From: a virus
Length of the DNA: 53,872 nucleotides
Reading direction: 5' to 3' (one strand)
Virus record (IMG/VR): IMGVR_UViG_3300008113_006865
Location: 1 to 53,872 of that record
Made by a program: the position numbers and the translations under genes
Notes under the pieces: generated by a model
What the model saw: the letters and a program-made list of their open reading frames with translations, nothing else
Databases searched by the model: none
Told to the model about the DNA's origin: nothing
In this document: piece after piece, positions 1 through 53,872 of the stretch
Numbering within the stretch: the stretch's first letter is position 1
Layout: each line of letters begins with the position of its first letter

Positions 1-152
1 CTCCAGCGTTTGTTGTCTAGAGGGGAAGTATGCTTTAATACGCTGTAATTTTTCACACTAGAAGAAGTGCTTCATCCTACAGGCCGCCCGTTCGCCCCAT
101 GTTTTAAGTGCAGGGCCCAGTCCTCGTTACTGGTATCTTCACACTTTGTACT

Positions 153-329
153 TTAGTTTACACTAAACGTTGGTGCTTTCGCTAACGCTTCGTGATGCAC
201 TCTAGCACGTTCAAACTTATCTTGAATAAGTTTTTGAAGCTGTTCTTTAGTAAGAGTATTACTAAGAGCGGCTTCATAAGCCTGTTCAACAATACGTTCA
301 TTTAATTTTTCGTAATCTATCTGTTCCAT
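153..329 (-). CDS. Small hypothetical protein, 58 aa
   Basis: A 58-codon ORF opens at an ATG preceded by AAAGGAAGAA, a good ribosome-binding site six bases upstream. The product begins MEQIDYEKLNERIVEQAYEA, is charged and predicted helical throughout, and has no signal peptide or membrane segment. I do not recognise a family. It lies just beyond a terminator read in the same direction (352-376), so it is either expressed by read-through or from a promoter I cannot identify. In the same frame the sequence after its TAA continues in a protein-like way to another stop near the window edge, so a longer ancestral gene is possible. The existence of the gene is fairly likely; its function is unknown. 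Confidence 0.55.
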   Translation of the reverse strand: MEQIDYEKLNERIVEQAYEAALSNTLTKEQLQKLIQDKFERARVHHEALAKAPTFSVN

Positions 330-351
330 TTCTTCCTTTGCAAAAACAAAA

Positions 352-376
352 AACCCAGGGTTTTTAATCCTGGGTT
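352..376 (-). terminator. Rho-independent terminator
   Basis: The arms AACCCAGG and CCTGGGTT form an 8-bp stem. On the minus strand the stem is followed by TTTTTTGTTTTTG, a convincing U-tract. It closes the short transcript that starts at the three tandem promoters at 619-846 and carries the 51-aa ORF. Confidence 0.8.
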
Positions 377-406
377 CCTTTAAAGTTAGTAAGTTACTTG
401 TGCTGT

Positions 407-562
407 TTAAGCGTAACCTGCTCCTTCTCTGGAACCCGGGCTAATATAGCCCTCTGGTGTGCGATCTGAATTTAGACTATTAATCGCTAACCAAGATCCG
501 TGCATCTGCACAGATAGTTTGGCTATTGTTTTAAATTGTCTAAAATTACAAATTGCTTTCAT
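407..562 (-). CDS. Small hypothetical protein, 51 aa, behind triple promoters
   Basis: A 51-codon ORF starts at ATG 562 (MKAICNFRQFKTIAKL...) and ends in a Gly/Pro/Ser-rich tail (YISPGSREGAGYA). The ribosome-binding site is weak (AAGAG ten bases upstream). It is the only ORF of this size between the three tandem consensus sigma-70 promoters and the terminator at 352-376, so it is probably the product of a very strongly expressed early mini-transcript. The protein is basic in its N-terminal half, without a membrane segment or known motif. Early host-takeover peptides of T4-like phages look like this in size and context, but I cannot assign a target. An alternative is that the transcript is a non-coding RNA. 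Confidence 0.55.
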   Translation of the reverse strand: MKAICNFRQFKTIAKLSVQMHGSWLAINSLNSDRTPEGYISPGSREGAGYA

Positions 563-618
563 TTTGTTTCTCTTAAAATCTCTTTTAAATTTGCTAGCGG
601 AATTGCTAACTTGTTCTT

Positions 619-647
619 ATTGTAGCGTCTTGCTACACCTTTGTCAA
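619..647 (-). promoter_or_regulatory. Sigma-70 promoter, repeat copy 1
   Basis: On the minus strand TTGACA is followed after exactly 17 bp by TACAAT. The spacer contains the inverted repeat GTAGC-N5-GCTAC. It reads toward the 51-aa ORF at 407-562. Confidence 0.8.
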
Positions 648-667
648 CAACTTTCTGCATTTTCTTT

Positions 668-683
668 GTTGTATTTTTACAAC
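668..683. promoter_or_regulatory. Inverted repeat GTTGTA-TTTT-TACAAC, possible operator
   Basis: A perfect 6-bp inverted repeat with a 4-bp centre sits between promoter copies 1 and 2. A near-identical element (TTTC centre) lies at the same place in the next repeat. Conservation at 100-bp spacing suggests a repressor or activator site, or an RNA hairpin in read-through transcripts. Confidence 0.5.
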
Positions 684-717
684 GAGGAAAAGTTACATTG
701 CTTGCTAACTTGTCTCT

Positions 718-746
718 ATTATAGTACCTTTCAGTACCACTGTCAA
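718..746 (-). promoter_or_regulatory. Sigma-70 promoter, repeat copy 2
   Basis: Both hexamers match consensus perfectly on the minus strand: TTGACA, a 17-bp spacer, TATAAT. This is as strong a host-type promoter as sequence can predict. Confidence 0.9.
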
Positions 747-767
747 CAATTTTGGTAAACTATTTTT

Positions 768-783
768 GTTGTATTTCTACAAC
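768..783. promoter_or_regulatory. Inverted repeat GTTGTA-TTTC-TACAAC, possible operator
   Basis: Second copy of the repeat-borne inverted repeat, 100 bp from the first and about 21 bp upstream of the -35 hexamer of promoter copy 2. Confidence 0.5.
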
Positions 784-817
784 AATTTTAGACTACCTTG
801 CTTGCTAACTTGTTTCT

Positions 818-846
818 ATTATATACTTATTTAGTCTTTGTGTCAA
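818..846 (-). promoter_or_regulatory. Sigma-70 promoter, repeat copy 3
   Basis: Minus-strand TTGACA and TATAAT are separated by exactly 17 bp, again full consensus. This is the outermost of three promoters firing in the same direction. Confidence 0.9.
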
Positions 847-870
847 CTACTACTTGTATTTTTAGCTAAA

Positions 871-1119
871 TTAGTTGGCTGAAAAGTTATAATCAGTAAA
901 TTTAGTTATGTTTGGAAAATCAAAAGAAGATATTGTACAGCTTCTTGTTACCTTGCTAGAAATGTTTGCTCGATACATTTTGTTAAGATCACGATATATC
1001 CATTGAGTAAGAAATTTAGATGTTGCTGATGTTGGGCAACGTTGTGTCAAGACCAAATTGCCAGTACTTCTTTCGTAGATCTCTATATCTATGAATTTAT
1101 TTGTTAGATCTGCTTCCAT
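871..1119 (-). CDS. Hypothetical protein, 82 aa
   Basis: This 82-codon ORF starts inside the last 16 bases of the upstream gene (1104-1910), an arrangement typical of translational coupling, and ends about 25 bp before the outermost tandem promoter. The product (MEADLTNKFIDIEIYERSTG...) has alternating hydrophobic residues suggesting beta strands and no signal peptide or transmembrane segment. I do not recognise it. Pairing with the 269-aa gene suggests they act together. Confidence 0.6.
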   Translation of the reverse strand: MEADLTNKFIDIEIYERSTGNLVLTQRCPTSATSKFLTQWIYRDLNKMYRANISSKVTRSCTISSFDFPNITKFTDYNFSAN

Positions 1120-1910
1120 AAACTCTCCGCATAATTTAATATTTCTTCTTTTTTACCTTCGTTGACAGGATCACTAATGTTTGTTGAAAGAGCAGTCCCC
1201 CAGTTTAAAAATTCTAAACCAAGATTAACAACAGTCTCTTCTTTGGTATCCCATTTATAAAGTCCTGAAAAGAAAATCCCAACACTATCTGTGAATGCAA
1301 TTGAGGGGTCAAGCAAATTAATAGGCAATCCGCATCCAATATCATAGCTCACTTGTCTTGCTGCATCAAGTAGTATTTTAAATTGTTCAATAAGTGTTCT
1401 ATAAGCTAGCATGTCATGATCAATGGTCCAAGTATCTATTTCAGAAACTAACATTTTTTCTGAAATGGATTGTCCGTATTGAGCATTGGGGCTTTCATAC
1501 TCAGCATACAAACAATTTATATTTTTAAAATTTAATCTTTTATTTGATACCAATCTGTCCACTCTGAACGTATTCATCTGTTGGGATAGCTCATGTAATC
1601 TTGTTATGGCTAAAATATCATATCCACTCCAGTCATCTATGATTCTTGAAATATTCCCAGTAGTCAAATTGGTATATTCAATGGACTTGTTGCTTACTAA
1701 AATATAACCATTATCCAATATTTCAACAGCAGGGGATTCGTTGTCTAACGTAATCAAATTATTATAAAACTGAGATATTCGATTCTCAGAAGTCCAATGC
1801 TGCCATTTTTCTAATAAAAATGCAGATTTGTCGTCAGCTTGATCAAAAGGGTCTTGATTGTTCATATTTCTATTTAGTCTTTCAAAAATGTATTTAGCAA
1901 AAAAATCCAT
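1104..1910 (-). CDS. Hypothetical protein, ~268 aa
   Basis: A 268-aa soluble protein starting at ATG 1910 (MDFFAKYIFERLNRNMNNQD); a GTG one codon upstream is an alternative start. There is no signal peptide, no transmembrane segment and no motif I can name. Trp and Tyr are frequent, and a motif SYDIGCGLPINLLDPSIAF near residues 190-210 may be a structural core. It is divergent from the methyltransferase gene at 1941 with only 30 bp between, so the two share a control region, and its 3' end overlaps the 82-aa gene. Function unknown. Confidence 0.6.
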   Translation of the reverse strand: MDFFAKYIFERLNRNMNNQDPFDQADDKSAFLLEKWQHWTSENRISQFYNNLITLDNESPAVEILDNGYILVSNKSIEYTNLTTGNISRIIDDWSGYDILAITRLHELSQQMNTFRVDRLVSNKRLNFKNINCLYAEYESPNAQYGQSISEKMLVSEIDTWTIDHDMLAYRTLIEQFKILLDAARQVSYDIGCGLPINLLDPSIAFTDSVGIFFSGLYKWDTKEETVVNLGLEFLNWGTALSTNISDPVNEGKKEEILNYAESLWKQI

Positions 1911-1911
1911 C

Positions 1912-1919
1912 ACTAAATA
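1912..1919 (+). promoter_or_regulatory. T4-late-like promoter element ACTAAATA
   Basis: ACTAAATA shares the TAAATA core of T4-type late promoters (TATAAATA). It lies 21 bp before the ATG of the methyltransferase gene, whose leader also holds an AAAGGA ribosome-binding site. Similar elements precede several other genes in the window. Confidence 0.45.
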
Positions 1920-1940
1920 TGTTACTTATAAAGGACCAAC

Positions 1941-2711
1941 ATGCCGTCAATGAGCAATTTCACATCTGAATGGAACACTTACAAACTTAAAACTGAAACC
2001 GACCGTGGAATCATAGAAATCAAGTGGAGTGATGCAGATACTCTTGCCCAATGGTCTAACATCCAAGCTGGGTTGTATCTACAAAACGAAGCTTCATCTA
2101 GACAGCTATTCTATGAGCACTTTACTAGGTGGTATCAAATGTTCTGGAATCAACGGTTCCGTCAAGGAATTTTCAATCTATCAGATGATGCAGTTATAAT
2201 GGACATTGGATCTGGAGTAGCAGTTATAGATATGATTCTTGCAAAATATTTGCCCAAATCTAAATTCTATCTATTAGACAAGGAAGGATTTGAATTCTAT
2301 CCAGGTGTGTATTACGATTCAAATTATCCGCAATATCACAACTGGTCTCCAGTCATTGATGCTATTAAGACAAATGGATTTGAATCTAATAGATTTACAA
2401 TTTTAAATCAAGATTCTGCGTTTCCAGAGCAAGTGGATTGTATTACATCTTATTTGTCATGGGGTTGGCATTATCCTAAAGATGTCTATTGGGATAAAGT
2501 AATGGGTAGTTTGAAGATTGGCGGAATGTTGGTTATGGATCTTCGTCCTTTAGAAGATAGAGATATCATTGCAGAGATTACTGAAGATATGAAATCAGAT
2601 CCTGTTCTGCACCCGTTTGAAATCAAGTTACCCAAACATGTAGATAACAGACCAACACCTGATCCGTCTAAACCTTCAGGCCATAGAGCTATGTGGATAA
2701 GGAAAGGATAA
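1941..2711 (+). CDS. Class I SAM-dependent methyltransferase
   Basis: A 256-aa protein with a class I methyltransferase core: motif I is DIGSGVA at residues 88-94, followed by the second strand ending in an acidic residue (FYLLDKEGF) and a later strand LVMDLRPLEDRD. About 80 residues precede the core and may shape the acceptor site. The ribosome-binding site is AAAGGA. The 2OG-oxygenase gene begins three bases after the stop and the P450 gene overlaps that in turn, so the three form a plus-strand operon. The substrate cannot be read from sequence; a small molecule or peptide modified also by the oxygenases is a reasonable inference. Confidence 0.8.
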   Translation: MPSMSNFTSEWNTYKLKTETDRGIIEIKWSDADTLAQWSNIQAGLYLQNEASSRQLFYEHFTRWYQMFWNQRFRQGIFNLSDDAVIMDIGSGVAVIDMILAKYLPKSKFYLLDKEGFEFYPGVYYDSNYPQYHNWSPVIDAIKTNGFESNRFTILNQDSAFPEQVDCITSYLSWGWHYPKDVYWDKVMGSLKIGGMLVMDLRPLEDRDIIAEITEDMKSDPVLHPFEIKLPKHVDNRPTPDPSKPSGHRAMWIRKG

Positions 2712-2714
2712 GAA

Positions 2715-3341
2715 ATGCTTGAACCAGGAGTATCACGGGACATATTCCCTATTAAAATTTACGAAGCAGATTTCCCAAATTTTGAGGAAGTGCAGGAGAC
2801 TCTTCAGGCAGCAATCATGCCTTACTTTGATAACCCGGCATTAGGTAACGAATATGTCAGCGGGGATGGTGCCGCTATGATTATTCGTACTTGTAATGAC
2901 TTGCATAAAGATCCAGTGTTTAAAGAAGTTACAGATTTTATTGAATTCCACAGCAGGGAATATTGGAAACAACTTGCTTATACAACAAGAGTTGACCCGT
3001 ACATATTACAAATGTGGGCTAACGATATTCCTCCTGGAGGATTTACTCCTGCACACAACCATAACCCAGTTCCCGTTGGCGGTGCTTTTTATATCAATGC
3101 GACACCGGATAAAGGCAATCTATATTTAGAAGATCCTTTAGAAATGGTTCATGGTAAAGCCCCACGCGATTATATGCACAAACCTTACTTGTATACAGAA
3201 ACGATTGCAGTGAAGCCTGGCAAACTTATTATGTTTCCAGGATGGATGAGGCATCATACTAGGAGTAACATGACACAGGAAAATCGTTATGTTTTGGGAT
3301 TCAACATAGGTGCCTGGTTAAACTTTTTACCAAAGTCATGA
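2715..3341 (+). CDS. Putative 2OG-Fe(II) oxygenase (TIGR02466-like)
   Basis: A 208-aa double-stranded beta-helix protein resembling the family of putative 2OG-Fe(II) oxygenases common in aquatic phages. Likely metal ligands are H114 and H116 in the segment TPAHNHNPVPVGGAFYIN and H180 or H181 in MFPGWMRHHTRSN, with R191 placed to bind 2-oxoglutarate. A paralogue with the same motifs lies at 4449-5066 on the other strand. The gene sits three bases after the methyltransferase gene and its stop overlaps the P450 start (ATGA). Such enzymes hydroxylate proteins, nucleobases or small molecules; the target here is unknown. Confidence 0.75.
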   Translation: MLEPGVSRDIFPIKIYEADFPNFEEVQETLQAAIMPYFDNPALGNEYVSGDGAAMIIRTCNDLHKDPVFKEVTDFIEFHSREYWKQLAYTTRVDPYILQMWANDIPPGGFTPAHNHNPVPVGGAFYINATPDKGNLYLEDPLEMVHGKAPRDYMHKPYLYTETIAVKPGKLIMFPGWMRHHTRSNMTQENRYVLGFNIGAWLNFLPKS

Positions 3342-4471
3342 CGATCAATTATTTTAATCCCCATTCAAACGATTGGCTATTGAATAAATTTAGTTTTTAT
3401 GAAGAGATTAGAAATAATGAACGTGCTTACTGGAGTGATAAGTATAAATCTTTTATCATTACTAGATACAGTGATGTTTTATATGTTCTAAATAATTCTG
3501 ATATATTTTCATCAGCTAAAGGAAATTTAGTTGTTGAGAATACTAGTAGATTTGGAAACACACTTGGTGCTAGTGATGATCCATTACATAGTCTTTTTAA
3601 AAATATTGTTAAGAATGCATATAGTAAAAATAACCTACTACGTATAGAATCTTTATTTGTTGAGAAGGCTAAAGAACTTTTTAAAAAAGAATTAAACATT
3701 TCTTTGATATCCGAAGATCTATCAGCTTGGGTTGTTACGGAGATAATAAATCTCCCTTTTGATAAAGAAAAAATAAAAAATTTAATTTTAGGAATACAAA
3801 AACATGCTATGCAGTCAGTATTGGAAAATATTGATCAAAAATATTACGATGAATTTTTAGATATTCTAACAGATTGTATAATCAATAAAATAGAACCAAC
3901 AGGGCCTGGAATATATCAAGAGTATATGCACAATGTTCCTAAAAATTTTAATGTGCTTTCTTTATTTACAGGCCCCACATTATCAGGAGCAGGTTCGTTA
4001 ACTAGTGCATTGCAGTATCTTACTTTAGATGCTTGTGATAGTGTTGGAGAGTTACTTAGTAGTCCGTCATTAATACCAAATGCTGTTAATGAATCTCTTA
4101 GGTTACATGCGTCTACTGGAAGATTTTCTAGGACCGTTACGCAAAATGTATTGTTACATGGTATTAATTTAAAGGCAGGTGATAGGGTTATTGTTTGCCT
4201 AGATTCTGCTAACAGAGATCCGTTAATGTTTGAAAATCCAAATAAATTTTTAATTAGTAGAGATACCAACAAAAATCTTGCTTTTGGTCACGGCACTCAT
4301 GCGTGTATTGCGTTAGCCATAAGTAAATCACTTATGGCTTGCTATTTAAAAATATTGATAGAGGAAGTTGGGTATTATAAAATAGTTAATAAAAATTTTG
4401 AATTTGTTATGACACAATCAGGAAACAATGATATGATAACAAATCTTATCATTGGACCCATTGACCAGTGA
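3338..4471 (+). CDS. Cytochrome P450
   Basis: A 377-aa P450. The heme-binding loop FGHGTHACIALA (about residues 316-327, Cys ~323 as thiolate ligand) matches FGxGxHxC. An ExxR motif is present in NESLRLHAS (about 250-258), and an I-helix segment SGAGSLTSA near 213-221 resembles AGxxT. Length is a little short of the usual ~400 but all landmarks are present. It needs electrons from a ferredoxin, and no ferredoxin or reductase is encoded in the window, so host partners are implied. The start overlaps the oxygenase stop as ATGA, and the 3' end overlaps the convergent oxygenase gene by 23 bp. P450 genes are rare in phages. The substrate is unknown. Confidence 0.88.
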   Translation: MTINYFNPHSNDWLLNKFSFYEEIRNNERAYWSDKYKSFIITRYSDVLYVLNNSDIFSSAKGNLVVENTSRFGNTLGASDDPLHSLFKNIVKNAYSKNNLLRIESLFVEKAKELFKKELNISLISEDLSAWVVTEIINLPFDKEKIKNLILGIQKHAMQSVLENIDQKYYDEFLDILTDCIINKIEPTGPGIYQEYMHNVPKNFNVLSLFTGPTLSGAGSLTSALQYLTLDACDSVGELLSSPSLIPNAVNESLRLHASTGRFSRTVTQNVLLHGINLKAGDRVIVCLDSANRDPLMFENPNKFLISRDTNKNLAFGHGTHACIALAISKSLMACYLKILIEEVGYYKIVNKNFEFVMTQSGNNDMITNLIIGPIDQ

Positions 4472-5066
4472 GGTAATTTCCTGTAGAGCCAAAGTTAACG
4501 CCTAGTATTAGACGTTTTTCATTTGTAGTGTTTGGTTTTACGTAGTGACGCAGCCAGCCAGGAAACATAATAAAATCCCCAGTCTTCACCTCAATCTCAT
4601 AATGTAATTGCTCTTGTGCCTTATAGTCCATAGGCTGTGAAGAAAGAATAGCATCTAATGGGTTTTCTATTACCAAGTTGCCCATTGCTTTGTTAGCATT
4701 TACATACAACACACCAGTCAATGGCATTGCTCCGTGTAAATGGCTTCGTACCCAACCGCTGTGCGGGGTTTCATTTGCCCATACTTGTATAACTTTGGGT
4801 TCAAGCAAGTCAGAATATTTTAGTTCTTTCCAGTAAATCCTTGCATGTTCTTCTGCAAACTCTATTAGTTCCTTTGTTTCTGGAAAAGTTTGTAAGAAAG
4901 AATTTGTATGATATGTACACAATGTTCCATCTTGCATAGACTCAACATTATTAACTTTTGTTTTTTCAAACAATGGTTCTAACTTAGGGAACAAGTTATT
5001 TTTAACATCTTCTACATTGCTGTATTTTGTTTTATAAATTTTAATCGCAAACAAATCTAATGTCAT
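4449..5066 (-). CDS. Putative 2OG-Fe(II) oxygenase (TIGR02466-like)
   Basis: A 205-aa paralogue of the protein at 2715-3341. Likely metal ligands are H109 and H111 (RSHLHGAMPLTGVLYVNAN) and H174 (MFPGWLRHYVKPN), with R185 as 2-oxoglutarate ligand. It begins as ATGA overlapping the stop of the cupin-like gene upstream, so it is the last gene of a minus-strand operon running from 7228. Its own 3' end overlaps the P450 gene tail to tail. Two divergently placed paralogues flanking a P450 suggest a duplicated tailoring step on related substrates. Confidence 0.75.
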   Translation of the reverse strand: MTLDLFAIKIYKTKYSNVEDVKNNLFPKLEPLFEKTKVNNVESMQDGTLCTYHTNSFLQTFPETKELIEFAEEHARIYWKELKYSDLLEPKVIQVWANETPHSGWVRSHLHGAMPLTGVLYVNANKAMGNLVIENPLDAILSSQPMDYKAQEQLHYEIEVKTGDFIMFPGWLRHYVKPNTTNEKRLILGVNFGSTGNYLTGQWVQ

Positions 5067-5626
5067 TCGTCTTGTTTCCTAGTTATGTCTGCATAACCTT
5101 CTACAACATACGCATCAGGATTAAATCTTTTAATAAGTGCTTCTTGTAACGGACCCACAGTTGGTCCCTTCCACATGGATGCAATAGTAGTTGGTTCCCT
5201 AGTTTGCCAATGCTGAAATGCTATCAACGGAAATCCAATTTTCTCTGCTTCTAACCTTGAGCCAGCGCCATGTGATTCTCCATTTTTTAACACGTTACTC
5301 ATAATAGGAACTTTTGCATGAGTCATACTCATCTTAATTACTTCAACGCCAGGATGTTCATGATCTGGAACTTTAGGATGAGGATGAATAAGATACATCT
5401 CTACTTGAAAGCGACCGTGTCTAAAAATTGCTATTGCTGTTGCATCGTCAGATAAGAATACTTCTGGATTTTGCGGATATATCATAGGCATACCTGCCGC
5501 CATCCACCAGTCAGCAAATGATTTTACATCGGTCCAATTATCTGGGATCGCTAAATCTTCTTGTGGATGCACTGCCGGAAAAAACAACATCCCATACTGC
5601 GGTACATCAATTACTTTATCATTCAT
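5063..5626 (-). CDS. Cupin-like protein, 187 aa
   Basis: I chose ATG 5626 (MNDKVIDV) because it overlaps the end of the upstream gene by eight bases; a longer reading would run far into that gene. The product shows a cupin-type strand pair FRHGRFQVEMYLIHPHPK followed by the histidine cluster PDHEHPGVEVI, a plausible metal site. It is paralogous to the next gene upstream (5619-6116), which has the same order of motifs. Cupins of this sort bind metal and small ligands; enzymatic activity cannot be inferred. Confidence 0.6.
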   Translation of the reverse strand: MNDKVIDVPQYGMLFFPAVHPQEDLAIPDNWTDVKSFADWWMAAGMPMIYPQNPEVFLSDDATAIAIFRHGRFQVEMYLIHPHPKVPDHEHPGVEVIKMSMTHAKVPIMSNVLKNGESHGAGSRLEAEKIGFPLIAFQHWQTREPTTIASMWKGPTVGPLQEALIKRFNPDAYVVEGYADITRKQDE

Positions 5627-6116
5627 TGCTAGTTCCTTGTACGATCTTATCGTGTATATCCCCTGTAGTGTCGCCGTGCCAATGTGCTGTAACACTAGTT
5701 GGTTGTACATTATCTGGCCATTGCTCAATGCTTAGAAATGCAAAGCCTCTGTTGTATGTTGTTAACCCGTGAGTGTCGTTAGGATCTACTGTTACTTTTT
5801 GTTTAAACAAAATACTAGTTCCGTCCTCATTGACTTTATTAAAGTAAGGGGTAGGATCAGCAACAAAGTTGCCGTTAACAGTTGTATTGCCTTCTCCTGA
5901 TAGAAACATGATTATGCTTTTTACACCAGGGTGACTGTGTTCTGGAGTTACTGAGTCAGGGTCGCCAATATACATTTCTGCTTGAAATTGACCTTCCCTG
6001 TACAGCACTAATGCACTAGCATTGTTAGTTCTAAAAATAGCATTATGTTGTGGAGGACGGATAGGAAACCCTGATTCCTCGTACCACTGTGCAAATTCTT
6101 CTACAGTTTTCCACAT
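5619..6116 (-). CDS. Cupin-like protein, 165 aa
   Basis: Paralogue of the downstream gene: LYREGQFQAEMYIGDPD and PEHSHPGVKSIIMFLSGEG align with the corresponding segments there, including the HxHPGV histidines that usually hold the metal in cupins. The start MWKTVEEFAQWYEESGF aligns internally with the paralogue, so this copy is shorter at the N terminus. It starts one base after the SDR gene ends. An oxygenase, isomerase or ligand-binding role is possible. Confidence 0.6.
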   Translation of the reverse strand: MWKTVEEFAQWYEESGFPIRPPQHNAIFRTNNASALVLYREGQFQAEMYIGDPDSVTPEHSHPGVKSIIMFLSGEGNTTVNGNFVADPTPYFNKVNEDGTSILFKQKVTVDPNDTHGLTTYNRGFAFLSIEQWPDNVQPTSVTAHWHGDTTGDIHDKIVQGTSNE

Positions 6117-6117
6117 G

Positions 6118-6681
6118 TTAAATCCTCTTAATGTCGTTCCAATCTAAATCTGGAACCTCTACTAGTATATCTTGTACTGCAATTGTTGATTTAAACTCTA
6201 GTAAAGTATATATAAATTTTGCTAAATTATCAGGGTCTATCTTTTTAGAGTCAAACTCTTTAGACATCTCAGTATCTACCAATCCAACAGTGAAATTTAT
6301 AATGTACGGCCTTGCTTTAAATATTCTATTTTTAATTATTTCTTTTTGTTGATTCTTATCTTGCACGTATTTGGCCATATAATTAGGTATAGTCTTCATC
6401 AAAGTTGATTTACTATCAATGTTAATAATTGTATTAGTAGTTCCTTCCCACAATTCTATGGCATCATTCAATAACTGTTTTTGCGCATCTAGTGCATATG
6501 CATTATTGATAAAGATATTACAATTTTTTAAATTTTCAATTATTTCATTTCTAGATTTTTCATTTGTTATATCAAAGTTATTAGATTTACTAAATCCTAA
6601 AACCTCGTGTCCTTGGTGTTTAAAATGATCGTAAAGAGATTTTCCAATGCCGCGTGTGTGTCCTGTGATTGCTACTCTCAT
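6118..6681 (-). CDS. Short-chain dehydrogenase/reductase (short form)
   Basis: The 187-aa product opens MRVAITGHTRGIGKSLYDHF, the TGxxxGIG nucleotide-binding motif of the SDR family at residues 6-13, followed by a Rossmann pattern and an NN(A) segment (IFINNAYA, near 76-83). It is about 50 residues shorter than typical SDRs; the YxxxK catalytic pair is plausibly the Y-x3-K in MAKYVQDKNQQK. Short phage SDRs of this kind are known. It overlaps the methyltransferase fragment by 4 bp (ATGA). Likely an NAD(P)-dependent oxidoreductase or sugar epimerase; the substrate is unknown. Confidence 0.7.
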   Translation of the reverse strand: MRVAITGHTRGIGKSLYDHFKHQGHEVLGFSKSNNFDITNEKSRNEIIENLKNCNIFINNAYALDAQKQLLNDAIELWEGTTNTIINIDSKSTLMKTIPNYMAKYVQDKNQQKEIIKNRIFKARPYIINFTVGLVDTEMSKEFDSKKIDPDNLAKFIYTLLEFKSTIAVQDILVEVPDLDWNDIKRI

Positions 6682-7079
6682 AATACTCCACCGATTATAA
6701 TCATACTAAGTTGCGACCCCGGGGGATTAAATTTATGTATATCTAAATTTAAATTATGATCTAATAATTGTTGTTTAATTTCTTCTAACGTAAAACTTGC
6801 TCGTAAACTATTTTCAAAATCAATTTTGAATAACTCGTATTCAAATGGTTCTTTTTCTTTAATTATGATTTCTAATTCTTTTTCAGACTCAGGTCTTAAA
6901 AAATCAAATATAAGCACATCAACTGGATTAATACGTTTTACACTTTCCCAAAATTGTCCAGGTTCTATAAAATGATGCAACGCTAGTGATGATACTACTC
7001 TTTGATAATTGTCTGTTATTTCAGTAATTGCCATTTTTTTAAAAACAACATTGTCATGATTTTTGGTCAAATTTATCAT
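6678..7079 (-). pseudogene. Methyltransferase, C-terminal fragment lacking motif I
   Basis: The 133-aa reading frame begins in the middle of a class I methyltransferase fold. In-frame residues just before its ATG read ITGIDNSQAMINL, the end of the second beta strand, and downstream comes RVVSSLALHHF, the typical fourth-strand motif. The N-terminal part lies in another frame at 7076-7228. Between the two, about 40-50 residues including the glycine-rich SAM-binding loop are missing. As it stands it should not bind SAM. Either the gene is decaying or the fragment has taken a new role; the flanking genes remain tightly packed. Confidence 0.65.
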
Positions 7080-7228
7080 TGCTTGACTATTATCAATTCC
7101 AGTAATTTTTGTTTAACAGCTTTATAAATAGTTCTAAAAAATATTTTGGTATTGTTTCGGTCACTTTTATAGTAAGCTTCGGCCTGCTTTGAGTCTAACA
7201 TTAGTTCTGGTTCAGGAGTTCGTTTCAT
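7076..7228 (-). pseudogene. Methyltransferase, N-terminal fragment, 50 aa
   Basis: This frame opens MKRTPEPELMLDSKQAEAYY, closely resembling the EPELM-D-xQAxAYAxAD opening of a family of class I methyltransferases, then runs to a stop inside the start region of the C-terminal fragment (6678-7079). The junction shows loss of the SAM-binding loop plus a frame change, consistent with an internal deletion. It begins 38 bp from the divergent PP-loop gene. Confidence 0.6.
7123..7130 (+). promoter_or_regulatory. T4-late-like element TATAAATA
   Basis: An exact TATAAATA on the plus strand lies 137 bp before the PP-loop ATPase gene, within the broken methyltransferase gene read on the other strand. 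It could drive the plus-strand operon 7267-12208 with a long leader antisense to the methyltransferase fragment. The fit is by motif only. Confidence 0.35.
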
Positions 7229-7266
7229 AATATATTTATGTTGATATTTTTTAAGATATATAAGTT

Positions 7267-7599
7267 ATGGACCAGTCTTACGTATTAAAACCTACATGTT
7301 TTGAATTTACAGTAGAAGATCACTTTCCAAAATTATCCAAAAATAAAAAGGTTGGCGTGTTCCTTTCTGGGGGTATGGAGTCAAGTTTGATCAGTTTAAT
7401 CGCTAAAGAATATTACGGCGAAGAGCGTGTTATTTTCTTTTATTCTGATAACATTTTTTCTTCTAACGATCCTAAAAGAAACGAATATATACATACAAAT
7501 GTTAACCGTGCAGCAAAATTATTAAATATCGTTCCAACATATTTGGAATTTAACTATGACATGCACGTTAGTAATAGAAAGCAATCAATCCTGGAATGA
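7267..7599 (+). CDS. QueC-like PP-loop ATPase, N-terminal half
   Basis: The 110-aa product contains the PP-loop VFLSGGMESSLISLIA (residues 31-46; SGGxxSS), the pyrophosphate-binding signature of QueC, NadE and asparagine-synthetase-type ATP pyrophosphatases. It stops at 7599, where the next ORF begins as ATGA in the -1 frame and supplies the zinc-binding C-terminal half. In homologues these halves form one protein of roughly this summed length (about 250 aa). Either two coupled subunits, a -1 frameshift near 7575-7600, or a mutated gene. Such enzymes adenylate a carboxylate before amidation or nitrile formation; a role in 7-deazaguanine or in small-molecule tailoring is possible. Confidence 0.7.
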   Translation: MDQSYVLKPTCFEFTVEDHFPKLSKNKKVGVFLSGGMESSLISLIAKEYYGEERVIFFYSDNIFSSNDPKRNEYIHTNVNRAAKLLNIVPTYLEFNYDMHVSNRKQSILE

Positions 7600-8021
7600 C
7601 GGTTTCTAAAATTATGGAAATAGCTTATGCTGATCCAGTGAAGTATAAGTCTACCATTGAAGAATTTCACCTAGACAATAGGAGGTATGCCGATGGCTTA
7701 TTAGAGATAGATATTCCAGCTGAGGTATACCCACTACTAAGACAAACTTCTGGATTTATCAAAAGTCCGTTTAAGGATTTAAACAAAAGTGAAGTGGTTG
7801 ATTTTTATAGTCAACTAGGATTCATTGATAAACTGTATGGAACGAGTTCATGTATTATGGAAGATCTGACTACTAAAGGAAAACACTGCGGATCGTGTTT
7901 TAATTGTCAGCAAAGATGGGACGCTTTTAAAATTTTAGGAAGTATAGAAGATCTGACTGAGTATGAATCAGACAACATAAAACATTATAGAGAAGAATTA
8001 GAAAATGTTATTCATTCATAA
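7596..8021 (+). CDS. QueC-like PP-loop ATPase, C-terminal half
   Basis: The 141-aa product ends with KHCGSCFNCQQRWDAF, matching the CxxCxxC-R zinc motif at the C terminus of QueC-type proteins, and also carries a Cys earlier in TSSCIMED that may be the fourth zinc ligand. Its ATG overlaps the stop of the N-terminal half (ATGA). Upstream in this frame the reading continues backward with NRKAINPG, so a -1 frameshift would give a continuous protein. Its last 17 bp overlap the radical SAM gene. Confidence 0.7.
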   Translation: MTVSKIMEIAYADPVKYKSTIEEFHLDNRRYADGLLEIDIPAEVYPLLRQTSGFIKSPFKDLNKSEVVDFYSQLGFIDKLYGTSSCIMEDLTTKGKHCGSCFNCQQRWDAFKILGSIEDLTEYESDNIKHYREELENVIHS

Positions 8022-9168
8022 TACAGTCAGCTTATGTGATCATTGCTATAGGCACGTACCTGCAATTGTCTACGAAAAAGACAATCAAATATTGATGACT
8101 AAAAAATGTACAGAGCACGGAGAACTTACTAGTGTTGTAGAGATCGATACTGAATTTTATTATGGTCTAGAACATCATAGAGATATTGAATCATTTAATC
8201 AAATTTTGTTCGAGGCGAGTGATAGGTGTCAATTAAGTTGCCCACATTGCTATCACTTGCCAGACAATAAAATTACAGATAGGCCAATTTCAGAAATTAT
8301 AGAACAATTAAGTATATTCCCCAAAGATAGTGCTCCAATGCTAGCGGGTGCGGAGGCAACGCTAAGACCTGATTTTATTGAGTTATGTGAAGAGATTAAT
8401 AAACTTGACTTTAAGAAATTTGAATTACTATCTAACGGGTTACGTTTTGCAAACGAAGAATGGACACAGCAAGTATATGATGCCGGATTAAAAACAATGT
8501 GTTTAGGCCTAAATCATCCCAGTTATCAAGGAGAAACGGTCCATGCTAAACAACTCATTGGTTTACAAAATATGATAGATACAGGTTATCAAATTGGATA
8601 TGTTGGGTACACCATTGAAGATTACGAACATTTACCGTTTATTCTAAATGAGATCAAGTCTATAAATCACACCAGTATCAACCATTATAGAATACGCTGC
8701 GGAAGTTTTATTGGTCGAAGTAGTGATCAGCAACGTGGTTACCTTAGTAAACTTGTTAGTTTAGTTAAACAACACGTGGGAAGTGAAGTCGTAGCATATC
8801 CTTCAGATGACAACCCATATCATGTTATGCTACAATGGAATGATATTATATTACGACTAATACAATGGCCTGATGTTACAAATATTGATATGGAAGAACT
8901 TGCAACAGGACCTTGGTGTCAATTTTACGATGGCCCAGTTACAAACTTTGTACATCAGGTAATTACACGAGACGCTTATAAAAATATGAGTTTGCCCAAA
9001 TTAGACACAGTTCCAGAAAAATATCAGTATAGATCAATGACTGGACAACATACGGATTATTGGAAAAACACTTGGCAAGGTCCTGTAGAATTTTACCATT
9101 TTAATTGGGACTTTGATAGTATTTGTTTTACCCCTAACCGTAAAATTATTCCTATATTAATTGCTTAG
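8005..9168 (+). CDS. Radical SAM protein with N-terminal zinc motif (Tes/MJ0619-like)
   Basis: A 387-aa radical SAM enzyme: C75, C79 and C82 in DRCQLSCPHCYH form the CxxxCxxC [4Fe-4S] site. The N terminus has C11, C14, C35 and H38 in an arrangement (CxxC ... KxCTEHGE) like the accessory zinc domain of the MJ0619/tetraether-synthase group, which acts on pterin or lipid substrates. The segment LAGAEATLRPDF corresponds to the GGEP-like motif that binds SAM. It overlaps the PP-loop gene by 17 bp and is eight bases upstream of a second radical SAM gene. It is not PqqE: I see no C-terminal SPASM cluster. The substrate is unknown. Confidence 0.82.
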   Translation: MLFIHNTVSLCDHCYRHVPAIVYEKDNQILMTKKCTEHGELTSVVEIDTEFYYGLEHHRDIESFNQILFEASDRCQLSCPHCYHLPDNKITDRPISEIIEQLSIFPKDSAPMLAGAEATLRPDFIELCEEINKLDFKKFELLSNGLRFANEEWTQQVYDAGLKTMCLGLNHPSYQGETVHAKQLIGLQNMIDTGYQIGYVGYTIEDYEHLPFILNEIKSINHTSINHYRIRCGSFIGRSSDQQRGYLSKLVSLVKQHVGSEVVAYPSDDNPYHVMLQWNDIILRLIQWPDVTNIDMEELATGPWCQFYDGPVTNFVHQVITRDAYKNMSLPKLDTVPEKYQYRSMTGQHTDYWKNTWQGPVEFYHFNWDFDSICFTPNRKIIPILIA

Positions 9169-9176
9169 ATAATCTT

Positions 9177-10592
9177 ATGAATGATAATAATGTAATTTTT
9201 CTAACAGGTGTTATGACCCCGTGGTTCGAACGAAGCATTGCGGTATATCAACTTTCTAATTTTATAAAAAAACACGGGTATACAACTCAAGTAATAGATT
9301 TTATTCATTTGATACCAAAAAATGTATTGTTGGATTTGCTTAAAAAATTTACCAATAACAAAACTCAGGTATTAGCACTGAGTTCAACATTTATTGCCGA
9401 AGAGGTAACTTTGGGACTAACGAAAAAAACAGGAATAATTTCTAATGATTTACAACAGTGTTTGACTGAATATAAACTATTATTTCCGCATGTTAAATTG
9501 ATAGTTGGTGGTGCAAATGCAAGAAAATTTAAAAATAATAACTTGTTTGATTTTTATATTACTGGCTACGGAGAATTAGCCCTTTTAAATTTTTTAAAGA
9601 ATGGGGATACTAGATCTAGTAAATTTATTGATGGTGATATGTATCTTGGTAAATTTGATTCTTCTAAAATAGACCATATGTTTTGTGATCAAGATTTAAT
9701 TTTTGAGGGGGAAACTCTTCCAATAGAGATCAGCAGAGGTTGTATCTTTAGATGTAAATTTTGTGCTTATCCGTTAAACGGAAAACGAAAATTAGATCAT
9801 ATTAGAGATGTTGATTTAATAAAAAACGAATTGATTAATAATTATGAAAAGTGGGGAGTTACTAACTATCTAATACTTGATGATACATTTAATGACAGCA
9901 ATGAAAAATTAATAGAACTTCATGATATGATAGTTGCTTTACCTTTCAAAATAAATTTTGTATGTTATTTGAGGGTAGATTTGTTGTATCACTTTAGGGA
10001 TACACAAATAGAAATGTTAGAACGTATGGGTCTTAAATCTTGTCATTTTGGTGTAGAGAGTTTTAATCCTAAAACTGCTAAATTTATTGGTAAGGGATTA
10101 AGTGAAGATAAAACAAAAGACTTTCTTTTGTTTTTAAAAGAAAGATGGCAGAATAAAATTAGTTTTATGTGTACATTTATTGTTGGGCTTCCATTTGAAA
10201 CAAAAGAAAGTTGTATTGAAACTGGCGAGTGGTGTGTCAAAAACGATATAACATTTTGGACAATGCCTCTGTTTATAGATCCCGCACGAACATATAAAAG
10301 TGATATTGATATCAACTATGAAAAATACGGATATGTATTGAATCAAGATGATTGTTCATGGACAACTGATTTTATGACTTTCCATGAAGCACTACAAATA
10401 TCTAATAGATTTACAACAGATCACAATGACCATAAAATATCTGCTTGGAATATGTTTGCATTATTAACTTTTGGGATATATTCCATTGACGAGTTATATC
10501 ATATGACATACCGTGAATTACATACTGACTCTAATAGAACAATTTTTCAAAATAAAGTTAAAAGTTATATAGAAAGATTGAATAGATTATGA
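9177..10592 (+). CDS. B12-binding-type radical SAM protein
   Basis: The 471-aa protein has an N-terminal Rossmann-like domain resembling a cobalamin-binding domain (TQVIDFIHLIP ... VKLIVGGANARKF ... DFYITGYGELAL, roughly residues 1-140) and a radical SAM core whose cluster site is SRGCIFRCKFCAY (Cys about 188, 192, 195). The DxHxxG cobalamin motif is not evident, so cobalamin may bind base-off or not at all. Family members perform methylations, ring contractions and methylthiolations. The gene overlaps the next one by ATGA, placing both in one operon. Confidence 0.8.
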   Translation: MNDNNVIFLTGVMTPWFERSIAVYQLSNFIKKHGYTTQVIDFIHLIPKNVLLDLLKKFTNNKTQVLALSSTFIAEEVTLGLTKKTGIISNDLQQCLTEYKLLFPHVKLIVGGANARKFKNNNLFDFYITGYGELALLNFLKNGDTRSSKFIDGDMYLGKFDSSKIDHMFCDQDLIFEGETLPIEISRGCIFRCKFCAYPLNGKRKLDHIRDVDLIKNELINNYEKWGVTNYLILDDTFNDSNEKLIELHDMIVALPFKINFVCYLRVDLLYHFRDTQIEMLERMGLKSCHFGVESFNPKTAKFIGKGLSEDKTKDFLLFLKERWQNKISFMCTFIVGLPFETKESCIETGEWCVKNDITFWTMPLFIDPARTYKSDIDINYEKYGYVLNQDDCSWTTDFMTFHEALQISNRFTTDHNDHKISAWNMFALLTFGIYSIDELYHMTYRELHTDSNRTIFQNKVKSYIERLNRL

Positions 10593-11167
10593 ACGAGTGG
10601 ATTATAACTTCTGATAACAATTGTCAAGAATGGCAAGACATTTATAAAATTGCTGTTAGTGATAAAGATCATTTGCTTTGGGAAAATTATCAAAAAATTG
10701 ATTTAGACACATACGAACATATGGTTGTGAATATTCGAGATGGTATTCCTGCTGCATTTCACGGAGTGTACAATCACGGACGCTGGCCTACTAATTTTAG
10801 TAGAATATGTAATAGGGCATATATCAATCCTCATTTTAGAAATTTAGGACAAGGTCTTGAGATCACTAGTACCAATATCAAGTTTGCATTGGACAACTAC
10901 TCTCGTTGGGGTAAAGATGTGTTGTTTATTACTAGAGGAGTACAGTACGATAATGTAGAAATTAGTTGGCGTAAATTTGAGAAGTTTGTTAAGTTCTTAA
11001 AATCAACTACTGGTTATACTGATTTAACATACGATAATAGACTTTACAACTGCTGTGATTCAGGTTGCAAAGATTGCTATCAATTTGCTGTTTGGTACAA
11101 CCCAAAAAAAATCAAAATCACAGTTAATAGTATTACACAAGAGGATTGGAAAAATTTGTCTCAGTAG
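10589..11167 (+). CDS. Possible GNAT-type acetyltransferase, 192 aa
   Basis: The product has a strand-turn-helix segment ICNRAYINPHFRNLGQGLEI (residues 70-90), reminiscent of the acetyl-CoA loop (V-x-P-x-R-x-x-G-x-G) of GNAT enzymes, though the match is incomplete. A Cys-rich stretch NCCDSGCKDCYQF (near 152-164) could bind metal. It overlaps the radical SAM gene by ATGA. I call it a GNAT with limited confidence. Confidence 0.45.
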   Translation: MNEWIITSDNNCQEWQDIYKIAVSDKDHLLWENYQKIDLDTYEHMVVNIRDGIPAAFHGVYNHGRWPTNFSRICNRAYINPHFRNLGQGLEITSTNIKFALDNYSRWGKDVLFITRGVQYDNVEISWRKFEKFVKFLKSTTGYTDLTYDNRLYNCCDSGCKDCYQFAVWYNPKKIKITVNSITQEDWKNLSQ

Positions 11168-11174
11168 AATTACT

Positions 11175-11182
11175 ACTAAATA
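11175..11182 (+). promoter_or_regulatory. T4-late-like element ACTAAATA, five bases before ATG
   Basis: ACTAAATATTTCC directly precedes ATG 11188. With normal late-promoter spacing transcription would begin at or beside the start codon, and no ribosome-binding site is visible, so the message could be leaderless. Confidence 0.4.
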
Positions 11183-11187
11183 TTTCC

Positions 11188-11667
11188 ATGACTGATGCAT
11201 TAACACATTTAGATTATTCAATTGACACTACTGCTTTATTGGATTCAGCATCTAAAGCAAAATTAGAGTCAAAACCTTATACTGATTCTAGGTATCCAGA
11301 TTTAAAATTAGATAGATGGCATATTGGACATTTTACTGATGACTACATTAAAAAGATAATGCAAGATTTTGAGGTGGACGGCAAGCCAAGATTTTATTGG
11401 CTAGAGCCATTCGCAGAAATTCCAGAACATGTTGATAATGGAACATTGTGTTCTATTAATTTAATAGTAACTAAAGATCCGGCTCCTATTACTATAAACG
11501 GAGAGGAATTTTTTTACAAGCAGGCATTGTTAAACACTGCTATTCCTCATGCTGTATTCAATGGGCCGCATGAAAGGATAATGTTGAAAATATCTATTTT
11601 TGACGAAACATACGAACAATTAAAAAATCGAATAAAATACAAGGCAAAAGAAAATGCTAATAACTAA
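11188..11667 (+). CDS. Fe/2OG oxygenase-like (aspartyl hydroxylase-type) protein
   Basis: I chose ATG 11188 (MTDALTHLDYSIDTT); an upstream ATG at 11146 lies inside the previous gene. The 159-aa product has the HxD pair in EIPEHVDNGTLCSINLIV and a distal histidine with a basic residue in IPHAVFNGPHERIMLKIS, the layout of small double-stranded beta-helix dioxygenases related to aspartyl/asparaginyl hydroxylases. It overlaps the next oxygenase gene by 14 bp. One of five such enzymes in this island. Confidence 0.6.
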   Translation: MTDALTHLDYSIDTTALLDSASKAKLESKPYTDSRYPDLKLDRWHIGHFTDDYIKKIMQDFEVDGKPRFYWLEPFAEIPEHVDNGTLCSINLIVTKDPAPITINGEEFFYKQALLNTAIPHAVFNGPHERIMLKISIFDETYEQLKNRIKYKAKENANN

Positions 11668-12208
11668 AACAGATATTACTGTTGATTTAGATCAAATACG
11701 TAAAGACTTGGAACACGTACTTACACTACAAAAGTGGCCGTCTCCGCCGCCATTTTCTAAATTGCCACACAATCAAATTTGTCTTAATCACAGAGAAGGA
11801 TCCAACGATCCCTGGTTAGAGGGTGCTGGCAGTTTAACGGATACTGGATTGTTAGAGTCAGATTTTGATATTTTTAACGACGGCGTTCCAGAATATACAC
11901 AAACTGTTTTAAAAAATCTAGCTCATCAACAAGGTGTCAAGTTTGGACGTATTCGTTATATGAGAATGCCATCCAAATCAGGATTATCAGTTCATGTTGA
12001 TCTTGAATATAGATATCATTTAGTATTGCATACAAATAGATTTGCAATGTTTGGTCATATATATGAAGGTGATGACGAACTTGGCAAAGTTTATCATATA
12101 CCAGCGGATGGAACGTTTTATAAAGTAGATACTAGATTAGGCCACTTTGTTTACAACGGCGGTTGGGAAGATCGCATTCACTTAGTTATTTGTGTTATTG
12201 ATCAATAA
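11654..12208 (+). CDS. Fe/2OG oxygenase-like (aspartyl hydroxylase-type) protein
   Basis: The 184-aa product contains HVD in KSGLSVHVDLEYRYHLVLH and a distal histidine in TRLGHFVYNGGWEDRIHLV with arginine two-thirds of the way between the two, consistent with a 2OG-dependent dioxygenase. The start codon overlaps the preceding oxygenase gene by 14 bp; the 3' end overlaps the convergent oxygenase gene at 12182 by 27 bp. The substrate is unknown. Confidence 0.6.
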   Translation: MLITKTDITVDLDQIRKDLEHVLTLQKWPSPPPFSKLPHNQICLNHREGSNDPWLEGAGSLTDTGLLESDFDIFNDGVPEYTQTVLKNLAHQQGVKFGRIRYMRMPSKSGLSVHVDLEYRYHLVLHTNRFAMFGHIYEGDDELGKVYHIPADGTFYKVDTRLGHFVYNGGWEDRIHLVICVIDQ

Positions 12209-12901
12209 CGTGTAAGCAGACGGCAATACACTTAAAAATAATTGCATCACATTAAATCCTGTAGTTGATGCATCATGCACTAGTGATGTATCAATAATAT
12301 ACACACGACCCGGCTCATAGTCAACTAGTTCTAATTCACCCGTTGTAGGATTATAAAATCTCAGTGCTACATCTTTACTAGTTGCTGCCCACAATCTAAT
12401 CCACATACTAGGTACCACTGTATCAATGTGCGGGAAGAAAAATGCTCCGCTGTGCCACTTTAATATATTACTTCTACACCAGTGGTTGTCAAACATACGT
12501 AACGGACTTAATGAAGGCAAGTTTAAAACTTCTGTTGGTCTTATGCAATCAGTTTCGATTAATGGGTGTGTTGGGTTATTTCTATTCCATGCCATGAGAG
12601 AGCCGTTTATAGGATCATTATCAATTAAGTCACCTGATTGATTTACAACTGCGAGACCATAACGTTGTAGGTGTTGATGATCAATCCCCCATTTTTGAAA
12701 CTTGTTATTATATTGTTTTACTTGCATATTAAATGCATTACAATCAATAACTATGTTAGTTGGAGTCAAAGGAAAAGGATGAAGACGTTTATAATCTTCA
12801 TCCTTTACTACACTAGTACAATTTCTAAAAATTTCAGCAGCACCTGATTTCTCAAATACTGCAACTGTTTCATCTATGATTTTTTGTGCATCTATTTTCA
12901 T
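12182..12901 (-). CDS. Fe/2OG oxygenase-like protein next to pqqA
   Basis: The 239-aa product has HID in AFFFPHIDTVVPSMWIRLW and a distal histidine in YIIDTSLVHDASTTGFN, the metal triad of a double-stranded beta-helix dioxygenase, with a ~120-residue N-terminal region of unknown fold. It starts only 17 bp after the stop of the pqqA-like gene and in the same direction, so the two are co-transcribed; a late-type element (TGTAAATA, 12907-12914) in the gap could also give a leaderless message from its own ATG. Position makes it the prime candidate to act on the PqqA-like peptide or a derivative, but this is inference. Confidence 0.6.
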   Translation of the reverse strand: MKIDAQKIIDETVAVFEKSGAAEIFRNCTSVVKDEDYKRLHPFPLTPTNIVIDCNAFNMQVKQYNNKFQKWGIDHQHLQRYGLAVVNQSGDLIDNDPINGSLMAWNRNNPTHPLIETDCIRPTEVLNLPSLSPLRMFDNHWCRSNILKWHSGAFFFPHIDTVVPSMWIRLWAATSKDVALRFYNPTTGELELVDYEPGRVYIIDTSLVHDASTTGFNVMQLFLSVLPSAYTLLINNTNN

Positions 12902-12906
12902 GCACT

Positions 12907-12914
12907 TATTTACA
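12907..12914 (-). promoter_or_regulatory. T4-late-like element TGTAAATA before oxygenase gene
   Basis: On the minus strand TGTAAATAAGTGC leads straight into ATG 12901 with no ribosome-binding site, another candidate leaderless late start. It lies between pqqA and the oxygenase gene. Confidence 0.4.
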
Positions 12915-12918
12915 TAGA

Positions 12919-12990
12919 TTAACGATTCATCACGTACATAGTGATTTCAAATCCAAAACGCATATCAGTTGCTGTTGGTGTTGTCCACAT
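12919..12990 (-). CDS. pqqA: PqqA-like PQQ precursor peptide, 23 aa
   Basis: A 23-codon ORF with a strong ribosome-binding site (AAAGGAG, eight bases before ATG). The peptide starts MWTTPTATDMR and ends FGFEITMYVMNR. It matches PqqA over its whole length: MWxxP, D9-x-R11, GFE(V/I)TMY and terminal NR, with Glu15 and Tyr19, the two residues that are cross-linked and become PQQ, at the same positions as in 23-residue PqqA peptides. PqqA is bound by PqqD and modified by the radical SAM enzyme PqqE; pqqB, C, D and E are not in this window. The gene lies between ahpD and a dioxygenase gene, all on the minus strand. A phage copy could raise PQQ supply in a PQQ-using host such as a methylotroph, or be the substrate of a new pathway. 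Confidence 0.9.
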   Translation of the reverse strand: MWTTPTATDMRFGFEITMYVMNR

Positions 12991-13048
12991 AGTATTTCTC
13001 CTTTAATTAATAAAATTACATACTGTCTGTGTAACTGTATGTATCTGT

Positions 13049-13085
13049 ATTATACTAGAGAAATAGTTTGTTTCACATAGTGAAA
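13049..13085 (-). promoter_or_regulatory. Promoter with palindrome upstream of pqqA
   Basis: A minus-strand TATAAT (13049-13054) lies 59 bp before the pqqA start. The -35 region is poor but coincides with a perfect inverted repeat TTTCAC-ATA-GTGAAA (13071-13085), so activation or repression at this site is likely. An AT-rich hairpin (TTAATTTTAC-GATA-GTAAATTAA) between this and the ahpD stop may separate pqqA from the ahpCD transcript. Confidence 0.5.
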
Positions 13086-13108
13086 ATCATTAATTTACTA
13101 TCGTAAAA

Positions 13109-13615
13109 TTAACTATTCAAAACCTTAGCAACTGAATTCATTACACTGGCAATACGACCAATGTCACGAAGTTGTTCTACTGTATAGCCTTCTGTCTTCA
13201 ATGTCTCGTAATGTGCTTTTACACAGAAGTGACACTTGCCCACAATGCTTGCTGCCAACGAGAATGCTTCAAAGTTTGACTTAGTAGTTCCACCATGACT
13301 AGCAATAGCGTTCATGCGTAACTGTGCTGGCAGTCCTTTAAGAGCAGGATCTTCGGCCATTTCAACATATGGATACCATACATTGTTCTGTGCCATAATG
13401 CTCGCGGCCGTCATTGCTGACTCGGCGTGTACAGGTGCATCGGCAAGTATTACTGATAGAATTTTACCGTTGCCAGTTGCGGCCAGTGCAGCCACAGCAC
13501 AACCCATGGCCACATCAGCATCTAACGTACTACGCAAAAGAACAGCGTCAAGATTTAACTTGGTGTCCTTTGCGTAGTCTGGCAACGCTGATTTAACTGC
13601 GTCGATGAATGCCAT
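13109..13615 (-). CDS. ahpD: AhpD-like alkylhydroperoxidase
   Basis: The 168-aa product is a full-length AhpD: the catalytic segment GKCHFCVKAH has C128 and C131 with H135, closely matching the Cys-x-x-Cys and His of mycobacterial AhpD, and ASHGGTTKSNFEAF corresponds to the neighbouring helix. AhpD passes electrons from a lipoylated partner to AhpC. The start codon shares one base with the ahpC stop (TAATG), so translation is coupled. Together they reduce peroxides, which would protect an infected cell and Fe-dependent enzymes. Confidence 0.9.
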   Translation of the reverse strand: MAFIDAVKSALPDYAKDTKLNLDAVLLRSTLDADVAMGCAVAALAATGNGKILSVILADAPVHAESAMTAASIMAQNNVWYPYVEMAEDPALKGLPAQLRMNAIASHGGTTKSNFEAFSLAASIVGKCHFCVKAHYETLKTEGYTVEQLRDIGRIASVMNSVAKVLNS

Positions 13616-14175
13616 TATAGTGTCTCTCCGCCTACTGTACGGTTACAAGCACACAGTTCGCCAGTTTGTAGCGCATCCAATACACGAAGTGTTTCTTCTG
13701 GGCTACGACCAACGTTCAAGTTGTTGACAGTAACGTGTTGGATAACGTTTTCTGGGTCGACAATGAATGTTGCGCGAAGTGCGGCGCCTGCCGGTGCATA
13801 GAAGACGCCCAGTTGTTCAATCAAACTAACACTGCCACGTTCTTCGCCACTTTGGTGACGAGCAGTGTCAGCAAATTGAGTATGAGTAATTTTCTTCAAA
13901 TCAGCATGGGCCATTTGCCATGCTGTTTTACAGAACTCATTGTCTGTTGATCCTGTAAGCAATACTGCATCGCGATCAGCAAAGTCTTGCGTCAACTTGT
14001 CGTAGGCTACAATTTCTGTAGGGCAAACGAATGTGAAGTCTTTTGGATAGTAAACGATTACTTTCCACTTGCCTTCAAAACTCTGGTCTGTGATTGTGAA
14101 GTATGCGTCTTCTGGTTGTCCTGGCTTGACCCCTGTGATTGCAAATGCTGTTAATTTATCGCCAACTGTTTTCAT
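13615..14175 (-). CDS. ahpC: AhpC-type peroxiredoxin
   Basis: The 186-aa 2-Cys peroxiredoxin has the peroxidatic Cys51 in DFTFVCPTE and the resolving region GELCACNRTVGG (C175/C177) near the C terminus, plus a conserved ATFIVDP strand. It reduces hydrogen peroxide and organic peroxides. A strong ribosome-binding site (AAGGAGA) and a TTGATT-N17-TACAAT promoter precede it. The ahpD gene follows directly and probably supplies the reductant, since no AhpF is present. Confidence 0.93.
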   Translation of the reverse strand: MKTVGDKLTAFAITGVKPGQPEDAYFTITDQSFEGKWKVIVYYPKDFTFVCPTEIVAYDKLTQDFADRDAVLLTGSTDNEFCKTAWQMAHADLKKITHTQFADTARHQSGEERGSVSLIEQLGVFYAPAGAALRATFIVDPENVIQHVTVNNLNVGRSPEETLRVLDALQTGELCACNRTVGGETL

Positions 14176-14231
14176 AATATCTCCTTGTGTGTGTTGAAAA
14201 CTTAATAACTCAGTGTTTGTACTGATATGTT

Positions 14232-14260
14232 ATTGTAATAGTATTTAATGTTAAAATCAA
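14232..14260 (-). promoter_or_regulatory. Sigma-70 promoter of ahpC-ahpD
   Basis: Minus-strand TTGATT, 17-bp spacer, TACAAT, about 57 bp upstream of the ahpC start codon. Confidence 0.65.
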
Positions 14261-14306
14261 CCTTTTTAATAGATTTTTACAATAATTATTTCAATAACGC
14301 TTATAG

Positions 14307-14335
14307 AAAAAACCAATGATACTATTTGGTTTTTT
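14307..14335 (-). terminator. Rho-independent terminator, probably bidirectional
   Basis: AAAAAACCAA and TTGGTTTTTT form a 10-bp stem around a ~9-base loop, with T-runs on both strands. The stop codon of the SGNH hydrolase gene lies in the loop. It separates that gene from the ahpC promoter region. Confidence 0.75.
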
Positions 14336-14744
14336 CGGCAATGTCTTTATAGCCAGCCCAACTTGGATGGATACCATCCTTTTGTAAACGTGTTACAGGT
14401 AATACAATGTCGCCATTTTCTTCAGCAACCTGTCTTACCATTTTTTGTATGTCTTCAACTGGCACATTATTTTTTGGATGCACACCTGATGGTAAAATCC
14501 AAAATACACGTTTGGCTTTGGTCATGTCGCGGATTGTGCGTAATTCTGTAGTAGTCTTAACACCTTTATGATCGTTACTGCCTAGACTAATAATAACAGT
14601 CTCTGCAATCAAAGGCATATTACCGATATTTTTATTAACCCATTGCCATGAGTTAATACCACCTTTCGCATACGCAACGCACTCGGGTCTAAATTGTTGT
14701 GTACCCACTGCGATGCTGTCACCTACAATAATACATTCAAGCAT
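14322..14744 (-). CDS. SGNH/GDSL-type hydrolase
   Basis: A compact 140-aa SGNH hydrolase with Block I GDSIAVG (S10 as nucleophile), a conserved glycine in AKGGINSW, the asparagine in SLGSND (N57) and the catalytic D123/H126 in KDGIHPSW. These enzymes cleave esters, for example acetyl groups on cell-wall or surface polysaccharides. It is the last gene of an operon with the HNH nuclease and ParB-like genes and overlaps the former by 8 bp. The small size and absence of a signal peptide suggest a cytoplasmic or virion role. Confidence 0.8.
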   Translation of the reverse strand: MLECIIVGDSIAVGTQQFRPECVAYAKGGINSWQWVNKNIGNMPLIAETVIISLGSNDHKGVKTTTELRTIRDMTKAKRVFWILPSGVHPKNNVPVEDIQKMVRQVAEENGDIVLPVTRLQKDGIHPSWAGYKDIAEKTK

Positions 14745-15153
14745 TTTTACTCCTCTGTTTAGTTTCTTCTAATACCTGTGCAATTTTACGAATACGTTCC
14801 ACGTCATCGTATGTTGCATTGTTTTTAAAACGATTACAGCGTTCACAAATAATCCAAAAGTTTTCAATGCTATTCTCGCCACCGTAACTTTGTGGAATAA
14901 TGTGATCGGTACTGGGCGTAGCATAATCAGGTTTGCCATGATTATTCTTTCCTAGACCATAGTCCAACTCGCTACCACAGCATGGGCAGTGGGTTTTGCA
15001 CAATACCAAATATGGCTCATACTCTACTCCCCAACCCATGCTGTTGACCTTGGCCCATACGGGTCTGAGGTCACGAGTTTCACATACTACAGCGTAAAGA
15101 TCTCGACTGTAGTATGTGCCACTATCATACTTTGTATGAAGTTTATTCTTCAT
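14737..15153 (-). CDS. HNH endonuclease
   Basis: The 138-aa product has an HNH core: a CPCC knuckle near residue 57, DHIIPQSYGGENSIENFWIIC and CNRFKNN, giving the two-Cys-pair zinc site and the His-Asn-His catalytic fold. Free-standing phage HNH proteins include homing endonucleases and packaging-associated nickases. It overlaps the ParB-like gene by 11 bp and the hydrolase gene by 8 bp. Which role it plays here cannot be decided. Confidence 0.85.
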   Translation of the reverse strand: MKNKLHTKYDSGTYYSRDLYAVVCETRDLRPVWAKVNSMGWGVEYEPYLVLCKTHCPCCGSELDYGLGKNNHGKPDYATPSTDHIIPQSYGGENSIENFWIICERCNRFKNNATYDDVERIRKIAQVLEETKQRSKNA

Positions 15154-16147
15154 CTTCTTCTTCTGTTTCCACTACTGTATCATGCATAGTGGGCATTTTG
15201 ATTTCAAACGGCTTGTCGCAAAGCTTCTTGCCTTTTGCTTGTTCGTACAAACTAATAACACCACTAGCAACTTTCTCACGCACACCCATACCTTTGTAGT
15301 TAGTAGGGTAAGTAGATTGGAAAGCATGATTAATGCTCAAGTGCAGTTCTTTTGCGCCATCGCTGTACAGGCTAGATTCATAGAAAATGTCATTGAATAT
15401 TGAATCAGAAAACACATTCTGTTCAATAAGTAGTTCGCGCACTTTCAAAAAGCCCAACATGGTGGGTTCTGCAATTTTTTCATTAGGCCAAAATTGCAAC
15501 ATCTTAGATAGCACAAGTGTCAACGGACCATTGCCATAAGTTTCACTGGCTTCAATTAAATGGCTAATGTGTGTAATACAACCTGGTTGACGCTTTTTGT
15601 ATGCAGTTTCGCAATTGGCGTCTGTTACTGCTTTTTCCAATGCAATAGACGTTTTGTCGCCCATTATGATCTTTTGCTTGTGAATAAAGTATTTGGCCAT
15701 TGGCTCGCTATCAGTATTACCTGATAATAACTGTTTGGTCTCAATGCTTGGATCGGTACTTTCAACATAGAAGCAAGGTACTTCAGAAAGAAGACCATAT
15801 TGGATAAGCCATACAGTCATGTGCTGTTGGCCATCAGATCCGTAATAACGGTCTTCCACTGGATCATAACGGCATTGCAATGGGGTGACACAATCGATAT
15901 CCCATTTGACATTAAGTTTCTGCATGTGCTTGGGTTCAGGCCAACGTTGTCGTTCATAATTGATAAAAACTTTATCTGCGGGAACCCACGCAAATTTTAG
16001 ATGTTTTTTATAATCAATTGCAGGAGATTTTGCAATTTTAGCACCAATGCGTTTAACAACGCCTTTGGCTACATCCACGATTGGGACACGTTTATCGCGC
16101 AATCCAGCGGATGGATCGAACGGGGCTAAGTTTGTAGTTGTACTCAT
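15143..16147 (-). CDS. ParB/sulfiredoxin-fold protein, 334 aa
   Basis: I start at ATG 16147 (MSTTTNLAPFDPSAG), which has AAGGAA seven bases upstream. Residues about 60-130 resemble a ParB N-terminal nuclease-like domain (VPADKVFINYERQRW ... PLQCRYD ... YYGSDGQQHMTVWL). The rest is helical with an acidic tail (VVETEEEDEE). ParB-like proteins in phages modify or nick DNA or regulate transcription. A consensus promoter and a 5'-terminal hairpin precede the gene, so it is likely an early gene heading the operon with the HNH and SGNH genes. Confidence 0.7.
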   Translation of the reverse strand: MSTTTNLAPFDPSAGLRDKRVPIVDVAKGVVKRIGAKIAKSPAIDYKKHLKFAWVPADKVFINYERQRWPEPKHMQKLNVKWDIDCVTPLQCRYDPVEDRYYGSDGQQHMTVWLIQYGLLSEVPCFYVESTDPSIETKQLLSGNTDSEPMAKYFIHKQKIIMGDKTSIALEKAVTDANCETAYKKRQPGCITHISHLIEASETYGNGPLTLVLSKMLQFWPNEKIAEPTMLGFLKVRELLIEQNVFSDSIFNDIFYESSLYSDGAKELHLSINHAFQSTYPTNYKGMGVREKVASGVISLYEQAKGKKLCDKPFEIKMPTMHDTVVETEEEDEE

Positions 16148-16204
16148 TTTAATTTCCTTTTCTGTTTTCAACAAGTGATGTTAGTAATGGCATCGCCCTA
16201 ACAT

Positions 16205-16228
16205 ATTAAACACAACTGCGTGTTTAAT
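16205..16228 (-). promoter_or_regulatory. 5'-terminal RNA hairpin
   Basis: ATTAAACAC and GTGTTTAAT form a perfect 9-bp stem with a 6-base loop. Predicted transcription from the promoter at 16235-16263 starts at about 16228, so the hairpin would sit at the very 5' end of the message, a position known to slow mRNA decay. Confidence 0.5.
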
Positions 16229-16234
16229 GTAGTA

Positions 16235-16263
16235 ATTATACAATCGTTGCTAATAAAAGTCAA
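16235..16263 (-). promoter_or_regulatory. Sigma-70 promoter of the ParB-like operon
   Basis: Minus-strand TTGACT, 17-bp spacer, TATAAT. Confidence 0.8.
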
Positions 16264-16305
16264 TACCTGTTTTGCCAAAATAAATACATTACTGAAGGAA
16301 ATTAT

Positions 16306-16638
16306 ATGAAAATTGCCGAGTTACTAAAAGAACAATCTCCAGCAGATCAAATAGCCAAAGATAACGAAATTATAGCTAAAGCCATGCGACAACGTTGGGA
16401 AGCTGAGCAACGTGCTAAACAGGGTGCTCCGCAGACACCTGTGCAGTCCACACCGCAATCTGCACCTGAGAAAGTTGTAACTCCTGATATGATTGCCAAA
16501 CACCCTCAATATAAAGAATGGTATGACAAATATCTAGCAATGGAGTTACCAAGAAGTCCGCATCGTGGTGCAGCAGAAATACAGGCTAAAAAATATGCAG
16601 ATAGTAAAATAGGTAGTTTGATTCGAGCAGGAAAATAA
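16306..16638 (+). CDS. Hypothetical phage protein, 110 aa
   Basis: The 110-aa product begins MKIAELLKEQSPADQIAKDN, a basic helical N terminus, then a Gln/Pro-rich linker (APQTPVQSTPQS) and a helical C terminus. The ribosome-binding site GAAGGAA lies eight bases upstream, and AATAAATA (16279-16286) is a late-type promoter element about 20 bp before the ATG. I do not recognise the family. It is a lone plus-strand gene among minus-strand genes; late expression suggests a virion or assembly role. Confidence 0.65.
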   Translation: MKIAELLKEQSPADQIAKDNEIIAKAMRQRWEAEQRAKQGAPQTPVQSTPQSAPEKVVTPDMIAKHPQYKEWYDKYLAMELPRSPHRGAAEIQAKKYADSKIGSLIRAGK

Positions 16639-16649
16639 ATGAGTGTTTG

Positions 16650-17204
16650 TTAGTCTTTAAACAAACTTTGATACTCATGGAATTTTTCATGCCATGCGCG
16701 GTGATAGTCAATCTCTGACTGTGTTACGGCATACTCTTCTTTATTGTAGGCCAATACTGCCTGTGCTAGAGATTCTTGTCTATCTTCAAGTAATGATTCT
16801 AACATTTCTTCAGGCATCTCCATTTCGTTTTCGCTTAGACGTTTTAGTTCGTCTGCTCTATATTTGATAGACTCCTCAAGGTCTTGCATTAATACTTTAG
16901 GTTCTTCTGCAAATTCTTCACCCATAAACTCCTCAAAACTCATTGAGGGTCTGAGTCCTAGTTCAATCATTTTATTATCAAACTTTTCAAATACTTCCGT
17001 ATGGTACTTGCGGAGAATCTCATCAAATTCTCCATTCATGTATTCTTCTTGGAAGCCCATTTCAATAGGGCCCACAGTCATATTGTACATTCTAAAACTG
17101 CTGACTTCTAAAGGAATAGATATTGCGGTGTCTAAAGTATCAAGTAAGGACTTGTTAAGTTCCTTACACTTTTGTTCTACTTGGCTCTTGGGAGATAGTT
17201 TCAT
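16650..17204 (-). CDS. Hypothetical acidic helical protein, 184 aa
   Basis: A soluble, strongly acidic protein rich in Glu, Met and Leu (EEFMGEEFAEEPKVLMQDLE; NEMEMPEEMLESLLEDRQ), predicted mostly helical and possibly coiled coil. No known motif. It overlaps the membrane protein gene upstream by 41 bp, so the two are likely co-translated. It follows rIIB in the same operon direction. Confidence 0.6.
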   Translation of the reverse strand: MKLSPKSQVEQKCKELNKSLLDTLDTAISIPLEVSSFRMYNMTVGPIEMGFQEEYMNGEFDEILRKYHTEVFEKFDNKMIELGLRPSMSFEEFMGEEFAEEPKVLMQDLEESIKYRADELKRLSENEMEMPEEMLESLLEDRQESLAQAVLAYNKEEYAVTQSEIDYHRAWHEKFHEYQSLFKD

Positions 17205-17394
17205 ATGCGGGTTCTTCGCGTGTTAAGTGAGGTGGGTTAAATGCTTTCCAACTGTCTGGGGTAAACAACTTAACGGGTTTCCAGTATTTGTAAATTAGGT
17301 TATTGATTACTATGATTCCAGCAATCACTACAATAAAGCCTAGCATTGTCAAAATACTGCCTACGAAAAAAGTACTTGCCTGATCTAAAGTCAT
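17164..17394 (-). CDS. Small membrane protein, 76 aa
   Basis: One transmembrane segment at about residues 10-34 (FVGSILTMLGFIVVIAGIIV) is followed by a basic, Pro-containing cytoplasmic tail. It starts six bases after the rIIB stop. Small membrane proteins adjacent to rII genes occur in T4-like phages, but this one has no family I can name. Confidence 0.65.
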   Translation of the reverse strand: MTLDQASTFFVGSILTMLGFIVVIAGIIVINNLIYKYWKPVKLFTPDSWKAFNPPHLTREEPAYETISQEPSRTKV

Positions 17395-17399
17395 AACAA

Positions 17400-18374
17400 T
17401 TACGCCTTAGTAGGGAAAGGCCAAGCATTACTTTGCACTGGTGCGCTAGTGTAACGATAGCGTTCGTTAACACTATACAATCGATCATCAGTACCTTTCT
17501 CAAAGCCTTCACGATAGTTAAGACGATCTTTACCAAACTGATCATCTGTAGCATTGTAGCTATTTTGATAGCCTGCTGAGTAGCCTGCATAGAAAGCACT
17601 ATTGCCCAATTTAGGACCGGCATGCACTGGCTTACTACCAACTGCGGTAGTTTGCACTGATTTGGTAAATGCATCTTCTGGAGCAACATCCAATTCACCA
17701 ATAACTTCATATCGGCAAGTACGACCCTTGGCATCGTTGTAGTCACTTGGGATACTTACAACATCAGCTGGGTTAATCTTAACGATAACTGTACGTTCTC
17801 CACCAAAGCTGGTCAAGTAACTCATAGAGCAGAAGTGCAAGCCTGTTGAGCAAGTGTTATCTTTATTGTCGTCAACATCGTGACGTTCCATTTCAACCAC
17901 TTGTCCAATGCTGTTATCAAACTTGCCTGAGTGAACGTCTGTGTAGTCTGCACGAACTTTCTTGTAAGCAAGGAAGTGTCCATCTGGGGTGATTGGCAAG
18001 TTACCTTTTTCCAAGAAGCCATACAGTTCTGTAACTGCTCGCTTAGAAGGATTCTTGTACAAGTTCTCCATGAAGTTAACCATGGGCTCAATTGGAAAGC
18101 CTTCTTGAAGCATTTGAATCATACGCACTGACAAGCCAGTGTTCAGTTCCTTGCCCTTCCAAAACAGTGTCTCGCCTTGGATAGACACATTGCCTTGTCC
18201 GTAGTTCAACACAATCTTTTTAGGTTCAATAATATCTGGCAATGAATCCCAGTCATTGGCCTTAATTGCGTCCAACACTTTTTGGTAAGTGATGTGCGTC
18301 TTGCTAATAGTATGTGACTTGTTACCAATTACAACAACAATGTTGCTACCTTGGATCAAATATGGATAAGCCAT
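17400..18374 (-). CDS. rIIB: rIIB-like protein
   Basis: A 324-aa homologue of T4 rIIB (312 aa): the N-terminal domain MAYPYLIQGSNIVVVIGNKS, the middle GFLEKGNLPITPDGHFLAYK segment and GLHFCSMSYLTSFGGERTVI are typical of this family. I start at ATG 18374, four bases downstream of the rIIA stop and preceded by AAGAAGG. rIIA and rIIB act together at the membrane and are needed in T4 to overcome exclusion by the lambda Rex system. The family here probably counters host or prophage defence. Confidence 0.85.
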   Translation of the reverse strand: MAYPYLIQGSNIVVVIGNKSHTISKTHITYQKVLDAIKANDWDSLPDIIEPKKIVLNYGQGNVSIQGETLFWKGKELNTGLSVRMIQMLQEGFPIEPMVNFMENLYKNPSKRAVTELYGFLEKGNLPITPDGHFLAYKKVRADYTDVHSGKFDNSIGQVVEMERHDVDDNKDNTCSTGLHFCSMSYLTSFGGERTVIVKINPADVVSIPSDYNDAKGRTCRYEVIGELDVAPEDAFTKSVQTTAVGSKPVHAGPKLGNSAFYAGYSAGYQNSYNATDDQFGKDRLNYREGFEKGTDDRLYSVNERYRYTSAPVQSNAWPFPTKA

Positions 18375-18375
18375 T

Positions 18376-20544
18376 TTAAACACCCTTCTTTGTATCAATT
18401 AACGAAATATATTCTGCAACGGCGGAATTGTCATTACAGTAACCGAGGCTGCTCAATAATGGGTAGCGTTTGTAAACGGCAGCACTTTCGTTTACAATGC
18501 TTTCTTTCAACGCAGTCAGCTCAATTAAACTGACATTGTAGCGTTGGCACAGACGATTAAGACTGTACTCGCTAAAATTAATTTTAGAAGTATCCTTCAA
18601 CTTTAACACAAACTCCACATATGGACTTTTTGCATTATTGACACCTTCTACAATATCCTTATTATACGCAATTAATGTTCCTTTGTCAATGCTACTGACA
18701 GCTAAATTCAACTTTTGGTCATCAGTAACATTGCTCAAAACAGTTTGAATCATGTCTTCAACATTAACCCAATTTGCTTGTGACTTGATGAATTCAAGGT
18801 CACCCTTACGCACACCCAACACTTCAACTCGAAGTTTGTCAAAGCCGCAGCCTTTCAAATCAGAAACAAAGTCCTTACCGCTGAAGCTAATACCACCTTT
18901 AGAGATAACATTAAATCCGCTCAACGGCAAATAGTAATGCGTTTCGGTAGTGCTGAATTGATCAGCTTTGCCAGCATCACGCCACACAACCTCTTTGCTA
19001 CGATAGTAGCCTTGACCGCCACGTTCTTCCAAACGCAAAATGCTCACGTTCTTAGCACTACCAGAATTTTTAACACGTTCTTTGGACAACAGCGTACTGG
19101 CCAACATCACATTATGTGGATTGCCAATTGATTTCAAAAATGCATCAAACTTAACAGGCTTGCCTTTAACAGCTGGTTCAATCACATATACTGCTGACGT
19201 ATAAGGATCGTCCTTGCCAGCAGGAGTGTTACGCCAGTGGTACTTTGCACGTTCAGTGGCACCTACCTTGTTGTCGTTTTTAACAAAGTAAGAACCGTCT
19301 TGAACGCTAATGCGCCAGTAATGGATTGGAGTTTTGGTCACAGGTTCGTAGTCATAATCTGGCTTCATATTGGAGCAAGTGTTCTGGCTACGACCTTTTG
19401 TAAAGCCACGCAATTCAATATTGTACTTCTTGGCCAATATTTCAGCAGTGATTTTGAAAGGTACCAAACGACCATACTGATATGAGTTTGCGTTATCAGT
19501 ATCAAACATTGGATCTTTAGTATCCACAACAAATTTGGTAACGGCAGCATGCCACAATTGGTCATCACGCTTCTGATTCAACCAAATAGCACGTTTCCAT
19601 TTGTTGTCAAACTCAGCAGCCTTCTCAGCAATATGAATGACCAACTGTGCGTTCAATGCTTCCAGCTTGCGCTTGATGGATTCAATTGTTTGTGGGATAT
19701 ATGACAAGCCTTCACGTGATGCTTGGAAGTCCAATTCGCCAATGGCAAAATGCATTTCCAAACCACAGTTTAGCAAACTACGCAAATTTCCCAGTGCTTT
19801 GTCTGCTTCAGGAACTTGCACAGGATAAGCAATGTTACCCATAATGGCCACTGAGCCGCCGCCATCAATTTGGTGAACGCCTGGAACAATGTCTTTTTCT
19901 TTGTAAGACACATCGCGGAATTGGAAGTCACTAATGCCGCTGATAACTGGACGAAGTTTAAAGTACTTGAATACTTGACGTGCTTCATCAGAGAATTTAC
20001 TAAAGTCATAACGGTCATTGACGCTAAATTTAACTTCAACACCAGCTGGGTCATCAGTTACTTCATCCATCATCTTAGCAATGCTAGGTACACCAGCTTC
20101 ATTAATGAAAGCAGTGTAGATACCTTTCACACCATTTTGGATTGCGGTTACTGTAAAGTTGTCTGTGTAACTAAATGGTGACTTTGACCCAAGACCAAGA
20201 GCACCAATAAAATCATTGCTATTAGTTTTAGTAGACTCGAAGTACGTCGTATAAATGCTTGTAACTTGTTCATGGCTCAGTCCTGTGCCGTAGTCGCGAA
20301 TTGAAAACCAAGGTTCTAATTGATTAGGAAGATGCACATCGAACGGTGTGTCTGACTTGCCTGCGGCCACATGACTGTCCACAGCGTTACAACTTAATTC
20401 GCGGATAATTGCTCGGACTTTGTTTGCGTACAAACCTGAGCTAAGAATAGAAAATGCTTTGGCGCTGTTACGAATTCTGAACTCACCAATTTCGCCAACA
20501 TTGGACAAAACGGCTTCATTAACTGGAGCGTTATTAAGTAGCAT
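18376..20544 (-). CDS. rIIA: rIIA-like protein (GHKL ATPase fold)
   Basis: A 722-aa protein, close to the 725 aa of T4 rIIA. The N terminus has GHKL features: IRELSCNAVDSH (N-box, near residue 43), IRDYGTGLS (G1) and GALGLGSKSPF (G2). I start at ATG 20544 (MLLNNAPVNEAV), which has AGAAGGA in front; an upstream ATG lies inside the promoter. A perfect consensus promoter at 20579-20607 makes it an early gene, co-transcribed with rIIB. Confidence 0.88.
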   Translation of the reverse strand: MLLNNAPVNEAVLSNVGEIGEFRIRNSAKAFSILSSGLYANKVRAIIRELSCNAVDSHVAAGKSDTPFDVHLPNQLEPWFSIRDYGTGLSHEQVTSIYTTYFESTKTNSNDFIGALGLGSKSPFSYTDNFTVTAIQNGVKGIYTAFINEAGVPSIAKMMDEVTDDPAGVEVKFSVNDRYDFSKFSDEARQVFKYFKLRPVISGISDFQFRDVSYKEKDIVPGVHQIDGGGSVAIMGNIAYPVQVPEADKALGNLRSLLNCGLEMHFAIGELDFQASREGLSYIPQTIESIKRKLEALNAQLVIHIAEKAAEFDNKWKRAIWLNQKRDDQLWHAAVTKFVVDTKDPMFDTDNANSYQYGRLVPFKITAEILAKKYNIELRGFTKGRSQNTCSNMKPDYDYEPVTKTPIHYWRISVQDGSYFVKNDNKVGATERAKYHWRNTPAGKDDPYTSAVYVIEPAVKGKPVKFDAFLKSIGNPHNVMLASTLLSKERVKNSGSAKNVSILRLEERGGQGYYRSKEVVWRDAGKADQFSTTETHYYLPLSGFNVISKGGISFSGKDFVSDLKGCGFDKLRVEVLGVRKGDLEFIKSQANWVNVEDMIQTVLSNVTDDQKLNLAVSSIDKGTLIAYNKDIVEGVNNAKSPYVEFVLKLKDTSKINFSEYSLNRLCQRYNVSLIELTALKESIVNESAAVYKRYPLLSSLGYCNDNSAVAEYISLIDTKKGV

Positions 20545-20578
20545 GGAAATCCTTCTCTGTGTGTTAGTGTATGTGTAT

Positions 20579-20607
20579 ATTATATACAGTCTAGCACCAA
20601 TTGTCAA
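20579..20607 (-). promoter_or_regulatory. Sigma-70 promoter of rIIA-rIIB
   Basis: Perfect minus-strand TTGACA, 17-bp spacer, TATAAT, about 35 bp before the rIIA start. The -10 lies in the palindrome GTATATAATATAC. Confidence 0.9.
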
Positions 20608-20663
20608 GTCAAAAATTAAAAAAAATGGGCAAAAATGCCCATTTTGGTAAACTACGTTACAGT

Positions 20664-21761
20664 TTAGAACGCATCGTAGTATTGGAAAGTCTTTTCTTTC
20701 ACTTTGGTAAGTGTAAGAGCAACTCCTTCATTGTTCATAAAGATGAACGTGCCAGTAGCAGGATCAATCTTTTGGATTTCTGCTGGAGTGAAATTGGTTT
20801 CTTCCCAATTCCAATCTGCTTCCTCGTCATTTTCATCCTTGTCAGTCCAAGGCACGCCTGCGTCTGAAATTTTGAATGACAAGTTAATCTTGTTCTGTAA
20901 CGGATTACCTTTCCATTCACGTGTTTCCAAATGCTTCTGATCAACAGGAATACCCTTAAAGTTCAAATTGGTAATGTACTTGTTACCGTCATCGAACTCT
21001 GGTTTGGCATTCAACATCTTCAATGCTTCTTCAGGTGATTCATCGTATCGATTCATTTCTTCAATCAATGCTTTTAGCATGTCAAAGTTGAATTGTGAGA
21101 ACAATGAAGCAATAGAACAGATACGTTCAATGTATGTTTTGTTCTTCAAGTTATCTTCACAGTACTCAATAATAAAGTCATGTGTCAAACCCTTGTAGTC
21201 CAACATGTAGTAGATACGACCTGGACGATTTCGCATGTGTGAATCAACACGCCACTTGTCGTTACATGTAATCACAAACAACTTTTTAGAAGGAAAAACA
21301 CCATCCAACAGAGTTAGCATAGCTTCTTGTTCTTGTGAGTCGTACACTTTTTCAAACTCGTCAAACAACACAACACATGGTTGCTCAATTGATTGGATCA
21401 GTGCATTAAACTTGTCACCAGTCCATGGCTGATTGATAACAATGGTTGGGATACCATCTGTAGCTGCCTGAATAGACAATGCTTTGGCCAGCAATGACTT
21501 TCCAGAACCCTTTTCACCCGTAAGCATTACGCCAGTAGATGCAGTACGGTCCATGAACGTGTTCAAAATACGATCAGTGTTCTTGACCAAATCTCCGTAG
21601 CGTTTGCCTTTGATCTCAAATGAATCAATTGATTCAAGATACAAATTATCAAACGGGTCTTTCTTAATTGTGTAATTCCCAGCGGGCAACTGTTCGTGTA
21701 GATCCATTGCTTCTTTTGAAGAAACACGGAACGTGATGCCTGATTTTAGAAAGTAAGTCAT
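20664..21761 (-). CDS. AAA+ ATPase, 365 aa
   Basis: The central AAA+ module has Walker A TGEKGSGKS (residues 81-89), Walker B CVVLFDEFEK (129-138), a sensor-1-like VITCND and a sensor-2/arginine region RNRPGRI. The N-terminal ~55 residues and the C-terminal ~100 residues are unlike any adaptor I know. It heads its own transcript from a near-consensus promoter immediately upstream of rIIA, so it is probably an early protein that remodels a host or phage complex. Whether it works with rIIA/rIIB is unknown. Confidence 0.85.
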   Translation of the reverse strand: MTYFLKSGITFRVSSKEAMDLHEQLPAGNYTIKKDPFDNLYLESIDSFEIKGKRYGDLVKNTDRILNTFMDRTASTGVMLTGEKGSGKSLLAKALSIQAATDGIPTIVINQPWTGDKFNALIQSIEQPCVVLFDEFEKVYDSQEQEAMLTLLDGVFPSKKLFVITCNDKWRVDSHMRNRPGRIYYMLDYKGLTHDFIIEYCEDNLKNKTYIERICSIASLFSQFNFDMLKALIEEMNRYDESPEEALKMLNAKPEFDDGNKYITNLNFKGIPVDQKHLETREWKGNPLQNKINLSFKISDAGVPWTDKDENDEEADWNWEETNFTPAEIQKIDPATGTFIFMNNEGVALTLTKVKEKTFQYYDAF

Positions 21762-21797
21762 TTTGTTCTCTTTAAGAGTTTGTTGCGTTATGTGTCT

Positions 21798-21826
21798 ATT
21801 ATAGCTTCACGCTAGCAGTAAGTCAA
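21798..21826 (-). promoter_or_regulatory. Sigma-70 promoter of the AAA+ ATPase gene
   Basis: Minus-strand TTGACT, 17-bp spacer, TATAAT, ending 37 bp before the start codon. Confidence 0.85.
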
Positions 21827-21860
21827 TGCACTTTTAATTTTATTTTAGTCAGTACAACCA

Positions 21861-21883
21861 AAAAGAAACCCGCCGAAGCGGGC
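21861..21883 (-). terminator. Rho-independent terminator of the tmRNA transcript
   Basis: Minus strand: CCCGC-TTCG-GCGGG followed by TTTCTTTTT, a GC stem with a stable UUCG tetraloop. It ends the csp-peptide-tmRNA transcript just before the ATPase promoter. Confidence 0.9.
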
Positions 21884-21887
21884 TCTG

Positions 21888-22222
21888 CTATTTTCGGTGA
21901 CAAGGTATAACTACCTCGCAAGTGCAGTTTCTTAGGCTGCTAATTCGAAACGCTCAGCATTGGCAGCGCGAGCTACTGATGCTGGAACTTCGAAAAACTT
22001 GAATGTATTTGCGTTTGCATTTACGAGTTTTGCTTGGATTACGTCCATCGCCTATCGTGTTGCCGTCTCTATTATCTCACCCTGTCGAAACCATGGCAGG
22101 CCCGTCAAAAACGCACTACAAGGTTGCCCATTATTAAGAGGGGTGTAGTGCCCGTTTGGTGGACGTGGCGAGAGTCGAACCCGCGTCCAGAATGCCTTCA
22201 CTTTGAAGGGATTACAACAATT
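21888..22222 (-). ncRNA. ssrA: Circularly permuted (two-piece) tmRNA gene
   Basis: Reading the minus strand, the acceptor half comes first: the hairpin CCTTCA-AAG-TGAAGG (22195-22209), then GGACGCGGGTTCGACTCTCG (T arm) and an encoded ACCA ending at 22157. After an intervening segment with the 8-bp hairpin GCACTACA/TGTAGTGC, the coding half begins at 22103 with GGGCCTGCCATGGTTTCGAC, the tmRNA 5' signature, and carries the tag reading frame. In ordinary ssrA genes the order is the opposite, so this gene is permuted like those of Alphaproteobacteria, some Betaproteobacteria and Cyanobacteria. The 7-bp acceptor stem forms with one G-U and one C-C mismatch. It rescues stalled ribosomes and marks incomplete proteins for proteolysis. 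Outer limits are approximate. Confidence 0.88.
21932..22018 (-). other. tmRNA tag reading frame, 28 aa
   Basis: From the resume codon GCA (22018, context GTAAATGCAAACG) the tag reads ANANTFKFFEVP, then ASVARAANAERFELAA, and ends at TAA. The last ten residues, ANAERFELAA, resemble a complete betaproteobacterial tag (ANDE-type ending in ALAA), so the reading frame looks like a normal tag with an 18-residue extension in front. The small hydrophobic end (LAA) is the usual ClpXP recognition signal. A ClpS gene at 40553 may influence tag delivery. Confidence 0.75.
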
Positions 22223-22224
22223 CC

Positions 22225-22293
22225 TTAAAAAATGAAATGTACAAATAAAAATATAACAATTAAAACTGCTACAATCAATTCGTACGATTTCAT
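22225..22293 (-). CDS. 22-aa membrane peptide
   Basis: A 22-codon ORF, MKSYELIVAVLIVIFLFVHF plus IF, begins twelve bases after the csp stop, with GTAGGAA as ribosome-binding site. After five polar residues the whole peptide is one hydrophobic helix. It is co-transcribed with csp and tmRNA, and its stop lies at the presumed 5' edge of the tmRNA acceptor piece. Such peptides can be toxins, membrane-protein regulators or lysis timers; the role here is unknown. Confidence 0.5.
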   Translation of the reverse strand: MKSYELIVAVLIVIFLFVHFIF

Positions 22294-22305
22294 TTTTATT
22301 CCTAC

Positions 22306-22509
22306 TTATGCAGGCTGAATATTACTCGCCTGTTTGCCTTTTTGACCTTGAACCACATCAAAAGTTACCTCTTGATTTTCTTGTAGAACTTTGAAGCCTG
22401 AAGTCTGAATTGCTGAGTAGTGAGCAAATAAATCCTCACCGCCGTTGTCTGGAGTAATAAACCCAAAACCTTTGGTTTCATTAAACCATTTTACTTTACC
22501 TGTTGCCAT
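22306..22509 (-). CDS. Cold-shock-domain protein
   Basis: A 67-aa CspA-family protein with both RNA-binding motifs, [12 protein letters not shown] (RNP1) and DLFAHYSAI (RNP2). It binds single-stranded RNA or DNA and melts secondary structure. A near-consensus promoter precedes it, so it is an early gene, and it shares a transcript with the 22-aa peptide and the tmRNA. The length is standard. Confidence 0.95.
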
Positions 22510-22535
22510 TTACTAATTTACCTTGTTAAAACACT

Positions 22536-22564
22536 ATTATAGTGTCAGTTATTTATCCAGTCAA
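22536..22564 (-). promoter_or_regulatory. Sigma-70 promoter of csp-tmRNA
   Basis: Minus-strand TTGACT, 17-bp spacer, TATAAT. The -10 is centred in the inverted repeat ACACTATAATAGTGT. Confidence 0.85.
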
Positions 22565-22583
22565 CTTTTTTGGTTGTTTGGAA

Positions 22584-22591
22584 CATAAATA
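22584..22591 (+). promoter_or_regulatory. T4-late-like element CATAAATA
   Basis: CATAAATA lies 23 bp before ATG 22615 and could drive the plus-strand small-membrane-protein operon. It is followed by the ribosome-binding site GGGAGCGAAC. Confidence 0.5.
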
Positions 22592-22614
22592 TATGTACAA
22601 AATGGGAGCGAACC

Positions 22615-22887
22615 ATGGGCGATATTTTCAAGATTATTGGCGATTTAGGTATGCCAGTAGCGGCAGCACTAGCAGGCGGATACTTTGTGTATCTTACAAT
22701 TAAGTTGTTATTACAAGGTGTATTGGGTAGTATTAAAGGCATGGCCGGTATTATCACTGCATTAGATAATCGTGTAAAGACCATGAACCACGACGTTGTA
22801 CGTATTGACACAATTGTGTCAAACGCATTAGGTCTAAGACCTGACGTAGACCGTATTGCACGAGCAGACGGCAAAAACGAACATTGA
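22615..22887 (+). CDS. Small membrane/coiled-coil protein, 90 aa
   Basis: I chose ATG 22615 (MGDIFKIIGDLGMPVAAALA) because GGGAGCG lies ideally in front. One transmembrane segment (about 11-31) is followed by a heptad-like helix ending IVSNALGLR. The gene at 23373 encodes a clear relative with the same order (membrane segment, then DRIRMLDNDLIRLNQKVNT, then VLHLR). Two paralogues in one operon of tiny membrane proteins suggest a lysis, holin-accessory or membrane-scaffold function; I cannot be specific. Confidence 0.65.
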   Translation: MGDIFKIIGDLGMPVAAALAGGYFVYLTIKLLLQGVLGSIKGMAGIITALDNRVKTMNHDVVRIDTIVSNALGLRPDVDRIARADGKNEH

Positions 22888-23068
22888 CTACACGTGGGAC
22901 TTAGAGCCTAATAGGATTAAGTTTGACCCTGAGTTGAATATAGACAAACTAGGATGGCGACACGGCGACTGTTTTAAAATAGTCAATGTTGACGGACAAG
23001 CTATGTTAGTTAAATTAGATCCAGTAGAACAGTTTGTAAGAGGGTATAAGGTGAATAGTGATGAGTAA
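22856..23068 (+). CDS. Hypothetical protein, ~70 aa, non-ATG start
   Basis: The frame (NIDYTWDLEPNRIKFDPELN ... MLVKLDPVEQFVRGYKVN) is protein-like and ends overlapping the next gene by eight bases. There is no ATG near its beginning; TTG at 22856 gives 70 aa, and ATT in GAACATTGAC, overlapping the upstream stop, is another possibility. It is acidic and soluble with no known motif. The start is uncertain. Confidence 0.5.
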   Translation: MHEQTAKTNIDYTWDLEPNRIKFDPELNIDKLGWRHGDCFKIVNVDGQAMLVKLDPVEQFVRGYKVNSDE

Positions 23069-23207
23069 ATTCCAAACATGGTATGACAGTTTGCCTGAGC
23101 ATACTAAAACTTATTTGAAAAGCCAACCAGTATGGCACGATAGAGATATGTGGAAAGCAGGATTGCTTGGACTTAGTATAGGATTAATTTTAGGGTTAGC
23201 GTTTTAA
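23061..23207 (+). CDS. Small membrane protein, 48 aa
   Basis: A 48-codon ORF starts at ATGAGTAAA, overlapping the upstream stop. An amphipathic N terminus (MSKFQTWYDSLPEHTKTYLK) is followed by one C-terminal transmembrane helix (AGLLGLSIGLILGLAF) with small-residue packing. It is likely tail-anchored in the inner membrane and co-translated with its neighbours. No family recognised. Confidence 0.6.
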   Translation: MSKFQTWYDSLPEHTKTYLKSQPVWHDRDMWKAGLLGLSIGLILGLAF

Positions 23208-23234
23208 GTATCAATCAACAAATAGGAGCGAACT

Positions 23235-23369
23235 ATGTTGTTTGAAGCATTTCTAGTATTTTGGATGCTAGAGATTTTAGTATTAGTATCTGTAGCAGTT
23301 TGGTATTATCATGAACCTAAAGTTCAAGAAAAGAAAATACACGACCCCTGGGGATTCTGGAAGGAGTAA
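23235..23369 (+). CDS. Small membrane protein, 44 aa
   Basis: A 44-codon ORF with ribosome-binding site AGGAGCGAAC. One transmembrane segment (LVFWMLEILVLVSVAVWYY, about 7-25) is followed by a short polar tail ending HDPWGFWKE. The gene ends three bases before the next one starts. No family recognised. Confidence 0.6.
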   Translation: MLFEAFLVFWMLEILVLVSVAVWYYHEPKVQEKKIHDPWGFWKE

Positions 23370-23372
23370 GAT

Positions 23373-23759
23373 ATGGATGTAGTAATGTTAGTTAACAAGT
23401 ACGGCTTTCCAATTGTCATGGCAGTTGGCATGGGCTTTATCATCAAGTACGTTTGGGAGTGGGCAACTAAAGAAGTCAAGCCTGTGATCTCGGACGCTAA
23501 TACTGTGTTGATTGCTCTCATCGATCGTATTCGCATGTTGGACAACGATTTAATCAGACTCAATCAAAAGGTCAACACAGTGTTACACCTACGTGGTAAG
23601 ATGATCGAAAGCGATCGTGTTATGGAAACACAAAAAGTTGAAGCACAGGCAAATGCTAAATTCCATGATGCAATGGATGAGGCAGATAGTATTAATGCTA
23701 AAAGCAAGAATAAAATTGACCCATCAGACAGTAAAGAAGCAAAGGGCGGAAGCTCTTAA
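23373..23759 (+). CDS. Membrane/coiled-coil protein, 128 aa
   Basis: One transmembrane segment (residues 8-30), then a coiled-coil-like helix (LIALIDRIRMLDNDLIRLNQ) and a polar Lys/Ser/Ala-rich C-terminal tail (NKIDPSDSKEAKGGSS). It is paralogous to the 90-aa protein at 22615 but extended by about 50 residues. Last gene of the small-membrane-protein operon. A membrane-anchored scaffold or a holin-like function is possible. Confidence 0.65.
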   Translation: MDVVMLVNKYGFPIVMAVGMGFIIKYVWEWATKEVKPVISDANTVLIALIDRIRMLDNDLIRLNQKVNTVLHLRGKMIESDRVMETQKVEAQANAKFHDAMDEADSINAKSKNKIDPSDSKEAKGGSS

Positions 23760-23796
23760 AAAACACCTACCTTAGGACTGTACTTGTTACAGAGGT

Positions 23797-23815
23797 GTGG
23801 CCGGCTGCTGGCCAC
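23797..23815 (+). other. GC-rich hairpin between operons
   Basis: GTGGCC and GGCCAC form a strong stem with a 7-base loop, flanked by a further ACACCT/AGGTGT pair. There is no immediate T-run, so it is not a classical terminator; the sequence 23760-23870 may be a structured RNA or a processing site between the membrane-protein operon and the desaturase gene. Confidence 0.4.
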
Positions 23816-23869
23816 AAGCGTTGGGAGTCGTGCCCCGGAAGACGTTTGTAAAGTGAGCATTTTTTTACG

Positions 23870-23877
23870 ACTAAATA
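23870..23877 (+). promoter_or_regulatory. T4-late-like element ACTAAATA before desaturase
   Basis: ACTAAATATTGT runs directly into ATG 23882 with no ribosome-binding site; a transcript from this element would be essentially leaderless. Confidence 0.45.
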
Positions 23878-23881
23878 TTGT

Positions 23882-24589
23882 ATGGATAAAATTATAGCAA
23901 CGTTAGTGATGACGCACATCACAATAGTGTGTGTAACACTATACCTACATAGATGCCAAGCACATAGAGGCATGGAATTTCACCCTGTACTAAGTCACTT
24001 TATGCGGTTATGGTTATGGCTTACTACTGGTATGACTACTAAACAATGGGTAGCAGTGCATCGTAAACACCATCAAAATACAGACGTAGAAGGTGATCCG
24101 CACTCGCCACACGTCTTTGGTATTTGGCAACTGGTATTTGGTGGAGTCAAGTATTATAATCGTGCCGGCAGCGATGCTCACATGGTCATGAAATATGGAA
24201 TGGGTACTCCCAAAGACTGGATTGAACGTAAACTTTATACACCCCACCATCGCCTTGGCGTTCTTGTAATGTTAGTTATAGACTTGTTGTTATTTGGGCC
24301 ATGGGGATTCTTAGTGTGGGGTGTTCAAATGATATGGATTCCATTCTGGGCCGCTGGTTTTATCAACGGCATTGGACACTGGTGGGGTTATCGCAATGGT
24401 GAAACCAAAGATTATTCACGCAACGTAGTTCCTTGGGGTATCTTAATTGGTGGCGAAGAGCTGCACAACAACCATCACTTAGATCCTGCTAATCCCAAAC
24501 TAAGTCGTCGTTGGTTTGAATTTGATATTGGCTGGATGTGGTTCAAATTATTCAGCTACGTAGGCTTAGCAAAACTTAGGACTTCATAG
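23882..24589 (+). CDS. Membrane fatty-acid desaturase
   Basis: A 235-aa acyl-CoA/acyl-lipid desaturase with all three histidine boxes: HRCQAHR (23-29), HRKHH (60-64) and HNNHH (near 195-199), which hold the di-iron centre. Hydrophobic stretches around residues 4-20, 38-52 and 120-160 span the membrane. It introduces a cis double bond in membrane fatty acids and would alter host membrane fluidity. Length is slightly short of the bacterial delta-9 type. The 3' end overlaps the endopeptidase gene tail to tail by 14 bp. Confidence 0.9.
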   Translation: MDKIIATLVMTHITIVCVTLYLHRCQAHRGMEFHPVLSHFMRLWLWLTTGMTTKQWVAVHRKHHQNTDVEGDPHSPHVFGIWQLVFGGVKYYNRAGSDAHMVMKYGMGTPKDWIERKLYTPHHRLGVLVMLVIDLLLFGPWGFLVWGVQMIWIPFWAAGFINGIGHWWGYRNGETKDYSRNVVPWGILIGGEELHNNHHLDPANPKLSRRWFEFDIGWMWFKLFSYVGLAKLRTS

Positions 24590-25283
24590 TAAGTTGATTC
24601 GCTTCAGGAATACGTGTTCGGGTATTCTTACTGTTCAATACTATAACAATTCGTTGTCCTATTTTAGTATCTAGCATCATTACAATGCATCCACCGGCCG
24701 CTTGAATATACCCTGTCTTACTGACAATAAAGTCTTTGGTAGCAACTAGGGGATTGGTATTATTAAAAGAAAAAATACGTTTCTTCTTTTTAATTTTTAC
24801 ATGTGCTGTATTTGACGCTGTTACAATTTCTGGATACTTGCTAGAAGCTATAACAAGCTGTACAAGCTCATGTGCTGTACTAACATTCATAACACTAAGA
24901 CCACTTGGGTCCGCATATCGTGTGCTATGTAATTCTAAAATGTGTGCTTTCCAATTCATTGCTGAAATACAGCCACTTCGTCCTGTTGGATAATTATTGC
25001 ATAACATATTGGCAGCATGATTATCAGACTTAATCAGCATTAACTGTAGCAAGTCTTTTCTAGTTACACCATTTATTTTTTCGTTTAAATCTTGTCCAGC
25101 ATCCAATACAACCATAGCAGTCATTAGTTTGGTAATACTAGCGATACTACGCTGTTGATCAGCATTAACACTTTCTATAATATTGCCATTACCATCTGCT
25201 ACTAACCAACTGGTAGCAGTGATTTTTTGCGCCGATGATAGGACAGGCAAGAATAGAATAAAGATTAAAAATATTTGTTTCAT
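24576..25283 (-). CDS. D-Ala-D-Ala endopeptidase (peptidase S11, PbpG-like)
   Basis: A 235-aa secreted serine peptidase with signal peptide (about 1-19, cleaved after SSA) and the three penicillin-binding motifs: SITK (S49-K52), SDN (86-88) and KTG (189-191). Shorter than host PBP7 (~300 aa), it lacks a C-terminal domain. It cuts cross-links in peptidoglycan from the periplasm and could help lysis, or virion or curli passage through the wall. Its start follows the cyclase gene by two bases. Confidence 0.9.
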   Translation of the reverse strand: MKQIFLIFILFLPVLSSAQKITATSWLVADGNGNIIESVNADQQRSIASITKLMTAMVVLDAGQDLNEKINGVTRKDLLQLMLIKSDNHAANMLCNNYPTGRSGCISAMNWKAHILELHSTRYADPSGLSVMNVSTAHELVQLVIASSKYPEIVTASNTAHVKIKKKKRIFSFNNTNPLVATKDFIVSKTGYIQAAGGCIVMMLDTKIGQRIVIVLNSKNTRTRIPEANQLTMKS

Positions 25284-25284
25284 T

Positions 25285-27327
25285 TTATTTCTCGTGGGCT
25301 ACGAATTCGCCGTTCCAATTGTCGCCTAGATCCTGCTGTTTCATAAACTCGCAGCGTTCAATCCAAATTTTGTAATACTTGTCCATTTGACCGCCAAACA
25401 GACCATTCATTATAGCACACATGGCCGCAGCCTCGTCAAACTTTTTGGCTTTATATAAGGCATGCATCTGGTTGTGTTGCTCAAGATCTTTACTATAGTC
25501 TGCACCTTTAGTGCGTAATACTGTATAGATTAAGTCTGCTACAGTTTTACCTTTTGGTTGTAAGTTATCTAACAGCAAATAGAAGAAATCATCTTTAGTA
25601 CGGTTATAAGTTTCAGCACCGACAATGGCCAACACGCCATATGCTTTACAACGTGCTTCTAAACGTGCGGCTGTTGAAACCATATCACCTAATATGTCGT
25701 AGCTGTGTCGTTCTGTTGAACCCATCTCACCAATAAAGCCAATACCAGTATTACAACCCCAACCCATTGCGGCTGGTGGTAAACCTTGTGCTTCCATTAG
25801 TTTAGTATACTTGTCAACAGCATCCAACATCTCTAAGCCTACTTTAACGATAGTACGAGCATGATTTGGATCTTCAATAGGAGCACCGTGTATGTGCATA
25901 CTGGCATCACCCACATACTTGATGACCATACCTTTGTTATCTAACATGGGCTGACTGATAGCATCCATGTAACCGTTCATATACTTGCCTAGTCCAGCAA
26001 CGTCATCGCCGTAGTGTTCACCAATAGGAGTAAATCCACGTAAGTCACTAAACATAACTGATACGTCTTTACGCACACCCCGCTTGATTAAGTCTGGATC
26101 TTTTTGTAATAACTCTACTACTTCTTTTGAGCAGTAGCCAGCAAACTGTTTCTTAATTGCTTGCTTTTGCAAGAACTCACTTACAAACTTAACCCCATAA
26201 GTATGAAGAGCAACAATAATAAGCCCCAACGAGATCGCTGTCGCATCTCCCAGGATGAGCCAATTATTGAAAGCGTAAATAGTGCCAGGAACGACGGCAC
26301 CAATAATAACCACAGTAGCACCAATTCCAACATAAGTCCACCTCGATAAGAAAATTAGTAATAACCCAAATATTACTAATGCAATAATTTCGGCACCATC
26401 TGCATAGTCTGGACGTTGAATAACAACGCCATTAATCATTGTTCCTAACACTGCTGCTTGAACATCTTGTGGAAATATTGCGCCTTTGCTAGTTGGTACT
26501 GGGTTACTAATACCAGCTGCTGTTGGTCCAATAATTACAATTGCACCATGTAAATCTTTAGGTAAGTCTATTAGACTTACTTGTTTGTTTTCTTGACTCC
26601 AATCTATCCATACACGACCTAACGCATCTGTAGTAACAGGCCCAAACTTTGGAATACGCATTTTCTCAACGCCATTCTCATTTAGTTTAACTTGGAACGT
26701 CGAGTCGCCTGCTGCCACACGTAATGCTTCCATAGATATACTAGGATATAGTTTACCGTCTACAGATACAACTAATGGTAGTCTTCTATTAACACCGTCA
26801 ACTTCTTCAAGTGTGCTAACAATACCTATGCCTGCCGCTGAATTTTCTAATTGAGGAATGTTAGCAATTAGACCAGGATACTGAACTATTTGATCTAACC
26901 ACTCTGGGCCTAGTACAGCACTGCCTGGATTACGCGGTGTATTCTTAGTCTTTTGTGATGGCACACTGCCCAGCACTACTGGATAATTTTTAAGAGCAGT
27001 TGCAAGAACAGCATCTCCACCAGTACGATCAGACTCAGCCATGATAACATTGAGCACAACAAGGCCAGCGTTACGATCATACAAATCTTTAATAATTTTC
27101 GCATACTCTGCCCTCGGTAGTGGCCATTGACCATATTTGTCTAACGCAGCCTCATCTATGTTTACTGTGTAAATGTTGTTAACAGTAGGTGCTTTATTTG
27201 TAATCAATGTGTCAAAGTAACGTAGTCTTACACTTTCTACAAATACAGGATCAGCAATTCTTATACTTACAATAAGTGCCAATGTTAATAAAGCAGTCCA
27301 AGGACTTGTTAGGATTTTTTTCATCAT
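25285..27327 (-). CDS. CHASE2 sensor adenylate/guanylate cyclase
   Basis: A 680-aa inner-membrane protein: N-terminal transmembrane helix, periplasmic CHASE2 domain (about 30-310; typical INRRLPLVV-like segment GVNRRLPLVV), three further transmembrane helices (about 315-390) and a class III nucleotide cyclase domain (about 415-610) with metal-binding Asp in VSVMFSDLRGFT and the VIKYVGDASM segment. It probably makes cAMP in response to a periplasmic cue. A complete receptor cyclase is unusual for a phage. It overlaps the upstream gene by one base (TAATG). Confidence 0.88.
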   Translation of the reverse strand: MMKKILTSPWTALLTLALIVSIRIADPVFVESVRLRYFDTLITNKAPTVNNIYTVNIDEAALDKYGQWPLPRAEYAKIIKDLYDRNAGLVVLNVIMAESDRTGGDAVLATALKNYPVVLGSVPSQKTKNTPRNPGSAVLGPEWLDQIVQYPGLIANIPQLENSAAGIGIVSTLEEVDGVNRRLPLVVSVDGKLYPSISMEALRVAAGDSTFQVKLNENGVEKMRIPKFGPVTTDALGRVWIDWSQENKQVSLIDLPKDLHGAIVIIGPTAAGISNPVPTSKGAIFPQDVQAAVLGTMINGVVIQRPDYADGAEIIALVIFGLLLIFLSRWTYVGIGATVVIIGAVVPGTIYAFNNWLILGDATAISLGLIIVALHTYGVKFVSEFLQKQAIKKQFAGYCSKEVVELLQKDPDLIKRGVRKDVSVMFSDLRGFTPIGEHYGDDVAGLGKYMNGYMDAISQPMLDNKGMVIKYVGDASMHIHGAPIEDPNHARTIVKVGLEMLDAVDKYTKLMEAQGLPPAAMGWGCNTGIGFIGEMGSTERHSYDILGDMVSTAARLEARCKAYGVLAIVGAETYNRTKDDFFYLLLDNLQPKGKTVADLIYTVLRTKGADYSKDLEQHNQMHALYKAKKFDEAAAMCAIMNGLFGGQMDKYYKIWIERCEFMKQQDLGDNWNGEFVAHEK

Positions 27328-27623
27328 TATATTGGTGCGCCCAGTTTAATTTTAGAGTCAGTGCCCGTTCCAAGTATACATGAAACTTCTGAAGTCATTT
27401 TCAGCAGCGTCCATGTTCCTTCTTTTTCATTAGTCCACAGACTATATACACTGTTGTCACTGATATGTTTTCCGCCCCATATTAGCGTTTCTTTCCAGTT
27501 GTTACCAAGACTTTTTATGATCTTCTCAGTGCTGTCACACAATATGGGATAGTCGTGTCTAAATTGAGCATTAGCTACACTAGATAAACAAGCTATAGAA
27601 ATTAATAATATTTTCTTAATCAT
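27327..27623 (-). CDS. Secreted hypothetical protein, 98 aa
   Basis: A signal peptide (MIKKILLISIACLSSVANA, cleaved after residue 19) precedes a ~79-residue domain with two cysteines (C29, C81) that may form a disulfide and several Trp residues. No family recognised. Sandwiched between the HAD phosphatase gene (4-bp ATGA overlap) and the CHASE2 cyclase gene (1-bp overlap), it may be a periplasmic ligand or modulator for the receptor. Confidence 0.6.
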   Translation of the reverse strand: MIKKILLISIACLSSVANAQFRHDYPILCDSTEKIIKSLGNNWKETLIWGGKHISDNSVYSLWTNEKEGTWTLLKMTSEVSCILGTGTDSKIKLGAPI

Positions 27624-28222
27624 TGTATACCTTCGTTTGTTCTATGATACTCACTAGCTTCGCCTTCTAAACTTACATGCCATGCATAAAATTTAGTGCG
27701 TGGATATTCGTCTTTTAGTTCTACAAAACTTTCTAAATTAGGAACAGCATCGTCATACATTATTGCTTTGGTGTAGTCACCCTTGTTCAATAAATTACGT
27801 ATGATAATCTTTTTCTTTTCTTCTGTTTGAATCTTGCCAGTCATATTGCCAGCACGATATACATGTACCCGGTCCATATCCACGCCGTACTTTCGAAACG
27901 TGTCTAAGAATAATTCTTTATCGTCAAAGTCAGCACGAGCAGTAACCATTACTACTTTATTACCCGTAGCAATATCCTGTTTGAGTTGATTCATCATGGG
28001 AATAATGGGTTTGCTATTGTGAAAGAAATCGTTTGCGTTACGGAAGTTTTCAAAATCAAACTGTTCGCCAGGTTGTAGTTTGTAGTGCGTAAATTCATGA
28101 CTGTTAAGACTTTTGACAACCTCATCGTCATTGACAACGTGTACCTTGGTTTGAGTGTGAACTAAGGTATCATCAATGTCAAAAATAACTAATTTCTTAG
28201 GGGCTATTTCTTTTGCTCGCAT
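27620..28222 (-). CDS. HAD-superfamily phosphatase
   Basis: The 200-aa product has HAD motif I FDIDDTLVHT (residues 14-23), motif II VVMVTARAD (near 94-102), a conserved Lys in QTEEKKKII and motif III IMYDDAVPN (DD). T4-like phages carry HAD domains in polynucleotide kinase/phosphatases and stand-alone nucleotidases; this one has no kinase domain. It overlaps its upstream neighbour by 19 bp and the next gene by 4 bp. Confidence 0.8.
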   Translation of the reverse strand: MRAKEIAPKKLVIFDIDDTLVHTQTKVHVVNDDEVVKSLNSHEFTHYKLQPGEQFDFENFRNANDFFHNSKPIIPMMNQLKQDIATGNKVVMVTARADFDDKELFLDTFRKYGVDMDRVHVYRAGNMTGKIQTEEKKKIIIRNLLNKGDYTKAIMYDDAVPNLESFVELKDEYPRTKFYAWHVSLEGEASEYHRTNEGIQ

Positions 28223-28863
28223 CCAGTATTTAGCTGGTTTACGAAGTCTAAAAGTAAGGTGTGATGGTGCCCGTTATGGTACTTTCCTTGCATCCACGTG
28301 TACCCGTCGTACCAAAATTGCTCACTTTCTGGATGGCATCCTATCAGTCCTATGTTGTTTTGTATTATGGCCATGGGATCGTTGTTTTTGTAAGTAGCAA
28401 CAGTGTTAAACTTGGTGTTATCACCCACAAACGCACACCCGTCGTACCAAAACATATTCATAGGTATTTTTTGCCAAGTTATGCTTATATTCTTAGCGTG
28501 TGGTCTACGTGTATCTGTTTCAGGACGGCTAAGATATTGTACAGCATCTACGCTATCCAACATATCAAAATAATGTTTGCCCGCCCAGTAAGCACCCATA
28601 CAAATACCTAAATATTTGCCGCCTTGCGCAACAAATGATTTAACAGCATCGCCGGTATGTTTAAATGCTTGATCAAAACTAGCTGCATCACCAAACCCGC
28701 CTGGGACAGCAATCATGTCTACATCATCAAAGAACACGTCTTCTAGTTTGTTTTTACCAAATATTTTAAACTTGTAATGATCACCCAGTGCTCGCATAAG
28801 TCCATTGCCACTTTGTACGGAACATTTTGGATCGTACAAGAATAAAGCTATAGTGGGTTTCAT
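28204..28863 (-). CDS. Class I amidotransferase-like (BPL_N-type) protein
   Basis: The 219-aa product has a flavodoxin-like fold with the nucleophile elbow YLGICMGAYWAG (Cys near residue 88) and MIAVPGGFGD before it, as in class I glutamine amidotransferase-like and biotin-protein-ligase N-terminal (BPL_N) domains. A conserved His-Pro-Glu segment (IGCHPESEQFW) could complete the triad. The substrate is unclear; related domains in phages are uncharacterised. Confidence 0.7.
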   Translation of the reverse strand: MKPTIALFLYDPKCSVQSGNGLMRALGDHYKFKIFGKNKLEDVFFDDVDMIAVPGGFGDAASFDQAFKHTGDAVKSFVAQGGKYLGICMGAYWAGKHYFDMLDSVDAVQYLSRPETDTRRPHAKNISITWQKIPMNMFWYDGCAFVGDNTKFNTVATYKNNDPMAIIQNNIGLIGCHPESEQFWYDGYTWMQGKYHNGHHHTLLLDFVNQLNTGCEQKK

Positions 28864-29105
28864 AATGTAAGAGTCTTTCTAATTTTCATTCCAACGTAGG
28901 TGCCGCAGAACGCCCCCAAACAAGCCGGGATCATTAACCAATGATTTGTTGTGTAATTTATAACTGCTATACTTCCCAAAATATAACAAGCTATTGACCA
29001 AAAGCTCGCACCCAACACATTATCGGTTGCTACACACCTCAAATAATACGTATAAACAACATCCAGCAAGAAGATTGCAAAAAATGTTGTGACATAATCT
29101 ATCAT
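28860..29105 (-). CDS. Small multi-pass membrane protein, 81 aa
   Basis: Three hydrophobic segments (about 6-22, 34-50 and 55-73) and a basic C terminus (GMKIRKTLTL). It overlaps the preceding 44-aa gene and the following gene by ATGA, so all are coupled. It is likely an inner-membrane protein; similar unnamed proteins are common in aquatic T4-like phages. Confidence 0.6.
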   Translation of the reverse strand: MIDYVTTFFAIFLLDVVYTYYLRCVATDNVLGASFWSIACYILGSIAVINYTTNHWLMIPACLGAFCGTYVGMKIRKTLTL

Positions 29106-29236
29106 TTTTGGTCATCTTTCTTTTCAACTTTGCGCTCAATTTTGGGAGGAAAGTAAGGTTCAATTACGTAGTGATTTGCCCCCCACCAGCCAAATGCAGT
29201 AAAGAATCCATATACTACTACTTCGAGTAAGCCCAT
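29102..29236 (-). CDS. Small membrane protein, 44 aa
   Basis: A 44-codon ORF (MGLLEVVVYGFFTAFGWWGA...) with ribosome-binding site AAAGGA. One N-terminal transmembrane segment is followed by a basic tail (PPKIERKVEKKDDQK). It is the first gene of the operon running down to the endopeptidase at 24576, and its stop overlaps the next start (ATGA). A late-type element AATAAATA (29262-29269) lies 26 bp upstream. Confidence 0.6.
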   Translation of the reverse strand: MGLLEVVVYGFFTAFGWWGANHYVIEPYFPPKIERKVEKKDDQK

Positions 29237-29261
29237 AGTGTGTCCTTTCGTAAAGTGCTAC

Positions 29262-29269
29262 TATTTATT
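29262..29269 (-). promoter_or_regulatory. T4-late-like element AATAAATA
   Basis: Minus-strand AATAAATA lies 26 bp before ATG 29236 and just after a terminator, suggesting that the 29236-24576 operon is transcribed late. Confidence 0.45.
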
Positions 29270-29279
29270 CATAAAAATA

Positions 29280-29296
29280 GGATCTATAAAAGATCC
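29280..29296 (-). terminator. Rho-independent terminator
   Basis: Minus strand: GGATCT-TTTAT-AGATCC then TATTTTTATG. It would end transcription from the 105-aa acidic protein gene. Confidence 0.55.
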
Positions 29297-29348
29297 CAGC
29301 TAGCTACTTGTCCTATTGTACGCCGCTAGCCCGGCGAGTTACTTGCCA

Positions 29349-29666
29349 TTAAGCTGTTTTTTGTTCTGTTTCAACAAAAGCAACTACTTCAGCACCTTGA
29401 TCATCTAACCCACCTTCTGGAAAAGGCCATGTTGATTGTGCAACATGTTCTTCTTCTGTCATGTCTTCGTAATATTCGTTTTCTTCTTCGGCTTGTTCAA
29501 AGTCTTCATCGTTTGCTGTTGACACAATTGATAACATGACTTTGTTGTATGCTGATAATTCATCAACTAGATCTTTTACGTGTTGTAACACTTCTAAACC
29601 GTTGTATGCATCATCATCTAATTCTAAAAAAATATTTAACCCGTGTACTGTCATTTCAAGTTTCAT
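29349..29666 (-). CDS. Hypothetical acidic protein, 105 aa
   Basis: I chose ATG 29666 (MKLEMTVHGLNIFLELDDD) because AAGGAGC lies eight bases upstream. The product is very acidic, with a run of Glu/Asp around residues 55-75, and shows no membrane segment or known motif. The acidity could mean DNA mimicry or protein binding, but that is speculation. Confidence 0.6.
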   Translation of the reverse strand: MKLEMTVHGLNIFLELDDDAYNGLEVLQHVKDLVDELSAYNKVMLSIVSTANDEDFEQAEEENEYYEDMTEEEHVAQSTWPFPEGGLDDQGAEVVAFVETEQKTA

Positions 29667-29723
29667 TTTGAGCTCCTTGTGGTTAGTGTGCTTGTGGCAC
29701 ATAACTATTTAACGGATAATCGA

Positions 29724-30731
29724 TTACAAAGATTTTACAGATACTAAATTATCTCTAAATATTTTCCAAGCGTTTTCCCAAGTCCAGCGATTGCTTCCTT
29801 CTAAGACTTTAGCTCTGTCCAGTAGTAACGCATCATTGACTGCTTGTACTAAGTCCTCATTCATACAGCCAGTAACACCCTCGTCAACAACATCTAATGG
29901 ACCTTGACATGGATAAGCCGCTACGGGGGTTCCACAAGCCATTGCTTCAATCATAACAAGCCCAAATGTTTCCCAACGGCTTGGAAATACAAATACGTCT
30001 GCCATAGCAAAGTATTTGGCTAGCTCTTGTCCACGTTTAGCACCTACAAATTTTACATCAGGATACTGTGCCTTATACTCTTCCAGCATAGGGCCATCAC
30101 CTACCATGAACTTAACACCCGCATAGGGCATTTCAAAGAACGCTTCTAGATTCTTTTCTTTGCTCACACGACTAACACATACTAGTATAGGTCCATTCAC
30201 CACTGTGCCAGTACGTTGACTTGGATTAAATATCTCACGGTCAACACCCCTAGTCCAAGGAATAATTTCTCCATCAAATCCGTGTGCTTGTAGCTCTTTA
30301 ACCATTGTGTCTGTAGTTGTTAATACTTTACCACTGTGCTTGTGGAACCAACGTACTAAAGGCCAAGTAATAGCCTCAGGGACACCAAATAAGGCTCTAA
30401 TTCCTTCTGGAAACTTAGTATGATAAGCAGTATTGTAGCGATAACCGTGTTTGTCAAGATATTGTCTAGCACACAAACCCACAGGACCTTCTGTGGCGAT
30501 GTGGATATGATCCGGATTGATCTCCTCAAATATCTTGCCCACTTTCCAGGGAAAGGCAATCTTGACTTCGTTGTAGCCAGGGCAATCAACATAGCGGAAC
30601 CTCCTGGGATCAAGATATACAACACTATAGTTGTCCCGAATCGCACACGCTTCAATATTTTTATAGGTTGTAACCACACCATTGATCTGCTCCGGTAGAT
30701 TATCTGTAACGATTAAGATTGTTTTTTGCAT
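29724..30731 (-). CDS. GT4-family glycosyltransferase
   Basis: A 335-aa GT-B glycosyltransferase: N-terminal VTDNLPEQINGVVTTYKNIE, then ILVCVSRVSKEKNLEAF and the E-x7-E nucleotide-sugar motif in WETFGLVMIEAMACGTP. It resembles alpha-mannosyltransferases of the MgtA type that act on membrane glycolipids. It is downstream of an LpxH-like phosphoesterase gene with a 21-bp gap, a pairing also seen on bacterial chromosomes. It probably modifies the host surface, perhaps to block superinfection. Confidence 0.88.
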   Translation of the reverse strand: MQKTILIVTDNLPEQINGVVTTYKNIEACAIRDNYSVVYLDPRRFRYVDCPGYNEVKIAFPWKVGKIFEEINPDHIHIATEGPVGLCARQYLDKHGYRYNTAYHTKFPEGIRALFGVPEAITWPLVRWFHKHSGKVLTTTDTMVKELQAHGFDGEIIPWTRGVDREIFNPSQRTGTVVNGPILVCVSRVSKEKNLEAFFEMPYAGVKFMVGDGPMLEEYKAQYPDVKFVGAKRGQELAKYFAMADVFVFPSRWETFGLVMIEAMACGTPVAAYPCQGPLDVVDEGVTGCMNEDLVQAVNDALLLDRAKVLEGSNRWTWENAWKIFRDNLVSVKSL

Positions 30732-30752
30732 TGTGCTATTACTTTAAATGAA

Positions 30753-31637
30753 TCAAATTTTAACCAACTGGTCATTGTTGATCTTGCTTGTTCGCAGGCC
30801 GTCTGAGTTGGAAATTCCAGAGTCACTCGACCCGGAATGTCCTTTGGATCGTTTACGTGAACTGCTAGTATTATCAATATCCACATTATCTCGCTCCTTA
30901 GTCCATGTAACTATTTCCCAACGGCCGTCCCAGTGTTCAACTAATGCTGTACAACTCTCAACCCAATCTCCATCGTTCATATATGTAACACCGTTGATCT
31001 CTTTGATTTCTGCGTGGTGTATGTGTCCACATATAACACCATCGAACCCACGCTTCTTACAGTAATTGGCCAAGTTCTCTTCAAACTTGAACACAAAGTC
31101 TACTGCTTTTTTGACTTTGTACTTAAGATACTTGCTAAGGCTAAAGTACCCAAAACCCATACGACGACGTATCCAATTAAATTTATTGTTGAGTGTAAGA
31201 ACAATGTCATATGCTTTGTCTCCCAAAAACGCTATCCATGGAGCTAGTCTAGTAATGCCATCAAATAAGTCACCGTGTACTACAAGATAGTGCTTACCAT
31301 CTGCACCTATATGTTCTATTTGATTGTGTATTTCTATTAGACCAAAATTAAAACCATACGGTATCATTGGTCTTAAAAATTCATCATGATTACCTGCTAT
31401 GAATACTACACGGGTGCCACGTTTGGCGTGACCTAGTACACGACGTACCACGTTAGTGTGACTTTGTTTCCAACGCCATTTGTTTTGTTGTATCTTCCAG
31501 GCATCAATTATATCACCTACTAGATAGAGAGTATCGCACGAGTTGTGCTTGAGAAAATTATTGAGCTGTTCCGCCTTACAGTCTTTTGTACCTAAGTGGA
31601 CGTCACTCACAAAAATACTACGATAAGTTTTTTGCAT
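30753..31637 (-). CDS. Calcineurin-like phosphoesterase, LpxH-type
   Basis: A 294-aa metallophosphoesterase with FVSDVHLGT, YLVGDIIDAW, IAGNHDEFL, VVHGDLFDG and VICGHIHHAE, the full metal-binding set of the UDP-2,3-diacylglucosamine pyrophosphatase group. The last ~45 residues are a Ser/Asn/Asp-rich extension (SSSRKRSKGHSGSSDSGIS) not usual in LpxH. Its message may be leaderless: GATAAATATTGCT precedes ATG 31637. It would hydrolyse a lipid A precursor or a related nucleotide-sugar lipid. Confidence 0.85.
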   Translation of the reverse strand: MQKTYRSIFVSDVHLGTKDCKAEQLNNFLKHNSCDTLYLVGDIIDAWKIQQNKWRWKQSHTNVVRRVLGHAKRGTRVVFIAGNHDEFLRPMIPYGFNFGLIEIHNQIEHIGADGKHYLVVHGDLFDGITRLAPWIAFLGDKAYDIVLTLNNKFNWIRRRMGFGYFSLSKYLKYKVKKAVDFVFKFEENLANYCKKRGFDGVICGHIHHAEIKEINGVTYMNDGDWVESCTALVEHWDGRWEIVTWTKERDNVDIDNTSSSRKRSKGHSGSSDSGISNSDGLRTSKINNDQLVKI

Positions 31638-31642
31638 AGCAA

Positions 31643-31650
31643 TATTTATC
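31643..31650 (-). promoter_or_regulatory. T4-late-like element GATAAATA
   Basis: Minus-strand GATAAATATTGCT ends directly at ATG 31637 with no ribosome-binding site, predicting a leaderless late message for the phosphoesterase gene. Confidence 0.45.
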
Positions 31651-31681
31651 GTAGTATCGTGTTTGAAAGATTACAGTTGTG

Positions 31682-31840
31682 TTAAATCTGTACCAAAACC
31701 CATTTACGTGTAAATGACTTACCTTCGGCCTTGTGTTTCAGTATCTTAGCGAACTCTTTTTTACGAAGTTCGGAAACCGTTTCTGTATCATGGTCAACGC
31801 AAGCCCTGTACAGTTTAGCCAATAGCTTTTTCTGTTTCAT
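31682..31840 (-). CDS. Small basic protein, 52 aa
   Basis: A 52-codon ORF with ribosome-binding site AGGAGG. The product (MKQKKLLAKLYRACVDHDTE...) is basic and helical, with a Lys/Arg-rich C-terminal half, and may bind nucleic acid. It starts within the last 26 bases of the 61-aa zinc-finger-like gene. No family recognised. Confidence 0.6.
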   Translation of the reverse strand: MKQKKLLAKLYRACVDHDTETVSELRKKEFAKILKHKAEGKSFTRKWVLVQI

Positions 31841-32000
31841 GGTTGTGTCCTCCTGACAAGTATTTAGCCGGAATCAACCCTGTCCAGTGCTTTCTACAAG
31901 TGATCATATAACGTACATTATCACCTTGCTTAGAAAGCAGTTGCGCACCTTCTTTACAATTAGGCACTTGACATAGGGGCGGAATATTTGATGGAATCAT
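31815..32000 (-). CDS. Small zinc-finger-like protein, 61 aa
   Basis: The 61-aa product has C10 and C15 (LCQVPNC) and a second pair in MITCRKHW (C35, H38), a plausible zinc site, and a His-rich end (GGHNHETEK). Leader CAAATAACATT precedes the ATG without a clear ribosome-binding site. It lies four bases after the 52-aa membrane protein stop. Function unknown. Confidence 0.55.
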   Translation of the reverse strand: MIPSNIPPLCQVPNCKEGAQLLSKQGDNVRYMITCRKHWTGLIPAKYLSGGHNHETEKAIG

Positions 32001-32004
32001 AATG

Positions 32005-32163
32005 TTATTTGAGAAATTTGGACAAAATCCATACTATAGGAAGCCATCCCAGTAGAAAGATAGGTGCTAAGATCATACCTTGAATAAGTTTAGCTCGTTG
32101 TTCAGCTTCACGTTCTTTTGTTCGCTGTTGTTCATAACCCATTTGTCGTTGAGTTGAATACAT
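32005..32163 (-). CDS. Small membrane protein, 52 aa
   Basis: A 52-codon ORF (MYSTQRQMGYEQQRTKEREA...) with AAGGACA nine bases upstream. A polar Gln/Arg/Glu-rich N-terminal half is followed by a C-terminal transmembrane segment (MILAPIFLLGWLPIVWIL). It starts directly after the curlin-repeat gene stop and may belong to the curli operon transcript. No family recognised. Confidence 0.6.
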   Translation of the reverse strand: MYSTQRQMGYEQQRTKEREAEQRAKLIQGMILAPIFLLGWLPIVWILSKFLK

Positions 32164-32164
32164 A

Positions 32165-33838
32165 TTATTGTCCTTGTGTAACTGTAATCTTAGCGCATCC
32201 GCCTACGGCAGTACAGTTATGTGTAATTGAATAATAGTTTTGATTACTACCGCTTTGTGTTAAACTTAGATCAGTGCCAGTGCCACTAAGATTAATTTTA
32301 GCCATATGACTCGCACTGCCCTGTTGTAGTATATCTACATTTTTATTCCCACCACTTAGTGTGACTTCGGCATAATGACTACCACTGTCTTTTTGTTGCA
32401 CTAGCAAACTGTTGTTATTGTTACTAACATCGGCAAATATACCCTTACCTCCACCAGTACTAGTCTGTTGTAAATTTACACTGTTAAAATTACCCACAAC
32501 TCTTAAATCAACATAGTTTACTTGTGTATTAGCATTGCCAGTTTGGGAAATATCAACGGTATTACTTAGTCCGTTGCCGTAATACTTAACGTAGTTATTT
32601 CTAGTTCCGCTTTGATTAACTTCAACAATGTTCTGCGTGCCTATCTGTTCTATATGTACTTGACTGTCTGCGGTAGTTCTATTGATAAATGTCAAAATTT
32701 TAGCTGTGTTAGTGGTACTGGAATTAAATGACGATGCACTTCCTCCGCAACATAAAGTATTTGCAGCCGCAGTTACTGGATCGACAATAGTATTGTTTGA
32801 AGCAGTGCTTGTTGTTGTACTATTTGCATCGTAGTAATAGGTAATTTCAGCAATCTGCATACTGTCACAGTTTAATCCACAACCATCACCTGCTTTAGTT
32901 GTTGGGAACAACATAAAGTAATATGCGTATGCAGTAGTATTATCTGTGCTAATCACTGAACTTGTATCAAATCTGTTTTCACTCAATGTGATAGCGTCTT
33001 GCTTAATCAATGTCCAAGTTGACCCGTCATTACTTCCGTATAACTTATAACTTGTAGGGTCACGGCCACTAAAGTCGTTAGCTGTTGTAACTGTAAATCC
33101 TGTTACAATTCTACCTGCATTTAGTTGCACAGTAACACCGGCATTCTTTTTGTCAAAGTTTAGATACTTAGTGTTGGGATTATTATCAAAAGCACTGTTA
33201 GGGCCTTCACCGCCAGGACTATTATTTGTAGTTGGAATTGCTCTAATAATATTAACTGTAGCATTATTCATGTAAATTGCTGTAGGCGCAGGTGGAGGAG
33301 GACCTGCTGGTGCCGCAGTTTGACCAGCAGCCAGAGGAGTTGTTGATCCGTTAGTAGCATACGAGTTAACCTGCGACACTGTGGGATTTACGGTACCAGT
33401 CCATGTGACTCCACTAGTGTTAGCCAATCCTTGTGTCATACTAAACAACTGTCCAGTATCGTTGTCGTTTCCCACAAAAAAGAAATAGTCTGTTCCCATG
33501 TTGATAATACGACCAGTTCCCATCACTGCTTTCTGTGTGCCACTAGAACTAAATTGCACAGCATTCCAAGGGTTAGTTGAATTACCAGTGGCGGCAAATG
33601 CCACATAGTCACCAGTCGCCCATGATAATTGTCCTGTAGTCCAAGGTATCTTATATGCTGTTCCAGGATTCTTACTATAAATTTGACAAGTTGCTGTATA
33701 CATACAGGCGCTGACATTCCATTGACTATCTGCTATTTGATAGCGGCCAAATTTTAAATCAACAAGACCCGTTGCTTGACTATGTGCAGATAAGCAGACT
33801 GTAATTAGAAAAGAAAATAATATTAAAAAGCGTTTCAT
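32165..33838 (-). CDS. Curlin-repeat adhesin with discoidin-like domain
   Basis: A 557-aa secreted protein: signal peptide (1-22), a ~150-residue N-terminal domain with a disulfide-like CMYTATC, a discoidin/F5-F8-type domain (about 195-330; YKLYGSNDGSTWTLIKQD), and a C-terminal block (about 385-545) of curlin-like repeats with spaced QxGxxN strands (VHIEQIGTQNIVEVNQSGTR and further). The repeats suggest polymerisation with the 271-aa curlin, while the discoidin-like domain would display a glycan-binding head. It ends the operon and overlaps the FecR-domain gene by ATGA. Secretion would be through CsgG. Confidence 0.75.
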   Translation of the reverse strand: MKRFLILFSFLITVCLSAHSQATGLVDLKFGRYQIADSQWNVSACMYTATCQIYSKNPGTAYKIPWTTGQLSWATGDYVAFAATGNSTNPWNAVQFSSSGTQKAVMGTGRIINMGTDYFFFVGNDNDTGQLFSMTQGLANTSGVTWTGTVNPTVSQVNSYATNGSTTPLAAGQTAAPAGPPPPAPTAIYMNNATVNIIRAIPTTNNSPGGEGPNSAFDNNPNTKYLNFDKKNAGVTVQLNAGRIVTGFTVTTANDFSGRDPTSYKLYGSNDGSTWTLIKQDAITLSENRFDTSSVISTDNTTAYAYYFMLFPTTKAGDGCGLNCDSMQIAEITYYYDANSTTTSTASNNTIVDPVTAAANTLCCGGSASSFNSSTTNTAKILTFINRTTADSQVHIEQIGTQNIVEVNQSGTRNNYVKYYGNGLSNTVDISQTGNANTQVNYVDLRVVGNFNSVNLQQTSTGGGKGIFADVSNNNNSLLVQQKDSGSHYAEVTLSGGNKNVDILQQGSASHMAKINLSGTGTDLSLTQSGSNQNYYSITHNCTAVGGCAKITVTQGQ

Positions 33839-34932
33839 GGTCTTCTTAATACACCAGTTTTTTGTATAATGTTTACAACATTGCCACCAGGATCACCGCT
33901 ACCCACTACGGTAAATGCATACTGATCGTTGTGACTAATAGCCACAAAAGTATTTGATTCGTATCCTGTTGTCTTAACTTCGGCATAATGATCAATGTTA
34001 CTTCTGTAAGCAGTTCCTTTTCCTTTACTCTGTATATCAGATGAGTCATTCTTTTCCCATGATACACACACTGCTGTACTGGCATTACAGCCAATCTTTC
34101 CAGCTGCTTCCATTATAGCAAGTACTCGAGCGGTTTCAATAGCTTCGTTTGTTTCTCTAACTTTCATGGCAATTCGACGCTGTGCTTCTACTTCAATATC
34201 TTCAAATTCTCGATCTCGTTTTGATCTTGCTTGTTGTTTTATTGCGAGCATGACTTCTTGAGGTTTGACAATGATTAGATTATTACCTATATTGCCTTCA
34301 ATGGTATTGACTACTACTGGAGCAGTTGGCATCATACTATTACTGGTAACATATGTGGCTTCGAATGCTTTATCCAAAGTTACTGACCCCATGCCAGTGC
34401 TTACAATGATACTGCCCACTTTGCAACGTTGTTCATCTAATTCAAATTGTTTGAAATCTTTTTCATCTTTACAACTAGGAACTAACATGATAAGACTTTG
34501 TCCAGTCTCGTCAACAGTCATTGTGAAATCAGTACCGCGTACTGCTACTGTGGCTGTGGGAGTTTTGATGTTTACTTGTTGGGGATTATTTTTAGCAATT
34601 TGGCCTGATGCATAACGCACAGTTCCCATGCCTACTTTCATAGCTAACTTGCCTGCATCTGATTTTTTTGGATCAAAAACAAAATCGTCAATAAGTAATC
34701 TGCTGTTTTCTGTAACTTTGACTTTGGTATCGTCTTTAAATGTTATATTGCTTACACAAGCACCAGTAGTATAAGTGTCCATGCTTTCAATCTCTGCACC
34801 CTTAACCCCTGAAAGTTTTTTCTTATTTCGTTCAACTTCGCAGGCCGTGCCTTTATTTTCTGAAACCGTGCCAATACCAGCCCAAGACGGGCTGGCCACT
34901 GTTAGCAGTAGGGCTAACAATATGACACGCAT
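33835..34932 (-). CDS. Secreted FecR-domain protein, 365 aa
   Basis: Signal peptide MRVILLALLLTVASPSWA, then a FecR domain (about 30-160) ending in the typical TPTATVAVRGTDF segment. A helical, Arg/Glu-rich region (about 230-270) and a small C-terminal domain follow. Secreted FecR proteins often accompany surface fibres and beta-rich exported proteins. It lies between the two curlin-repeat genes (2-bp gap upstream, 4-bp overlap downstream), so it is part of the same export system, possibly a periplasmic or surface anchor. Confidence 0.75.
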   Translation of the reverse strand: MRVILLALLLTVASPSWAGIGTVSENKGTACEVERNKKKLSGVKGAEIESMDTYTTGACVSNITFKDDTKVKVTENSRLLIDDFVFDPKKSDAGKLAMKVGMGTVRYASGQIAKNNPQQVNIKTPTATVAVRGTDFTMTVDETGQSLIMLVPSCKDEKDFKQFELDEQRCKVGSIIVSTGMGSVTLDKAFEATYVTSNSMMPTAPVVVNTIEGNIGNNLIIVKPQEVMLAIKQQARSKRDREFEDIEVEAQRRIAMKVRETNEAIETARVLAIMEAAGKIGCNASTAVCVSWEKNDSSDIQSKGKGTAYRSNIDHYAEVKTTGYESNTFVAISHNDQYAFTVVGSGDPGGNVVNIIQKTGVLRRP

Positions 34933-34934
34933 AA

Positions 34935-35750
34935 TTACCTCGCAATCGCTGTAGCTGGAGATACAATATTCGAACTACTTGTGCGAACTGTGATAGTGTT
35001 GTTGCTACCCTGTGTTTGTATATTAACGGTAGTATCGTTAGTACCTTGTTGCTGTGTAGTGATGCTGTTGTAGTCGCCTGTGGTCATCATAGCAAGTACG
35101 TGGCCGTTAGCACCAGCTGCATCCATTTGCTGAATGTTGAACACGTTAGCATTGCCATTAACTACATTAGATACACTACCTCTACTACTGAGCAAACTAC
35201 TAGTAACTTGATTATTATCACCATCTAATACTGTATTAGTGATAATGTTGCTACCAACTAGATCTTGTATGATCATGTTGTTGTTGCCAAGAATTTGTTC
35301 TGTAATAACGTTTTGACTATTCGTAGCATTATTAGGATTACCAATGGTCAACCTAGTTTGGTTACCATTGCCTAACATATTAGTAGTATAACTATTATTG
35401 CTACCGCGAATGTTATACTGGCTGCTGTTGGCGTTGCCAGTCTGTGTGATGTTAACAGTATTTGTACTGCCGGTAATAGTACCGTAATTTGATGCACTAG
35501 GAGCATCTGGTGTTAGCGTAGTAATACCAGTTCCTGCTACCGCTGTTGCTACTGTATTAGTAACACCACCAACGTTGTTGGTCCCGCCAACCTGCTCAAT
35601 AGTGATAGTGTTGCTACTACCCACTTGTTCGATATAAACTTTGTTAGGACCTGTTGCTGTCTGAGCACCACTTATGGTGGCAAAGCTCAAAAGCGCCATA
35701 GTGAGTAATTTTCTCGACAACCCACAACCGCCTGTCATTATTTGTTTCAT
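34935..35750 (-). CDS. Curlin-repeat fibre subunit (CsgA/CsgB-like)
   Basis: A 271-aa secreted protein. Signal peptide cleaved near ISGA-QT (residue 29). The mature part begins VYIEQVGSSNTITIEQVGGT and continues with about ten Asn/Gln/Gly/Thr-rich repeats of ~20 residues matching the curlin pattern (x-I-x-Q-x-G-x-x-N). It has no cysteines after the signal region. It is probably the amyloid-like subunit carried by the CsgG channel. It lies 200 bp downstream of csgG, with a possible late element AGTAAATA in the leader. Confidence 0.78.
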   Translation of the reverse strand: MKQIMTGGCGLSRKLLTMALLSFATISGAQTATGPNKVYIEQVGSSNTITIEQVGGTNNVGGVTNTVATAVAGTGITTLTPDAPSASNYGTITGSTNTVNITQTGNANSSQYNIRGSNNSYTTNMLGNGNQTRLTIGNPNNATNSQNVITEQILGNNNMIIQDLVGSNIITNTVLDGDNNQVTSSLLSSRGSVSNVVNGNANVFNIQQMDAAGANGHVLAMMTTGDYNSITTQQQGTNDTTVNIQTQGSNNTITVRTSSSNIVSPATAIAR

Positions 35751-35879
35751 TTTTTTCTAATGTTGGATTATTATTGTTCTCCAACAAGTTCCTTGGCCAT
35801 TGACCTATAATTATAATACTCTTCTCTGATCTACCCCTTTCACGTAGATTTAATTCTTGCTACTTTATTTACTTACGGT

Positions 35880-35945
35880 AAAACAAAAATTAAATGTTGC
35901 TGTTATTTTTCCAACATGTAAAAAAATTAACATGTTAAAAAATCA
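35880..35945. repeat. AACATGTT palindromes downstream of csgG
   Basis: TTAACATGTTAA (a perfect 12-bp palindrome) and CCAACATGTAAA lie ~20 bp apart just after the csgG stop, with T-runs on the minus strand. They may be a weak terminator or a protein-binding site controlling the curlin genes; the 200-bp gap also holds a TATAAT without a clear -35. Confidence 0.35.
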
Positions 35946-35950
35946 ACAGT

Positions 35951-37180
35951 TTAATCTATTTTTTCTAATCTATCATTCATTACCCAACCACCGCGTTTCT
36001 CACTGTCTACTACTCTAACCCAACCTTCACTGCCAGGTTGTACAACATCTACCACTGTGCCTTTCTTGAACTGCCAAGTCTTTTGACTTTTATCATTGGG
36101 TTCTTTGTAAATGAATTCATCTTCTTTCAATTTACGTTGGCCAAACAATGCTTTAGGTTCCGCTTGCTTTTCTTCAACTTTAGTTTCAAATTTTACTTCT
36201 GGGGAGGCACTGGGTAAGGTTTCGGTTTTGGTTTCGGGTTGGGCTTGTGGTTGAACCAAGACATCTTTCTTCTCCTCTACTTTAACTTCTTTCTTTTCCT
36301 CTACGACAGGAACAATAGGAACAATAGGAACAATAGGAACTGGGATTTCTGTTACTTGCCTTTTAAACGCCCAATGTCCTTTTCGAGCACCTTCATTAAT
36401 GGTTTGTATTACTGCTGCTTGAACTGCGACATCAACTGCTCGATTGATACTTTCGTTTATACTGCCGCCAACTTCTCCTTCAAGTGCATTTGCGCCAGCA
36501 CCAAACTGTGTACCGTCATCTACGAAACGAAGTAATGTTAGTTTGTCCATATAACTTAGGACTGTTTTTGTCACTGTAACTGTGGTTAGTATTTCGCCTG
36601 TTGCTACGCTGACAGTTCTTAGTGTTACTGTAACTGTGTCTGATTGATACTGTGTGCTAGCACCAATACCAAAAATTCTCACACCTGATCCGCCTGTTAA
36701 GGTGTTGCTATCATAACCAACGATGCCGCCTTCCATAATGATTCCGGCAAACATCATTGGCGGTAATGCCTTAGCATCTTTGCCTTGATATTGTTCACGC
36801 ATTTGACGAATCATTTGACGCTCTTTAATTAAGTTCTCTAAGCCTACACGTTCTAAAACTGTAAACCAACGAGCATCGCCAACATCTTGTAATGCTTTGA
36901 TCAAGTAGTTTTCAGCACCTTGCGTAACTGCTGAACTTAATGACGCAATCAGTGGCTGACTTTTACGCTGTCCTGTTAGGTCTCTAAATCCATAAACCGC
37001 TACAGCTACTGGACCGCCTTCTGGTGGCTGTAACTTGTTAGAGTCTTTCTTTAGGAACTTGCTAGACTCAACTTTTGGCTCGTCAAATTGATTACCTGTT
37101 ACTTTTTCTCTTATTGCTGAACTTGATGCGCAGCCTGTTAGTACTGCTACCACTGCCAAGGATAATATTGTCTTTTTCAT
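35951..37180 (-). CDS. csgG: CsgG-like curli secretion channel lipoprotein, with C-terminal extension
   Basis: A 409-aa protein with lipobox LTGCAS (Cys17) and a CsgG domain (about 50-275) showing FRDLTGQRK, ERVGLENLIKERQMIRQ, GGIVGYDSNTLTGGSGVRIF and YMDKLTLLRFVD. Unlike host CsgG (~277 aa) it has a further ~130 residues: a Val-Pro-Ile repeat, a Lys/Glu/Val/Pro linker and an SH3-like domain (FIYKEPNDKSQKTWQFKKGT) that could bind peptidoglycan. CsgG forms a nonameric outer-membrane pore. The csgF gene is nine bases upstream. Confidence 0.9.
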   Translation of the reverse strand: MKKTILSLAVVAVLTGCASSSAIREKVTGNQFDEPKVESSKFLKKDSNKLQPPEGGPVAVAVYGFRDLTGQRKSQPLIASLSSAVTQGAENYLIKALQDVGDARWFTVLERVGLENLIKERQMIRQMREQYQGKDAKALPPMMFAGIIMEGGIVGYDSNTLTGGSGVRIFGIGASTQYQSDTVTVTLRTVSVATGEILTTVTVTKTVLSYMDKLTLLRFVDDGTQFGAGANALEGEVGGSINESINRAVDVAVQAAVIQTINEGARKGHWAFKRQVTEIPVPIVPIVPIVPVVEEKKEVKVEEKKDVLVQPQAQPETKTETLPSASPEVKFETKVEEKQAEPKALFGQRKLKEDEFIYKEPNDKSQKTWQFKKGTVVDVVQPGSEGWVRVVDSEKRGGWVMNDRLEKID

Positions 37181-37189
37181 AGTCTATCC

Positions 37190-37663
37190 TTAAAATCCAA
37201 ATGTACCACTCGGCACCTTCATTTCTGTAAATTGGCTTGGGTTTAGTGCATTCTCAATCCTAACAATGATGAAAGTTCCATCAACTTTCCAAGTAATATT
37301 ATTACCCGCTACTTCCATTTGACCGCATACTCCATTAGTTAATGTACATTGTGGTGCGCCATCAGTGCCAAACAAACTATCTGTAATTTGCTTGGCTAAT
37401 TGTGAATAGATACGGCTTTCTAAGTTTGCTTGAAATTTGGCTTGTGGTGTGTTTAGCTTGTCGCTTTCTTCTTTTGCTTTCATAGCATCAGCGGCTGCTT
37501 TGTTTTTATCTTTAGCCTGAGTTTCTAACTGATAAAGTGTTAGTACGTGTGAACTATAGCCTACACCACTAAATGATGGGCTATTAAAGATATGTACTAA
37601 TTCTGCAGCAGATGCGGAATTAATAGTCATAACTATTCCGATTAATGCTAATGTATTTTTCAT
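37190..37663 (-). CDS. csgF: CsgF-like curli assembly protein
   Basis: The 157-aa product has a signal peptide (cleaved after SASA, residue 19) and then ELVHIFNSPSFSGVGYSSHV, matching the N terminus of mature CsgF (F-x-N-P-x-F-x-G) that plugs the CsgG pore. The middle is Lys/Ala-rich and a small C-terminal domain contains two Cys. The ribosome-binding site GGGAGCGAAC is shared with two other genes. First gene of the curli operon. Confidence 0.85.
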   Translation of the reverse strand: MKNTLALIGIVMTINSASAAELVHIFNSPSFSGVGYSSHVLTLYQLETQAKDKNKAAADAMKAKEESDKLNTPQAKFQANLESRIYSQLAKQITDSLFGTDGAPQCTLTNGVCGQMEVAGNNITWKVDGTFIIVRIENALNPSQFTEMKVPSGTFGF

Positions 37664-37741
37664 GGTTCGCTCCCAGGTAATACTTGCCTTAAAGTATTTA
37701 ATATAGGCTATGAAAATATTAAATAGCTAGTTAACCATAAA

Positions 37742-37763
37742 AAAAGGCTCCTAAGAGCCTTTT
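37742..37763 (-). terminator. Rho-independent terminator
   Basis: Minus strand: AAAAGGCTC-TTAG-GAGCCTTTT followed by more T residues. It ends the transcript of the 515-aa gene and isolates the csg operon. Confidence 0.85.
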
Positions 37764-37781
37764 AGTACTTTGGTATTAATT

Positions 37782-39329
37782 TTACTTAATAGAGAATCCA
37801 ATCTTTCCAACTGGTCTACGTGTTGCATAGAAGTTGCTACTTGGGTCCATTAAAATCTTACCAGTAAACACTGGTGGATAAATTACTTCAAAGTTAGAGA
37901 AGTACGCACCACCTGGTGTTGTTTCAGTATCTTTCGTTACCTTTAAGGAAGTCTTAATTTGAAGCATGTTACTGCGTTCTAGGATTGTTCTAAAGAACTT
38001 GTCTGTGTTGGGATTTTTGTTAATTTGATTGGCTATGCCTTGCGCCAATCCAGCTAATAGATGCCAACCAATTCTATAATCTGTACGTTGATTGTCGTCA
38101 GTACCTTTGTAAGTTAATAGCGTATCTAGGCCGTTTGCCTTAAGGTCTTTTTCTCTCACATGTTGTTGATCACTGTCAATAATGGCTAAAATTTTATCAG
38201 ACTGTACTCTAGTAATCATATCAATGTGTACACCAATTTGTAATACACCAGCGATAGAACCGTTCCTATACCATATATCAGAACCAGCTACATAATCCAT
38301 ATCAGGATTTTTGATCATCATTACGATGTCATACAAATTTTTCATTTCATCAGCATCAAACACACCTTCATAACGCTCTGGGTATTTTGTAATGTCATCT
38401 ACCATGCCTGAAATACTGGCTTTTGCTCCGCCAGCTTTGTCCTTACTACTAACACGAATCAAGTTGTTATCATCAAGAATCAAATAACTATCGTATAGTT
38501 TCTCTGCAGGATCATTAGGATACTCAACTCCTCTTATCTTACCAAACCCGCCTGGCCCACCTGTCATTGCAGTTTCAGCTTCTTGCCAATCACCGGCAAG
38601 GAATCGTTGTTTCATAATTGCCAATGGCGCCGCTGTTTCTCCCAAGTCAACTTCGTAACTCTTTGAATATTGATTGGCTCCAGATACAGGTGTTGTTCGT
38701 CCAAATATTACATTTTCCAACAATGCAATTACTTGATCTTTGACATCTTGGCCTAGGTCAGCTCTGCCAGCGATTGTGTTAGCAACTTCTCCTGGAACAT
38801 CATCAGCTGCCATTTCTGTATTCGTTGGGGCGATACCTACCGGCTTCAAGTTAAGTGCGGCACGTTGCTGTACTCCTGATACTTGATTTTCTTCGCCAGC
38901 TTTACCGCTTAGTTGTTGATACCCAGTTAAGTCTGAGAATAGTTTGGTCTGTAAGAAAATAGGATAAGCACCCGGTTTCTTCTTTGGCTTTAAGGCAATA
39001 AAGCCCATCATGTTGCCAGTCTTTTCATCTTGGAATACTAGAGCTAGTGCGGCACCAGCTTTATCAGGACTTGATAGTCCCTGTGTTGCTGGCATTGTTT
39101 TGAAGTCTGCAACAGGAATGTTGTTTGCTTCGGCGTATGCAATCAACTCGGCAATAAGGTCTTGCGGTTCTGCAATGTCACCTTGTTGCGGGAACACAAT
39201 GGCATCTACCATCGTAATTACGTTGCCTGCATTATTCTTAAAGGCCACACGTTTTCCACGTCCAGCTTCTTCAGCTCGTCGTGCCATCCCGCCTTCAGAT
39301 TCAATTAATAAAAATTCTTTTGCTCTCAT
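37782..39329 (-). CDS. Hypothetical phage protein, 515 aa
   Basis: The 515-aa soluble protein opens MRAKEFLLIESEGGMARRAE, a start typical of structural or packaging-associated proteins in aquatic T4-like phages. It is rich in Gly/Ala with an alpha/beta pattern and no catalytic motif I can name; a segment DYVAGSDIWYRNGS near residue 355 stands out. It carries GCTAAATATTAGT directly before the ATG and no ribosome-binding site, so the message may be late and leaderless. It ends at a strong terminator. Function unknown. Confidence 0.65.
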   Translation of the reverse strand: MRAKEFLLIESEGGMARRAEEAGRGKRVAFKNNAGNVITMVDAIVFPQQGDIAEPQDLIAELIAYAEANNIPVADFKTMPATQGLSSPDKAGAALALVFQDEKTGNMMGFIALKPKKKPGAYPIFLQTKLFSDLTGYQQLSGKAGEENQVSGVQQRAALNLKPVGIAPTNTEMAADDVPGEVANTIAGRADLGQDVKDQVIALLENVIFGRTTPVSGANQYSKSYEVDLGETAAPLAIMKQRFLAGDWQEAETAMTGGPGGFGKIRGVEYPNDPAEKLYDSYLILDDNNLIRVSSKDKAGGAKASISGMVDDITKYPERYEGVFDADEMKNLYDIVMMIKNPDMDYVAGSDIWYRNGSIAGVLQIGVHIDMITRVQSDKILAIIDSDQQHVREKDLKANGLDTLLTYKGTDDNQRTDYRIGWHLLAGLAQGIANQINKNPNTDKFFRTILERSNMLQIKTSLKVTKDTETTPGGAYFSNFEVIYPPVFTGKILMDPSSNFYATRRPVGKIGFSIK

Positions 39330-39333
39330 ACTA

Positions 39334-39341
39334 ATATTTAG
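39334..39341 (-). promoter_or_regulatory. T4-late-like element GCTAAATA
   Basis: Minus-strand GCTAAATATTAGT directly precedes ATG 39329, another predicted leaderless start. Confidence 0.45.
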
Positions 39342-40021
39342 CGTATTTCAGGGAACAGGCATTCCTGTATGAAATGCTGTACGTCCTCTTCACTAAGCCC
39401 TAAACTAACCATTACTTTAGGAGTATGAGGGTTACACTTCTGATTCTGTGCGTAGTAATTCTGCGCTTCTGTAGTATCTTCAGCTGCATTGTTGGTTTCA
39501 GCGACTGTGCTTAGATAATGCTCTACTGTAGTTTTTGCTAAAGTTGTCAGTTGTTCTAATTCAGCTTCATCGCTGACATTGCCCGCAGCTACCATACTCT
39601 TGCTGAATATGTTAGTAGCCCACTCAGGCAATGCACGTTCTTTACGCCATTCTAGTTTGCTTACTTCTTCTGCAAACCACTGCATCATAGGATGATCAGC
39701 ATCACCTGCTTTGCTATAATCGTGAAAGCAACCAGTTATCTTATTCTTGCCAGCGATAACATCAAAGCCATAAATTGGTGCTGGATTATGTGTATGTGGA
39801 AAGATGCAACAGTGCATCATCCATAAACCTTTTGACTCTCTAGCGTCTACGACGTCCACATGAGCACGACGATAAGAATCGGACCGCCAAACGCGATTAA
39901 CCCACCCAGGCTGATTAAAACGATCCATTCCGGGTTCAAATATTTCAGTACCTGTTTCATTAAATTTATCCTCTAACAGATGTTGTATTTCTATTAGTGT
40001 GTCCCAAACTTTACTCTCCAC
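39338..40021 (-). CDS. Ferredoxin-dependent bilin reductase (PcyX/PebS-like)
   Basis: The 227-aa product fits the bilin reductase family: WRSDSYRRAHVDVVDA, then FPHTHNPAPIYGFDVIAGKN (the Asp in GFDVI aligns with the substrate-protonating Asp of PcyA/PebS), CFHDYSKAG, and the C-terminal QNQKCNPHTPKVMVSLGLSE with LFPEIR. The gene starts inside the last 11 bases of the heme oxygenase gene, so biliverdin made there is handed on. PcyX-type enzymes in oceanic phages give phycoerythrobilin-type products; which bilin is made here cannot be read off. Electrons must come from ferredoxin. Confidence 0.85.
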   Translation of the reverse strand: MESKVWDTLIEIQHLLEDKFNETGTEIFEPGMDRFNQPGWVNRVWRSDSYRRAHVDVVDARESKGLWMMHCCIFPHTHNPAPIYGFDVIAGKNKITGCFHDYSKAGDADHPMMQWFAEEVSKLEWRKERALPEWATNIFSKSMVAAGNVSDEAELEQLTTLAKTTVEHYLSTVAETNNAAEDTTEAQNYYAQNQKCNPHTPKVMVSLGLSEEDVQHFIQECLFPEIR

Positions 40022-40556
40022 GATATAAATCCCGCATCATTTTAATAGCATATTCAAATGCTACACGAGCTTCGTCACCTAGGTCATCAGTTAGTGTTTG
40101 ACGAATTGCCATCTTCATAGCATCGCCATTTTCAAAGTCATAAAACTTGCCACTGCTAATATGTGCCACTTGTTTCTTAATGATTTGACCACCGAACAAG
40201 TCGCCCATATGGCGGCAATATAAATGCGCCTTAACTTTTGCTTTATTCTCTGGATCATTGCCTAGTTTGTGTAAGTATGCTTGGTATTCTAATGTGGCTG
40301 GAGTTAGATAACAATAACTACCATCATCAAGTTCCACAAAGTCTGCGTGTATAGCACGTAGTCTTGGTAGGTCTGGCATTGTGTCTAGAAACCCTTGGCG
40401 CTTACAATACCATTCAATTGGATCGTAAATTGCTAATAGGTTATACAGATAGTTTTTATAATCTTGTTTTTCAATTTTACCGCTAAGTAACATCTTAGCA
40501 AATGTTGTTGTTTCTGCCTCATGGTGGAGGTCTTTAGTGATGTCTTTTAAGCTCAT
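40011..40556 (-). CDS. ho1: Heme oxygenase
   Basis: A 181-aa HO-1-family protein. The proximal heme ligand is the His in LHHEAETTTF (H11 or H12), and RHMGDLFGGQIIKK matches the distal helix motif (GDLxGGQ). It opens heme to biliverdin, iron and CO. It overlaps ClpS by 4 bp and the bilin reductase by 11 bp, so the pair is a phage HO-bilin-reductase cassette. The liberated iron may feed the many phage Fe enzymes. Confidence 0.9.
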   Translation of the reverse strand: MSLKDITKDLHHEAETTTFAKMLLSGKIEKQDYKNYLYNLLAIYDPIEWYCKRQGFLDTMPDLPRLRAIHADFVELDDGSYCYLTPATLEYQAYLHKLGNDPENKAKVKAHLYCRHMGDLFGGQIIKKQVAHISSGKFYDFENGDAMKMAIRQTLTDDLGDEARVAFEYAIKMMRDLYRGE

Positions 40557-40858
40557 TCTTCTTCCATTTTAATTTGTAATGGAAATCCACTACCACGAGC
40601 TAAGTTAGTTGATTCAACTGCCTTTGCTTCGGCAATCTCAAAACTGTATGTTCCGGCAACACCGCTGCCTTGATCGTGAATCTGGAGAGTGATGTCTCGA
40701 GCAGTTTCTTCTGTGTGTTTGAACACTTCGGTCAAAAGACTAATGACAAAATCCATTGGGGTTGAATCATCGTTTAGAAAGATCACGTTCCAGCGTTTAG
40801 GTTCTTGAACCTTAATCTTAATCTTCTCGTCTAGTTTAATATCAGTTATTGTTGTCAT
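40553..40858 (-). CDS. clpS: ClpS-like adaptor
   Basis: The 101-aa product is a complete ClpS: WNVIFLNDDSTPMDFVISLL (N-degron pocket with the NDD residues), QIHDQGSGVAGTYSFEIAEA and AKAVESTNLARGSGFPLQIK. ClpS binds N-end-rule substrates, delivers them to ClpAP and inhibits ClpAP degradation of SsrA-tagged proteins. In this genome with its own tmRNA it could redirect the host protease. A GC hairpin (40877-40894) lies between hsp20 and this gene. Confidence 0.92.
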   Translation of the reverse strand: MTTITDIKLDEKIKIKVQEPKRWNVIFLNDDSTPMDFVISLLTEVFKHTEETARDITLQIHDQGSGVAGTYSFEIAEAKAVESTNLARGSGFPLQIKMEEE

Positions 40859-40876
40859 TCATGTTCTCCAAGAGTA

Positions 40877-40894
40877 GGGGAAGTTCCCTTCCCC
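40877..40894 (-). other. GC hairpin between hsp20 and clpS
   Basis: GGGGAAG and CTTCCCC form a perfect 7-bp stem with a 4-base loop. No T-run follows, so it is more likely an mRNA processing or stability element than a terminator. Confidence 0.45.
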
Positions 40895-40902
40895 TTATTA
40901 TA

Positions 40903-41343
40903 TTACTTAACCTCGACAATGTCAATCACGCGAGCTTTCTTTTCTTCCGGAATCTCGTGTTCTAACTGTACAGATAGAATACCATCCTGAATTAAGGCGC
41001 CCTTGACTAGCATGTGTTCAGCTAATTGAAGCTTACGTTCAAAATCACGTGAGCTAAGTCCTCTGTGTAAGTATTGAATATTCTCACCATCTTCGCGTGT
41101 GCGAACACCGCGAATAGTCAACAAGTTTTGTTCAACTTCAATGTGAATTTCATCTTTCCTAAACCCGGCAACAGCAACCTCGATGACATACCTAGTGTCA
41201 TCAAGTTTAATGATGTTGTGTGGGGGATAGTTATTTTGCATTTGATTTGCGATACGATGTTCGAATGTATCGAATAATCTATCGAAACCTACTAGAGCCC
41301 TGTTTAGAGCCTGTGTGTCAAAGCGTGTTATATTTGCGTTCAT
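40903..41343 (-). CDS. hsp20: Small heat-shock protein (Hsp20/IbpA-like)
   Basis: A 146-aa alpha-crystallin-domain protein with the N terminus of the IbpA type (ALVGFDRLFDTFEHRIANQM), the domain body NIIKLDDTRYVIEVAVAGFR to LLTIRGVR, and a conserved ALIQDGILSVQL with C-terminal IPEEKKARVIDI. Strong ribosome-binding site AAGGAGA. Hsp20 genes are frequent in T4-like phages of aquatic bacteria, where they probably assist virion protein folding. An exact TATAAATA late promoter precedes it. Confidence 0.93.
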   Translation of the reverse strand: MNANITRFDTQALNRALVGFDRLFDTFEHRIANQMQNNYPPHNIIKLDDTRYVIEVAVAGFRKDEIHIEVEQNLLTIRGVRTREDGENIQYLHRGLSSRDFERKLQLAEHMLVKGALIQDGILSVQLEHEIPEEKKARVIDIVEVK

Positions 41344-41376
41344 TTTAATATCTCCTTAAATTAAGCAAGAATAATT

Positions 41377-41403
41377 TATGCGGCCTCACCTGAGCACCGC
41401 ATA
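41377..41403 (-). promoter_or_regulatory. 5'-leader hairpin of hsp20
   Basis: TATGCGG and CCGCATA pair, with an inner CTCA/TGAG stem. The hairpin starts at about the predicted 5' end of the late transcript (promoter 41405-41412). It could stabilise the message or respond to temperature. Confidence 0.5.
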
Positions 41404-41404
41404 A

Positions 41405-41412
41405 TATTTATA
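41405..41412 (-). promoter_or_regulatory. T4-type late promoter TATAAATA (hsp20 operon)
   Basis: Exact minus-strand TATAAATA, 61 bp before the hsp20 ATG and just downstream of the dnaK stop. It likely drives hsp20, clpS, ho1 and the bilin reductase gene. Confidence 0.65.
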
Positions 41413-41426
41413 ACGTCTGTGTGTGT

Positions 41427-43295
41427 TTATTTTACTTCTGTAAACTCTGCATCAACAGTCTTTTCATCTTGTGAATTTTCTGTTGTAGCTTTTGCTTTTA
41501 TTTCATTCAACTCTTGAGCAACTGTAAGCATTGCAGTCATTTTCTCAGTGATTGCATCTAAGTCGTCACCAGTAATTACATCTTGCAATTCTTTAATTGA
41601 GTCTTCAAGTTTAGTTTTTAATTCTTCTGGAACATCTTTTGATTCCATATCTTTCCTAATCGTGTGGATTTGACCTTCAGCACCGTTACGTGCTTCAATC
41701 AACTCTTTAGCCTTTTTGTCTGACTCGGCATTGGCTTCAGCATCTTGAACCATACGTTCAATTTCTTCTTTGCTTAAACCACTGTCTGATTTGATAGTGA
41801 TTTTATTTTCCTTGCCGGTACCTTTGTCTTTAGCACTGATATTCATAATGCCGTTTGCATCAATATCAAATGTAACTTCAACTTGTGGCATACCACGTGG
41901 TGCTGGAGCAATACCGTCTAGCTTAAATTCACCAAGTGCCTTGTTGTACTTAAACAACTCACGCTCACCTTGTGCAACTTTGATATCAACAGCTGGCTGG
42001 TTATCTTCTGCTGTGCTGAATGTTTGACTAGCTTTGGTTGGAATAGTTGTGTTCTTTTGAATCAACTTGGTAAACACACCTCCCATTGTTTCAATACCCA
42101 AGCTCAATGGGGTGACGTCCAATAGCAGTACGTCTGTACGGTCACCTGCTAGTACTGATCCTTGAATAGCCGCACCCGCAGCCACTGCCTCATCTGGGTT
42201 AACGTCTTTACGTGGTGCTTTGCCAAATAGCTTCTCAACAGTTTCTTGCACTTTAGGCATTCGTGTCATACCACCAACAAGGATAACTTCATCAATGTCG
42301 CCAGCAGTTACACCTGCATCTTTCATTGCAGTTTTGCATGGCTGCACTGAACGTTGGATCAGTTCGTCAACAAGGCTTTCTAATTTAGCACGAGTCAACT
42401 TAACATTCATGTGTTTAGGTCCACTCGCATCAGCTGTGATGTAAGGCAAGTTAACATCTGTTTGTGCAGAGCTAGACAATTCAATCTTTGCTTTTTCAGC
42501 AGATTCTTTTAAACGCTGTAATGCTAGTGTGTCTTTCTTAAGATCAACACCGTTGTCTTTCTTAAACTCGTCAACCAAATAATCCATAATGCGTTGGTCA
42601 AAGTCTTCACCGCCTAAGAATGTGTCGCCATTAGTTGACAACACTTCAATTTGTTTGTCGCCATCTACATCCGCGATCTCAATGATCGATACATCGAAAG
42701 TACCGCCACCAAGGTCGTAAACAGCAATTTTGCGATCTTTTTTATCAGACTTATCAACGCCATAACTAAGAGCTGCCGCAGTAGGCTCGTTAATAATACG
42801 GAGTACTTCCAAGCCTGCGATCTGTCCAGCATCCTTTGTAGCTTGTCTTTGGCTGTCGTTAAAGTACGCAGGAACTGTGATAACTGCTTGGGTAACTTCA
42901 TGACCTAGATAGTCCTCCGCTGTCTTTTTCATCTTACGCAGAACCTCTGCGCTAATTTGTGGTGGTGCTAATTCCTTACCATTTGATCGAACCCATGCAT
43001 CGCCGTTTTTGGCTTCTATGATTTCATAAGGCATTAGACCAATGTCTTTTTGCACAGCTTCTTCTTTGAACTTACGTCCAATAAGACGCTTGCTTGCGTA
43101 AATTGTGTTTTTGGGATTTGTTACTGCTTGACGCTTTGCGCTAGCACCTACTAGAATTTCATCGTTAGCGTATGCAACAATACTTGGTGTAGTACGGGCG
43201 CCTTCGCTGTTTTCGATTACTTTTGTGACACCGTTTTCAATAACGGCTACGCATGAATTTGTTGTACCTAAGTCGATACCGATTACTTTGCTCAT
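41427..43295 (-). CDS. dnaK: DnaK (Hsp70) chaperone, full length
   Basis: A 622-aa complete DnaK: ATPase signatures [29 protein letters not shown] and [14 protein letters not shown], the interdomain linker [12 protein letters not shown], a full substrate domain and lid, and the C terminus DAEFTEVK. Slightly shorter than host DnaK (~638 aa). No DnaJ or GrpE is encoded here, so host co-chaperones are expected. Strong ribosome-binding site AAAGGAGA, late promoter at 43379-43386. Confidence 0.97.
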
Positions 43296-43344
43296 TGTTT
43301 TCTCCTTTTAAAAAGCAAGATATATTTTCGGGTAAACACCCTAT

Positions 43345-43373
43345 GTATACAGCCCCCATTGGGCACTGTCTAC
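43345..43373 (-). promoter_or_regulatory. 5'-leader hairpin of dnaK
   Basis: GTAGACAG and CTGTATAC with an inner CCC/GGG pair form an imperfect stem-loop near the start of the late transcript (promoter 43379-43386), comparable in position to the hsp20 leader hairpin. Confidence 0.4.
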
Positions 43374-43378
43374 ACTTT

Positions 43379-43386
43379 TATTTATA
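43379..43386 (-). promoter_or_regulatory. T4-type late promoter TATAAATA (dnaK)
   Basis: Exact minus-strand TATAAATA starting one base after the MazG-like gene stop codon and 84 bp before the dnaK ATG. Confidence 0.65.
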
Positions 43387-43680
43387 TCAGATATTGTCTA
43401 AGTTTTGAATTTTGGACCACTTTTTGAGTTTCTCGATTTTAGCTCGTTTTGCTATATGCAAATTCCCCCAGCTGATAATGTTGTTGGCCATTAGAATATC
43501 AATCATAGCCAACATATCACCAAGTTCCTCTTCCAAGTGTTCTCGATTAGTTTGTCCAGTATTAAGTTTAGCGTTGTCTATACCAAATCTACGGATTTTA
43601 CTAACCGCTTGAATTACCTCTGCACATTCCTCTTGTAGGATGTCCATTACTTCATCATTAGATTCGTTTAGTGGCGCCAT
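43387..43680 (-). CDS. MazG-like nucleotide pyrophosphohydrolase
   Basis: A 97-aa all-helical protein starting at ATG 43680, one base after the exonuclease stop. It has the metal-binding EECAEVIQAVSK (ExxE type) and EELGDMLAMID (ExxD) motifs of the MazG/dUTPase-like family. Phage MazG proteins hydrolyse dNTPs or (p)ppGpp-like alarmones and can keep the host in a growth-like state. The protein is a single short domain. Confidence 0.82.
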   Translation of the reverse strand: MAPLNESNDEVMDILQEECAEVIQAVSKIRRFGIDNAKLNTGQTNREHLEEELGDMLAMIDILMANNIISWGNLHIAKRAKIEKLKKWSKIQNLDNI

Positions 43681-43681
43681 A

Positions 43682-44215
43682 TTAATTCTCAAACTTTCTA
43701 CGTAGTTTCTTAAACATTGTTTGCACACCAATTGCTTGACGACGTGCATCTTCCAAAGCGTGATGCTTTAGTGCTTGCGGCATTTCTGGATCCATGCCCA
43801 AGTCAAATAGTGTACGAGTATCCCTCACGTCCCAAAAGTTCCATGGAAACGGTTTGCCCATTTTACGGAAATAGTGTTCTAAAATAATAATATCAAATGT
43901 AGAACCGTGACTCCAAAAACGACTTGAACCCATACAAAATTTGTAGAACTTTTCCATTGCTTCTTTACAATCTATACGATTGTCAGGACTAAAGGCCTCG
44001 TCTTGAGCAGCCTTGTCTTGATCTGCCCACCACCTAATAGTATTGTCATCAATAAATGGATCTGCAAATTCACAAGTATCTACATCAATACGTAGGTATA
44101 TTTCATCGTATACCTCGTATCCGTTTGGATTAAATGTTACTGCGCCAAGTGTAAGAATTTGTGCATTTGGAGTGGTGGCTAGAGTTTCTAAGTCCACCAT
44201 TAAATGTTTAGCCAT
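43682..44215 (-). CDS. DEDDh 3'-5' exonuclease (DexA-like)
   Basis: The 177-aa product has Exo I LMVDLETLA (D8, E10), Exo II in WSHGSTFDIIILEHYF (Asp near 108) and Exo III HHALEDARRQA (H-x4-D). It resembles phage 3'-5' exonucleases/oligoribonucleases such as T4 DexA. It starts from a TAGACA-N17-TATAAT promoter and is followed at once by the MazG-like gene, suggesting recycling of host DNA or RNA into nucleotides. Confidence 0.85.
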   Translation of the reverse strand: MAKHLMVDLETLATTPNAQILTLGAVTFNPNGYEVYDEIYLRIDVDTCEFADPFIDDNTIRWWADQDKAAQDEAFSPDNRIDCKEAMEKFYKFCMGSSRFWSHGSTFDIIILEHYFRKMGKPFPWNFWDVRDTRTLFDLGMDPEMPQALKHHALEDARRQAIGVQTMFKKLRRKFEN

Positions 44216-44240
44216 TATAAGCCTTTCGTAGTTATACGTT

Positions 44241-44269
44241 ATTATAGCAAAATTGCTATCAAATGTCTA
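44241..44269 (-). promoter_or_regulatory. Sigma-70 promoter of exonuclease-mazG
   Basis: Minus-strand TAGACA, 17-bp spacer, TATAAT. The spacer contains the inverted repeat ATAGCAA/TTGCTAT, a possible operator. Confidence 0.75.
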
Positions 44270-44278
44270 GTAGATTGA

Positions 44279-44518
44279 TTAGAAAAGTTTTTTTGGTAGT
44301 TGCTCTTTTTGGAGCTTTTTGGCGTAGCGTTGCTTGGCCGCTGCCTTCTTGCGTTTGCGTTTTGTAGTAGGCTTTTCGTAAAATTCTTTCTTACGAAGTG
44401 TATCAAGAAGACCGCTGTCCTCGATCTTCTTTTTAAATTTGCGTAGTGCGCGGTTTACATCTTCACCTTCTCTGATGTAAACTACACTACCTCTTACTTT
44501 ATTGTCTCTCTGACTCAT
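44279..44518 (-). CDS. rpsU: Ribosomal protein bS21 homologue
   Basis: A 79-aa bS21: GSVVYIREGEDVNRALRKFK, then LRKKEFYEKPTTKRKRKKAA with a basic tail. The start ATG 44518 (MSQRDNKVRG) lies within the acidic C-terminal codons of the upstream gene, overlapping by 20 bp. bS21 helps the 30S subunit bind mRNA near the Shine-Dalgarno region; phage copies, seen in large phages and pelagiphages, may bias ribosomes to phage messages. Confidence 0.93.
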   Translation of the reverse strand: MSQRDNKVRGSVVYIREGEDVNRALRKFKKKIEDSGLLDTLRKKEFYEKPTTKRKRKKAAAKQRYAKKLQKEQLPKKLF

Positions 44519-44927
44519 CGTCATCATCTTCCTCGTCGTCTTCTTCCTCACCAGTGAAAGCCGCAACCACTGCATCTAAATTCCAAATTCTATTTTTTGA
44601 AATAAGACCATAGGGAGTTAATTCATCGTTTGTAATATAATGAGTATTGGGCTGTGCCAATAAGAAAGTTATAAAAAGTTTTGTTGTTGGGTCACAGTTA
44701 TCAATATCAATAACTGTGATATCTGCTTGTTGTGACACACTTAGTAGCCAACTAATATCTGTTTCGTTATCATCATAAATGAATACATTTAACTCTTCAA
44801 TATTATGACTTAAGATTGTTTGGAACTGTTTTTTAACATTTACTGATGGCTTTACTAATAAGTAGCTCAAGTTCAAATTGAATAATTTGTCCGGAGGCGT
44901 AATGAGGTTAATTTTTCCTAAGTTCAT
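44499..44927 (-). CDS. Hypothetical protein with acidic tail, 142 aa
   Basis: The 142-aa product has an alpha/beta pattern (INLITPPDKLFNL; ADITVIDIDNCD; KLFITFLLAQPNTHYIT) and ends in a run of Glu/Asp (GEEEDDEEDDDDESE). It starts as ATGA overlapping the large membrane protein gene and its end overlaps bS21. The order is conserved-looking and coupled, and the acidic tail could bind the very basic bS21. No family recognised. Confidence 0.65.
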   Translation of the reverse strand: MNLGKINLITPPDKLFNLNLSYLLVKPSVNVKKQFQTILSHNIEELNVFIYDDNETDISWLLSVSQQADITVIDIDNCDPTTKLFITFLLAQPNTHYITNDELTPYGLISKNRIWNLDAVVAAFTGEEEDDEEDDDDESERQ

Positions 44928-46429
44928 TTGTTCTCTTTGTTAATTCTGTTCCATAGCGAATTGTTACTTTGTTCACTATTTTGTACGTATGTTACTGACG
45001 AATCTTTGTTATCTGCTGATCCGCTTGTTTCATCACGTAGCTCGTTTTTTTTTTGATCTTCGGTTTCGACAACTTCTGTTAGATCTGGTTTGATTCTTTC
45101 TTGTTTTGGAAAGTCTGGTTCTAGTTTATTCAATTCGTTTTGTAAAGTTGGAAAGATCTTGTATTTTGCAGCCGTTTCTGCCTCAATTTGTGCCTGACGT
45201 TGTTGTTCTAATTCCCAAGGAAGTATTTCAATTAAGCCTAACTCTTTTTTCTTTTCTTGATTTTTAATTGTATCTTCAGGATGTTCGATTTTCCACTTAC
45301 GCATTGCTTCCTTCTCATGAAGGTCAGCACGTTCAGCTTCTTCAATCATTTTATTCCAACGATCTAATTCATTTATGTTGTCCAGTGATATTGTTGGCTC
45401 AATTCTGGTAACTTCTTCTTTGGGTTCTTCTTTTACTTCAAGTTCATGCTCAAACTTGTCTTTTGGATGTTCGCCGTTATCAACAAATTTTATTGTAGGT
45501 TCTGGTACTATCGGTTCTGTTTTCACACTTGCTTCAGAAGCCATTTGATTAATTTGGTCTAATTGTTCTTGTGTTAATGCGCCATCATCTGGTTCATAGG
45601 TTGGCTTCTTTTCTTCTGGTAAGGGAGGAACAAACAATGGAACAGTTTTGTGTAACAATCCTTCATTCTGTTTTTCTTCTCGTCTCCAACCAAATGTCAT
45701 TTGTGCGGCCAATAACATTATAACTGCTAGTGGATCAAATACCACAATAATGGTAATGATGACCCAAGTGACTGCTTTCTCTAAAAGAGTCTCATCAGTT
45801 GCTCCGTATATAAAGGCAGCAATGTATTTTAGCGGTCCAACTTCTGCTTCTACTTTACGAACTTCGGCGGCAATAGGAGCTCGCTCTTCGTTCAGGCTGG
45901 CAATTTTCTTTTGACTTGCAGTTATCTCATTTTGTAAACGGGTACGTTCTCTAGCCTGTTGTTGACGAATATTAACGGCTCTATTAGCACCTTGTTCAGT
46001 TGTTGAACGAGCCATGCTCTGATCCACAGCCTCATCCATCTGTTTAAGTGCTTTACGATTAGCTTCAATGTTTTCTTTTTCAGTCTTGATCTTTTCGTCG
46101 TAAATTGAAATTTTAGCAATTACATCTCCGCTTACAAGACTTTGATCACTATGTGCCTTTGATAAGAACCCAAAGATACCCATACTTGTAATAAGCATTA
46201 ATACAATGACTGCCACTGTCATGTAAACTTTCATCAAACGTGGCGCACGATGCCAGTTGGCCTTAAGCCAGCTTGCGCAGACTAGTTTACCAACCTCCAA
46301 TGCTGATCCCATGATAATAATTGGAATCATTGCCGCAGAGAAAATAGCGGCCAAACCCACTACGGAGTAGTAGATTGCGACCGCTGAAATTGTTAAACCT
46401 GTAAGTAAGAGTAAGTATGCTAAAATCAT
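44924..46429 (-). CDS. Membrane/coiled-coil protein, 501 aa
   Basis: I chose ATG 46429 (MILAYLLLLTGLTISAVAIY), four bases after the upstream stop; an upstream ATG would add residues from the previous gene. There are four transmembrane segments (about 1-22, 26-46, 68-90 and 220-245) and a long periplasmic or cytoplasmic coiled coil (about 105-195) between the third and fourth. The C-terminal half is charged and low-complexity (Glu/Lys/Pro). Similar unnamed proteins occur in marine T4-like phages. A role in membrane remodelling or lysis control is possible. Confidence 0.7.
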   Translation of the reverse strand: MILAYLLLLTGLTISAVAIYYSVVGLAAIFSAAMIPIIIMGSALEVGKLVCASWLKANWHRAPRLMKVYMTVAVIVLMLITSMGIFGFLSKAHSDQSLVSGDVIAKISIYDEKIKTEKENIEANRKALKQMDEAVDQSMARSTTEQGANRAVNIRQQQARERTRLQNEITASQKKIASLNEERAPIAAEVRKVEAEVGPLKYIAAFIYGATDETLLEKAVTWVIITIIVVFDPLAVIMLLAAQMTFGWRREEKQNEGLLHKTVPLFVPPLPEEKKPTYEPDDGALTQEQLDQINQMASEASVKTEPIVPEPTIKFVDNGEHPKDKFEHELEVKEEPKEEVTRIEPTISLDNINELDRWNKMIEEAERADLHEKEAMRKWKIEHPEDTIKNQEKKKELGLIEILPWELEQQRQAQIEAETAAKYKIFPTLQNELNKLEPDFPKQERIKPDLTEVVETEDQKKNELRDETSGSADNKDSSVTYVQNSEQSNNSLWNRINKENK

Positions 46430-46433
46430 AAGT

Positions 46434-46856
46434 TTATTTATCAGCGAAATTCCATGTATTACTGCTAGTTTTAAAACAAGCCCATTCTTCAAATGTACGC
46501 TGATCTGATTTTAACATAATAACGCTATAAATCCTACGACACATTTCACCGTTTACCATAGCAGTTACCATAACTTGCACCTGCCCCATATGGTATCCAT
46601 CATCTGAATACCATTTAGTAGCCTCGCCGTTATCTAAACGATTAAGTGCAAAGAATACTGCTTGTTGATGTTTTCGACTGTCTTCTTTATTCAGACGACT
46701 AAACATACTTCGGTACGCATTAAAAATAATAGCTGGACCATGCAAGTCGTTTATCTCATTTTGATAAATGGGCTTGTCCCACTGTCCTGCGTGTGCAACA
46801 TTACTGGTAAAACTAATGAGTATTATTGTTGCCAATAATTTCCCAAGTACCATCAT
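46434..46856 (-). CDS. Secreted hypothetical protein, ~140 aa
   Basis: A signal peptide (MMVLGKLLATIILISFTSNVAHA) precedes a ~118-residue domain (GQWDKPIYQNEINDLHGPAI ...) with two Cys (in EMCRRIY and EWACFKT) likely in a disulfide. The start is either ATG 46856 or 46853 and overlaps the preceding lipoprotein gene by about 40 bp. It resembles RT0821/Lpp0805-type surface-protein domains only loosely. Located in an operon of envelope proteins. Confidence 0.6.
   Translation of the reverse strand: MMVLGKLLATIILISFTSNVAHAGQWDKPIYQNEINDLHGPAIIFNAYRSMFSRLNKEDSRKHQQAVFFALNRLDNGEATKWYSDDGYHMGQVQVMVTAMVNGEMCRRIYSVIMLKSDQRTFEEWACFKTSSNTWNFADK
46435..46442 (-). promoter_or_regulatory. T4-late-like element GATAAATA
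   Basis: Minus-strand GATAAATAAACTT, spanning the stop of the 46434 gene, runs into ATG 46429 of the coiled-coil protein, another candidate leaderless late start. Confidence 0.35.
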
Positions 46857-47136
46857 ATTTTTGGCAAGCATATCCCATTCCCTCAATTATACGTCCGCTA
46901 GGCAAACGATGTCTATATGGATTTTCAAAGCATTGTTTGGCAACGCCCATTTTCTTAATTCCAATTTGTTCAATTGGATCGTCATTGCATTTTACAAGAG
47001 TGTCACTCGAAACTGTTTCATTTCCACTTTTGCGAATTTCTTGACTAGTGTAACAGTATTGTTTGTATTGCTTTGGAGGAGCACTACTGCACCCCACCAA
47101 AGACAATACTGCTATTGCGAACAAGAGCTTGTTCAT
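46813..47136 (-). CDS. Lipoprotein, 107 aa
   Basis: I chose ATG 47136 (MNKLLFAIAVLSLVGCSS); the lipobox LVGC places the lipid on Cys16. The mature part contains several Cys and a C-terminal GMGYACQKYDGTWEIIG strand pair. It starts one base after the LPP20-like gene stop with AAAGGCGA as ribosome-binding site. Probably an outer- or inner-membrane lipoprotein working with its operon partners. Confidence 0.7.
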   Translation of the reverse strand: MNKLLFAIAVLSLVGCSSAPPKQYKQYCYTSQEIRKSGNETVSSDTLVKCNDDPIEQIGIKKMGVAKQCFENPYRHRLPSGRIIEGMGYACQKYDGTWEIIGNNNTH

Positions 47137-47137
47137 G

Positions 47138-47605
47138 TTATTCGCCTTTTGATTCTGCAACCAATTGATCGAATACAGTCTTCTTCATTTCAAGTTTGAC
47201 GTATGTGTAATGACGTCCACCCATTGTAAAGTGACCTTTCTCACTCTTCACATGTCGACGAATTGCTGTGTCAGACACTTTGTAAGAGATAAAAGTACGT
47301 GATGACTTTTTGTCATTTACAATTTCAATGGATGTTTCTGAATTAACTTTACCGTTAATACGTTTGGCAAAGTTGTTCATTGCAATGGCATCCATTTGCT
47401 CTTCGGCAGCTTGAGCATATTTGCTTTCGCCAGCACCGCAAGCATAGACATAGTCTTCTTTCCACCAGAACCAACCTTTAACGCCTTCTTGTGCGCAATC
47501 CTGATACCAACTGGGTTGAGCATAAGTTTTACGGTCGGGAATGTCTTTCATTGAACCGCAAGCGGTAAGTGTTGCAATAATGGGGATTAAAATAAGTTTT
47601 TTCAT
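47138..47605 (-). CDS. LPP20-like lipoprotein, 155 aa
   Basis: Lipobox LTACGS (Cys16), then a mature domain of the LPP20/LptB-like type (YACGAGESKYAQAAEEQMDA, AIAMNNFAKRINGKV). The ribosome-binding site CAGGAG lies inside the end of the preceding 53-aa gene (ATGA overlap). Such lipoproteins often accompany surface-export systems. It may contribute to phage envelope remodelling or superinfection exclusion. Confidence 0.75.
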   Translation of the reverse strand: MKKLILIPIIATLTACGSMKDIPDRKTYAQPSWYQDCAQEGVKGWFWWKEDYVYACGAGESKYAQAAEEQMDAIAMNNFAKRINGKVNSETSIEIVNDKKSSRTFISYKVSDTAIRRHVKSEKGHFTMGGRHYTYVKLEMKKTVFDQLVAESKGE

Positions 47606-47763
47606 TTTGAAGACTCCTGAACAGTTTTAGTAGCTTCTTTAGCCACTTCCGATACCAACGCTTTGCCTTGATTGCTTACGAACGAAACTCCGCTCGAAAC
47701 CAAATTAACGACGAATGTCGGTGCTAGAATAACCAGCGCAAGAACAACAATCCATTTAGTCAT
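47602..47763 (-). CDS. Small membrane protein, 53 aa
   Basis: A 53-codon ORF (MTKWIVVLALVILAPTFVVN...) with one N-terminal transmembrane segment or uncleaved signal, then a Ser/Val/Lys-rich helical tail (VSEVAKEATKTVQESSK). It is the first gene after the promoter at 47813-47841 and its stop overlaps the LPP20-like start (ATGA). No family recognised. Confidence 0.6.
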   Translation of the reverse strand: MTKWIVVLALVILAPTFVVNLVSSGVSFVSNQGKALVSEVAKEATKTVQESSK

Positions 47764-47791
47764 TTCAAACTCTCTTTCTGTGTGTGTTAAT

Positions 47792-47830
47792 AAAAAAGCC
47801 TCTGTAGTATGTATTATACGACAAAGGCTT
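47792..47830 (-). terminator. Intrinsic terminator overlapping a promoter
   Basis: AAGCCTTTGT (47821-47830) and ACAGAGGCTT (47796-47805) form a 10-bp stem with one G-U pair, followed by a run of six T. The -10 hexamer of the promoter at 47813-47841 lies in its loop. Transcripts from upstream would end here; transcripts that begin in the loop lack the left arm and escape. Confidence 0.65.
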
Positions 47831-47841
47831 CGTTATGTCAA
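47813..47841 (-). promoter_or_regulatory. Sigma-70 promoter of the lipoprotein operon
   Basis: Perfect minus-strand TTGACA, 17-bp spacer, TATAAT. It drives the 53-aa gene, the lipoproteins and probably the genes down to bS21. Confidence 0.9.
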
Positions 47842-47859
47842 CGGTTTTGGTAAACCGAA

Positions 47860-48171
47860 TTATTTGAAAAATATCAATGCTAGTAAAACTGCTTGAAGTA
47901 TAAAACCAATTCCAATTGTTGCTACATTAAGCATGTCTCGGGCAATAATTGCTCTTGCAAATAGTAGGGTTAGACCTCCCCAAATTAACAAAATAATATC
48001 AATCCCAGGTAACTTATCAGTTAGTCCCATACCAACTGCTAAAAAAGTTGGAATGGTTGAACAATGTAACACAATGTTTGCTAACCAACCTAATGTTTCT
48101 GTTGAAACTGAATGAGCCTTCTCTTGAATAAGGCCAATCAATTTATTTGCCAATTGCTTAATTTCTTCCAT
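47860..48171 (-). CDS. Multi-pass membrane protein, 103 aa
   Basis: I chose ATG 48171 (MEEIKQLANKLIGLIQEKAH), overlapping the cell-wall hydrolase stop by 14 bp. An amphipathic N-terminal helix is followed by three transmembrane segments (about 28-46, 50-68 and 78-101). Size, topology and its place right after a cell-wall hydrolase gene fit a holin-like protein, but no holin family signature is evident. Confidence 0.6.
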   Translation of the reverse strand: MEEIKQLANKLIGLIQEKAHSVSTETLGWLANIVLHCSTIPTFLAVGMGLTDKLPGIDIILLIWGGLTLLFARAIIARDMLNVATIGIGFILQAVLLALIFFK

Positions 48172-48715
48172 GTTTTGGATCCCTGTAAAAAATGTGTCTT
48201 CCAATTTTGCCAATTTTTTCCTTGCCCCATTGTGGGTTCACGTAATCAGCATGATAATACAATGCATCCTTCATTACGTCAAGTCTAAAATTTTCCAATA
48301 ATACCTTCTTAGCCACTTTGTATGACTCGTCATACATTGCAGTGCTTCGGATTGGAGGTTTTCCGCCGTTTTGGCAATACCAGCTAAACTGGCAAACTAC
48401 CCTTTCCATAAACACATTTTTTTGGTAAACAACTGCGCAGACATCGCTGGGAAATTTTCCTGATTCTGCTCGATTCATTGTTACCTGTGCCACTGCCACT
48501 TTGCCCTCAAACGGCTCGCTTGCCGCTTCGTGGTAAATGTTTTTGGCTAAGCAGTCCAGTTGTCTTTCTCTGTCTCTGATTGAGACTACATCTGCTGATG
48601 CGACAAACTGCGCTTCTTTTAATCTATCTATTTTGGCTATTGTGATTTCGGATACCGCAGTACCTACAAATACAATACCAAAAACTAAGGCTATAAGCCT
48701 AATTGCTTTTTCCAT
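48158..48715 (-). CDS. SleB-type cell-wall hydrolase
   Basis: The 185-aa protein has an N-terminal signal anchor (about 5-22) and a Hydrolase_2/SleB domain: CLAKNIYHEAASEPFEGKVA (catalytic Glu), VAQVTMNRAESGKFPSDVC and FSWYCQNGG. It cleaves peptidoglycan glycan strands. In a phage it would serve as endolysin or export-associated wall hydrolase; the anchor suggests secretion by the host Sec pathway. Ribosome-binding site AAAGGAG. Confidence 0.88.
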   Translation of the reverse strand: MEKAIRLIALVFGIVFVGTAVSEITIAKIDRLKEAQFVASADVVSIRDRERQLDCLAKNIYHEAASEPFEGKVAVAQVTMNRAESGKFPSDVCAVVYQKNVFMERVVCQFSWYCQNGGKPPIRSTAMYDESYKVAKKVLLENFRLDVMKDALYYHADYVNPQWGKEKIGKIGRHIFYRDPKHGRN

Positions 48716-48729
48716 TTCATGTCTCCTTT

Positions 48730-49020
48730 GACTTGGTGTAGTTCAAAATTCAAACTACATTACATAAAGGGAGATGACTAACTACTTGGTCTCAAACCCA
48801 AAGCAGATTCTGTCTTCTCCATTAGCAACACTTGTTTATAGTTGGCTCATAACTCAACATCAACTGTTACCTTTGGCAAGCCTGGCATCCCGATCTTCGG
48901 GTTTCTAATTGGCCAAGACTCGCGGAACCGTTTCAGCTTGTGACATACTTTGGTTCTACTATCTTAGTTTCTTTCGAAACGATAAAATATATAGCTTCTT
49001 TTCGTTGATATTGGGTTAAA
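48730..49020 (-). other. Structured ~290-bp intergenic region
   Basis: No ORF longer than 14 codons. On the minus strand there are clear hairpins: GTTTC-GAAA-GAAAC near 48975, CCCGA-AGA-TCGGG near 48895, and GTAGTT/AACTAC just before the SleB gene. Three short ATG frames of 13-14 codons occur in series but without convincing ribosome-binding sites. It may be a structured leader RNA of the SleB operon or a small RNA; I recognise no known riboswitch and no tRNA. Confidence 0.4.
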
Positions 49021-49028
49021 ACGGGCCA

Positions 49029-49424
49029 TTATCGACGCATTCTAGATATATCTACTGCTTCTTCATCACTAAACACAGGAACAGCGTTGCTCTTGTGCAT
49101 TGTAGCAATACCTTTTACTTTGGTTCCAGTGTACACCTTAGCTGGTTTGAGTGTGGCATTACCACCTGTGTCCACACTTTTGATGTGTGCAGTGGTATTC
49201 CTACCTTCTGGAATTTTCAAACTGTAACTGCTGCTCAAACTAGGAGCAGATAACGCTCGTGTACGTTTTCTATCATCGGCCTCAATTCCCCATTTCTTTT
49301 GGAGAGCTTTCCAATCCGCATCTGCTTGTTCGGCTTTGCGTTTGTGTTCAGCACTGGGCCACTTGTGTTTGCCTTTTGGTTTACCAGTGAGGCTTAAACT
49401 GGGATGATGTAAGTGCATTGTCAT
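49029..49424 (-). CDS. Hypothetical basic protein, 131 aa
   Basis: The 131-aa product opens MTMHLHHPSLSLTGKPKGKH and is basic, with a helical, Lys/Trp-rich N-terminal half and a Ser/Thr-rich C-terminal half. No motif recognised; it could bind DNA or RNA. A TTGACT-N17-TATAAT promoter lies so close that the transcript would start at the ATG, giving a leaderless message from a sigma-70 promoter. Confidence 0.6.
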   Translation of the reverse strand: MTMHLHHPSLSLTGKPKGKHKWPSAEHKRKAEQADADWKALQKKWGIEADDRKRTRALSAPSLSSSYSLKIPEGRNTTAHIKSVDTGGNATLKPAKVYTGTKVKGIATMHKSNAVPVFSDEEAVDISRMRR

Positions 49425-49430
49425 AGAACA

Positions 49431-49459
49431 ATTATACTACAAGTGTTGGGCAAAGTCAA
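49431..49459 (-). promoter_or_regulatory. Sigma-70 promoter with -35 inside an inverted repeat
   Basis: Minus-strand TTGACT, 17-bp spacer, TATAAT. The -35 lies in the loop of a perfect inverted repeat AAGTGTTGGGC / GCCCAACACTT (about 49440-49469), which also follows the histone-like gene and may act as its transcript end. Confidence 0.75.
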
Positions 49460-49485
49460 GCCCAACACTTACCAAAATCATTCTA

Positions 49486-49689
49486 TTATTTTGCTTCTTT
49501 TGCTTCGGAACGTGCATTCTTAACTGCGGTAACATCGTTACGAGTTTCTTTGCACAATTTGGCTAAGTCTTGACAATGTTTACGAACACGGGTGCCGGCA
49601 GCGCCAACTTCCTTGTCATAAAACTTTTCGAAGTCTGCTTCCATTGCCTCTACGATTTTGGTAAATTCTGCATGTTTATTTACTGACAT
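49486..49689 (-). CDS. Histone H1-like (Hc1-type) protein, 67 aa
   Basis: The 67-aa product shows the Hc1 pattern: FEKFYDKEVGAAGTRVRKHC, then QDLAKLCKETRNDVTAVKN and an Ala/Lys-rich end, comparable to the KAAGTRARK...L motif of bacterial histone H1-like proteins. It should bind and compact DNA. It differs from bacterial Hc1 by lacking a long Lys/Ala tail. Ribosome-binding site AAGGAGA. It may coat phage DNA or displace host nucleoid proteins. Confidence 0.78.
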   Translation of the reverse strand: MSVNKHAEFTKIVEAMEADFEKFYDKEVGAAGTRVRKHCQDLAKLCKETRNDVTAVKNARSEAKEAK

Positions 49690-49714
49690 AATAGTCTCCT
49701 TGTTTTATAGTTAG

Positions 49715-49882
49715 CTACCAGTGTCGAATAACACTGGCAATAATGAAGCAGTTTGTAATGATATATGTTAGAACAACAATCGTCCTAACTATAGCAACAT
49801 GGTCTGCTTCTTGAACTGTTGCTCCAGCTTTTTCACCTAAGGCCCTAGCCCAAATTTTCCAAAACTTTCGAAACACTTTCAT
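49715..49882 (-). CDS. Small membrane protein, 55 aa
   Basis: A 55-codon ORF (MKVFRKFWKIWARALGEKAG...) with a basic amphipathic N terminus, then a C-terminal transmembrane helix (IVVLTYIITNCFIIASV). I have seen similar short proteins in T4-like phages of aquatic bacteria, unnamed. The promoter at 49889-49917 starts its transcript, which continues into the histone-like gene. Confidence 0.6.
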   Translation of the reverse strand: MKVFRKFWKIWARALGEKAGATVQEADHVAIVRTIVVLTYIITNCFIIASVIRHW

Positions 49883-49888
49883 TCTTTA

Positions 49889-49917
49889 ATTTTATATTAT
49901 TTTTTGGCAAATGTCAA
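49889..49917 (-). promoter_or_regulatory. Sigma-70 promoter of 55-aa gene and histone-like gene
   Basis: Minus-strand TTGACA, 17-bp spacer, TAAAAT, overlapping the stop of the PAAR gene. Confidence 0.65.
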
Positions 49918-50219
49918 CCTGCAAACACGTTTGACGATCCGCTTGAAATAGTTGCACCACAACCGTACGCATCTCCCAGTCTACCTATTGCTTTATTATT
50001 CACAAATACCGTTGAGGAAAAGGATGAAAGTCCAGGAGAATGACTTGGACAGGCTGGCGGCGCAAAGGTGTGGCTCTGCACTTGATCTGCTTGCCTTACT
50101 GCCCCAATGTTGTTTACTAATACATCGTCAGATCCTGCGTCAGTGGTAGTAGACCCTTGACATGTAGGATGATTTATAGATACTTGATCATTTCCGTTTT
50201 TCCTTGCGACTGCGGGCAT
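49914..50219 (-). CDS. PAAR-domain spike-tip protein
   Basis: The 101-aa product has the PAAR pattern: repeated Gly/Pro/His/Cys segments (INHPTCQGSTTTDAGSDDVL; GAVRQADQVQSHTFAPPACP; NNKAIGRLGDAYGCGATISS), with His and Cys residues that would hold the zinc at the tip. In T4-like phages (gp5.4) it caps the central spike of the tail baseplate. It follows the 96-aa gene with an 11-bp gap. Confidence 0.88.
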   Translation of the reverse strand: MPAVARKNGNDQVSINHPTCQGSTTTDAGSDDVLVNNIGAVRQADQVQSHTFAPPACPSHSPGLSSFSSTVFVNNKAIGRLGDAYGCGATISSGSSNVFAG

Positions 50220-50230
50220 AATTTTTCTCC

Positions 50231-50521
50231 TTAGGCCATTGCAATACCAGTAGTTCCTTGCATGTACTGATCAGCAAACTCTTTATCGGATGCTGCTACC
50301 ACTGCAACTGCTGTTTTACTTAATTTAATATCTTTTTCTGGACTTACAGTAAACAAGTAAGGCATTAGTGCTGGACCTTTTGGGCTCATACCAATAACCG
50401 AAGGCTTGGATAACTTGTAAAAGTCGTTGCCTTCTTCTACCAATCTTGCTACTAGTTCTTCTCCGCTTGTTAGTTTTAAGGTGATCACTTCACCTGCTGT
50501 TACGCCTCGGTCAATTAACAT
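50231..50521 (-). CDS. Sm/SH3-like small beta protein, 96 aa
   Basis: The 96-aa product starts MLIDRGVTAGEVITLKLTSG with a five-stranded pattern (VITLKLTSGEELVARLVEEG) resembling Sm-like or SH3-like barrels. The C-terminal half is a helical Ala/Lys-rich tail. It sits between glutaredoxin and PAAR genes in the operon, a position where related phages keep an unnamed gene. It may bind RNA or serve in tail assembly. Confidence 0.6.
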   Translation of the reverse strand: MLIDRGVTAGEVITLKLTSGEELVARLVEEGNDFYKLSKPSVIGMSPKGPALMPYLFTVSPEKDIKLSKTAVAVVAASDKEFADQYMQGTTGIAMA

Positions 50522-50522
50522 A

Positions 50523-50765
50523 TTATCCTTTCAGTGTGTTAAAAAAATCTTCGTCTTTACCTGCAAGGCCTTGATAGCCACCAGGAAGGAGAACGCCGTC
50601 CTTGAAAATTTGTGGAACACTACGCAGGCCTTGTTCCATTAGGAACTCTCGTGCGCCAGTGTGCTCCTCCATTTTAATTACTGTAAATGGAATATCTTTG
50701 CTTTCCAATAATGCCTTTGCTCTATCGCAAAATGGACAATTATTTTTACTGTAAACTGTGATCAT
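50523..50765 (-). CDS. grx: Glutaredoxin
   Basis: An 80-aa glutaredoxin with CPFC active site (C10-C13), the SVPQIF cis-proline motif and GGYQGL C-terminal glutathione-binding segment. It reduces ribonucleotide reductase; the nrdB gene is directly upstream with a 9-bp gap, as in T4-type nrd clusters. Confidence 0.93.
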   Translation of the reverse strand: MITVYSKNNCPFCDRAKALLESKDIPFTVIKMEEHTGAREFLMEQGLRSVPQIFKDGVLLPGGYQGLAGKDEDFFNTLKG

Positions 50766-50774
50766 GTTTCTCTC

Positions 50775-51875
50775 TTATAATGCTGGTAATGAATCGTAAT
50801 CAAGTGCTTCGCTCATTACGCCAATAACGTAATTAGTACTTTCACTTTCTTGTAATGCTGTTTGTTTCTTGCTTGTGTCCACGTGCTTGTTGAACCAAGG
50901 AATAGGAGTTGACTTTGGTGCTGGGTTGTTATACTTGATGCCAATCTCTTTCAGTGCTCCAACTGCTGTAAAATCCACAAAGTCACGTAGGATGTTGGCA
51001 TTAAGACCAATCACTGGTCCCATTTTAAACAAATAAGTGGCCCATTCTTTTTCTTCACGAATCACATCCATGTACAAACTATATACTTCTTGTTCACATT
51101 CTGATTTAGCTTCAGCAAATCTTGTGTCTTCTTTGACCACTTGATTAATCAAGTAAGCTGTCCAGCCTTTGTGTAGCAGTTCGTCTTGTAGAATCAATGA
51201 GATAATGTTGCCATTGCCAATAAAGATCTTGTTCTCTACCATAGCCAAACTGGTAGCAAACGATACCATAAAGCGGAAAGCTTCTAATGCGTAACTAGCA
51301 TGTAATGCCATCCATATCGCTTTAATGTATTCTTTTTCTAGAATAGTTTCACCCAATTGTTTGCGACAGTTGATAACATGTAGTGCTTCATAGTAGTTAC
51401 CTACACTGGAGGCCATGTCAACAATTTCTTTAGTGTCGTGGATGGTGTTGAATACATCCTTTGGTACATTATAAATGTTACGAATAATATGGCTGTAGCT
51501 CTTACTGTGAATGTTTGTTTCAAAGAATGTCCAGTTGTATACTAGTGCTTCTAGTTCAGGCAAGCTGATCACTGGCATAAAAATTTGACTTGGTCCACGG
51601 CCTTGCAAACTATCTAGTGCTGTTTGACGTAACAAGTTACTGGTGAAGATATGTTTAATAGTATCGCTGGCATCCTTAAAATCATTACTGTCTTTGCTTA
51701 AACTAATTTCTTCTGGTTGCCAAAAGAAGCCACGTGCTGTTGCTTCAAAGTCTGCAATCTTTTTGTATTTGACTTCTTCGAATCTCTGTATGGTTACTGG
51801 ACCTGCTGGGTCCAAAAACATCTTGCGATTGAGATAGTCTGTTTTTGTGTTTAAATTGTATTGTTGTTTTGACAT
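50775..51875 (-). CDS. nrdB: Ribonucleotide reductase class Ia beta subunit
   Basis: A 366-aa NrdB with iron-ligand and radical motifs: FFETNIHSKSYSHIIRNIY (ExxH plus the radical Tyr), DELLHKG (ExxH) and a C-terminal tail that contacts NrdA. It makes the tyrosyl radical used to reduce ribonucleotides. No nrdA is in the window; it may lie outside it or be supplied by the host. Glutaredoxin follows. Confidence 0.95.
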   Translation of the reverse strand: MSKQQYNLNTKTDYLNRKMFLDPAGPVTIQRFEEVKYKKIADFEATARGFFWQPEEISLSKDSNDFKDASDTIKHIFTSNLLRQTALDSLQGRGPSQIFMPVISLPELEALVYNWTFFETNIHSKSYSHIIRNIYNVPKDVFNTIHDTKEIVDMASSVGNYYEALHVINCRKQLGETILEKEYIKAIWMALHASYALEAFRFMVSFATSLAMVENKIFIGNGNIISLILQDELLHKGWTAYLINQVVKEDTRFAEAKSECEQEVYSLYMDVIREEKEWATYLFKMGPVIGLNANILRDFVDFTAVGALKEIGIKYNNPAPKSTPIPWFNKHVDTSKKQTALQESESTNYVIGVMSEALDYDSLPAL

Positions 51876-51889
51876 TTTATTTTGTTCTT

Positions 51890-52732
51890 TTAGTTAATTT
51901 GTATTCCAGCTAACACCCATCCGCCGGCAGATTTTGATTTGGTCATGTTCCAAACTTCTGTAAATGCTTCGGCTTCTGCACCTACTGTATCTTGTATTGA
52001 GCCAGTAAATTCTACACTGGCTATGTAATTGGCATCAGTTTCTTCTATGCCCAACAGTTTTGCTGACAATGATATCACTGCTGTTCTATACTCTTGGGTG
52101 TTATCTCGATCCGCTAATTGCTGTTGTATCTCTTTCAACATGTCATCAGTCATCATGTTGCTGAGAGTAGCTGTGTCAGCACGATCCCATGCGCCTTGCA
52201 ATAAAACAAAGTGTTGTTTGGCAGCTGACTCAAAACCTGCCACATCAAACCCTGCAGGAATTGTCCATGTGGCGTTTGTGGCCAATGCCGATCCAATCAT
52301 TGAACCTCCTTGGAATCTTGTGGGTTGGTTGACTTCCGGGATGGCCTGTGGACCTTGATAAGCCAGGTTGGGTGAATTAGCCATCACACGCTTGCGCATG
52401 AACCAACCTATTGCCCCTAATACTATAGCGCCAATCAACAAGACCATTAAGATATTACCAAACGCTTCTCCCAATCCTAAACTACTGGCCAACCATGCTA
52501 GACCTAATCCTGCTGCCAATCCACCCAACATGGCGCCCCATGGGCGACTTGGTGCGGGTGCTGGTGTAGCCTGTGGCGGTGCGGCTTGTGCTGGCGGTGT
52601 TGCCTGTTTCTTGCTCACATTGGAACTTTGTTGTCCCACGCTTTTTCCGCCACCCATGCGTTTACTGGCTTCTGCACTCACACTGGCAAAAGCCAAGACG
52701 CTTACTAATAAAATTGCAAATAATTTTTTCAT
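51890..52732 (-). CDS. Tim44-domain membrane protein
   Basis: I chose ATG 52732 (MKKLFAILLVSVLAFASVSA) with AGGAG upstream. A signal peptide, a short RMGGGKSVGQQSSNVSKKQA motif and a Pro/Ala-rich linker lead to a transmembrane region (about 75-120, Gly-rich) and a C-terminal Tim44-like domain (about 160-278; FVLLQGAWDRADTATLSNMM). This architecture is typical of a chromosomal protein family of Betaproteobacteria, so it was probably taken from the host. Its cellular role is unclear. Confidence 0.8.
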   Translation of the reverse strand: MKKLFAILLVSVLAFASVSAEASKRMGGGKSVGQQSSNVSKKQATPPAQAAPPQATPAPAPSRPWGAMLGGLAAGLGLAWLASSLGLGEAFGNILMVLLIGAIVLGAIGWFMRKRVMANSPNLAYQGPQAIPEVNQPTRFQGGSMIGSALATNATWTIPAGFDVAGFESAAKQHFVLLQGAWDRADTATLSNMMTDDMLKEIQQQLADRDNTQEYRTAVISLSAKLLGIEETDANYIASVEFTGSIQDTVGAEAEAFTEVWNMTKSKSAGGWVLAGIQIN

Positions 52733-52740
52733 ATTATCTC

Positions 52741-53397
52741 CTAGTATTTTCCTGATGCAAGCACTATCTTGCAAATGTGTTCTAATCTTTCTATATGCTC
52801 ATATGCACGCCAAGGACTTGTATCGATAGCCACAACACCGTGTCCTTTAATTCCCACAATGTCATAAGCAATGTTGCCGTCTCGATCTAATTGTAACATT
52901 GTATGGCACTGGTCTGCAAGTTCTTGACTGATGGGTGCCACATCGCCTACATTGGGTGCTACGCGAGTATAACGGTTAAGTTCTGGAAACGCATTACTGA
53001 TGGTACTTAAATCAATTCCGGCATGCATGGCAGCAATACAGTAAGTGGGATGAACGTGTACTACTACTCGAACATCATTACTGTGTTGCCCCATTTCACG
53101 TTGTAGACCAAAGTGTAACGGAAGTTCTCCACTAGGCTTTAATTTAGCACTGATATCTGAATAAGGAAGATCGCGCCAGTTATAATTAAAAGATGCAGTA
53201 CCGCTACCACTGTGAATAGTTCTATCAATGCTGATCTTCTTAAACTGATCAGGTTGAAGTGTTTGTTTACGCACACCACTAGGTGTAATATAGAAGTGGT
53301 CACGGTCATGATGACGTATTGACACGTTACCATCTCGACTGGTAATCCAATTGCGTTTGTACGCATCTAACATCACATCACATATTGTTTCTAACAT
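52741..53397 (-). CDS. Class II aldolase/adducin-family protein
   Basis: The 218-aa product starts at ATG 53397 (MLETICDVMLDAYKRNWITS) after the iscA stop. It has SRDGNVSIR, YITPSGVRK, SGELPLHFG, the zinc ligands in VHVHPTYCIAA (two His) and GIKGHGVVAID (third His). Members include fuculose-1-phosphate aldolase and methylthioribulose-phosphate dehydratase (MtnB); which one cannot be told. Unexpected for a phage, perhaps linked to sugar or methionine salvage. Confidence 0.8.
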   Translation of the reverse strand: MLETICDVMLDAYKRNWITSRDGNVSIRHHDRDHFYITPSGVRKQTLQPDQFKKISIDRTIHSGSGTASFNYNWRDLPYSDISAKLKPSGELPLHFGLQREMGQHSNDVRVVVHVHPTYCIAAMHAGIDLSTISNAFPELNRYTRVAPNVGDVAPISQELADQCHTMLQLDRDGNIAYDIVGIKGHGVVAIDTSPWRAYEHIERLEHICKIVLASGKY

Positions 53398-53401
53398 TAT
53401 T

Positions 53402-53728
53402 TTATACTCTAAAACTTTCGCCACATCCACAACGATCACGTTCATTGGGATTGATAAAATCAAATCCCTCATTGAGCCCGTTACGCACCCAATCCATTGT
53501 TAAACCATTTAGATAAGCTAGGCTTTTTGCATCCACTAGCACAACAAAGTCTTTTTGGGCAAAATTAGTTACACCCACTTCGGCTATGTATTCGTCCACA
53601 TATTCTATAGTGTATGCCAGACCACTGCAACCTGTGGTTCTTACACCTATGCGTATGCCAACACCTTTGCCGCGCTTGTCCAAATTTTGTTTGATGCGTT
53701 TACTTGCTGTGTCGGTTACGATAATCAT
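53402..53728 (-). CDS. iscA: IscA/ErpA A-type Fe-S carrier
   Basis: A 108-aa A-type carrier with the three conserved Cys: RTTGCSGLAYTIEYVDEY (Cys34) and DRCGCGESF (Cys ~101 and 103). It accepts Fe-S clusters from IscU and passes them to apoproteins. Its start overlaps the iscU end by 29 bp. Several Fe-S or iron enzymes in this phage (radical SAM proteins, bilin reductase with ferredoxin) could benefit. Confidence 0.92.
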   Translation of the reverse strand: MIIVTDTASKRIKQNLDKRGKGVGIRIGVRTTGCSGLAYTIEYVDEYIAEVGVTNFAQKDFVVLVDAKSLAYLNGLTMDWVRNGLNEGFDFINPNERDRCGCGESFRV

Positions 53729-53872
53729 TTACGGCCGCTTTGATAGCATCTTCTGCTAATATACTACAATGTATCTTCACTGGTGGTAATGCTAGTTCTT
53801 CAGCAATCTCAATGTTTTTAATTGCTCCAGCTTCGTCAAGTGTTTTGCCCTTGACCCACTCTGTAACAAGCG
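53700..53872 (-). CDS. iscU: IscU Fe-S scaffold, C-terminal part (runs off window)
   Basis: The partial frame (57 codons to stop) reads LVTEWVKGKTLDEAGAIKNI, then ...ALPPVKIHCSILAEDAIKAA, the C-terminal third of IscU with its third cluster Cys (KIHCSILAEDA). The remaining Cys lie beyond the window. It overlaps iscA by 29 bp, so a phage iscU-iscA operon exists. Confidence 0.93.
   Translation of the reverse strand, partial: LVTEWVKGKTLDEAGAIKNIEIAEELALPPVKIHCSILAEDAIKAAVNDYRNRHSK

Follow-up and report, generated by a model that had tools for sequence, protein, structure and literature searches.

A predicted pqqA gene on a probable large freshwater phage, and its unannotated counterparts in cultured phages of Methylophilales

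The 53,872-nucleotide stretch analysed here, referred to as the window, is taken from an IMG/VR virus record (IMGVR_UViG_3300008113_006865) and carries a 23-codon gene which, judged from its sequence, is a genuine pqqA, specifying the peptide precursor of PQQ. The probability that this is a true pqqA on a large T4-like freshwater phage, acting as an AMG which supplies the PQQ precursor to the PqqBCDE enzymes of the host, is put at about 0.84. A phage-borne PqqA feeding a host with pqqBCDE, probably a methylotroph, had been proposed in a preliminary description of this DNA, and the proposal appears well supported by sequence and by the comparison with cultured methylophages given below. The features at and around the gene are:

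12182..12901, minus strand: downstream gene, possible Fe(II) oxygenase; HxD...H pattern (PHID..., LVHD) in the translation
12919..12990, minus strand: pqqA, 23 codons (MWTTPTATDMRFGFEITMYVMNR) and stop; translation, Pfam PF08042, NCBIfam TIGR02107
12998..13004, minus strand: Shine-Dalgarno sequence AAAGGAG, 7 nt 5' of the pqqA ATG, read directly
13049..13076, minus strand: candidate sigma-70-like promoter GTGAAA-16-TATAAT, about 60 bp upstream of pqqA; 10/12 consensus matches
13109..13615, minus strand: AhpD-like peroxidase gene, upstream of pqqA; Pfam CMD, NCBIfam AhpD below cut-off
13615..14175, minus strand: AhpC-like peroxiredoxin gene; Pfam AhpC-TSA

Both the ATG of pqqA, at 12990, and its stop codon TAA, at 12921-12919, were read directly on the minus strand. 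The preliminary description had noted a 23-codon frame with a strong ribosome-binding site and a likeness to PqqA in length, in its MW...NR ends and in the Glu15-x3-Tyr19 core; all of this is borne out, the strand being added. The Pfam PqqA profile (PF08042) matches with 36.5 bits against a cut-off of 21.1 (E=5.8e-10, in a search of the whole 59,062-bp record); this is the single match in the record, and 0 of 14 control genomes gave one. NCBIfam TIGR02107, "PQQ_syn_pqqA", scores 37.8 bits against a cut-off of 20, a result unaffected by the one-codon offset of the query peptide, which had an extra N-terminal Thr and was without the final Arg. A PDB sequence search with the 23-residue peptide gave no match. 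The frame passes the family cut-off, contains Glu-x3-Tyr and, at 23 residues with its own start codon and ribosome-binding site, falls within the approximately 22–29 residues expected of a PqqA. Sites resembling sigma-70 promoters are not enriched around the gene (11, against 8.5 ± 3.4 in shuffled sequences), so that the candidate promoter is weak evidence.

The source record contains a T4-type rIIA and other phage families, together with genes for the small subunit of ribonucleotide reductase, DnaK, HSP20 and a curli-related, CsgF-like protein. Since relatives of its rIIA sit on contigs of up to 270 kb, and relatives of its AhpD (92–98% identical) on contigs of up to 357 kb, the record probably covers only part of the genome of a large freshwater phage, one of a T4-like lineage. 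The AhpD scan of viral contigs yielded at least 599 stretches, the best 80 of which (92–98% identity) were analysed, and pqqA was present in 13 of these 80 loci. In eight of the 13 it begins, as in the window, some 110–120 bp beyond ahpD and in the same orientation, and the gene order ahpC-ahpD-pqqA recurs in related phages. Among the long records of the window lineage 8 of 24 carry pqqA, the 24 including four picked from the pqqA pattern scan described below. Absence of the frame from all close phage relatives had been named beforehand as an argument against a phage pqqA; the gene is present in the lineage, though patchy, and the patchiness would fit loss or gain with the host.

Several other loci of the window are recorded here as observations in their own right. 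A permuted tmRNA of betaproteobacterial type lies at 21864-22273 (minus strand; Rfam RF04321 and RF01850), where ARAGORN finds none. HSP20 and a full-length DnaK are encoded at 40906-43295 (minus strand), the latter 70–74% identical to betaproteobacterial DnaK. At 39341-40556 (minus strand) a heme oxygenase gene (Pfam 8.9e-23) adjoins one for a ferredoxin-dependent bilin reductase (1.3e-14), a bilin-making pair situated here on a phage with a betaproteobacterial-type tmRNA and not on a cyanophage. A protein with CHASE2 and adenylate/guanylate cyclase domains (25288-27327, minus strand) represents a phage-borne membrane sensor cyclase.

As to the host, the window DnaK is 70–74% identical to those of Methylophilaceae and Comamonadaceae alike, similarity of the tmRNA is confined to one short segment, and tetranucleotide usage is weakly closer to that of low-GC methylotrophs. 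Among the bacterial peptides compared the nearest to that of the window are PqqA of Methylophilaceae, with 19 of 23 residues identical; the codons of the gene are unlike those of every bacterial allele compared (best 58/69 nt).

A tblastn search of 50,697 phage records with the peptide returned 12 hits, nine of which are records of Methylophilales phages: P19250A, Venkman, MEP301, MEP401, MEP402 and four of Melnitz. The other three are an uncultured podovirus from a spring and two contigs filed under "Acinetobacter phage MD-2021a"; the latter was rejected as a PqqA phage, the contig examined being a bacterial chromosome with ppk and pqqBCDE. A PqqA query of the Methylobacterium extorquens type revealed nothing new among the phages. 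All eight records tested, the window included, pass the Pfam cut-off. The phage genes are stand-alone ORFs of 23–24 codons, their products 68–83% identical to that of the window over the aligned peptide, and the peptide of P19250A is exactly MWTTPAATEMRFGFEVTMYVMNK. None is annotated as pqqA: in five isolates the ORF is not annotated at all, and in Melnitz and the spring podovirus it is overlapped by an opposite-strand hypothetical gene. In the isolates examined the gene always goes unannotated because it is so short.

According to the paper on MEP401 and MEP402, which leaves PQQ unmentioned, the only earlier OM43 phage isolates are Venkman, MEP301 and Melnitz (PMC10580990); the nine records, within the 50,697-record collection, thus cover to our knowledge every described OM43 isolate, together with the freshwater LD28 phage. 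The isolates fall into unrelated groups (P19250A/Venkman, MEP301, the Zobellviridae MEP401 and MEP402, and Melnitz of the Kyanoviridae), which implies that pqqA was acquired repeatedly and independently in several phage groups. Promoter scans around the isolate genes revealed no consistent promoter. Pelagiphage HTVC008M, a phage of SAR11 named as syntenic with Melnitz (PMC9004378), was searched for PqqA and none was found. Of the 36 Venkman-type contigs whose neighbouring recombinase is at least 62% identical, 31 retain pqqA, and two or more of the five without it break off beside the gene; the count is 0 for the remaining 44, nearly all of which show 53% recombinase identity or less. In the MEP402 lineage 39 contigs extend far enough to hold the gene beside its neighbour, and 4 of them have it there; one contig scored as negative at that spot (L447) carries pqqA elsewhere in its record. 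On balance we lean towards the view that pqqA is a near-universal, overlooked signature of phages infecting PQQ-dependent methylotrophs, independently acquired in several groups.

The viral contigs of IMG/VR were also scanned with a degenerate DNA pattern for GFE[VI]TMY, which gave at least 120 loci, and all 120 matches listed are PqqA-type ORFs of 23–25 residues. As the pattern fixes the seven residues of GFE[VI]TMY, their conservation is by construction, and pN/pS was therefore computed outside the motif as well; for the 94–95 distinct viral alleles among the matches listed the overall value is 0.19, and that outside the searched motif 0.30. Outside the motif W2, P5 and R11 are invariant in the 23-residue alleles among these matches. 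Upstream, 76 of 119 viral pqqA ORFs among the matches listed have a match of at least 5/6 to AGGAGG within 20 nt, as against about 4% of random 20-mers. Viral pqqA is, as far as its alleles tell, under purifying selection. Among the matches listed the gene neighbours vary from locus to locus, and the commonest peptide, again MWTTPAATEMRFGFEVTMYVMNK, is identical to PqqA of Methylotenera and other Methylophilaceae. PqqD was sought in 16 pqqA-bearing viral records, that of the window included, and none was found. A 72-kb viral contig, L053 (IMGVR_UViG_3300025120_009955), carries pqqA about 6 kb from a 628-residue ORF resembling PQQ-repeat dehydrogenases, the two being placed at these record positions:

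34406-35671: PQQ-repeat dehydrogenase-like ORF
41887-41943: pqqA

An alphaproteobacterial-type PqqA (MKWSAPIVQEVCVGMEVTSY...DTFN) was seen on no more than two viral contigs, which come from a single sample (L537, 2715-2801, plus strand; L536, 4408-4494, minus strand), one of them adjoining a phage-type DNA polymerase gene. These two cases suggest that phages carry the PqqA type of their host class.

PqqA and PqqE are widespread in putative hosts. PqqA was found in 121 of the 121 Methylophilaceae-family genomes searched, with at least two copies in 118 (range 1–12) and one to three in streamlined genomes of about 1.2–1.4 Mb. PqqE exceeds its cut-off in 18 of 20 host-type genomes, the two without it being assemblies of 0.7–0.9 Mb that are probably incomplete. 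One PqqA is consumed for each PQQ made, its Glu and Tyr being cross-linked by PqqE/PqqD. With no radical SAM protein in seven complete pqqA-bearing phage genomes, neither PqqD nor a radical SAM protein encoded in six representative isolate genomes, and no PqqD in the 16 viral records, the enzymes must be those of the host. The phage would thus supply the precursor peptide alone, from a gene with its own strong ribosome-binding site, neither PqqD nor PqqE having been found in the record; host PqqD would bind the peptide, host PqqE would cross-link Glu15 with Tyr19, and host PqqB, PqqC and proteases would trim it and finish PQQ. Since each PQQ uses up one peptide, the phage copy would sustain cofactor output during the shutdown of host transcription, and with it PQQ-dependent alcohol oxidation, which in methylotrophs means methanol dehydrogenase (MxaF/XoxF). 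A boost in PQQ during infection is what we infer, and known pathway chemistry supports it: conversion of added PqqA to PQQ by a cell-free extract reached 70–80% in work cited in PMC9851590. Overexpression of pqqAB in Acetobacter raised PQQ by 29%, and the gains from a few pqq genes in engineering were found to be modest (PMC7936290).

Other explanations turn largely on the surroundings of the gene. The 17 bp that the preliminary description had counted between pqqA and the next gene (12901-12182, minus strand) are correct, and the nearby island of radical SAM and oxygenase genes is real (radical SAM, P450 and 2OG-Fe oxygenase genes). The naming of the next gene as a dioxygenase is plausible by its HxD...H pattern alone, Pfam, NCBIfam, PHROGs and PDB lending no family support. 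Its expected conservation beside pqqA in relatives did not hold: no other pqqA locus compared has this gene next to pqqA, its single homologue among the viral loci compared lies on a contig (L304) without pqqA, and a search of viral contigs for relatives confirmed none. It is regarded as a neighbour and not counted towards the PqqA function. The island itself (1941-12205) combines P450 and several 2OG/Fe oxygenase genes with split AsnB/QueC-like genes and two radical SAM genes of unusual type, and has the look of a phage-borne small-molecule pathway. Its presence within 11 kb, and the HxD...H pattern of the adjacent gene, are what could recommend the peptide as the precursor of a different modified product made by these enzymes, an idea that is highly improbable. 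The radical SAM protein at 8005-9165 is Tes/TrsS-like and scores 18 bits with the PqqE profile against a cut-off of 381 (NCBIfam); that at 9177-10589 is of the B12-dependent PhpK type, and the PqqE profile is not among its NCBIfam matches. As neither is PqqE and both genes lie on the strand opposite to pqqA, beyond the downstream gene, a phage-made RiPP is unlikely. The core residues and ends are moreover those of a canonical PqqA, the seven complete phage genomes have pqqA without any radical SAM gene, and the conserved co-location of precursor and maturase by which a RiPP cluster is recognised was not found, neighbours varying among the pqqA loci. The earlier suggestion of a new peptide product is left unsupported. 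The short gap to the downstream gene could equally point to a leader or regulatory ORF with no functional peptide, to which we attach hardly any credence: the amino acids are conserved amid synonymous variation, to the degree given by the pN/pS values above, and across many unrelated gene contexts, several isolates carry pqqA outside any annotated operon, and in P19250A a terminator-like hairpin follows it after about 70 bp.

Two further explanations accept the peptide as PqqA and dispute its benefit. Competition for host PqqD and PqqE is chemically possible, and hosts already possess several pqqA copies, so a phage PqqA might be pictured as a decoy that limits PQQ; but the commonest viral peptide among the matches listed is the host's own substrate and should therefore be converted, L053 pairs pqqA with its dehydrogenase-like ORF, and the Lake Baikal phages are reported with methanol dehydrogenase (PMC7678222). 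Glu15 and Tyr19 are unsubstituted in all viral matches listed, a weak test as both lie inside the searched motif. Such a decoy is barely credible. Patchiness in the window's lineage is what a passive passenger from the host, of no selective value, would lead one to expect. This too is very unlikely, in view of the presence of pqqA in every cultured Methylophilales phage found, from unrelated groups, its retention in close Venkman-type contigs and absence from the others, nearly all more distant, and the purifying selection and conserved ribosome-binding sites.

For the reading of pqqA as an AMG we count its location in a phage record (rIIA, phage families), the occurrence of homologous genes in cultured phages with complete genomes and the selection seen in phages. 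Against it are counted the patchy occurrence in the window lineage, the non-decisive host signals and the modest engineering gains (PMC7936290); moreover, PqqA need not be limiting, since hosts already have several copies. Given that each cultured Methylophilales phage found carries pqqA, such viruses probably supplement the host's supply of its methanol-oxidation cofactor during infection.

The window gene resembles PqqA of Methylophilaceae (PF08042, TIGR02107) in length, MW start, R11, Glu15-x3-Tyr19 and NR/NK end, and differs in standing alone on a phage, beside ahpC-ahpD and not with pqqBCDE. Viral PqqA is already known and the window is not its first instance: Lake Baikal phages VP_266 and VP_139, reported in 2020 with PqqA and methanol dehydrogenase (PMC7678222), are likewise T4-like freshwater phages of methylotrophs with PqqA as an AMG. 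The gene pair on L053 matches that report, whereas a search of the window's 59-kb record for a PQQ-repeat dehydrogenase found none. Virus-encoded pqqA, pqqD and pqqE in reservoir sediments, classed there as phosphate-solubilisation genes (PMC13188868), likewise place pqq genes on viral contigs, a comparison made by description only. With P19250A, Venkman, MEP301, MEP401, MEP402 and Melnitz the window shares a short stand-alone PqqA ORF, unannotated in the isolates, but not the phage group or the gene neighbourhood. The Baikal paper concerned one lineage, and the present comparison all Methylophilales phage isolates found; what is new is the near-universality of unannotated pqqA across these cultured phages (50,697 records).

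Convergent capture of a stoichiometrically consumed precursor, without the enzymes, would be an economical way of steering a cofactor. Venkman, Melnitz and MEP301, grown on OM43 strains, are existing culture systems, and the effect of the phages on PQQ and methanol oxidation is therefore directly testable. The peptide may help to assign hosts, its alphaproteobacterial type having turned up only on the two viral contigs from one sample. If pqqA is indeed a signature gene of such phages, infected methylotrophs would depend on phage PqqA to charge their lanthanide- or calcium-dependent methanol dehydrogenase with PQQ, and the peptide would both mark the hosts of uncultured viruses and be a point at which viruses control the oxidation of C1 compounds in lakes and coastal seas.
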